Positions 1 to 32,500 of a stretch of DNA of 32,500 bases are shown piece by piece. The stretch comes from Bacteroidetes bacterium 41-46 (lineage in GTDB: Bacteria > Bacteroidota > Bacteroidia > Bacteroidales > UBA932): the NCBI GenBank assembly GCA_001897515.1, contig MKTA01000027.1:1-32500 (forward strand). Reading direction: 5' to 3'. The position numbers and the translations under genes are program-made. Numbering within the stretch: the first letter of the stretch is position 1; each line of letters begins with the position of its first letter. The notes below the pieces were generated by a model. That model worked only from the letters and a program-made list of their open reading frames with translations. It searched no databases and was not told the origin of the DNA.

Positions 1-1416
<1,416 letters not shown>

Positions 1417-1493
1417 TTGGAGCTGTTACTAACTAGAGAGGTTTATTCTCTATCTTTTACTCTTTATGCTATCATTGACTTTTATATATTTAC

Positions 1494-1567
1494 AGTCCCG
1501 TAGCTCAGTTGGTTAGAGCACTACACTGATAATGTAGGGGTCAGCGGTTCAACTCCGCTCGGGACTA
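1494..1567 (+). tRNA. tRNA-Ile (anticodon GAT)
   Basis: A full cloverleaf can be folded: acceptor AGTCCCG/CGGGACT, D arm GCTC/GAGC, anticodon stem CTACA/TGTAG with loop CTGATAA (anticodon GAT), T arm AGCGG/CCGCT with loop TTCAACT, discriminator A. CCA is not encoded. It sits in the 16S spacer, the normal place for tRNA-Ile(GAT). Confidence 0.97.
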
Positions 1568-1590
1568 CTAATTTAAGTTCTTTTAAATTT

Positions 1591-1830
1591 CGGGAATTAC
1601 ATCACTGCTTCGTTAGCTTCGCTCACTTCGCAGTTCTGTGTTTCTACTACCGGGAATTACATCACTGCTTCGTTAGCTTCGCTCACTTCGCAGTTCTGTG
1701 TTTCTACTACCGGGAATTACATCACTGCTTCGTTAACTTCGCTCACTTCGCAGTTCTGTGTTTCCACTACCGGGAATTACATCACTGCTTCGTTAGCTTC
1801 GCTCACTTCGCAGTTCTGTGTTTCCCCTCC
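1591..1830 (+). repeat. Four tandem 60-bp repeats in the rRNA spacer
   Basis: Four units start at 1591, 1651, 1711 and 1771 with an exact 60-bp period and no spacers. Units 1 and 2 look identical. Unit 3 differs at about 1736 (GTTAAC for GTTAGC) and near its end (TTTCCACTAC). Unit 4 loses the last bases (TTTCCCCTCC). Each unit begins CGGGAATTACATCACTGC and contains three CTTCG motifs about 9 bp apart, plus an inverted repeat ACTGC...GCAGT with an inner AGC/GCT that could form a small hairpin in the transcript. Function is unknown. A degenerate relic of the unit start occurs at 2772-2797. Confidence 0.97.
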
Positions 1831-1848
1831 CGTTCGGCAAACGACGGG

Positions 1849-1950
1849 GCAAAGAAAAGAGGAGGCTGCGCCTCCTGCAAATTTTTGATTCGCCTCAGAA
1901 AAGCAAGCTTTTCCGGCTCATCTGCAAATTTGACTTTTTCTTTTCTTTGC
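1849..1950 (+). other. Long stem in the spacer upstream of tRNA-Ala, possible processing stem
   Basis: Perfect 12-bp inverted arms GCAAAGAAAAGA (1849-1860) and TCTTTTCTTTGC (1939-1950) enclose two further hairpins: GGAGGC/GCCTCC at 1861-1875 with loop TGC, and GAAAAGC/GCTTTTC at 1898-1913. In rRNA spacers such long stems often serve RNase III-type processing; that role here is inference. Only the right arm (2873-2884) survives next to the second tRNA-Ala. Confidence 0.6.
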
Positions 1951-2046
1951 TGGTGTTTGCGCTCACTTACACGGGGAATTAGCTCAGTTGGCTAGAGCAC
2001 CTGCTTTGCAAGCAGGGGGTCATCGGTTCGACTCCGATATTCTCCA
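1881..2046 (+). repeat. Duplicated tRNA-Ala block, copy 1
   Basis: The stretch from TTTTTGATTCG through tRNA-Ala recurs at 2816-2980. The tRNA parts are identical. The upstream parts share GATTCG, GGCTCATCTGCAA, TCTTTTCTTTGC, TTTGCGCTC and CTTACACGGGG, separated by diverged bases. Confidence 0.85.
1973..2046 (+). tRNA. tRNA-Ala (anticodon TGC), copy 1
   Basis: Cloverleaf: acceptor GGGGAAT/ATTCTCC (one G-T pair), D arm GCTC/GAGC, anticodon stem CCTGC/GCAGG with loop TTTGCAA (anticodon TGC), T arm ATCGG/CCGAT, discriminator A. CCA is not encoded. This is the normal second tRNA of a 16S-Ile-Ala-23S spacer, but a terminator follows instead of 23S rRNA. Confidence 0.97.
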
Positions 2047-2051
2047 CAAAA

Positions 2052-2086
2052 AGAGGACGACTTTAATTAGTTGTTCTCTTTTTTTT
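2052..2086 (+). terminator. Bidirectional rho-independent terminator after tRNA-Ala copy 1
   Basis: An 11-bp stem AGAGGACGACT/AGTTGTTCTCT (two G-T pairs) with loop TTAATT is followed by eight T on the plus strand. On the minus strand the same stem is followed by TTTTTG, so it can also end the convergent gene at 2085-2720, whose stop codon lies inside the T run. Confidence 0.85.
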
Positions 2087-2720
2087 ATTTAATACTGGGA
2101 AGATTAAAATTTTCTGGAAGTTCCGCAATGGGAACCAGTGTAAAAACATTACACTCAGGTGTGCTCTTTACAGAGTCACCGTTTATTATTGATATTGAAA
2201 TTGATTTTGTATAATCATTAGTAATTTGTTTTATAAATGTTCCGTTCAACCACCTTGGAACTAAAATATACTCTGTCTCATCTTCCTTTATTATCCGTCC
2301 CTCAATAAGCTCCCCTTTGTCCGTAAATAAAGCTTTCACTCCGTTGAATCCTTTCCCGGTTGACCCGCTATGCTCTGCTTCAAGGAAAATATATGTTCTT
2401 TGATTATCTGTTATTTCTGCTGTTTTTTTATACATTAAAGCAACTCTGATTGGATCTGTATATATAATGGTATCATTATTGAGTTTCCATGTTATTATAA
2501 GCTTATGATTCAACTTGCCAGCCACCAGGTAGTAAGGCATTCCATAGTGTAACGATTGACTTATGTTGTCATATATTGGTTCAAATGTCCAGTTTTCAGA
2601 CTCAGGAGTCACTTTAACTGTCGGGAAATTTGGTACATTTACTGATTTAACCCTCTCTTTTGATTCCAGCAATGCAGAGAGAGAGAGGAGTAATGCCAAC
2701 ATTATAATAAGCTTATTCAT
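2085..2720 (-). CDS. Predicted exported protein of unknown function
   Basis: The 211-residue product is not recognised. Residues 1-20 (MNKLIIMLALLLSLSALLES) look like a signal peptide without a clear lipobox, so export to the periplasm or surface is likely. The rest is polar, rich in beta-prone Ile, Thr, Tyr and Val, with segments such as YYLVAGKLNHKLIITWKL near residues 63-80; no catalytic motif is evident. It is a lone gene wedged between two identical tRNA-Ala copies, read toward the first, and shares a bidirectional terminator with it. No good TAnnTTTG box was found upstream (TAAATTGG is a one-mismatch candidate). It may have arrived with, or been trapped by, the spacer duplication. The reading frame is clearly coding in style (ATG, full length, terminator), but function is open. 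Confidence 0.75.
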   Translation of the reverse strand: MNKLIIMLALLLSLSALLESKERVKSVNVPNFPTVKVTPESENWTFEPIYDNISQSLHYGMPYYLVAGKLNHKLIITWKLNNDTIIYTDPIRVALMYKKTAEITDNQRTYIFLEAEHSGSTGKGFNGVKALFTDKGELIEGRIIKEDETEYILVPRWLNGTFIKQITNDYTKSISISIINGDSVKSTPECNVFTLVPIAELPENFNLPSIK

Positions 2721-2771
2721 TTGAATATAAATTTAAAACCAATTTAGTTAAATTAATTGATATAATAATAA

Positions 2772-2797
2772 CTACCCGGGAATAACACATTGGTTGT
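2772..2797 (+). repeat. Relic of the 60-bp spacer repeat
   Basis: CTACCCGGGAATAACACATTGG resembles the junction of two spacer repeat units (CTACCGGGAATTACATCACTG), matching 11 of 12 bases over CCGGGAATAACA. Together with the conserved bases before the second tRNA-Ala it suggests that this region derives from an rRNA spacer. Confidence 0.5.
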
Positions 2798-2815
2798 TTT
2801 ATTCCTCTTTGACTA

Positions 2816-2980
2816 TTTTTTGATTCGTCTTTTTAAAGCTAGCTTTTCAGGCTCATCTGCAATTTGCTTTTTTCTTTTCTTTGCTTATCTTTGCGCTCTC
2901 TTACACGGGGAATTAGCTCAGTTGGCTAGAGCACCTGCTTTGCAAGCAGGGGGTCATCGGTTCGACTCCGATATTCTCCA
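2816..2980 (+). repeat. Duplicated tRNA-Ala block, copy 2
   Basis: Decayed copy of 1881-2046. The tRNA is unchanged, while the upstream flank has substitutions and small indels and has lost the left arm of the 12-bp stem. Confidence 0.85.
2907..2980 (+). tRNA. tRNA-Ala (anticodon TGC), copy 2
   Basis: Base-for-base identical to the copy at 1973-2046 over 74 nucleotides, with the same cloverleaf and anticodon TGC. It has its own terminator. No rRNA gene adjoins it. Confidence 0.96.
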
Positions 2981-2996
2981 CTTAGATTGAATAAAA

Positions 2997-3029
2997 AGAG
3001 GATGACTATTTAAAGTTATCCTCTTTTTT
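2997..3029 (+). terminator. Bidirectional rho-independent terminator after tRNA-Ala copy 2
   Basis: An 11-bp stem AGAGGATGACT/AGTTATCCTCT with loop ATTTAA is followed by six T on the plus strand. Read on the minus strand the stem is followed by TTTTTATTC, so it probably also ends the nadB-nadC-nadA operon, whose last gene stops at 3095. It is a diverged relative of the terminator at 2052-2086. Confidence 0.85.
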
Positions 3030-3094
3030 ATTTCATCGCCTTTATCTTATTGCCTCTATATTTCGGTACACGAGGGGAGAATAGGAGTTTAAAA

Positions 3095-4771
3095 TTAATA
3101 TGTTATAAGATTCCCTTTAATCCAGTCTGGTGTGGGTGTGAATCGGGAAAGGGATTGATAGGGACCATAAATCTCTCCGTTCTTGTAGATGAAATGCTCT
3201 CCGTTTTTCTCTCCCGTGAAAAGGTATCTGCCATCTTTACCCAAAAGAGGCTCCACTATCTGGTCAAACTCTCCAAAGCTTTTACCATTGATAATTACAA
3301 GTTTGCGAGAATTCTGCCTGTCAGTTGCCACTATATAGTAGTCTCCGCTCTCTGTCGCATTTACAGATTCAACATATGGAAATGGTCCTAAGCGTACTCC
3401 AAATGCATCTACATACATTTTCCCCATATTGTTTATTATTGATAATATTTTCCCCTCCCTTGTAAGAAATATTTCATCAATGTAGCCCTCTTCCTGGTCA
3501 ATAACTTTATTGTTTACAGTTAATTTGGAGCGATTTGCATTGTTTTTGTCTCTGTGCGAGAAGGAGTAGATTCCATTATCAGTAATTGCAACGTCATCAA
3601 TAAGACCATATGAACCCCTAAGTGTTTCCCCTCTAAGGTTGATATACCATCTGTTTCTCTTTTCATACGCAAAAATGTAATTGCCAGCATCAGTAATTGC
3701 AAATCTTTTAGTGTAGTTGTATGGTCCGGAAACCATACCGCCAATTGAGACATACTGGCCATCCTCTTTGCTGTATTTGAATACCGGGATATCTTCATGA
3801 TAAAGAGTGTTCCCAAACAGATCAATACTCCTATAAGGTCCGCTGACATCACCTCTGTTATAAAGAAACCATCCATCAGAAAGGCTATCCCTGAATTTAT
3901 ATGATAACCCTTTTCCCATTTTATCTATATTCAGCAACTGAATCTCTCTGTATGGCCCTCTGACAGTGTCACTATCAGTAATAAACAAATTACCTTTTTC
4001 TTTAAATGTGTAGATACTTCCCGGCTCTCCGGATATGAACTCTAGATCATCAAGTTTTAAAACCTTGTCATTTATGTTTATTAAGTAGTTACCCTCTTTA
4101 TCTGTCAATTCATAGAAAAATGTTCCATCCTCTTGTACTCCTGTCGGAAGGCTGCCGGAATTTGGGAATGGACCTAACTTTTTGCCGTTTATATTCACAA
4201 ATCTGTTTGATTTATTTTGCAAATATCCATAAGAGTACCTGCCGTCAGAGGCTATGGATACAGATTGGTGGTCAATAGCTGGGTACGGCCCTTCAATTCT
4301 GCCGTTCAAATTAATGTAATCTTTACCTTTTATGGTATATGTAAATGCAAATTTTCCACCTTGGGCAATCTTTACAGGTTGAGCCTCGGTTACAGATTTC
4401 CCGTTTACCGAATCATAAGGGCCCATTTTCTTGCCGTTAATATTGACAAATACCCTTCCCTTTTCATTGTAAACAAAAGCAAAATTTCCCAAAGAGTCGC
4501 TGCTTGAGTTGCCGGCATTCTTAAAAACACGACCTCTTGAGTTGAAGACACTTAATCCATTTTCAAAGTATTCATATGACATAGAGTATGCCGAATCCAT
4601 TGGAGGGAGCTTAACTTCCTCCTCCTTTGGAGCCGGAGCGGGAGCCGATTTCTTTTGAGGAGCTCTTCTCTGAACTGGTTTTCTGGTTTGCCCATGGAGT
4701 GGGAGTGCGGATAAAATTAACATCAATGCAAGTGTTACCTGCAGTATTATAAAGATATTTTTTCTAATCAT
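3095..4771 (-). CDS. Exported 12-unit repeat protein coupled to the NAD operon
   Basis: The 558-residue product has a signal peptide (about 1-27, ending ALPLHGQ) and a Pro/Ala/Lys-rich linker (about 30-58, APAPAPKEEE). From about residue 92 to 548 I count some 12 repeats of about 35-45 residues with the pattern G-x-[FY]-x-[FY]...[YF]-[IV]-N-[IL]-N-G...GP[YF]-x-x-[IV]; examples are YINLNGRIEGPYPAI and FVNINGKKLGPFPNS. Short beta-rich units like these suit a propeller-like or beta-sheet repeat fold in the periplasm or at the surface; this is inference, as I do not recognise a named family. Its ATG overlaps the nadA stop as ATGA, so it is the fourth gene of the nad operon and probably translated by coupling. 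It has no evident enzymatic motif, and why it should follow NAD synthesis genes is unknown. Confidence 0.85.
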   Translation of the reverse strand: MIRKNIFIILQVTLALMLILSALPLHGQTRKPVQRRAPQKKSAPAPAPKEEEVKLPPMDSAYSMSYEYFENGLSVFNSRGRVFKNAGNSSSDSLGNFAFVYNEKGRVFVNINGKKMGPYDSVNGKSVTEAQPVKIAQGGKFAFTYTIKGKDYINLNGRIEGPYPAIDHQSVSIASDGRYSYGYLQNKSNRFVNINGKKLGPFPNSGSLPTGVQEDGTFFYELTDKEGNYLININDKVLKLDDLEFISGEPGSIYTFKEKGNLFITDSDTVRGPYREIQLLNIDKMGKGLSYKFRDSLSDGWFLYNRGDVSGPYRSIDLFGNTLYHEDIPVFKYSKEDGQYVSIGGMVSGPYNYTKRFAITDAGNYIFAYEKRNRWYINLRGETLRGSYGLIDDVAITDNGIYSFSHRDKNNANRSKLTVNNKVIDQEEGYIDEIFLTREGKILSIINNMGKMYVDAFGVRLGPFPYVESVNATESGDYYIVATDRQNSRKLVIINGKSFGEFDQIVEPLLGKDGRYLFTGEKNGEHFIYKNGEIYGPYQSLSRFTPTPDWIKGNLITY

Positions 4772-5691
4772 ATATGGAGCATTCTTTCAATAGATTTCCA
4801 GGCTCTCTCTCTCAGATCATTTTCTACTTTTATTTCTGGAGCCTCATTCTGAAGTGCCGACAGCACCTTCTCAATTGTGTTTCTTTTCATTTGACCGCAA
4901 ATTGCGCTTGCGCCAGCTGATATATACTCTTTTCCCGGATTGATCTTCTCCATTTGGTGGATAATCTCCCTCTCGGTCATTATTACAAACTGCCTCTTCT
5001 CCGACTCAGACACATGCTTAAGCATACCGGATGTAGAGTAGAAATAAGTTTGAGGGAGTGATAGAATATCAGGATCTCCCGAGCAACTGCTCTCAGGATG
5101 TATCAGAATATCGGCGTCAGGGTATTTTTCAGCCATCTCCATGATACTCTCTGAATCAAATCTTTCGTGGACGCAGCAATCCCCTTGCCAGATATCCATA
5201 TCTCTTCCCGTTATTAGGTTTATATAGGCACCGAGGTTTTTATCGGGTACAAACAGAATCCTCTTATCAGCGGGAATACTCTCAACAACTCTAAGTGCAT
5301 TTGCCGAAGTGCAGCAAATGTCGGTATAGGCTTTAACCTCCGCTGTGGTGTTTACATATGATACAACAACTCCACCGGGATTCTCTGATCTCCATTTCTC
5401 AATCTCCTCCCCGGTAACGCTCTCAGCAAGTGAGCACCCGGCTCTGTTATCGGGAACAATTACTTTTTTATCAGGAGATATTATTGATGCAGTCTCAGCC
5501 ATAAAGTTTACTCCGCAAAACAGGATTATATCCGCATCAGTCCTTCCGGCCTCCTGGGATAGTGCAAGCGAGTCTCCAAGAAAATCGCTTATATCCTGTA
5601 TCTCAGGTCTTGAATAGTAGTGTGCTAAAATCACAGCTCTCTTCTCTCTCTTCAGACGTTCAATCTCTTTCACTATGCTCTCATTGGTCAT
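4768..5691 (-). CDS. nadA: Quinolinate synthase NadA
   Basis: Condenses iminoaspartate, made by NadB, with dihydroxyacetone phosphate to give quinolinate, using a [4Fe-4S] cluster in the cytoplasm. The 307-residue length fits the family. The three cluster cysteines align as C86 (RAGCSLAE), C172 (GDCCVH) and C265 (AICGQMKRNT). Other family segments are ILAHYYSRPEIQDISDFLGDS near 21-41, YVNTTAEVKAYTDICCTSANA near 112-132, HPESSCSGD at 198-206 and STSG at 219-222. C173 next to C172 is an extra cysteine. The gene lies 10 nt after nadC and overlaps the next gene by ATGA. Identification is firm from motifs and operon context. Confidence 0.97.
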   Translation of the reverse strand: MTNESIVKEIERLKREKRAVILAHYYSRPEIQDISDFLGDSLALSQEAGRTDADIILFCGVNFMAETASIISPDKKVIVPDNRAGCSLAESVTGEEIEKWRSENPGGVVVSYVNTTAEVKAYTDICCTSANALRVVESIPADKRILFVPDKNLGAYINLITGRDMDIWQGDCCVHERFDSESIMEMAEKYPDADILIHPESSCSGDPDILSLPQTYFYSTSGMLKHVSESEKRQFVIMTEREIIHQMEKINPGKEYISAGASAICGQMKRNTIEKVLSALQNEAPEIKVENDLRERAWKSIERMLHI

Positions 5692-5701
5692 CTCAATTCT
5701 T

Positions 5702-6541
5702 TTATTTTACAGGTATAATATTCATACTTATATCCAATGCAACTACTGAGTGGGTGAGTGCCCCAACACTGATGAAGTCCACACCTGTCGCTGCTACCCC
5801 TTTGAGCCTCTCAAGTGACATGTTCCCTGAAGCCTCTGTTTTGGATCTATTATTAATGACTTTTACTGCCTCAGCCATCTCTTCGTTGCTCATATTGTCA
5901 AGCATTACAATATCTGCACCAGATTCAACAGCCTCCATTACCTCTTGAAGGTTTGTAGTCTCAACTTCAATCTTCACTCCAGGAGCGTTTGCCCTCACCT
6001 CCATGACCGCTTTTGAAATGCCACCGGCAACCCTAATATGGTTGTCCTTGATGAGCGCCATATCGTATAATCCAATCCTGTGATTTTCACCGCCTCCTGC
6101 AAGAACGGCCATTTTGTCAAGGACTCTCATCCCCGGAGCCGTCTTTCTTGTATCCAGTAATTTGGTTTTAAATCCGGAAAGCTCTTTTACGCAAATGGAG
6201 GTTGCTGTAGCAATCCCAGACATTCTCTGAAGTATGTTCAGAGAAATTCTCTCTCCTGTAAGAAGGGCTCTGAAGCTCCCCTCCACCTTCACTATCGGGT
6301 CTCCTCTCCTGATACTATCTCCATCTTTGACAAATGGAGACCATTTAATATTCTTGTCAAATCTCTCAAACACTCTCCTTGCAATTTCAATGCCTGACAC
6401 AACTCCCTCTCCCTTTGCAGTCATTAAAGCTGTTGCCATCTTCTCAACAGGTATAAGAGAATTTGTCGTAATATCCCCTGTGTGAACATCCTCTTCAATT
6501 GCAAGAGAGATAATTTTTTCTATCAGATTCTCGTTTTTCAT
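5702..6541 (-). CDS. nadC: Nicotinate-nucleotide diphosphorylase (carboxylating) NadC
   Basis: Converts quinolinate and phosphoribosyl pyrophosphate to nicotinate mononucleotide with loss of CO2, the third step of NAD synthesis from aspartate. The 279-residue protein has the expected motifs: EEDVHTGDITT (16-26), the phosphate-binding TRKTAPG (131-137), AGGGENHRIGLYD (148-160), KDNH (165-168), EVE (192-194), MLDNM (213-217) and SVGALTHS (258-265). The start ATG lies 5 nt after the nadB stop and the gene ends 10 nt before nadA, so the order nadB-nadC-nadA is a tight operon. Confidence 0.97.
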   Translation of the reverse strand: MKNENLIEKIISLAIEEDVHTGDITTNSLIPVEKMATALMTAKGEGVVSGIEIARRVFERFDKNIKWSPFVKDGDSIRRGDPIVKVEGSFRALLTGERISLNILQRMSGIATATSICVKELSGFKTKLLDTRKTAPGMRVLDKMAVLAGGGENHRIGLYDMALIKDNHIRVAGGISKAVMEVRANAPGVKIEVETTNLQEVMEAVESGADIVMLDNMSNEEMAEAVKVINNRSKTEASGNMSLERLKGVAATGVDFISVGALTHSVVALDISMNIIPVK

Positions 6542-6546
6542 AGTGT

Positions 6547-8130
6547 TTAAAGGTCTCTGTTATTGACGGGAAGTGAGGAGATCTCCTCTCCCCTCTGCTG
6601 TATAATATGTTGGATATATTTTTCGCTCTCATTTGGGTAATCTTCCCTGTAGTGTCCGCCTCTGCTCTCCCTTCTTGTTAGTGCCGATTTAATTATCAGC
6701 TCAGCAACAATTATCAGGTTCTCTCCCACAAGATCAAATATCTCACTATTCTCCCTGACATATACAATTCTTTCAAGCTCCAATTTTATCAAACCCTCCA
6801 TTAAAAGCTTCTCGTTCCTTACAATTCCTGCATGTTTTGTTAATATCTCTGCAATACTCCTGCTTAAACGGCTAAACTCCTCCTGCCTGGTATGGTCAAT
6901 ATGAAACTCCTCTTTAAAAATTTCTTTATTGAAAATTTTGATATCCTCAGCCAGCTCCTCCCTGCTCCTCTCAACGGCTCTGTGTCCAAATACAAGACAC
7001 TCTAGAAGAGAATTGGATGCCAGTCTGTTAGCTCCCATAACCCCAGTTGATGCCAGCTCTCCGCAGACGAAAAGGTTCTTTATTGTACTTCTGCCATAGA
7101 GGTCTGTCTTAACTCCTCCAACCATGTAGTGGGCAGCAGGTGCAACAGGGATTTTATCTGTCATATCTATGCCGAGAGAGGCACATTTTGCGAAAATATT
7201 TGGGAATCTTGTTTTAAGCTTTTCCGGATCGACATGCTTTAGAGACAAGTAAACATATGGCTCTTCCTGTACCTGAATCTGTTTGTATATTGAGCGTGCC
7301 ACAACATCTCTCGGAGCCAGTTCAGCACCTTCGTGAAGATTTGGCATAAACCTCTCTCCTTTTAAATTGATAAGGTGTGCACCCTCTCCTCTTACTGCTT
7401 CGCTTATCAGATAGGATTTTTCTATTTCAGTATGAATTGCCGTAGGATGGAACTGAATAAATTCCATATCAGCCAGCATACATCCTGCTCTATATGCAAG
7501 TGCCACTCCATCACCTATAGATGTAGAGGGGTTTGTTGTATTTGAGTAGATTGCCGATGCTCCGCCTGTAGCAAATATTGTAAATCTTCCGGTAAACACT
7601 CTCTGGGACTCCTTGATTAAATCCCAGGTCCTTATACCTATACAGGTCCCATTGTCTGTCAGTATTTCTATTGCCGCAAGATTTTCAAATATTTCAATAT
7701 TGCAGTTCCGGGAAACCTTCTTTATCATGAAATCGGTTATCCTTCTTCCTGTTACATCTCCCCCTGCGTGAAGTATTCTCCTCTTATGGTGCCCCCCTTC
7801 CAAACCCAAAGCAAGCTCACCATCTTTCATGTCAAACTCCATCCCCTCATCAATAAGCTCTTTTATTCTTTCCGGGCCCTCCCTGACAAGGATATTGACA
7901 GCATCATGATCACTAAGTCCTCTGCCGGCAACGACCGTATCTTCAAAATGGAATTCGGTTGCATCCTCCTCATCTGTGACAGCTGCGATTCCTCCCTGTG
8001 CAAAATAGGAGTTACTCTCTCTTATCCCTGACTTTGTAATCAGAGCCACTTTCCCGTATCGGGCCGCAATATGGGATGAGTAAAGTCCTGCAAGTCCGCT
8101 GCCAACGATTATGTAGTCGTAATGGTGCAT
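6547..8130 (-). CDS. nadB: L-aspartate oxidase NadB
   Basis: FAD enzyme that oxidises L-aspartate to iminoaspartate, the first step of NAD synthesis. I chose the ATG at 8130 (527 residues), because the protein then opens with MHHYDYIIVGSGLAGLYSS, the Rossmann FAD site where the family begins. An in-frame ATG at 8307 would add 59 unrelated residues and overlap the divergent gene at 8247. Motifs: SYFAQGGIAAV (41-51), LEGGHHKRRILHAGGD (110-125), FIQFHPTAI (224-232), SEAVRGEGA (243-251), APRDVVARS (272-280), AAHYMVGGV (332-340), and GANRLASNSLLE (366-377). Related fumarate reductase flavoproteins are excluded by the nadC-nadA neighbours. A TAATTTTG promoter box lies 18 nt upstream. Confidence 0.96.
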   Translation of the reverse strand: MHHYDYIIVGSGLAGLYSSHIAARYGKVALITKSGIRESNSYFAQGGIAAVTDEEDATEFHFEDTVVAGRGLSDHDAVNILVREGPERIKELIDEGMEFDMKDGELALGLEGGHHKRRILHAGGDVTGRRITDFMIKKVSRNCNIEIFENLAAIEILTDNGTCIGIRTWDLIKESQRVFTGRFTIFATGGASAIYSNTTNPSTSIGDGVALAYRAGCMLADMEFIQFHPTAIHTEIEKSYLISEAVRGEGAHLINLKGERFMPNLHEGAELAPRDVVARSIYKQIQVQEEPYVYLSLKHVDPEKLKTRFPNIFAKCASLGIDMTDKIPVAPAAHYMVGGVKTDLYGRSTIKNLFVCGELASTGVMGANRLASNSLLECLVFGHRAVERSREELAEDIKIFNKEIFKEEFHIDHTRQEEFSRLSRSIAEILTKHAGIVRNEKLLMEGLIKLELERIVYVRENSEIFDLVGENLIIVAELIIKSALTRRESRGGHYREDYPNESEKYIQHIIQQRGEEISSLPVNNRDL

Positions 8131-8147
8131 CTTTCTGTTGTAAACCG

Positions 8148-8155
8148 CAAAATTA
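8148..8155 (-). promoter_or_regulatory. -7 promoter element of the nadB operon
   Basis: TAATTTTG on the minus strand matches the Bacteroidota -7 consensus TAnnTTTG and lies 18-25 nt before the chosen nadB start. It supports the short NadB start, since it would lie inside the gene if the upstream ATG were used. No convincing TTTG -33 element is seen. Confidence 0.5.
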
Positions 8156-8246
8156 CTCTTTTTATGGTTCAATGCCGGATTTTTGTACATTTCAACCCAT
8201 TTAGGTATCTTAGCGGCCTCATAGTTTATGTTAAAAAAGGTTAAAA

Positions 8247-9707
8247 ATGGTAAAAAGAGTGACTTGCTTTGTTCCCTATCAGGACAAAGCTCAGGTAATT
8301 GAGACAATCAAAGGACTTAAGGAGACAGAAAATGCAGGCAAAATAGTTCTGCTCGCAACCAATCCGGCTGCAGAGCCCATTGAAGGCTGTGAAGTTATGG
8401 TGATAGACTCCCTCAAATCTACAGAGACAGTAAAGAGAATTGCTCAGAGTACAGAGAGCGATTATACGATGATATACTTAAAGGAGTCAACTTTGCTTAT
8501 GGGGATGTTTGCAATGGAGAGAATGGTTAAAATTGCTGACGATACTCAGGCAGCAATGGTCTATTCAGACCATTGGCAAATTGTAGATGGAAAAAGAAAC
8601 GCAAGCCCGGTTATTACTTACCAGGAGGGAAGCCTCAGAGATGATTTTAACTTTGGCTCTGTACTTATTTACAGAAGTTCCGTTCTAAAGGAGGCTGCAT
8701 CAAAAATGGATGCAGAGTACAAATTTGCCGGACTTTACGATCTCAGACTTAAGGCTTCGCAATTAGGCCAGCTTGAACATATTAATGAGTATCTCTATAC
8801 AGAGGCAGAGAACGATACCAGAAAATCTGGAGAGAAGATATTTGATTATGTGGACCCAAAAAACAGAGCTGTTCAGATTGAAATGGAGCAGGCATGTACG
8901 CAACATCTTAAGGATGTGGGCGGATACTTGAAACCTGAATTCAGACATATTGAATTTAATGAGGGTAATTTTGAATTTGAGGCATCTGTTATTATACCTG
9001 TATTCAACCGAATAAAGACAGTCAGAGATGCAGTAGCATCAGTATTGAAGCAGAAGACAAATTTCAAATTCAATCTTATTATTATTGATAACCACTCCAC
9101 TGACGGCACATATGAAGCTATTGAGGAGTTTGCAGGTGACGAGAGACTTATTCATCTTGTTCCGGAGAGAAGAGATTTGGGCATTGGAGGATGCTGGAAC
9201 GCCGGGGTTCACCACCCTAAGTGCGGGAAGTTTGCGGTTCAACTGGATAGTGATGACATCTATTCAGATGAGAACACTCTTCAAAAGATTGTTGACTCAT
9301 TCTATGAGCAGAACTGTGCAATGGTAGTAGGCACCTACATGATGACCAACTTCAATATGGAGATGATTGCTCCGGGTATAATTGACCATAAAGAGTGGAC
9401 TCCGGACAACGGTAGAAATAATGCATTGAGAATTAACGGACTTGGTGCTCCCAGAGCGTTTTACACTCCCGTGTTAAGATCAGTAAAGGTGCCCAATACA
9501 AGCTACGGTGAGGATTATGCACTTGGGTTGAATATCTCAAGAGAGTATCAGATTGGCAGAATATACGATGTCCTTTACCATTGTCGCAGGTGGGATGGTA
9601 ATTCTGATGCAGCTCTGGATATTGTAAAGATGAATGCTCACAATACTTACAAAGACAGAATCCGTACATGGGAGCTTAAGGCCAGAATAGCACTTAATAA
9701 GAAGTAA
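8247..9707 (+). CDS. Two-domain family 2 glycosyltransferase
   Basis: The 486-residue protein appears to contain two GT-A folds. Residues about 245-455 are a typical GT2 domain: ASVIIPVFNR (246-255), IIIDNHSTDGT (278-288), the metal-binding LDSDD (333-337), GEDYALG (421-427) and RRWDGNSD (447-454). The N-terminal half (about 1-210) looks like a degenerate GT2: CFVPYQDKAQVIETIKGL near 7-24 and YSDHW at 106-110 in place of the DxD. No signal peptide or membrane span is seen, so it should act in the cytoplasm on a nucleotide sugar; donor and acceptor are unknown. It is the first gene of a five-gene operon; the DUF4922 gene follows after 11 nt. It diverges from nadB, with 116 bp between the starts. 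I saw no clear TAnnTTTG box on the plus strand there. Confidence 0.88.
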   Translation: MVKRVTCFVPYQDKAQVIETIKGLKETENAGKIVLLATNPAAEPIEGCEVMVIDSLKSTETVKRIAQSTESDYTMIYLKESTLLMGMFAMERMVKIADDTQAAMVYSDHWQIVDGKRNASPVITYQEGSLRDDFNFGSVLIYRSSVLKEAASKMDAEYKFAGLYDLRLKASQLGQLEHINEYLYTEAENDTRKSGEKIFDYVDPKNRAVQIEMEQACTQHLKDVGGYLKPEFRHIEFNEGNFEFEASVIIPVFNRIKTVRDAVASVLKQKTNFKFNLIIIDNHSTDGTYEAIEEFAGDERLIHLVPERRDLGIGGCWNAGVHHPKCGKFAVQLDSDDIYSDENTLQKIVDSFYEQNCAMVVGTYMMTNFNMEMIAPGIIDHKEWTPDNGRNNALRINGLGAPRAFYTPVLRSVKVPNTSYGEDYALGLNISREYQIGRIYDVLYHCRRWDGNSDAALDIVKMNAHNTYKDRIRTWELKARIALNKK

Positions 9708-9718
9708 CAGTTACATTG

Positions 9719-10681
9719 ATGTCATTAATAAGAGAGACTGAAGAGTTATTCAATCAGCAGCTTTCAGCCTGGGATCAGGCAGGAAGTAACTACAAAGCAC
9801 TTGAGGGAGTTGTTGCGAAAGAGGTGGATGTTGACGGTTTTCCGTTTAAAGTTCAGTTTAATCCAGCAAGAATAGTCTCCTCTGCCGCAAAGGTTGACAC
9901 TAAGTCAATTCAGGAGAGAAAGTGTTTCCTGTGTGAAGCAAACAGACCATCTGTTCAGAGAGGGGTTGAGTACGTATTTGAAGAGCAGGGAGATAACCCA
10001 TACACAATTCTTGTAAACCCATTTCCCATTTTTCCAAGACATTTGACAATTCCTCTCCTTACCCATACAGATCAGTTGATTAAAGGCAGGATTGGCCCTA
10101 TGCTGGATTTAGCCCGGAAGCTTCAGGGGTTCACCCTATTTTATAACGGACCAAAGTGCGGAGCTTCAGCTCCTGACCACTTCCATTTTCAGGCCGGGAA
10201 CAGAGGATTTCTTCCATTGGAGAGCCATCAGGATTGTCTCAATAGAGATCTACTCTACAAAATTGGCAACACCTCACTCTATATGGCCACTAAAGCAATA
10301 AACGGACTTTTTGTATTAGAGGCCGATTCAATGCCTCAGGCAGAGGAGCTGTTCGGGCTGATATACTCCCTATTGGAGATTAGAGAGGGGGAGAGTGAGC
10401 CTATGATGAATATTCTGTGCTGGCATAATGAGGGAGTCTGGAGCATAGCCCTCTTTATAAGATGCAAACACAGACCATCCCACTATTTTGAGGAGGGTGA
10501 CAGAAACATACTTATCAGTCCGGCTTCAGTTGACCTTGGTGGTGTATTTATAACCCCGCTGGAGAAGGATTTTAATAAGATGACTGGGTCGGAGATAAGA
10601 GAGATACTGGCAGAGGTTTGCATCTCTTTTGAAGAGACCTTTGCTCTTGCATCAAAAATTAAAAACAGACTTGCAAAATGA
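9719..10681 (+). CDS. DUF4922 family protein, HIT/GalT-like
   Basis: Predicted nucleotidyltransferase or nucleotide-sugar phosphorylase of the HIT/GalT superfamily (320 residues). The catalytic-type histidine motif is DHFHFQAG at 153-160 (HxHxQ), preceded by NPFPIFPRHLTI at 100-111, which resembles GalT-type domains. CFLC at 69-72 could bind metal. I recall the family as DUF4922, common in Bacteroidota; the precise substrate is not known to me. ATG at 9719 is preferred over TTG at 9716, which would only add one Met. The stop overlaps the next start as ATGA. Its place beside a glycosyltransferase and wall-active proteins suggests handling of a sugar nucleotide, which is inference. Confidence 0.8.
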   Translation: MSLIRETEELFNQQLSAWDQAGSNYKALEGVVAKEVDVDGFPFKVQFNPARIVSSAAKVDTKSIQERKCFLCEANRPSVQRGVEYVFEEQGDNPYTILVNPFPIFPRHLTIPLLTHTDQLIKGRIGPMLDLARKLQGFTLFYNGPKCGASAPDHFHFQAGNRGFLPLESHQDCLNRDLLYKIGNTSLYMATKAINGLFVLEADSMPQAEELFGLIYSLLEIREGESEPMMNILCWHNEGVWSIALFIRCKHRPSHYFEEGDRNILISPASVDLGGVFITPLEKDFNKMTGSEIREILAEVCISFEETFALASKIKNRLAK

Positions 10682-11991
10682 GAGAACCAAAGGTAAGCGT
10701 TGGCATTATGTTCGAGCCTCGCATTGATTTCCTCTTCACAGGTAGTTACCTGTCAGGAGGCAGAACATATTCAGGTCTTCAGAGAGTTAAGGAGAATAAT
10801 GGTAGAATTGAGTGGAACGGAAACCTTTATGATGAGCTGCTATTTGAACCTGCAGACGAGGTTAGAAACTCATTTGAACTTAGAGGTGTTACCATAGGAA
10901 TAAATTTTCACTGGGAGCGCAAAGAGAACCAATCTTTCAGAGGCTCTGTAAAATTTATTGTGGAGAGAGAAAAGATAACAGCAATTAATATTCTGGGAGT
11001 AGAGGAGTATCTCACCTCTGTAATTTCATCTGAAATGAGTGCAACAGCATCGCTGGAGTTATTAAAGGCTCATGCTGTAATTTCCCGCTCATGGCTTCTC
11101 GCGCAGATAGACAAAAACAGGGAGATTGAGAGCTCGGGTGAGTCATACAGTACGATGAAGGAGACCGACGAAGAGCTTATCAGGTGGTATGACAGAGAGG
11201 ACCATACCAGGTTTGATATCTGTGCTGATGACCACTGCCAGCGCTATCAGGGTATAACCAGGGCATCTACCTCTATCGTCAGGGCTGCAATTGAACAGAC
11301 AAGAGGTGAACTTTTAATGTATGGCGGCAAGATATGTGATGCAAGATACTCAAAGAGCTGTGGAGGCGTATTTGAGGAGTTTCACAACTGCTGGGAGGAG
11401 AAAGATATGCCATACCTTGTTAAGCAGCGAGATAGTAAGAGCGAGACAGAAATTCCGGATCTGACAATAGAAAAAAACGCAACAGAGTGGATTCTTGGCT
11501 CGCCGGAGTCTTTCTGTAATACTTCTGATAAAAAGATATTGTCCCAGGTACTGAACAATTACGATCAGGAGACAGTAAATTTCTACAGATGGACGGTGAA
11601 ATACTCCTCAAGCGAGCTTTCTGACCTTATAAAAAGACGTTCAGGAGTTGATTATGGCGATATTTTAGATCTTGTTCCCGTTGAGAGAGGGACATCCGGA
11701 AGACTAGTAAAACTAAAAATTGTAGGGACTAAAAAGACTCTTACAATAGGAAAGGAGCTTGAGATAAGACGAACCCTTTCCGAGTCTCATCTGTACAGTT
11801 CTGCTTTTGTGGTTGAGAAGAGCGGTAAAAATGCAGATAAGCCGGAAGAGTTTATACTCAATGGTGCGGGATGGGGGCACGGTGTAGGTCTCTGTCAGAT
11901 TGGAGCGGCAGTTATGGGGGAGAGGGGTTATAAATATGCAGATATACTCACTCACTACTTCCCGGGTGCTTCAATTGATAAACGTTATTAA
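10678..11991 (+). CDS. SpoIID/LytB-domain protein, predicted lytic transglycosylase
   Basis: SpoIID enzymes cleave the glycan strands of peptidoglycan stripped of stem peptides. In this 437-residue protein the predicted catalytic Glu is E119 in VISSEMSATASLELLKAHAV (115-134). H176, C182 and C187 (HTRFDICADDHC) match the zinc site described for clostridial SpoIID (His plus two Cys). YSKSCGGVFEEF (224-235) and the C-terminal GAGWGHGVGLCQIGA (396-410) are also typical. Unusually, no signal peptide or membrane anchor precedes the domain: the protein starts MREPKVSVGIMFEPRIDFLF. Thus it may act inside the cell, or be exported by another route. It overlaps the previous gene by ATGA and the permease starts 15 nt later. 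No sporulation role is implied. Confidence 0.85.
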   Translation: MREPKVSVGIMFEPRIDFLFTGSYLSGGRTYSGLQRVKENNGRIEWNGNLYDELLFEPADEVRNSFELRGVTIGINFHWERKENQSFRGSVKFIVEREKITAINILGVEEYLTSVISSEMSATASLELLKAHAVISRSWLLAQIDKNREIESSGESYSTMKETDEELIRWYDREDHTRFDICADDHCQRYQGITRASTSIVRAAIEQTRGELLMYGGKICDARYSKSCGGVFEEFHNCWEEKDMPYLVKQRDSKSETEIPDLTIEKNATEWILGSPESFCNTSDKKILSQVLNNYDQETVNFYRWTVKYSSSELSDLIKRRSGVDYGDILDLVPVERGTSGRLVKLKIVGTKKTLTIGKELEIRRTLSESHLYSSAFVVEKSGKNADKPEEFILNGAGWGHGVGLCQIGAAVMGERGYKYADILTHYFPGASIDKRY

Positions 11992-12006
11992 TTAACAAAA
12001 GATAAG

Positions 12007-13884
12007 ATGAGCAATAAATCAAGATCACCATGGGCGTGGATTCCATCGCTCTATTTTGCGCAGGGTCTGCCCTACGTGGCTGTTATGACTATCTCCGTCA
12101 TAATGTACAAAAGGCTTGGTATCTCAAATACCGATATTGCACTCTATACAAGCTGGCTCTATCTTCCCTGGGTTATTAAACCTTTCTGGAGTCCATTTGT
12201 GGATTTGCTGAAGACTAAAAGGTGGTGGGTTGTAACAATGCAACTTCTTGTAGGAGCGGGTTTGGCCGGGATTGCCTTTACTATCCCTGCCAGCAACTTC
12301 TTCCAGCTCACTCTTGCTATATTTTGGCTTGTCGGATTCAGCTCTGCAACTCACGATATTGCTGCAGATGGATTCTATATGCTTGCCCTTGATACACATA
12401 AACAGGCAATGTATGTAGGTATCAGGAGTACATTCTACAGAGTGGCAACAATAGCTGGCCAGGGACTTCTTATTATGGTTGCGGGTGCACTGGAGTCATC
12501 AACAGGTCTGAAGCCGTTGGAACTTGAGGTAAAAGCGGGCCCACAGTATGTAAATACTGCTTCAATACCGGCAGACTCACTTATAGTTAATCCTTACATT
12601 GATAATCAAACTGCAGAATTTACATTTGATATATATCCAAAAGAGCTGACAATAGGAACAAGGCCTATTCCCTCTGACTCTGCTTTAATGCTAAAGACAT
12701 TTGTTGCAAATCAGAATACAATAAACGGTTTCATACCAAAAGAAGGTGCTGTGGCTGTTAAGGCAGAGGCTGGTAAGGGCTCATGGTGGTCAGAAAATAT
12801 CTCCGCTCCGCTGGGAGGGTTTATTAAAAGAACATTTGGAGAGGAGAGAACTATAGAAGAATTGCCGCAATATAGTGGTGGCCAGTCGCTTGTTGCTGTA
12901 AGAATAACAAAGGCACCTGCACATGGAGAGAAGATTGTTCTAAATACCTCATTTAAGAGTGGTGACAAAAGTATCTTCTTAGCACAGGGTGAAAGGGTAG
13001 AGTTCACATCGGAAAACTGGACTAAACCTGCCTATATATTGGTTCAGGCAGACTCTAAGTTAGACCAGGAGGCCTCCTCAAAGTTTGAGGGGCTCTCCGG
13101 TAACATATCATTTGCTTGGTCAATAACCTTCTTCATACTTGCCGGACTTTTTATAGCATTTACACTTTACCATAAGTTTATACTTCCCAAACCTGCAGAT
13201 GATAAACCGGCTAAGGATGTTACGGCTTCCAATATTCTTAAAGAATTTTTTGACACTTTTGCTTCATTTTTTAAGAAGAAATATGTCCTTAGTGCAATTG
13301 CCTTTATGCTACTCTTCAGATTCTCTGAAGCTCAGCTTGTCAAGATGATAACCCCTTTCCTGCTGGATCCGAAAGAGCTTGGCGGAATGGGTCTGACGAC
13401 AGGAGATGTCGGGATGGTTTATGGAACTGTGGGAATTTTAGGACTTACTCTTGGTGGCATAATAGGGGGAATTGCAGCGGCTAAAGGGGGATTGAAAAAA
13501 TGGCTTTGGCCTATGGCTATGAGCATCTCACTTCCCACTTTTGTGTTTGTTTATCTCTCGGTATATCAGCCGCAAAGTCTGTTTTTAATCAACTTAAGTG
13601 TCTTTATTGAGCAGTTTGGCTACGGTTTCGGATTTACCGCCTATATGCTCTTTATGATCTACTTTGCAGATGGGAAGCACAAAACGGCCCATTACGCAAT
13701 ATGCACAGCCTTTATGGCTCTTGGGATGATGATTCCGGGTATGTTTGCCGGATGGTTGCAGGAGCTGTTGGGTTACCAGAATTTCTTTATCTGGATTATG
13801 ATTTGCTATGCTTTGACATTTGTTGTTACAGCAATGATTAAAGTGGATCCTTCATTCGGCAGGAAGGAGCCTGCCAAGAGCTGA
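12007..13884 (+). CDS. AmpG-like MFS permease with a periplasmic insert
   Basis: A 625-residue major facilitator protein similar to AmpG muropeptide permeases: WIPSLYFAQGLPYVAVM (11-27) and ATHDIAADGFYMLA (114-127) are family hallmarks. I place TM1-5 within about residues 12-163 and TM6-12 within 369-612. Between TM5 and TM6, on the outside, lies an insert of about 200 residues (164-368). Its end, RVEFTSENWTKPAYILVQAD (330-349), resembles the FTxxNWxxPxxVxVxA motif of Calx-beta/cadherin-like domains. AmpG proteins import anhydro-muropeptides across the inner membrane; that substrate is inferred here from the fold and from the flanking SpoIID-like and NamZ genes. The next gene starts 31 nt downstream. 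Confidence 0.88.
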   Translation: MSNKSRSPWAWIPSLYFAQGLPYVAVMTISVIMYKRLGISNTDIALYTSWLYLPWVIKPFWSPFVDLLKTKRWWVVTMQLLVGAGLAGIAFTIPASNFFQLTLAIFWLVGFSSATHDIAADGFYMLALDTHKQAMYVGIRSTFYRVATIAGQGLLIMVAGALESSTGLKPLELEVKAGPQYVNTASIPADSLIVNPYIDNQTAEFTFDIYPKELTIGTRPIPSDSALMLKTFVANQNTINGFIPKEGAVAVKAEAGKGSWWSENISAPLGGFIKRTFGEERTIEELPQYSGGQSLVAVRITKAPAHGEKIVLNTSFKSGDKSIFLAQGERVEFTSENWTKPAYILVQADSKLDQEASSKFEGLSGNISFAWSITFFILAGLFIAFTLYHKFILPKPADDKPAKDVTASNILKEFFDTFASFFKKKYVLSAIAFMLLFRFSEAQLVKMITPFLLDPKELGGMGLTTGDVGMVYGTVGILGLTLGGIIGGIAAAKGGLKKWLWPMAMSISLPTFVFVYLSVYQPQSLFLINLSVFIEQFGYGFGFTAYMLFMIYFADGKHKTAHYAICTAFMALGMMIPGMFAGWLQELLGYQNFFIWIMICYALTFVVTAMIKVDPSFGRKEPAKS

Positions 13885-13915
13885 AACCATTTTTTAACAG
13901 ATTAATTTATTGAAA

Positions 13916-15148
13916 ATGAGAATTAAAAATTTTGCAATATCAGCTGTAGTTTTTGCACTCCCTTTTGTGACAAGTGCCCAGAATATTAAAACTGGACTTG
14001 AAGTTCTAAAGGAGTCAAACTTTAAGATTCTTGAGGGTAAAAGAGTTGGGTTGATTACTAATCCAACCGGCTTTGACAACAGCCTAAAGTCAACAATAGA
14101 CGTTCTTCATGAGGCACCGAATGTTCAGTTAGTAGCACTATTTGGTCCTGAGCACGGTGTGAGGGGAGATGTTCATGCCGGAGATAAGGTTGATAATATG
14201 ACAGATCCAAAAACCGGACTTCCTGTCTTCTCTCTATACGGAAAAACACGAAAGGCAACACCGGAGATGCTTAAAGGTATTGACGTTCTTGTATATGATA
14301 TTCAGGATATCGGGAGCAGATCTTTTACCTATATCAGTACTATGGGCCTTGCTATGGAGGCAGCTTCAGAGAACAATATTGAGTTTGTCGTATTGGATAG
14401 ACCGAACCCTCTTGGAGGAGTTAAGATAGAGGGTAATCTGGTTGAAGATGGCTTTATATCATTTGTGAGCCAGTTTAAAATTCCTTATATCTATGGATTG
14501 ACCTGCGGAGAGCTGGCGGTTATGTTAAATGAAGAGAATATGCTGGGTAAAAGCTGTAAATTATCGGTTGTAAAGATGGAGGGATGGAGAAGAGATATGA
14601 CTTTTGAAGAGACCGGATTACAGTGGGTTCCCTCATCTCCGCATATACCTCAGCCCATTAGTGCCATTGCATATCCAATTTCAGGAATACTGGGAGAGCT
14701 CGGCTATATGTCAATAGGAGTTGGTTATACAATTCCATTTCAGATGTTTGCCGCGGAGTGGGTTGAGGCAGAAAAGCTTGCGGAGAGACTTAACAGTTAT
14801 AAGTTACCGGGTCTTGCCTTCCGTCCGATGCACCTTAAACCCTTTTATGCTGTAGGTGTTGGAAAGAATTTGCAAGGAGTTCAGGTACATGTAATGGACT
14901 ACAAATTGGCTGCTCTCTCTGATGTTCAGTTTTTGGTTATGCAGGCAGTTGCCGAGCTTTGGCCTGAGAAGGCAGTCTTTGCAAATGCAAACGAAGGGAG
15001 ATACAGAATGTTTGACCAGGTCTCCGGAAGTGACCAGATCAGAATACGCTTCTCAAAGAGGCATAAATTTGAGGATATTAAAGAGTACTGGTACAAGGAC
15101 ATAGAGTCATTCAGAAAATTATCTCAAAAGTATTATCTGTACAAATAG
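13916..15148 (+). CDS. namZ: NamZ-like exo-beta-N-acetylmuramidase (DUF1343)
   Basis: DUF1343 proteins include NamZ (GH171), which releases MurNAc from the non-reducing end of wall glycan fragments. The 410-residue product starts at ATG 13916; an in-frame TTG at 13910 is less likely. Residues 1-20 (MRIKNFAISAVVFALPFVTS) form a signal peptide, so it acts in the periplasm or outside. Conserved segments are GLITNPTGFD (44-53), LFGPEHGVRGDVHAGD (75-90), VYDIQDIGSRSFTY (123-136), VLDRPNPLGG (158-167) and SSPHIPQP near 240-247. It is the last gene of the operon; a strong terminator follows. The family assignment is firm; activity is by homology. Confidence 0.9.
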   Translation: MRIKNFAISAVVFALPFVTSAQNIKTGLEVLKESNFKILEGKRVGLITNPTGFDNSLKSTIDVLHEAPNVQLVALFGPEHGVRGDVHAGDKVDNMTDPKTGLPVFSLYGKTRKATPEMLKGIDVLVYDIQDIGSRSFTYISTMGLAMEAASENNIEFVVLDRPNPLGGVKIEGNLVEDGFISFVSQFKIPYIYGLTCGELAVMLNEENMLGKSCKLSVVKMEGWRRDMTFEETGLQWVPSSPHIPQPISAIAYPISGILGELGYMSIGVGYTIPFQMFAAEWVEAEKLAERLNSYKLPGLAFRPMHLKPFYAVGVGKNLQGVQVHVMDYKLAALSDVQFLVMQAVAELWPEKAVFANANEGRYRMFDQVSGSDQIRIRFSKRHKFEDIKEYWYKDIESFRKLSQKYYLYK

Positions 15149-15173
15149 GTTTTACCACTCACACACATAAGCA

Positions 15174-15205
15174 GGCTAGCCAATTTATTTTGGTTAGCCT
15201 TTTTT
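15174..15205 (+). terminator. Rho-independent terminator of the glycosyltransferase-namZ operon
   Basis: A 10-bp stem GGCTAGCCAA/TTGGTTAGCC (one G-T pair) with a 6-nt loop is followed by six T, 26 nt after the namZ stop. Confidence 0.9.
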
Positions 15206-15265
15206 ATAACATTCAATTATCCTCCGAAACGTACTATTTACAGGTGTTTTCAGTGAAATATTTAC

Positions 15266-15273
15266 TATATTTG
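15266..15273 (+). promoter_or_regulatory. -7 promoter element of the His/Met-rich protein gene
   Basis: TATATTTG matches TAnnTTTG and lies 17 nt before the ATG at 15291, just after the operon terminator, so the small gene is probably transcribed alone. Confidence 0.55.
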
Positions 15274-15290
15274 ATTAAATTATTTCAAAT

Positions 15291-15857
15291 ATGAAGATTA
15301 CTTTAAGTCAGCTTATTGCCATTATTTCTGCCTCGCTACTCTCGTTAACTGCAAATGGACAGGTAAATGAGGCTCATACTCAGGCCCATGAAACAGCGAT
15401 GACGCACCATAATAATGCTGTTGAGATGCACAACACAATGATGGAGAGTAATAATAAAGTATTGCTTTACTATGAAGAGGAGAATCTTATTGACAACAGA
15501 ATGTCAATCTCTGCATTAAGAAAAATGAGGAGTCCGTCAAAGTATAAATTGATTCCTCTCAAAGAGAGAGAGATTGAATTGTCAGGAGGTGCCGGTGAAG
15601 AAACGGAGATTAGTTTTACAGGTGGGTATCTTGCTATGAACATCAGTTCATCTAAAGAGAGTTCATACAGAGTTTATGTCAACGGGTACCCGGCCGGAAA
15701 AGTAAAAGTAGCACAGGGTGATTCTTTTGTCGTACTCGCCGGAGGACTCACCAAAAAAGAGCATAAACTTAAACTTAAAAAAATTGATGACGGGAACTCC
15801 TGTTCTGCCGTCATCAAATCTCTTGAGGTTTCCAGAGGCGCAAGAGCTAACTGGTAA
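15291..15857 (+). CDS. Small exported protein with a His/Met-rich segment
   Basis: The 188-residue product is not recognised. Residues 1-23 are a signal peptide (ending LTANG). Residues 29-51 hold five His (29, 33, 39, 40, 47) and four Met (37, 46, 50, 51) in a probably helical stretch, a composition seen in some copper- or zinc-binding proteins. The remainder (about 85-185) looks beta-rich: EIELSGGAGEETEISFTGG, YRVYVNGYPAGKVKV and a single Cys at 171. It has its own TAnnTTTG promoter and a terminator upstream isolates it from the namZ operon. Its last 11 bp overlap the end of the convergent patB-like gene. Metal binding is inference from composition only. Confidence 0.8.
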   Translation: MKITLSQLIAIISASLLSLTANGQVNEAHTQAHETAMTHHNNAVEMHNTMMESNNKVLLYYEEENLIDNRMSISALRKMRSPSKYKLIPLKEREIELSGGAGEETEISFTGGYLAMNISSSKESSYRVYVNGYPAGKVKVAQGDSFVVLAGGLTKKEHKLKLKKIDDGNSCSAVIKSLEVSRGARANW

Positions 15858-17013
15858 ATCCCGACTTCAGCCTGTTAAGCCCCTCTTGCACATTAGCAAG
15901 GGGGGTTCCTATATTCATTCTGAAGAACCCTTCTCCTTCAGGTCCAAATGCAAGTCCATCATTCAACCCTAATTTGCAGACATTCAAAAGGTGCTCTCTT
16001 ACCTCAGTATGTGTCAGGCCGGTATTCCTGAAATCCATCCAAAGAAGAAATGAGCTCTGAGGCCTCCTGAATGATATTTGTGGAATCTCTCTCTTAAGAA
16101 AATCATAAGCATAATCAATGTTTTTCTGAAGATACTCCTTGAGTTCATCAAGCCACCTCTCCCCTCCGCTGTATGCTGCTTCCATTGAGATATGTCCGAA
16201 TATATTTCCCAGATCCAGATGGAGAGATAATAGTTCTGACTGATAACCTGAGAACAGAGTTGAGGAGGAGGTTATAATTACTGAGTTCATCATTCCTGCA
16301 ACATTGAAGGTTTTACTTGGTGCCATGGCTGTAATTGTAGTCGAAGCGATCTCCTCTGATATTGAGGCCATAGGAATGTGAGTATTTCCAAACAGAGAGA
16401 GATCTGCGTGAATTTCGTCGGAGAAAATAATTACGCCATATTTTACACATAGATTACCCATCTTCTTTAACTCCTCCATACTCCAAACTCTGCCAAGTGG
16501 GTTGTGGGAACTGCAAAGAATAAACATCTTCACCCCACTTTCAAGTTTGTTCTCAAAGTCCTCCCAGTTAATATCCCATCCACTTTCACTCTCTTTTAGC
16601 GGAGATGTGACAAGTACTCTGTTGTTCTCCTTTACAATATTGTGGAAAGGGGGGTAAACAGGGGTCTGTATTAATATTTTATCACCGGGTTTAGTGAATG
16701 CTCTGATTGAAACTGGAAGTGCCGCAACAATTCCCGGAGCAGATGTAATCCACTCTCTCTTAATTTCCCAGTTATGTCTGGTTTTTACCCAGTTAATAAA
16801 CTGCCCGACAGACTCAGCAGATCTGAATGTATATCCAAAAATCCCTCTTTCAGCAGCCTCTCTTACGGCATTAAGAACCGATGGCGGAGCCTGAAAATCC
16901 ATATCAGCCACCCACATTGGAAGTATGTCATCTCTGCCGAAGACCTCCTTCAAAGAGTCATACTTGACAGAGGAGCTCCCCTGTCTATTGATTATTTCGT
17001 CAAAATTGTACAT
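15847..17013 (-). CDS. PatB/MalY-type PLP-dependent C-S lyase or aminotransferase
   Basis: A 388-residue fold-type I PLP enzyme of the MalY/PatB group, which cleaves cystathionine or cysteine conjugates to thiol, pyruvate and ammonia. Typical features: LPMWVADMDFQAP (31-43) near the start, CSSHNPLGRVW (167-177), FSDEIHADL (197-205) and the PLP lysine K234 in APSKTFNVAG (231-240). R363 in the FFRMNIGTP segment (361-369) would bind the substrate carboxylate. It lies 8 nt after the ybjQ-like gene as the last member of a five-gene operon. The 3' end overlaps the convergent gene at 15291-15857 by 11 bp. Substrate cannot be settled from sequence; peptide-derived cystathionine or cysteine S-conjugates fit the neighbours. 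Confidence 0.9.
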   Translation of the reverse strand: MYNFDEIINRQGSSSVKYDSLKEVFGRDDILPMWVADMDFQAPPSVLNAVREAAERGIFGYTFRSAESVGQFINWVKTRHNWEIKREWITSAPGIVAALPVSIRAFTKPGDKILIQTPVYPPFHNIVKENNRVLVTSPLKESESGWDINWEDFENKLESGVKMFILCSSHNPLGRVWSMEELKKMGNLCVKYGVIIFSDEIHADLSLFGNTHIPMASISEEIASTTITAMAPSKTFNVAGMMNSVIITSSSTLFSGYQSELLSLHLDLGNIFGHISMEAAYSGGERWLDELKEYLQKNIDYAYDFLKREIPQISFRRPQSSFLLWMDFRNTGLTHTEVREHLLNVCKLGLNDGLAFGPEGEGFFRMNIGTPLANVQEGLNRLKSGFTS

Positions 17014-17021
17014 AAATATCT

Positions 17022-17342
17022 CTATTTGTATCTGACTGCTGTACCTGCAGCTGTTACCATCAGCATAGATCCTCCACTGCCTACAGTCTCATAGTCAAGA
17101 TCAATTCCTATGATTGCATTAGCCCCCATCGCCTGAGCCTGTGCTGTTATCTCTCTCAGACACTCCTCTTTCGCCTCTTTAAGTACCTGCTCATAAGATC
17201 CGGAGCGACCTCCAACAATATCCCGGATTCCGGCCATAAAATCCCTTATAATATTGGCTCCAATAATGGTTTCGCCTGAGACCAGTCCGTAATATTGCTC
17301 TATCTCTTTTCCCTGTATTGTTGATGTTGTTGTAAGTAGCAT
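17022..17342 (-). CDS. YbjQ/UPF0145 family protein
   Basis: A 106-residue cytoplasmic protein of the UPF0145 (YbjQ) family: TTSTIQGKEIEQYYGLVSGE near the start, an Arg-Asp-rich middle (FMAGIRDIVGGRSGSYE), and AMGANAIIGIDLDYE (71-85). The family forms oligomeric rings in known structures and has no agreed function. Full length for the family. It sits between pepT (9 nt upstream) and the patB-like gene (8 nt downstream) in the peptide-use operon. Confidence 0.9.
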   Translation of the reverse strand: MLLTTTSTIQGKEIEQYYGLVSGETIIGANIIRDFMAGIRDIVGGRSGSYEQVLKEAKEECLREITAQAQAMGANAIIGIDLDYETVGSGGSMLMVTAAGTAVRYK

Positions 17343-17351
17343 GATTATCTT

Positions 17352-18602
17352 TTATTTAATGACTTTATCTTTGTTTGCATATAGTTTGACCAGGTTAAGG
17401 ATAACCTCTACAGCTTTCTCCATGCTCTCTGCTGGTATAAATTCAAATTTTCCATGGAAATTGTGACCGCCTGCAAATATGTTTGGGCAGGGGAGACCCA
17501 TAAAGGAAAGTCTGGCTCCATCTGTCCCCCCTCTGATAGGTTTGATGTTTGGTTTAATACCTGCCATCTCCATGGCCTGAACAGCCTTCTCAACAATGTG
17601 GTAATGAGGCTCAACCTGTTTTTTCATGTTATAGTATTGATCCTTAAGTTCAAGGGTATAAGTCCCCTCGCCATATTTCTTGTTGAGAAAATCAACACAC
17701 TGAGAGATCAGCCTCTTCTTTGACTCAAATTTTTCAGAGTCATGGTCTCTTATAATGTACTGTATATTTGCATTCTCAACAGTCCCGTCAAACTTTATGA
17801 TATGGAAAAATCCCTCATATCCGGCTGTGTATTCAGGCCTCTGCTCCACTGGAAGCATTGAGTTAAGTTCTGCTCCAAGGATAATGGCGTTGACCATTTT
17901 CTCCTTTGCATAACCCGGATGTATATTTCTTCCCTGAATAAAGATTTTAGCGGCAGCAGCATTGAAGTTCTCATACTCCAATTCTCCTATCTCCCCTCCG
18001 TCAAGTGTATAGGCAAATTCAGCACCAAACCGCTCAACATCAAATTTATCTACTCCCCTTCCAATCTCTTCGTCGGGAGTAAAGCCAATTTTAATAGTCC
18101 CGTGAGGAAGATCAGGATTTGCCATTATGTGTTCAACGGCTGTCATAATCTCAGCAATCCCGGCTTTATCATCAGCTGCAAGCAGAGTTGTGCCGTCTGT
18201 TGTTATTATAGTATTTCCCTTGTATTTTAACAGTTCCGGGAACTCCTCAACCTTCATGACAAATCCCCTCTCTTTGTTTATTACAATATCAGAACCGTCA
18301 TAGTTTTCAATAATCTGAGGATTTATGTTCTCTCCTGAAGCATCCGGAGCACTATCTACATGTGCAATGAATCCAATTGCAGGCACATTGCTACCATCGG
18401 GCAGATTTGAAGGTAATGAGGCCATCACATATCCCCATTCATCAAGCTCAACATCCTTAACCCCCATTGCCCTTAACTCCTCTACCAGCATCCTTGAGAG
18501 GTTGAGTTGTTTTGATGTGCTGGGTTGAGTCTCTGACTCAGGGTCAGATGCTGTGTCAACTGCAATATATCTTAAAAATTTTTCCAGTACTTTCTGTTTC
18601 AT
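17352..18602 (-). CDS. pepT: Peptidase T, tripeptide aminopeptidase
   Basis: A cytoplasmic dizinc M20 peptidase that removes N-terminal residues from tripeptides. The 416-residue length fits. Zinc-site segments: GFIAHVDSAPD (77-87, H81 and D83), LLAADDKAG (140-148), FTPDEEIGRG (174-183), TLDGGEIGE (199-207) and GGHNFHGKFEF near 378-388. IQGRNIHPGYAKEKMVNAI is the PepT lid region. In an operon with an oligopeptide transporter upstream and a C-S lyase downstream, it probably degrades imported peptides; the zinc could come through the adjacent ZIP transporter. Confidence 0.96.
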   Translation of the reverse strand: MKQKVLEKFLRYIAVDTASDPESETQPSTSKQLNLSRMLVEELRAMGVKDVELDEWGYVMASLPSNLPDGSNVPAIGFIAHVDSAPDASGENINPQIIENYDGSDIVINKERGFVMKVEEFPELLKYKGNTIITTDGTTLLAADDKAGIAEIMTAVEHIMANPDLPHGTIKIGFTPDEEIGRGVDKFDVERFGAEFAYTLDGGEIGELEYENFNAAAAKIFIQGRNIHPGYAKEKMVNAIILGAELNSMLPVEQRPEYTAGYEGFFHIIKFDGTVENANIQYIIRDHDSEKFESKKRLISQCVDFLNKKYGEGTYTLELKDQYYNMKKQVEPHYHIVEKAVQAMEMAGIKPNIKPIRGGTDGARLSFMGLPCPNIFAGGHNFHGKFEFIPAESMEKAVEVILNLVKLYANKDKVIK

Positions 18603-18624
18603 AATTAATAATTTAGAGTTTCTG

Positions 18625-19428
18625 TTAAAGTATCAGCAGACTAAATCCCATTACAGCCATGCCTGCAACAACCCCAATAATGGCAGGGTGGTGTTCTCCA
18701 TATTTCTCAGCAGTAGGCAGTAGTTCGTCAAGCGATATATAAACCATAATGCCAGCCACTCCGGCCAGAATTATGCCTAAGAATGAGTCATGAAATAGAT
18801 AAGAGAGCATAAAATAACCAACAACGGCACCAACAGGTTCAGCCAGTCCGGAGAGGAGGGAGTGCCAGAATGCCTTGCTTCTACTCCTTGTAGCATAGTA
18901 AATTGGAATGGCAACAGCAATACCCTCAGGTATGTTGTGGATTCCTATCGCTACAGCGATGGAGGCACCCAGCCCGGGGTCGTTCATAGCACTGACGAAT
19001 GTTGCAATCCCCTCAGGAAAATTGTGTATAGCTATTGCAAATGCCGACATAATGCCAAGCCTCATCAAACCCTTGTCAGAATTTGTTCCGTTGAGTTTTT
19101 TTATAGAGAGGTCTCCAACTTCATGAGGGTTCTCCCCTGATGGTACCAGCCAGTCAATTACAGCAATCAGTCCGATACCGCCAAAAAAGGCGAGCAGAGT
19201 GTAGAGATTTCCCATCTTCTCTCCGTATAGCCCACCCAAATCTTTTTGAGCATCTACATAAAGTTCAACGAGTGAAATATAGATCATTACTCCGGCGGAA
19301 AATCCCAGAGAGGCTGCAAGAAACTTAGGAGAGAACCTTTTATAAAGCAGGACAATTCCACTGCCTATTGCAGTTGAAAGTCCCGCTATCAAGGTGAGAG
19401 AAAAAGCCAGAACATAGTTACCCTCCAT
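18625..19428 (-). CDS. zupT: ZIP family metal transporter, ZupT-like
   Basis: An inner-membrane divalent metal importer (267 residues, about eight membrane segments). The two metal-site motifs HNFPEG (135-140) and HNIPEG (164-169) are intact, and GLAEPVGAVVGYF follows. The loop at about 98-122 is short and lacks the His-rich run of some ZIPs. It lies 4 nt after the OPT gene and 22 nt before pepT. Zinc supply to the metallopeptidase next door is a reasonable inference; iron or manganese transport is also known for ZupT. Confidence 0.93.
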   Translation of the reverse strand: MEGNYVLAFSLTLIAGLSTAIGSGIVLLYKRFSPKFLAASLGFSAGVMIYISLVELYVDAQKDLGGLYGEKMGNLYTLLAFFGGIGLIAVIDWLVPSGENPHEVGDLSIKKLNGTNSDKGLMRLGIMSAFAIAIHNFPEGIATFVSAMNDPGLGASIAVAIGIHNIPEGIAVAIPIYYATRSRSKAFWHSLLSGLAEPVGAVVGYFMLSYLFHDSFLGIILAGVAGIMVYISLDELLPTAEKYGEHHPAIIGVVAGMAVMGFSLLIL

Positions 19429-19432
19429 ATCC

Positions 19433-21430
19433 CTACTCCTCTTTTTTAGCTCTTAGGCTGTCCCAAGCAAGATATGCAATCAATATAAGATACATGACAA
19501 GAGCCAGTATTTCGGCACCTCTTGACTCCATCCACTCTGTTCTCAGCAAATTCACCCCTCCGAATCTGATTATTGCGCTGACAACACCCATAAGTGCTCC
19601 TCCCGCAATGAATCCTGATGCCAGAAGTGTACCGCGATCTTTTCTGGCTGTATTCAATGCCTGATCTTTGCTTCTTGTTGATACAAACCATGCAATCGCA
19701 CCGCCGGCCAGAAGAGGAAGGTTAAGCTCAAGCGGGATAAACATTCCAAGAGAGAAAGCCAGTGCGGGGACACCCAGGAAGGTAAGGGCGACAGCAATAA
19801 CAGCCCCGATTCCGTAAAGGATCCATGGGGCTCCGCCACCTGACATCAGTGGCTCAATTACTGCAGCCATCGCATTTGCCTGAGGGGCCACGAGAGCATG
19901 TTCACCAGTAAATCCATATGTTTTATTGAGGATTATCATAACTCCGCCAACAGTTGCCGCAGCAACCAAGGTTCCCAGAAATTTCCACTGTTGTTGTTTT
20001 GCAGGTGTTGTCCCCAGCCAGTAACCAATTTTTAAATCTGTAATAAATGCACCTGAAACGGATAGCGCAGTACATACAACACCACCAATAATTAACGCTG
20101 CCGTCATACCTGCGGTACCCTTCAATCCGCTTGCAACCATTACAACCGAAGCCAGAATGAGGGTCATAAGGGTCATTCCGCTTACAGGGTTTGTTCCAAC
20201 AATGGCAATGGCATTTGCCGCAACAGTTGTGAAGAGGAATGCAATAACAGCCACAACAACAAGGGCAATTACCGCATGGAGTAGATTGTCAACAACACCA
20301 AGGTAGAAGAAAATAAATGTTACTATAAGGGTTGCAATAATTCCAATTGCAATTATCTTCATGGAGATATCCCTTTGAGTTCTTATTTCGTTCTTCTCTA
20401 TTTTTGTTTTGCCACCCAGCTCTTTGGCTGCGAGTCCAAAGGCACTCTTGATTATGCCGGAACTTTTTATAATTCCGATTACTCCGGCTGTAGCAATACC
20501 ACCAATACCTATATGTCTTGCGTAGTTTCTGAATATCTCCTCTGCAGACATGCTTCCTACAGTCTGAGCAAGTCCTGAATTCATTAAATCCAGAACCTGA
20601 TCACCAAAAATCACATTCATTAAAGGGATTATTACAAACCATACCAGCATAGATCCAAGGCTTATAATAAATGAGTATTTTAGCCCGATAATGTAACCCA
20701 ATCCCAGAACTGCTGCTCCGATATTTATCTTAAATACAAGTTTTGCTTTATCTGCAATAGCTACCCCTATAGGGGCAACTCTTGTTGTAAAGACCTCTGA
20801 CCACAATCCGAAAGTTGAGACAATAAAATCATATGCTCCGCCTATTAAGCCACTCACCAAAAGTAGCTTGGCTCCCTTTCCGCCTGTCTCTCCGCTGACA
20901 AGAACCTGAGTAGTAGCTGTTGCTTCCGGGAATGGATACTTCCCATGCATCTCCTTAACAAAATATTTTCTGAATGGAATAAGGAATAGTATTCCAAGCA
21001 CACCCCCAAGCAGGGAACTTAAGAAGACCTTTCCAAAGTCAACAGTCAGGTCTGGATATTTTGCCTGTAAAATATAAAGAGCCGGAAGTGTGAAAATTGC
21101 ACCTGCCACTATTGCACCAGAACTGGCGCCGATTGATTGTATAATAACATTCTCCCCAAGAGCATTCTTTCTTTTAAGCGCACCGGAGATCCCCACTGCA
21201 ATTATTGCAATTGGGATTGCAGCCTCGAATACCTGCCCAACCTTTAACCCCAGATATGCAGCGGCAGCAGAAAAAATAATTGTCATTAAGATACCCATCG
21301 TAACAGACCAGGGAGTAACCTCCGGGTATCTCTTTTCAGGTGACATAAGTGGTTTATAATCTTCGCCTTCTCTGAGCTCTCTGTATGCGTTTTCAGGTAG
21401 CCCTTTAGGTTTGCTTTCCTTTATTTCCAT
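19433..21430 (-). CDS. OPT family oligopeptide transporter
   Basis: A large polytopic membrane protein (665 residues) of the oligopeptide transporter family. After a polar N-terminus (about 1-40, YRELREGEDYKPLMSPEKRYPEVTPWSV being typical) come many membrane segments: GILMTIIFSAAAAYLGLKVG (47-66), NVIIQSIGASSGAIVAGAIF (94-113), and further Gly/Ala-rich spans to the end. Loop motifs include GKYPFPEATATTQVL near 168-182. Substrate is probably small peptides, though some OPT members move metal chelates. It is the first gene of the operon OPT-zupT-pepT-ybjQ-patB, with gaps of 4, 22, 9 and 8 nt. A TATCTTTG promoter box lies 21 nt upstream. Confidence 0.93.
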   Translation of the reverse strand: MEIKESKPKGLPENAYRELREGEDYKPLMSPEKRYPEVTPWSVTMGILMTIIFSAAAAYLGLKVGQVFEAAIPIAIIAVGISGALKRKNALGENVIIQSIGASSGAIVAGAIFTLPALYILQAKYPDLTVDFGKVFLSSLLGGVLGILFLIPFRKYFVKEMHGKYPFPEATATTQVLVSGETGGKGAKLLLVSGLIGGAYDFIVSTFGLWSEVFTTRVAPIGVAIADKAKLVFKINIGAAVLGLGYIIGLKYSFIISLGSMLVWFVIIPLMNVIFGDQVLDLMNSGLAQTVGSMSAEEIFRNYARHIGIGGIATAGVIGIIKSSGIIKSAFGLAAKELGGKTKIEKNEIRTQRDISMKIIAIGIIATLIVTFIFFYLGVVDNLLHAVIALVVVAVIAFLFTTVAANAIAIVGTNPVSGMTLMTLILASVVMVASGLKGTAGMTAALIIGGVVCTALSVSGAFITDLKIGYWLGTTPAKQQQWKFLGTLVAAATVGGVMIILNKTYGFTGEHALVAPQANAMAAVIEPLMSGGGAPWILYGIGAVIAVALTFLGVPALAFSLGMFIPLELNLPLLAGGAIAWFVSTRSKDQALNTARKDRGTLLASGFIAGGALMGVVSAIIRFGGVNLLRTEWMESRGAEILALVMYLILIAYLAWDSLRAKKEE

Positions 21431-21451
21431 AATAAGTTTCAGTTAATCTCT

Positions 21452-21459
21452 CAAAGATA
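21452..21459 (-). promoter_or_regulatory. -7 promoter element of the OPT operon
   Basis: TATCTTTG on the minus strand fits TAnnTTTG and ends 21 nt before the OPT start. It lies 22 bp from the oppositely directed box of the arginine leader, so the upstream parts of the two promoters must overlap. Confidence 0.55.
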
Positions 21460-21481
21460 TGAAAAATATGAATTATTCTTT

Positions 21482-21489
21482 TACCTTTG
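21482..21489 (+). promoter_or_regulatory. -7 promoter element of the arginine operon leader
   Basis: TACCTTTG fits TAnnTTTG. The expected transcription start is only a few bases downstream, so the leader ORF start at 21498 would have a 5' UTR of just a few nucleotides. No clear TTTG at -33. Confidence 0.55.
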
Positions 21490-21497
21490 CACCCCAT

Positions 21498-21578
21498 ATG
21501 AATTCAAGAGGCAATCATATCAATTTAAGCAAAAAGCACAGACACGTCCGACGATGTGTCCTTGCGGACTTTTCATAA
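21498..21578 (+). CDS. Putative Arg-rich leader peptide of the arginine operon
   Basis: A 26-codon ORF with ATG at 21498 and TAA at 21576-21578, between the promoter box and the first arg gene. The peptide includes KKHRHVRR at residues 12-19; Arg is at residues 4, 15, 18 and 19 and His at 7, 14 and 16. Codons 18 and 19 are consecutive CGA, which is scarce in this window, where Arg is mostly AGA or AGG. Leader peptides rich in the end product amino acid control many biosynthetic operons by ribosome stalling; Arg codons ahead of a complete arginine operon fit that logic. The ORF is embedded in a foldable RNA (21510-21611). Translation has not been shown and no family is known to me. Confidence 0.5.
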   Translation: MNSRGNHINLSKKHRHVRRCVLADFS

Positions 21579-21653
21579 CAATCTGCTTAAGATTGCCCGG
21601 TGCCCTGCGCCATCACAATAACCCCAGTATCCACATATTACCCCGTTTTTAAG
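21510..21653 (+). promoter_or_regulatory. Structured leader RNA of the arginine operon, attenuator candidate
   Basis: Seen in sequence: CAATTTAAGCA (521-531 of the 21-kb block, i.e. 21521-21531) pairs with TGCTTAAGATTG (21584-21595) as an 11-bp stem with one bulged G. GGCAATC (21510-21516) can instead pair with GATTGCC (21591-21597). Within the enclosed loop, GACAC/GTGTC (21541-21545/21556-21560) and GTCCG/CGGAC (21546-21550/21565-21569) interlock, so they are either alternatives or a pseudoknot; GTCC/GGAC (21558-21561/21566-21569) is a third option, followed by TTTT. A hairpin GGTGC/GCGCC lies at 21599-21611. The Arg codons fall inside the main stem, so a stalled ribosome would open it. No strong intrinsic terminator is evident; a T5 run is at 21646-21650, just before the first gene. 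Confidence 0.5.
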
Positions 21654-22196
21654 ATGAATGTCAGCATTGTTGTGGCAAATTCAAGCCATGCTGTCTATGC
21701 AGAGAGAATCTGCGAACTTATGTTTATCTCCGCACAGGAGAGAGGCACCGGTATTGCCAGAAGATCACCTGAATATATTGCAGGAAAAATGAGAGACGGT
21801 AAGGCCGTAATAGCAATTGATCAGGGAGAAGCTGTAGGTTTTGCATATATTGAGACCTGGAGCCATTGCAAATTTGTTGCAAACTCCGGCCTGATAGTCT
21901 CTCACTCTCACAGAAATACAGGGCTTGCCAGGAGAATTAAAGAGAGAGTTTTCAACCTCTCAAGAGAGCTCTACCCTGAGTCAAAAATATTCAGCATCAC
22001 CACCGGTTTGGCTGTCATGAAAATTAACTACGAGTTGGGCTTCAGACCAGTCACATTTTCAGAATTGACTAACGATCCGGATTTCTGGAAGGGTTGTGAA
22101 GGTTGCCGAAATTACGATATACTTTTAAGAAATAACCACAGGATGTGTCTTTGTACAGGCCTTTTGTACGACCCATCCTATAAATCAATAAGATAA
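21654..22196 (+). CDS. GNAT acyltransferase, probable first enzyme of arginine synthesis
   Basis: A 180-residue GNAT protein that would acylate glutamate, with acetyl-CoA or, given the succinylornithine transcarbamylase in this operon, succinyl-CoA. The CoA-binding segment is SHSHRNTGLARRIKERV (about 101-117, RNTGLA). A Cys-rich C-terminus (CEGCRNYDILL near 144-154 and MCLCTGLLYDP near 161-171) is distinctive. I chose ATG 21654; a GTG at 21600 in frame would add 18 residues drawn from the leader RNA. It is the first structural gene of the arginine operon; argG begins 2 nt later. Substrate is inferred from position; it is not similar by eye to classical ArgA, which has an amino acid kinase domain. 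Confidence 0.82.
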   Translation: MNVSIVVANSSHAVYAERICELMFISAQERGTGIARRSPEYIAGKMRDGKAVIAIDQGEAVGFAYIETWSHCKFVANSGLIVSHSHRNTGLARRIKERVFNLSRELYPESKIFSITTGLAVMKINYELGFRPVTFSELTNDPDFWKGCEGCRNYDILLRNNHRMCLCTGLLYDPSYKSIR

Positions 22197-22198
22197 TA

Positions 22199-23389
22199 AT
22201 GAAAGAGAGAGTTGTTCTTGCATTCAGCGGAGGGCTGGATACATCTTTTTGCATACCTTACCTTAGTAATGAAAAGGGTCTTGAGGTTCATACCGTTATG
22301 GTAAATACTGGGGGATTTTCCAAAGAGGAGGAGAGGCAGATTGAACAGAGAGCCCTTTCATTGGGAGCAGCATCGCACAAGAGCGTTGATGCGTCAGAAG
22401 AGTATTACAGAAAAGGGATACGATACCTTATATTCGGGAATGTGCTTAAAAATGGAACCTATCCGCTCTCTGTAAGCTCAGAGAGGGTATTCCAGGCCCT
22501 TGCAGTACTGGATGAGGTCAAGAGACTTGGAGCGAATTATGTTGCACACGGAAGTACCGGTGCAGGTAATGATCAGGTTAGATTTGACCTTGTTTTTGAG
22601 GTGCTGGCCCCCGAAGTTAAGATAATTGCTCCCATCAGGGAGCTGTCATTGAGCAGGGCTCAGGAGATAGAATATCTCTCAAAAAACGGGTGCAACCTCT
22701 CTTGGGAGAAGGCAAAATACTCAATCAACCAGGGTCTTTGGGGGACCAGTATAGGTGGTTCAGAGACTCTCACCGCATCAGGAGTCCTCCCGGAGGAGGC
22801 CTATCCCTCTCCACTGAAGGTAAATCAAAGGCAGAAAATTAAAATTGGTTTTGAGAAAGGGGAGCCTGTCTCACTGGACGGTGAAACAATGAATCCTGTA
22901 GATCTTATTAAAACCCTCTCTCAGATTGCCTCACGATACGCTATAGGAAGAGACGTGCATGTTGGTGATACAATTATTGGAATTAAGGGCAGGGTAGCCT
23001 TTGAGGCGGCTGCTCCAATGATAATAATCAAAGCTCATCACTTGCTGGAGAAACATACTCTTACAAAGGGTCAGCTATACTGGAAAGAACAGATGGCCGG
23101 ATGGTATGGGCAGCTTATGCATGAAGCTCAATACCTAGATCCATTGGCAAGAAACATTGAGAACTTCCTTGAGGATACCCAAAAGAGCGTTACAGGAGAG
23201 GTAGAGGTGGAGCTTATGCCATATCATTTCTCTATTTTGGGATGCTCTACAGATTTTGACTTGATGAGTTCAGACTTTGGACAGTACGGTGAGAAAAACT
23301 CATCATTTACAGGCGAGGATGTGATTGGATTCACCAAGGTTTTGGCAAACCCTTTGAAAATATATTACTCAGTACATAAAAATGGTTAA
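22199..23389 (+). CDS. argG: Argininosuccinate synthase
   Basis: Joins citrulline and aspartate with ATP to form argininosuccinate. The 396-residue protein has the PP-loop AFSGGLDTS (8-16), NGTYPLSVSSERVFQ (85-99), AHGSTGAGNDQVRFDL (116-131), APIRELSLSRAQEIEYL near 143-159 and WGTSIGGSETLT near 179-190. The S in AHGSTGAGND, where many relatives have C, recurs in Bacteroides proteins as I recall. It overlaps argC by 8 bp. Confidence 0.97.
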   Translation: MKERVVLAFSGGLDTSFCIPYLSNEKGLEVHTVMVNTGGFSKEEERQIEQRALSLGAASHKSVDASEEYYRKGIRYLIFGNVLKNGTYPLSVSSERVFQALAVLDEVKRLGANYVAHGSTGAGNDQVRFDLVFEVLAPEVKIIAPIRELSLSRAQEIEYLSKNGCNLSWEKAKYSINQGLWGTSIGGSETLTASGVLPEEAYPSPLKVNQRQKIKIGFEKGEPVSLDGETMNPVDLIKTLSQIASRYAIGRDVHVGDTIIGIKGRVAFEAAAPMIIIKAHHLLEKHTLTKGQLYWKEQMAGWYGQLMHEAQYLDPLARNIENFLEDTQKSVTGEVEVELMPYHFSILGCSTDFDLMSSDFGQYGEKNSSFTGEDVIGFTKVLANPLKIYYSVHKNG

Positions 23390-24353
23390 GGTAGCTATAG
23401 CCGGAGCAACCGGATACACAGGAGGCGAGCTGGTCAGATTGCTGATAAATCATCCGCAGGTGGACTTAAGGTGGCTCTTCAGCACCTCTCTTGCCGGCGA
23501 GAGCGTTTCAAGGATACACAGAGATCTCTGCGGAGAGTCAAATCTGAGATTTAGTGATAATATAGGAGAGCCTGACATACTTTTTCTCGCTTTGGGACAC
23601 GGACTTTCCAGAGAATTTCTTAACAGGGGGCTCTCCGATAAGTGCAGAGTAATAGATCTGGGAAACGACTTCAGGATAGATTCTGAATACGGGAATGACA
23701 AATTTGTGTATGGTCTTAGCGAGCTATTTGATGACAACATCTCCAAAGCAAGACTCGTTTCAAATCCCGGCTGTTTTGCCACAGCGGTAGAGCTGGCACT
23801 TGCGCCGCTTGCCAAAGAGAGACTCCTTAGGAATGAGATTCATATTCATGCCATTACAGGCTCTACCGGGGCAGGAAGATCCCTCTCTCACACGTCTCAT
23901 TTTAGTTACAGAGCGGGCAATGTGTCAATTTACAAGCCTTTTATCCATCAACACCTTGCAGAAATTGAGATGAGCCTTGAGTCAATTTCTGGATTGAGAA
24001 TGCCAGCAATAAATATGATTCCGGTAAGGGGAGATTTTACCAGAGGAATTCTTGCAAGTATTTATACTGAAATTGATGAAAATCAAACTGTTGACAAGAT
24101 TAGGGGGCTCTTTTCTGATTTATATTCCGACTCTCCGTTTGTGCACATATCTGATGAGGTCCTGAGTCTTAAAGAGGTAGTAAATACAAATAAGGCCCTT
24201 CTTCATATTGAGAGACATGGCAAATATGTATATATAACATCCATTATTGATAATCTTCTGAAGGGGGCTTCTGGTCAGGCTGTTCAGAATATGAACATAA
24301 TGTTTGGATTTCCGCAGGATTTGGCTCTAAAACTTAAAGGAACAGCCTTTTAA
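23382..24353 (+). CDS. argC: N-acyl-gamma-glutamyl-phosphate reductase
   Basis: NADPH-dependent reduction of N-acylglutamyl phosphate to the semialdehyde. The 323-residue product has the Rossmann GATGYTGGE (8-16), the catalytic C131 in SNPGCFATA (127-135), and HIHAITGSTGAGRSLS (about 148-163) followed by the substrate-side segment HFSYRAGNVSIYKPFIHQH. The acyl group is probably succinyl, from the downstream transcarbamylase. It overlaps argG by 8 bp and ends 2 nt before argD. Confidence 0.96.
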   Translation: MVKVAIAGATGYTGGELVRLLINHPQVDLRWLFSTSLAGESVSRIHRDLCGESNLRFSDNIGEPDILFLALGHGLSREFLNRGLSDKCRVIDLGNDFRIDSEYGNDKFVYGLSELFDDNISKARLVSNPGCFATAVELALAPLAKERLLRNEIHIHAITGSTGAGRSLSHTSHFSYRAGNVSIYKPFIHQHLAEIEMSLESISGLRMPAINMIPVRGDFTRGILASIYTEIDENQTVDKIRGLFSDLYSDSPFVHISDEVLSLKEVVNTNKALLHIERHGKYVYITSIIDNLLKGASGQAVQNMNIMFGFPQDLALKLKGTAF

Positions 24354-24355
24354 AG

Positions 24356-25489
24356 ATGAAAAATTTTGAAGTTTACAAATTATGGCCGGTAGAGCTGGCT
24401 AAAGGTCTCGGAGCAAAGCTGTGGGACAAGGATGGCAAAGAGTATCTGGATATGTATGGCGGACATGCTGTTATATCTATTGGGCACTCGCACCCCGGAT
24501 ATGTATCTGCAATTGCAGATCAGTTATCAAAACTGGGGTTCTACTCCAACTCAGTTATAAACTCTTTGCAGAGTGAACTAGCATCAAAAATGGGGGAGAT
24601 ATCGGGGTATCAGGACTACTCTCTCTTCATGTGTAATTCCGGAGCAGAGGCAAATGAGAATGCTATAAAGCTGGCCTCCTTCCAAACAGGTAAGAGTCGT
24701 TTACTTGCTTTCAAGGGAGCTTTTCACGGTCGTACCTCGGGTGTTGTTGCAGCTACAGATAATAAGGCTATCAGGGCACCATACAACAGAACGTCAAAAG
24801 TTACATTTATACCTTTGAATGATATATCTGCAGCTGAGAGAGAGCTGGCAAAGGGAGATTATGCAGCGGTAATAATTGAGGGAATACAGGGGGTTGCGGG
24901 GATAATTATGCCTCATGACAAGTTTCTGACAGATCTAAGACGCTTATGTGATAAGCATAAGGTTATTCTGATACTTGATGAGATCCAGAGCGGATGCGGA
25001 AGAACAGGCAGATATTTTGCGCACCAGTTTTCCGGAATCAGACCAGATATGATTACTGTCGCCAAGGGTATAGCAAATGGTTTTCCTGTCGGGGCAGTTT
25101 TCATCTCTCCAAAAATAGGTGCTGTTGCGGGGATGCTCGGGACTACATTCGGAGGAAACCATCTGGCATGTGCTGCTGCTCTTGCCGTAATTGATGTAAT
25201 GGAAAGAGAGGAGTTGATGAAAAATGCAACCATAATTGGAGATTATATTGCAGAGAATATAGGAAATTCTGTTTCGGTAGCAGAGGTAAGGGGAAGGGGA
25301 CTTATGTTGGGTATTGAGCTAAAAGAGGGGTATGAGAAAATTAAGGAGAGACTTCTTTTTCAAAAATTTGTCTTCACCGGCTCTGCCGGCAGCAATGTCA
25401 TCAGGATCCTGCCTCCTCTAAATTTAACGATTAAAGAGGCAGATATATTCATTTCAGCATTTAAAGAATTAGAAAAAGAGATACAATGA
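24356..25489 (+). CDS. argD: Acetylornithine/succinylornithine aminotransferase
   Basis: PLP enzyme that transaminates N-acylglutamate semialdehyde with glutamate to give N-acylornithine. 377 residues. Motifs: FMCNSGAEANENAIKLA (91-107), FHGRTSGVVAATD (123-135), IIEGIQGVAG (173-182), LDEIQSGCGRTG (207-218) and the PLP lysine K237 in TVAKGIANGFPVGA (234-247). The stop overlaps the start of argF' as ATGA. Confidence 0.96.
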   Translation: MKNFEVYKLWPVELAKGLGAKLWDKDGKEYLDMYGGHAVISIGHSHPGYVSAIADQLSKLGFYSNSVINSLQSELASKMGEISGYQDYSLFMCNSGAEANENAIKLASFQTGKSRLLAFKGAFHGRTSGVVAATDNKAIRAPYNRTSKVTFIPLNDISAAERELAKGDYAAVIIEGIQGVAGIIMPHDKFLTDLRRLCDKHKVILILDEIQSGCGRTGRYFAHQFSGIRPDMITVAKGIANGFPVGAVFISPKIGAVAGMLGTTFGGNHLACAAALAVIDVMEREELMKNATIIGDYIAENIGNSVSVAEVRGRGLMLGIELKEGYEKIKERLLFQKFVFTGSAGSNVIRILPPLNLTIKEADIFISAFKELEKEIQ

Positions 25490-26439
25490 GAGTTTTTACT
25501 AAAATGTCAGATATAGGTACAGTCGCAAATGCGCTGGACCTTGCCTGGGATGTTAAAATCAATCCCTTTAAAGATAAAGAGCTGGGAAGAGACAAAACAC
25601 TCCTGATGATCTTCTTTAATTCAAGCCTGAGAACCAGATTAAGCACACAAAAGGCGGCAATGAATTTAGGAATGAATGTTATAGTCTTAGATATAAATCA
25701 AGGAGCCTGGAAGCTGGAGAGTGAACTGGGTGTAGTAATGGATGGAGATAAACCTGAGCATATTTTAGAGGCTATTCCTGTTATGGCCTCATATTGTGAC
25801 ATTATTGGGGTCAGGTCATTCGCAAACTTAATGAGCAGAGAGCAGGACTATTCAGAGGAGATAATAAGTCAGTTTATCAGGCTATCAGGTAAGCCGGTAT
25901 TCAGTATGGAGTCAGCTATACGGCATCCGTTGCAGAGTTACGCAGACGTTATAACAATAGAGGAATATAAAAAGGTGCAAAGACCCAAAGTAGTTCTTAC
26001 ATGGGCTCCTCACCCCAGGGCACTTCCCCAGGCAGTTGCAAACTCTTTTGCAGAGTGGATAAACAATACGGAATATGAGTTTGTAATAACTCATCCGCAA
26101 GGATATGAGCTTGCAGATGAATTTACGGCAAATGCCAGGGTTGAGTACGACTGGAAAAGGGCGTATGAAGGGGCACATTTTATTTATGCGAAAAACTGGT
26201 CGGCCTATACGGGGAATAATTATGGCAAGATACTCCATATGGATAGATCATGGACAGTGGATAGCGAGAAGATGGCTTTGACTGATAATGCCTTCTTTAT
26301 GCATTGTCTGCCGGTGAGGAGGAACATGATAGTAACTGATGAGGTTATTGACTCTGAATCATCAATTGTTGTCCACCAGGCTTCAAACAGAGTAGTCTCA
26401 GCTCAGGCTGTTATCAGAGAGATGTTGAAAACCCTTTAA
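25486..26439 (+). CDS. argF': N-succinylornithine carbamoyltransferase ArgF'
   Basis: Transfers carbamoyl from carbamoyl phosphate to an N-acylated ornithine. The 317-residue protein has the carbamoyl-phosphate site FFNSSLRTRLS (43-53, in place of STRT of ordinary OTCases), the HPLQS motif of the ATCase/OTCase family (147-151), TWAPHPRALPQAVANS (about 169-184), and HCLPVRRN (about 271-278). Residue 90 is Pro in DGDKPEHILEA. In published work on Bacteroides fragilis this position (P90) sets specificity for N-succinylornithine, while Glu at the matching site of Xanthomonas enzyme gives acetylornithine specificity. I therefore predict the succinyl pathway. Overlaps argD by 4 bp; argB begins 10 nt later. 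Confidence 0.93.
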   Translation: MRVFTKMSDIGTVANALDLAWDVKINPFKDKELGRDKTLLMIFFNSSLRTRLSTQKAAMNLGMNVIVLDINQGAWKLESELGVVMDGDKPEHILEAIPVMASYCDIIGVRSFANLMSREQDYSEEIISQFIRLSGKPVFSMESAIRHPLQSYADVITIEEYKKVQRPKVVLTWAPHPRALPQAVANSFAEWINNTEYEFVITHPQGYELADEFTANARVEYDWKRAYEGAHFIYAKNWSAYTGNNYGKILHMDRSWTVDSEKMALTDNAFFMHCLPVRRNMIVTDEVIDSESSIVVHQASNRVVSAQAVIREMLKTL

Positions 26440-26449
26440 GAAAAATGAT

Positions 26450-27226
26450 ATGAAAGTGCTCAATGTTGTTAAAATAGGTGGCAATGTAGTTGATAATCCT
26501 GATTCGCTGGAAAGGTTTTTGAAAATGCTGAACTTGATGGAGGGTCCCAAGATTCTTGTCCATGGAGGAGGTGTTCTGGCAAGCGAGATGTCAGCTAAGC
26601 TAGGGATTGAAACCATTATGAGAGAGGGTAGGAGAGTTACTGATCTTGAGACTTTGAAGATTTGCACAATGGTATATGCCGGATGGATAAACAAAAGTAT
26701 TGTGGCAGCTCTTCAGAAGATTGGATGCAACTCTCTTGGTCTCTGTGGTGCAGATGCTGCAGTTGTTCCTGCAAAGAGACGCTCTCCAGAGCCAGTTGAT
26801 TTTGGCTATGTTGGAGATGTTAATCCTGCAGAGGTTGACTCAGGATTTATAAATAGCCTGCTGGGAAGAGGTATTACACCAGTTTTTGCTCCTCTGACTT
26901 ATGAGAGAAGTGGGAGCATCCTGAATACAAACGCAGATACAATGGCTTCATCTCTTGCAATAGCGATGTCTCACCACTACTATACCAGGCTGATATTCTG
27001 CTTTGAAAAGAGAGGTGTTCTGAGTGACTTTGCAGATGAGGAGAGCGTCATACCTCTTATAAATACCGGCTCTTATTTGCGACTTAAAAGTAGCGGCACT
27101 GTATCCGCTGGTATGATACCAAAGATTGACAACGCCTTTTCTGCCCTTAGTAGTGGAGTATCAGAGGTATTTATAAAGCATTGGTCTGAAATACTCGTTA
27201 ATGGGGGTACAATGTTGAAAATATAA
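26450..27226 (+). CDS. argB: N-acylglutamate kinase ArgB
   Basis: Phosphorylates N-acylglutamate, step two of the pathway. The 258-residue amino acid kinase has K8 and G10-G11 (VVKIGGNVVD), the HGGG loop (38-41), REGRRVTD (58-65), LNTNADTMAS (158-167) and K225 in GMIPKIDNA (221-229). N-acetyl kinases usually have LNINAD; LNTNAD could reflect a different acyl group, but this is a guess. Start overlaps nothing; the stop overlaps the argE start by one base (TAATG). Confidence 0.95.
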   Translation: MKVLNVVKIGGNVVDNPDSLERFLKMLNLMEGPKILVHGGGVLASEMSAKLGIETIMREGRRVTDLETLKICTMVYAGWINKSIVAALQKIGCNSLGLCGADAAVVPAKRRSPEPVDFGYVGDVNPAEVDSGFINSLLGRGITPVFAPLTYERSGSILNTNADTMASSLAIAMSHHYYTRLIFCFEKRGVLSDFADEESVIPLINTGSYLRLKSSGTVSAGMIPKIDNAFSALSSGVSEVFIKHWSEILVNGGTMLKI

Positions 27227-28302
27227 TGACAGAATACGATTCAAATAGAATTGCTCTTGCTGCTGCAGAGCTTTTGAGAAAAATGGTAGTAATTCCATCA
27301 TTCTCAGGCGAGGAGTCCGAGGTTGCAGATTTGATTGAGGCAAGGCTTAGGAGCGAAGGGGTTAATGTAAACAGGTGGGGAAATAATTTATGGGCACTGG
27401 CTTACCAGAGCGATGACTGTATGCCTGTTATTATGATGAACTCTCACATTGATACTGTACGAGCCTCATCATCATATACATTTGATCCGTTTAACCCGGA
27501 TGGGGAGTCGGGTAAAGTAAGAGGTCTGGGCAGTAACGATGCAGGAGCATCGGTTGTTTGTATGACTGAGAGTTTTCTTCAGCTCAGGAGGGAGCGGCTT
27601 CCATTTAATATTATGCTGGCACTTAGTGCAGAAGAGGAGAACTCCGGCCCGGGCGGGATGAGAGCACTATTTCCTCTTTTACCGAAGCCTGCCTGCGCAA
27701 TTATAGGGGAGCCGACAAAAATGGAGGCTGCAATAGCTGAAAGGGGACTTCTTGTTATTGATGCCGTTGCTAAAGGAGTGAGCGGTCATGCTGCCAGAGA
27801 GGAGGGTGTAAACGCAATACTGGCTGCTTGCAGAGATATTGAGAAGATAATGTCATTCAAATTTAATAAAGAATCCAATCTTTTTGGAGCGGTCAAGGTG
27901 AGCATTACCAGGATAGAGGCTGGCAGAGAGCATAATGTAATACCTGATAAGTGTCATTATACACTTGATATCAGGCCTAATGAGCTTTATTCAAATGAAG
28001 AGATATTCAGCACTCTGGAGGGGCTTTTAGAGAGTACTCTTAAAGCAAGATCTTTCAGTAATAAATGTTCTATGACCCCTGAGGGGCATGAACTTATTCA
28101 ATGTGCCAAGAGATGCGGAATAAAGAGTTATGTATCTCCAACAACTTCAGATTGGATGCGGATATCTGTCCCTGCTATAAAAATGGGACCGGGTGATTCT
28201 TCAAGGTCTCATAAGGCAGATGAGTATGTTACTGTTGAGGAGTTGAGGATGGGTATTGAGGGTTATATGAATTATATTAAGAATTTAAATCTGCAGAGAT
28301 GA
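27226..28302 (+). CDS. argE: M20 deacylase, ArgE-like, predicted N-succinylcitrulline desuccinylase
   Basis: Removes the N-acyl group. Because the transcarbamylase in this operon acts on acylated ornithine, the natural substrate should be N-succinylcitrulline rather than acetylornithine. The 358-residue M20 zinc hydrolase has the ligands in MMNSHIDTV (about 77-85), GLGSNDAGAS (about 102-111), LSAEEENSG (about 138-146, general base Glu), IIGEPTKME (about 160-168) and a C-terminal RSHKADE. AAREEGVNAI lies in the dimerisation lid. It overlaps argB by one base and argH by 4 (ATGA). Confidence 0.92.
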   Translation: MTEYDSNRIALAAAELLRKMVVIPSFSGEESEVADLIEARLRSEGVNVNRWGNNLWALAYQSDDCMPVIMMNSHIDTVRASSSYTFDPFNPDGESGKVRGLGSNDAGASVVCMTESFLQLRRERLPFNIMLALSAEEENSGPGGMRALFPLLPKPACAIIGEPTKMEAAIAERGLLVIDAVAKGVSGHAAREEGVNAILAACRDIEKIMSFKFNKESNLFGAVKVSITRIEAGREHNVIPDKCHYTLDIRPNELYSNEEIFSTLEGLLESTLKARSFSNKCSMTPEGHELIQCAKRCGIKSYVSPTTSDWMRISVPAIKMGPGDSSRSHKADEYVTVEELRMGIEGYMNYIKNLNLQR

Positions 28303-29597
28303 ATTTACTTTGGAGCAAAGGGGGAGACCCCCACCTAAAGGTGAGAGAATTTACAGTTGGAAGAGATCGCGAACTTGATATGCTTTTGGCAGAGAGCGAT
28401 ATTGAGGGTTCTATCGCCCATGTAAATATGATTAGCACCATTGGGCTGCTTAACGAAAATGAGGCTGAGACCCTTGTTAAGGAGCTTGAAATTATGGCAG
28501 ATGAAGTGAAGAGAGGTGAGTTTGTATTAGAGGATGGTGTAGAGGATATTCACTCTCAGGTAGAGATTAATCTCACTAAAAGAGTTGGAGAGCTTGGGAA
28601 AAAAATCCACTCAGGGAGGTCCAGAAATGATCAGGTATTGGTGGACATTAAACTATTTCTAAAAAAGGAGATTAGAAAAATACTTAATGAAACAGACTCT
28701 CTGTTTGATACCCTAATTTCACTTAGCGAAGAGAACAGAGATGTGCTTATGCCGGGATATACACACAGCCAGATTGCAATGCCCTCCTCATTTGGACTGT
28801 GGCTGGGAGGCTATGCAGAGACACTCGCAGATGATTTATGGTCCCTTCTTGCCGCCTGGAATATTGCAGATCAGAATCCTTTGGGTTCTGCAGCCGGATA
28901 TGGCAGTTCTTTTCCGCTTGACAGGGAGATGACAACATCGCTGCTTGGCTTTGGCAATCTTCATTATAACTCTGTCGCAGCACAGATGAGCCGGGGAAAG
29001 AGCGAAAGGGCACTCGCTTTTGCCTTATCATCAATAGCCTCTACATTGAATAAGCTGGCTTCTGACTCTATCCTCTTTATGAACGGCAATTATGGATTCA
29101 TATCCTTTCCTGACGATGTTACAACAGGCTCAAGCATAATGCCTCACAAGAAAAATCCTGATGTCTGGGAGCTCGTCAGAGCTCATTCTAACAGAATTCA
29201 AAGCCTCCCAAACGAGATAGCTCTTCTTACAACTAACCTTACACATGGTTACCACAGAGATTTTCAGCTTCTGAAGGAGATACTGTTTCCGGCTTTGAAA
29301 TCATCACAAAATATAATTGAGATGTCAAACTTCATGTTGGGAAAAATGGTCGTTAACAAAGAGATACTTAATGACAATAAGTATGATTACCTGTTTACTG
29401 TTGAGGAGGTAAACAGAAGAGTTATCTCAGGAATCCCCTTCAGAGATGCATACAGAGAGGTTGGCAATGAGGTAGAGATGGGTACTTTTAGTGCAGAAAA
29501 GAGGATTGCCCACACTCACAAGGGGAGTATAGGCAATCTTTGCACAAGCGAAGTAGTTTCAAAGTTTAAGTCAATCGCATCAATGTTTGGCAAGTAG
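28299..29597 (+). CDS. argH: Argininosuccinate lyase
   Basis: Splits argininosuccinate into arginine and fumarate, the last step. 432 residues, slightly short of the usual 450-460. Motifs: LLWSKGGDPHLKVREFTVGRD near the N-terminus, HSGRSRNDQV (104-113), MPGYTHSQIAMPSS (151-164, T155-H156), NPLGSAAGYGSSFPLDR (193-209) and the signature GSSIMPHKKNPD (277-288) with the catalytic Ser. It ends the eight-gene operon; its stop is 8 nt from the convergent yeiH-like stop and I see no hairpin terminator between them. Confidence 0.97.
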   Translation: MNLLWSKGGDPHLKVREFTVGRDRELDMLLAESDIEGSIAHVNMISTIGLLNENEAETLVKELEIMADEVKRGEFVLEDGVEDIHSQVEINLTKRVGELGKKIHSGRSRNDQVLVDIKLFLKKEIRKILNETDSLFDTLISLSEENRDVLMPGYTHSQIAMPSSFGLWLGGYAETLADDLWSLLAAWNIADQNPLGSAAGYGSSFPLDREMTTSLLGFGNLHYNSVAAQMSRGKSERALAFALSSIASTLNKLASDSILFMNGNYGFISFPDDVTTGSSIMPHKKNPDVWELVRAHSNRIQSLPNEIALLTTNLTHGYHRDFQLLKEILFPALKSSQNIIEMSNFMLGKMVVNKEILNDNKYDYLFTVEEVNRRVISGIPFRDAYREVGNEVEMGTFSAEKRIAHTHKGSIGNLCTSEVVSKFKSIASMFGK

Positions 29598-29605
29598 AGA
29601 GTTGA

Positions 29606-30859
29606 TTAGAATCCAATAGAGAATTCATATTTGCCAAATAGCAGGAATGCTATTGCCAGTGTCAGCAATACATTGAATGTTTGTGCAATAAGAAATGCAG
29701 CAGTATATCTGTTGTTCTCTTTTCCAAAGACCTTTCTGAAATCGGTCTCTAGGCCAATGGCTACAAATGCAACAGAGAAGAGTGTCTCTCTCAGGGCCTT
29801 TGCTGCTCCGCTAAGCCCTTTTGCTGTTGCCGGTTCAAGAAGGAAGCTGAAAACCACTGATGCCAGCATAAATCCGATAACAAATTTTGGAAACCTGTCC
29901 CATAAAACAGATGCAGAGGGTCTGATCTCTTTATTAGATCCCTTTAGAGACCAGTATATTGAAATAGCAAAGGCTGCAACTCCAAGTAGGGCATTTTGCG
30001 AAGCCTTTATAATAACGCTTTGTGATTCAGCGATATCTCCAAGGAATTTACCTGAAGCTACGACCGCTCCTGTTGTGTCAATTGTTCCACCAAGCCATGC
30101 TCCTGCAACCTCCTGAGTCAGGCCAAGCAGTTGTGCAAGATAGGGCATTATATACATCATCGGAACAGCAACAACCAACACCAGAGAAACCACAAATGAC
30201 AGTTTCTTTGAGTCCCCTTTCATAGCTCCGCTGGCAGCAATAGCCGCTGATACTCCGCAAATAGACACGGCAGTTGATAGCAGTACCCCCATCTCCTTAT
30301 CTATCCCCATCTTTTTAGCGAGCCAGAATGAGAAGTTCCATACCAGAACAATTACAATTATAGCCTGTACCATTCCCAGAGATCCGGCCTTCATAATCTC
30401 TCCAAAAATAATTGTCGTCCCCAAAACAACAAGGCCTGCCTTTATAAAGAATTCACTTCTGGCGGCTGGTTCCAGCCATTTTGGAAGACCAAAAAAGTTT
30501 CTGATAATCAGCCCTATTGCCACAGAGAAAAATACAGCCTCAAAACCGACCTGTTTTATTGGAGCGAGAGTGCTAATATATTGAGCTAAAAATGAGAGCC
30601 CGTAAATAAATATGAAAGAGGCAGGAAACCATTTCATCTTTACATCAAGCAACCATAAACCCACATAGCTAAGGCCAAAAATTATAAAAAATTTAGTCAC
30701 CTCAAAGGGAACCTTTGCAAACCAGGCGGGGTAGCCATCAGGAAATTGATACTTCACCTTGCCTAATGAGGGTACAAAAATTACAAGAATGACTAGTATT
30801 GCACCCATAATGGTGGCAATCCAATCCTCATTCTTGAATTGCAAGAAGAATTTTTTCAT
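29606..30859 (-). CDS. YeiH/UPF0324 family putative sulfate exporter
   Basis: A 417-residue inner-membrane protein with about 10-11 hydrophobic segments. Family motifs are VSICGVSAAIAASGA (about 197-211), AGAWLGGTIDTTGAV (about 249-263), SQNALLGVAAF (about 282-292) and LSGAAKALRETLFSVAFVAIGLETDFRK near the C-terminus. YeiH-type proteins are annotated as putative sulfate exporters, mostly without direct assay. Convergent with argH, with only 8 nt between stops. A TATATTTG box and an 18-bp palindrome lie upstream, suggesting control by a DNA-binding regulator. Confidence 0.9.
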   Translation of the reverse strand: MKKFFLQFKNEDWIATIMGAILVILVIFVPSLGKVKYQFPDGYPAWFAKVPFEVTKFFIIFGLSYVGLWLLDVKMKWFPASFIFIYGLSFLAQYISTLAPIKQVGFEAVFFSVAIGLIIRNFFGLPKWLEPAARSEFFIKAGLVVLGTTIIFGEIMKAGSLGMVQAIIVIVLVWNFSFWLAKKMGIDKEMGVLLSTAVSICGVSAAIAASGAMKGDSKKLSFVVSLVLVVAVPMMYIMPYLAQLLGLTQEVAGAWLGGTIDTTGAVVASGKFLGDIAESQSVIIKASQNALLGVAAFAISIYWSLKGSNKEIRPSASVLWDRFPKFVIGFMLASVVFSFLLEPATAKGLSGAAKALRETLFSVAFVAIGLETDFRKVFGKENNRYTAAFLIAQTFNVLLTLAIAFLLFGKYEFSIGF

Positions 30860-30895
30860 TTTGATTAAGTTTTAGTAATTGTCGTTGAGTTGACA

Positions 30896-30903
30896 CAAAT
30901 ATA
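30896..30903 (-). promoter_or_regulatory. -7 promoter element of the yeiH-like gene
   Basis: TATATTTG on the minus strand fits TAnnTTTG and lies 37 nt before the start codon. About 19 nt farther upstream the strand reads TTTT, a near match to the -33 element TTTG. Confidence 0.6.
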
Positions 30904-30918
30904 CCGTAAAAATATTTA

Positions 30919-30936
30919 TAGTAAAACGGTTTACTA
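30919..30936. promoter_or_regulatory. Palindromic operator candidate at the yeiH-like promoter
   Basis: TAGTAAA-ACGG-TTTACTA has 7-bp inverted arms around a 4-bp spacer. Its centre is about 28 bp upstream of the -7 box centre, so it covers the -33 region: a typical place for a repressor, or for an activator site. The regulator is not in the window. Confidence 0.5.
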
Positions 30937-30945
30937 ATATTATTT

Positions 30946-30979
30946 AAAAAAAGCTAACCAAATCTCTTTAGGTTAGCTT
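30946..30979 (-). terminator. Rho-independent terminator after the dipeptidase gene
   Basis: On the minus strand AAGCTAACC/GGTTAGCTT forms a 9-bp stem with an 11-nt loop, followed by a run of seven T. It starts just after the dipeptidase stop and separates that gene from the yeiH-like gene. Confidence 0.88.
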
Positions 30980-30986
30980 CTCTCTG

Positions 30987-32500
30987 TTACGGAGTTCTAA
31001 GTCTGTCACCGGCACTGTTTTTTACAGCCCTCTTCCATATTTCTGTATATCCCGGGAAATCGGGTGTGGGTGGTATTTTATCAGAGTGGCCATTATTCTT
31101 GAATGTCCCGTCTTGATTTTGCTTTTTTGTGTTGCCGTCAATATATTTCACCAGCAGATACTCGTCCAGCTTTTTCCATTTCCGGAATAGTTCATTTGCA
31201 GATTTAACCGAGAACTCTGTTGTCAGATCAGATACCTTCTCTGGGTTACTCTTGAGCATTTCAACAGCATTTTTGTCAATATCGGCCACCCTTGCCATAA
31301 TCTCCTTCTCATGGGTATCAATTACAGACCTCACCTCTGCGCCTATATGGTTGTATCTAAGGTATGCAAACTGAGCTATTCTGTTTGTTATCCAGAACAT
31401 AGAAGTAGGCGAGTACTCCAGCATTGAGCCATTACCCAAAGCATAGTTCTGTGATATTGCCTTGGAAGAGGTATATATTGGTGTAAGGGGAGATGTTGCC
31501 GCATCGTCAACGGCAAACCAGAAAATTCCGCCAATCTCATTTGGAATATTTGGACGAGACTCTCCGACAAACCAGAAGCCGGTCTGTTGAGTAGCGATAG
31601 CTCGTTCATTTATATACTTTTCTCCGTCAACATCAAATCCCATAGGTCTCCATCTGTATGGAAGCGAGTTTCCGCCAGCTCCTATATCCAGCGTCATATC
31701 CATAGCTGTTCCCTCATAGTGATCCCTCATCATATCTGCAACATCCTTCACGCTTAGTTTTGCTTTTGCCTTAACATAAAGAGGCATTCTGTTCCTGAGG
31801 TTGTGACCAAGTGCATAATCCAGATATTTACTCATATCCTCAGAAGAGTGTTTATTAAAAAAACTCCAGACTCTTGCATCGCAACCTCTTACTGTGGCTC
31901 CGTCAGCAGGTCCGTAAGTGTCTGAAAAGCTGAAAGAGTCATCATCTCCGCTGTAAAGCCCCTGCTCTCTGGCGTGTGAGATAACATCCGGAGCGTATAT
32001 GCAATTTTCCGGGTCGTTTTTGGGAAATGTAGTTATTCTTGCCTGATTCGCATGGGCCGATATATATCCGTCCGGTATCCTTATGGCAACCCAAACGGCA
32101 CCTTTATTCACATTCTTTCCGTTTACCATCTTTGGTGCCTTCCCAATTATCTCAAGGAACCAAACCTCTTTTTTGTCGGCAATTGAGATAGACTCACCAG
32201 AGGAGGCGTAACCATACTCATTCGCAAGAGTGGTTATGACATTTATAGCTTCACGTGCAGTCTTTGCTCTCTGGAGTGCGATATACATTAGTGAACCATA
32301 GTCCACAATGCCTTGAGGATCAAACTGAGTTTCCACTCCACCCCATGTGGATTCTCCAATTACCACCTGATGTTCATTCATATTGCCTACAACATTATAT
32401 GTGTGAGAAGCCTGAGGAATTTTTCCCAAATACCTCTCTTTACCCCATTCAAAAACATCAAGCATTGCCCCTTTAGGATATTTTGCGGCAGGGTAGTGGA
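30987..32500 (-). CDS. Family C69 dipeptidase, 5' end beyond the window
   Basis: Ntn-hydrolase dipeptidase of the C69/U34 (PepD) family. The frame stays open to the right edge: codons before the internal ATG at 32465 read HYPAAKYPKGA, matching the family sequence ahead of MLDVFEW, so that ATG is not the start. The catalytic N-terminal Cys and any signal peptide lie outside the window. Visible family segments: GKIPQASHTYNVVGNMNEHQVVIGESTWGG-type region near 32365-32425, SSGESISIADKKEVWFLEIIG, TYGPADGATVRGCDARVWSFFN (near 31860-31925), and PYRWRPMGFD. At least 503 residues. A terminator follows. Members in related bacteria are usually exported; here that cannot be checked. Confidence 0.93.
   Translation of the reverse strand, partial: HYPAAKYPKGAMLDVFEWGKERYLGKIPQASHTYNVVGNMNEHQVVIGESTWGGVETQFDPQGIVDYGSLMYIALQRAKTAREAINVITTLANEYGYASSGESISIADKKEVWFLEIIGKAPKMVNGKNVNKGAVWVAIRIPDGYISAHANQARITTFPKNDPENCIYAPDVISHAREQGLYSGDDDSFSFSDTYGPADGATVRGCDARVWSFFNKHSSEDMSKYLDYALGHNLRNRMPLYVKAKAKLSVKDVADMMRDHYEGTAMDMTLDIGAGGNSLPYRWRPMGFDVDGEKYINERAIATQQTGFWFVGESRPNIPNEIGGIFWFAVDDAATSPLTPIYTSSKAISQNYALGNGSMLEYSPTSMFWITNRIAQFAYLRYNHIGAEVRSVIDTHEKEIMARVADIDKNAVEMLKSNPEKVSDLTTEFSVKSANELFRKWKKLDEYLLVKYIDGNTKKQNQDGTFKNNGHSDKIPPTPDFPGYTEIWKRAVKNSAGDRLRTP

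What the first reader, a model, noticed from the sequence alone, without database searches (positions are those of the whole stretch)
21482..21653. Arg-rich leader peptide and switchable leader RNA ahead of the arginine operon
Between a TACCTTTG promoter box and the first arg gene lies a 26-codon ORF (21498-21578) whose peptide includes KKHRHVRR and whose Arg codons 18-19 are tandem CGA, rare in this window. The ORF is enclosed by a long-range stem (21521-21531 with 21584-21595) and has overlapping alternative pairings. A ribosome stalled at Arg codons 15-19 would cover or open the main stem. Leader-peptide attenuation is established for his, trp and similar operons, but most bacteria control arg genes through the ArgR repressor; an Arg leader in Bacteroidota would be new to me. 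The mechanism is unclear: no strong terminator is visible, and the freed right arm could pair with bases just before the first start codon (21586-21592 with 21647-21653).
Basis: partly seen in the sequence, partly recalled or inferred. Interest (0 to 1): 0.85.

Follow-up and report, generated by a model that had tools for sequence, protein, structure and literature searches.

The report
Arginine leader peptide replacing ArgR repressor
The arginine-making genes in this bacterium are preceded by a short, widely conserved reading frame with rare arginine codons side by side, which is predicted to let the ribosome itself sense arginine supply in a group of bacteria where the usual arginine repressor gene was not found.

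Summary
The 26-codon ORF (21498-21578) ahead of the arginine operon is real and conserved. In the window's family 97 of 119 loci with the same first gene carry an upstream ORF with at least 3 Arg in 12 codons (shuffles mean 24.8; reverse strand 29). Picked blind, by promoter box and first ATG, 84 of 95 ORFs are Arg-rich. Outside the family it is 41 of 59 Bacteroidota loci (shuffles 10.5; reverse strand 23). No ArgR was found in 36 family genomes searched. Leaders favour Arg codons that neighbouring genes use little: CGA here (54% against 3%), CGG elsewhere (67% against 8%). A long-range helix covaries in two lineages. His leaders of the same genus have a strong intrinsic terminator in 9 of 9; arg leaders have none that strong in 22, though weaker hairpins with U-rich tails exceed shuffles in three of seven clades. 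Best reading: ribosome stalling at Arg codons is predicted to keep the operon on by blocking an early stop of transcription, through a weak terminator or Rho. No call tests function. New variant of amino-acid leader-peptide control.

The parts
21482..21489 (+). TACCTTTG, promoter -7 box of the Bacteroidota type (type recalled, not from a call)
   Evidence: a TA(C/T)CTTTG box starts about 15-16 nt before the leader ATG in the 21 genus loci with upstream sequence (one search aligned 23 loci chosen for having the box, 21 of the genus)
21498..21578 (+). Leader ORF, 26 codons, MNSRGNHINLSKKHRHVRRCVLADFS
   Evidence: conserved in the family. Most genus relatives outside the window's subgroup stop right after VRRCA; here the stop lies 7 codons after the last Arg
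21549..21554 (+). Tandem rare Arg codons CGA CGA (codons 18-19), predicted stall site
   Evidence: CGA 12 of 431 Arg codons in window CDS; first R after V/I is CGA in 110 of 130 cases in family leaders
21510..21516 (+). Segment A, left arm of the long-range helix (GGCAATC)
21591..21597 (+). Segment D, right arm of the long-range helix (GATTGCC)
21524..21531 (+). Inner left arm of the long-range helix (TTTAAGCA)
   Evidence: fold; pairs with 21584-21591
21584..21591 (+). Inner right arm of the long-range helix (TGCTTAAG)
   Evidence: fold
21541..21560 (+). Hairpin formed by the V-R-R codons themselves: GACACGUC-CGAC-GAUGUGUC
   Evidence: core nearly invariant in the genus, so covariation says little
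21558..21574 (+). Small hairpin GUCC-UUGC-GGAC with tail UUUUC just after the Arg codons; in relatives UGCCU-AGGAA-GGGCA with a U-rich tail over the stop codon. Candidate weak terminator that a stalled ribosome would cover (inference)
   Evidence: Coordinates; relatives; the window's own copy does not pass the loose test (stem too short)
21579..21595 (+). Hairpin CAAUCU-GCUUA-AGAUUG after the stop codon, exclusive with the long-range helix
21599..21611 (+). Hairpin GGUGC-CCU-GCGCC, no U-tract after it
21604..21653 (+). C-rich, G-poor spacer before the first gene (18 C, 4 G in 21604-21645); possible Rho loading region (inference)
   Evidence: per-clade C/G ratios
21654..22196 (+). GNAT acetyltransferase, first gene of the arginine operon
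   Evidence: weak GNAT matches; found in 43 of 60 genomes from own to order level, own included
22199..29597 (+). argG, argC, argD, N-acetylornithine carbamoyltransferase, argB, argE/dapE-type deacylase, argH

Best explanation
The arginine operon in this window is preceded by a conserved 26-codon reading frame with tandem rare Arg codons, and it is predicted to work as an arginine sensor: a ribosome short of charged Arg-tRNA would stall on those codons and keep transcription running into the operon. Shown: the ORF is conserved with its Arg codons near the end of the frame (last Arg 0-2 codons before the stop in 122 of 138 leaders; 7 in the window itself), leaders favour Arg codons that neighbouring genes use little, the leader RNA is structured, a long-range helix between the start of the ORF and the spacer covaries in two lineages, ArgR was not found in the family genomes searched, and no terminator as strong as that of the his leader is present. 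Inferred: with arginine plentiful the ribosome finishes and leaves, hairpins over and behind the stop codon form and transcription ends early, through a weak terminator there or through Rho; with arginine scarce the stalled ribosome covers the end of the ORF and blocks that off-step. The direction of control and the off-step are not shown.
For: Conservation: 97 of 119 family loci, shuffles mean 24.8 max 31; 41 of 59 other phylum loci, shuffles mean 10.5 max 17; ArgR-bearing order relatives 1 of 11. ORFs chosen blind to Arg: 84 of 95 Arg-rich, next residue His 24 of 95; one ORF per genus, 12 of 15. ArgR: none in the own genome nor in 36 family genomes, 12 of 24 order genomes. Codons: genus set CGA 54% of leader Arg codons against 3% in following CDS; f46 CGG 67% against 8%; g46 CGA 64% against 2%; Flavobacteriaceae set CGT+CGC 86% against 17%. 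Stop-proximal Arg 122 of 138. Long-range helix: all 13 f46 leaders tested have 7-12 pairs starting at leader nt 19-23, p = 5e-5; genus set p = 3.5e-4. Leaders fold more stably than shuffles, clearly in f46, genus set, g39, g45 and Pedobacter type. Strict terminator test 0 of 22 arg leaders against 9 of 9 his leaders. Rho gene present. Start-region openness unchanged by stalling.
Against: No expression data. The reverse strand of the same regions also gives Arg-rich ORFs in 29 of 119 family and 23 of 59 phylum loci, so part of the phylum count is composition. In the window fold the long-range helix forms with and without a stalled ribosome, so it is not the switch by itself; it is not significant in g38, g46, the Flavobacteriaceae set, g45 or in the window's subgroup of 5 alone (p = 0.085). 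The g46 spacer is not C-rich (C/G 0.83), against Rho as a common step. A ribosome paused at the stop codon would cover the same hairpin as a stalled one. Selective-charging theory (PMC1183508, passages) lets the isoacceptor of a little-used codon stay charged. In g38 the commonest leader codon is CGT (53%), not rare there (21%). 14 of 119 family loci have no such leader even by eye.
Confidence: 0.64

Rival explanations
1. The leader makes an arrest peptide: the nascent chain ending in V/I-R-R (or R-R-R-P) would bind free arginine or ornithine in the ribosome tunnel and stall it at the stop codon when arginine is plentiful, turning the operon off.
For: Arg sits 0-2 codons from the stop in 122 of 138 leaders, as in stop-codon arrest systems (recalled). 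The V/I-R-R core resembles the HIRR core of the Salmonella speF leader ORF34 (PMC6386406, abstract and passages).
Against: Codon choice, not only residue choice, is biased, and the favoured codon differs by lineage. The residues around Arg differ widely (HVRRCA, RRRP, RIPRRR, VLVRI, RIRRRA). No Pfam match for 6 leader peptides (weak test for short peptides).
Confidence: 0.15
2. Attenuation by an ordinary intrinsic terminator, only a weak one: the small hairpin over the leader's stop with its U-rich tail (or, in g46, a hairpin near the operon start) ends transcription unless a ribosome covers it.
For: The loose test exceeds every shuffle in f46, genus set and g46; in the genus set the hairpin UGCCU-AGGAA-GGGCA with a U-rich tail recurs over the stop codon. 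The same genome uses a classical attenuator for his.
Against: Strict test 0 of 22 genus-set and 3 of 138 leaders in all. The f46 hits lie at scattered places; g38, g39, g45 and the Flavobacteriaceae set do not exceed shuffles. The window's own copy has a 4-pair stem.
Confidence: 0.13
3. The leader controls translation or stability of the operon mRNA rather than transcription: ribosome position would decide between folds that expose or hide the first start codon or an RNase site.
For: No strong terminator; Salmonella orf34 works partly this way (PMC6386406 abstract).
Against: Predicted openness of the start region does not change with a stalled ribosome in seven clades; the distance from leader stop to operon start is long (median 103.5 nt). 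Folding is a weak test and RNase sites were not examined.
Confidence: 0.13
4. The conserved GTCCGACG core is a DNA or RNA site for an unknown regulator, and the reading frame is incidental.
For: The core is nearly invariant at the nucleotide level in the genus set and self-complementary around CGAC.
Against: Outside the genus the nucleotides change while an Arg-rich frame stays open (RRRP, RIPRRR, RIRRRA); the Flavobacteriaceae set and f46 lack the core.
Confidence: 0.04

Closest known systems
Classical amino-acid leader-peptide attenuators (his, trp and others)
   Same: Short ORF with codons of the operon's own product, between promoter and first biosynthetic gene, in a structured leader
   Different: No strong intrinsic terminator; Arg codons at or near the end of the ORF and of little-used kinds; arg genes, for which the repressor ArgR is the usual regulator (recalled)
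speF leader ORF34/SpeFL of Salmonella and E. coli (DUF2618)
   Same: Two consecutive Arg codons in an upstream ORF, core HIRR against HVRR here, arginine-dependent, involves Rho (PMC6386406, abstract and passages)
   Different: Controls ornithine decarboxylase; its sensing Arg codons 12-13 are far from its stop; no Pfam match here
tna operon leader TnaC (recalled; PMC8429421 seen only as a search listing)
   Same: A ribosome held near the leader stop codon would keep Rho off the downstream RNA
   Different: TnaC senses free Trp and induces a catabolic operon
rbfL uORF of Staphylococcus aureus (PMC13009471, passages)
   Same: A rare Arg codon in a uORF senses arginine limitation
   Different: Stalling represses translation of a biofilm regulator by covering its ribosome site; not an arg operon
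Predicted leader-peptide attenuators of Flavobacterium psychrophilum (PMC9723704, section 19 and passages)
   Same: Same phylum, amino-acid biosynthesis operons

Membership tests
Ribosome-mediated (leader-peptide) attenuator, classical | Short ORF with codons cognate to the operon product directly upstream of the operon | tested here: met
Ribosome-mediated (leader-peptide) attenuator, classical | Strong intrinsic terminator between leader ORF and first gene | tested here: not met
   Strict test 0 of 22 in the genus set, 3 of 138 in all; the same test finds 9 of 9 his leaders. A loose test exceeds shuffles in 3 of 7 clades
Ribosome-mediated (leader-peptide) attenuator, classical | Mutually exclusive RNA structures set by ribosome position | tested here: inconclusive
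   Long-range helix covaries in two lineages but is predicted with and without a stalled ribosome in the window
Ribosome-mediated (leader-peptide) attenuator, classical | Expression rises when the amino acid is scarce | not testable with these tools
   Needs experiment
ArgR/ARG-box regulation | An ArgR gene in the genome | tested here: not met
   No match in the own genome (93% complete) or in 36 family genomes, several of them incomplete; control rings in 9 of 14 known genomes
SpeFL/ORF34 (DUF2618, PF10940) | Match to the Pfam domain | tested here: not met
   No Pfam family listed at max E 10 for 6 leader peptides (weak test for short peptides)
SpeFL/ORF34 (DUF2618, PF10940) | Position upstream of speF ornithine decarboxylase | tested here: not met
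   First gene is a GNAT followed by argG
Rho-dependent leader attenuators | Rho gene present | tested here: met
   TIGR00767, 630 bits in G000
Rho-dependent leader attenuators | C-rich, G-poor RNA downstream of the leader ORF | tested here: inconclusive
   C/G 5.55 in g45, 3.78 f46, 2.38 Flavobacteriaceae set, 2.33 g38, 2.0 genus set, 1.28 g39, 0.83 g46; seven other 5' regions of the window together 58 C, 47 G
Known Rfam element (T-box, riboswitch, other) | Match above gathering score | tested here: not met
   No leader match in the window or in 9 loci
Arrest peptide (TnaC, arginine attenuator peptide type) | Conserved peptide residues with free codon choice, stalling at the stop | tested here: inconclusive
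   Arg near the stop is conserved but codon choice is biased; stalling not testable

The most novel reading that the evidence does not exclude
Across much of Bacteroidota, arginine synthesis is run without ArgR by a leader-peptide switch that needs no strong terminator: each lineage has put its own little-used Arg codons at the end of a short ORF, so that the stalled ribosome itself shields the RNA behind the stop codon from Rho or another termination step, helped by a covarying long-range helix.
Probability: 0.38. Interest if true: 0.86.

Novelty: new variant of a known kind. Interest (0 to 1): 0.75.

Why it matters
Textbook bacterial arginine control is the ArgR repressor. Here a family in which no ArgR was found, and many distant members of the phylum, carry an Arg-codon leader at the operon beside which ArgR-bearing order relatives keep argR (9 of 12). 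That makes the swap of a protein regulator for a ribosome-read one directly testable. The contrast with the his leader of the same genome, which has a textbook terminator, points to a different or much weaker off-step. The lineage-by-lineage choice of little-used Arg codons offers natural material to test how codon rarity and tRNA charging set the sensitivity of such sensors.

Tried and rejected
Single-sequence folding gave z -1.45 and decided nothing. RNAduplex energies over broad regions gave p 0.012 (f46), 0.002 (genus set), 0.008 (g39) and 0.09-0.89 in five other clades, much of it unspecific pairing; the contiguous-helix test was used instead. A consensus scan of 20000-32500 was of no use (14 terminator-like sites against 9.8 in shuffles). 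Masking of the first start codon was set aside because predicted openness did not change. My first wording, that arg leaders have no terminator, was withdrawn: strong ones are absent, weak ones are not excluded; odds were moved for that. Rfam and Pfam gave no family for the leader. A second place with 3 mismatches to the leader core in the genome was not followed.

Choices that shape counts: leader picks for L009, L013, L182 and L118 were changed by hand after inspection, and start codons were then moved to the promoter box by rule. Clade sets were chosen by me after seeing the leaders and leave out near-identical or odd sequences. The 'genus set' of 17 is 16 of 21 genus leaders plus L007 of genus g12; the 22 are 21 of the genus plus L007. 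The f46 set is 13 of 15 leaders. Three family loci with under 200 nt upstream (L012, L065, L068) were left out of the 119. Of 60 non-own strong orthologs in the phylum sample 59 were fetched (G386 not). Of the 22 family loci below the Arg threshold, by eye 8 still hold a VR/VRR-type leader (L027, L063, L067, L082, L084, L091, L093, L126) and 14 do not; all 22 count as misses. Two counted as hits (L028, L029) are probably chance. ArgR was searched in 36 family genomes, not in the 299.

Literature: ten searches of an open-licence library; in their listings I saw no paper on an Arg leader ahead of the arg operon in Bacteroidota. Most subscription papers are missing, and a 2010 survey of attenuators (Lopatovskaya et al., seen only in the reference list of PMC4833913) was not looked up. 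Passages only were read of PMC13009471, PMC8632094, PMC4833913, PMC7366714, PMC2965389 and PMC1183508; section 19 and passages of PMC9723704; abstract and passages of PMC6386406.

Full report
What is there. The window carries, on the + strand, a promoter box TACCTTTG (21482-21489), a 26-codon ORF (21498-21578, MNSRGNHINLSKKHRHVRRCVLADFS), a 75-nt spacer and then a GNAT acetyltransferase gene (21654-22196) followed by argG, argC, argD, N-acetylornithine carbamoyltransferase, argB, an argE/dapE-type deacylase and argH. The Arg codons of the ORF are AGA (4), AGA (15), CGA (18) and CGA (19). In 26 CDS of the window CGA is 12 of 431 Arg codons and CGA-CGA never occurs.

Is it more than chance? The GNAT protein was found in 43 of 60 genomes from own to order level, 214 of 299 family genomes and 62 of 148 phylum genomes (own genome and one weak hit included). 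Of 119 family loci with at least 200 nt upstream, 97 hold an ATG ORF of 8-50 codons with at least 3 Arg in 12 codons; dinucleotide shuffles give a mean of 24.8 and at most 31, the reverse strand 29. The best other residue is Ser, 49 of 119. For 59 phylum loci outside the family the count is 41 against a shuffle mean of 10.5, maximum 17, and 23 on the reverse strand, so there part of the count is composition. Because that test looks for Arg, I repeated it blind: the first ATG within 25 nt of a TAnnTTTG box. 95 of 119 family loci have such an ORF and 84 of the 95 are Arg-rich; Arg makes 18.6% of residues and 37.0% of the last six; with one ORF per genus it is 12 of 15. In the phylum set only 9 of 59 loci pass the box rule, 7 of them Arg-rich.

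Leaders by lineage: window genus HRHVRRCA*; other family genera RVRR*, VRRRR*, RIRRRA*, VRRG...VLVRI*, RRVRS*; Flavobacteriaceae such as Allomuricauda nanhaiensis (L053) PRRRP*; an unnamed family f46 RIPRRR*; Pedobacter species a variant ending NYTPRI* or NFTPRI* with fewer Arg. The peptides differ; Arg towards the end is what they share. The last Arg is 0, 1 or 2 codons before the stop in 45, 53 and 24 of 138 leaders. The window is an exception (7 codons): in its subgroup the frame runs on past the point where the rest of the genus stops.

ArgR. No ArgR (PF01316) match in the own genome (93% complete) or in the 36 family genomes among 60 relatives; 12 of 24 order-level genomes have it, and in 9 of those 12 argR lies on the same contig and strand as the GNAT gene within about 1.6 kb. 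Upstream of argR, 1 of 11 loci holds an Arg-rich ORF (the twelfth had no upstream sequence). In the phylum sample 55 of 148 genomes have an ArgR match; of the 60 non-own genomes with a strong GNAT ortholog only G352 and G375 do, with 33.4 and 26.9 bits at a cut-off of 27 (the tool counts both as over it). So leader and ArgR tend to exclude each other, though the ArgR search covered only part of the family, and two order-level genomes (G039, G050) have the gene with neither.

Codon choice. Leaders favour Arg codons that the following genes use little: genus set CGA 54% against 3%; g46 CGA 64% against 2%; g38 CGA 37% against 2% (but its commonest is CGT, 53% against 21%); g45 CGA 33% against 4%; g39 CGA 39% against 8%; f46 CGG 67% against 8%; Flavobacteriaceae set CGT plus CGC 86% against 17% (18 to 76 leader codons a clade). 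In family leaders the first Arg after V or I is CGA in 110 of 130 cases. This points to decoding by a particular tRNA, or to RNA pairing by these letters, rather than to the residue alone.

RNA structure. Whole leaders fold more stably than shuffles, clearly in f46 (mean z -2.72), g39 (-2.55), g45 (-2.3), the Pedobacter type (-2.18) and the genus set (-2.05), borderline in g38, g46 and the Flavobacteriaceae set. A helix between the start of the ORF and the spacer was tested by pairing each leader's own halves against those of other species: in f46 all 13 have 7-12 contiguous pairs starting at leader nt 19-23 with different letters, p = 5e-5 (the limit of the test); in the genus set p = 3.5e-4 (16 genus leaders alone p = 0.0013; the window's subgroup of 5 alone p = 0.085); in g39 p = 0.03 (n = 5); not significant in g38, g46, the Flavobacteriaceae set and g45. 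Hairpins at or just after the stop recur: in the Flavobacteriaceae set CGCCC-GUAA-GGGUG across the stop and then a stem holding AGGUGAGUCC; in g38 stems GGGA/UCCC and GAAGA/UCUUC around the same loop CAGCAGAA.

How it may work. The his operon of the same genus has a leader with four to seven His in a row and, right before hisG, a stem of 11-16 pairs followed by a T-run in 9 of 9 usable loci (2 of 11 were not usable). The same strict search finds none in 22 arg leaders (21 of the genus) and 3 in 138 overall, two of which (L028, L029) are probably not true leaders. A loose search (stem of 5 or more, at least 5 U in 9) finds 34 of 70 and exceeds all ten shuffles in f46, the genus set and g46, not in g38, g39, g45 or the Flavobacteriaceae set. 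In the genus set these hits include a small hairpin over the stop codon, UGCCU-AGGAA-GGGCA with a U-rich tail; the window has a 4-pair version, GUCC-UUGC-GGAC-UUUUC. So the organism knows the classical attenuator and does not use a strong terminator here, but a weak one stays possible. Imposing a stalled ribosome does not change predicted openness of the first start codon. The spacer is rich in C and poor in G in several clades (C/G 5.55 in g45, 3.78 in f46, 2.0 in the genus set) but not in g46 (0.83), and Rho is encoded. My best reading is stalling at Arg codons near the end of the ORF that would block a termination step at or behind the stop codon, by Rho or by the weak hairpin. The direction, the response to arginine and the off-step are inferred; a ribosome paused at the stop codon would cover the same hairpin, which is a weak point of the model.

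Tension. Selective-charging theory (PMC1183508, passages) would let the isoacceptor of a little-used codon stay charged; a rare codon is a good sensor only if its tRNA is scarcer still. This is why the arrest-peptide rival keeps some weight, together with the likeness of HVRR to the HIRR core of the speF leader (PMC6386406).

Known or new. Leader-peptide control is a known kind. In Bacteroidota it was suggested for amino-acid operons of Flavobacterium psychrophilum (PMC9723704, section 19) and in general terms for Bacteroides thetaiotaomicron (PMC7366714, passages). In the listings of ten searches of the open library I saw no Arg leader ahead of an arg operon in this phylum. I file it as a new variant: a cognate leader peptide without a strong intrinsic terminator, with little-used Arg codons near its stop, standing where ArgR was not found.

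Noticed in passing
L222 (G000 contig 15, upstream of hisG) and L214-L218, L220, L221, L223: Textbook His leader peptide with HHHH and a strong intrinsic terminator before hisG in the same genome and genus.
   Followed up: yes
window 1-2981: 16S rRNA (cut at the contig end), tRNA-Ile, tRNA-Ala and a second tRNA-Ala at 2907, but Rfam lists no 23S rRNA in the window; either an unlinked 16S gene or a contig fault.
   Followed up: no
L090, L106, L107, L109, L113, L117, L118, L120, L121, L126, L127, L129, L132, L133: In genus g46 a second conserved element, about TTGCAATTGACAATCnnGGTTTGTCTTGCCrTTAGGG, lies between the leader and the operon and can fold as a hairpin; role unknown.
   Followed up: no
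L053, L054, L055, L056, L142, L143, L144, L152, L169, L182: In the Flavobacteriaceae set a hairpin with conserved AGGTG(A/T)GTCC inside a stem whose letters vary follows the stop.
   Followed up: partly
leader codons 5-8 in many lineages: H-I or Y-I (letters like CACATA or CATAT) recurs near codon 7 of leaders in distant lineages, next to the left arm of the long-range helix; seen by eye only.
   Followed up: no
window 21452-21459, - strand: A TATCTTTG box of the divergent OPT transporter gene lies 22 nt from the leader's box, so the two promoters nearly abut; similar letters stand there in many genus loci.
   Followed up: no
L024, L097, L099, L104, L114, L115, L119, L125, L130, L131, L137, L138, L140, L141: Family members (genera g5, g9, g39, g43, g46, g48) that have the GNAT gene without an Arg leader even by eye; how they control arginine genes is open, and some sit beside other genes.
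   Followed up: partly
L057-L060, L188, L195: Pedobacter-type leaders end NYTPRI or NFTPRI with few Arg and keep a nearly invariant GAGGAATTGATCCTC hairpin with AACCCAATTAACAAGAATA behind it.
   Followed up: no
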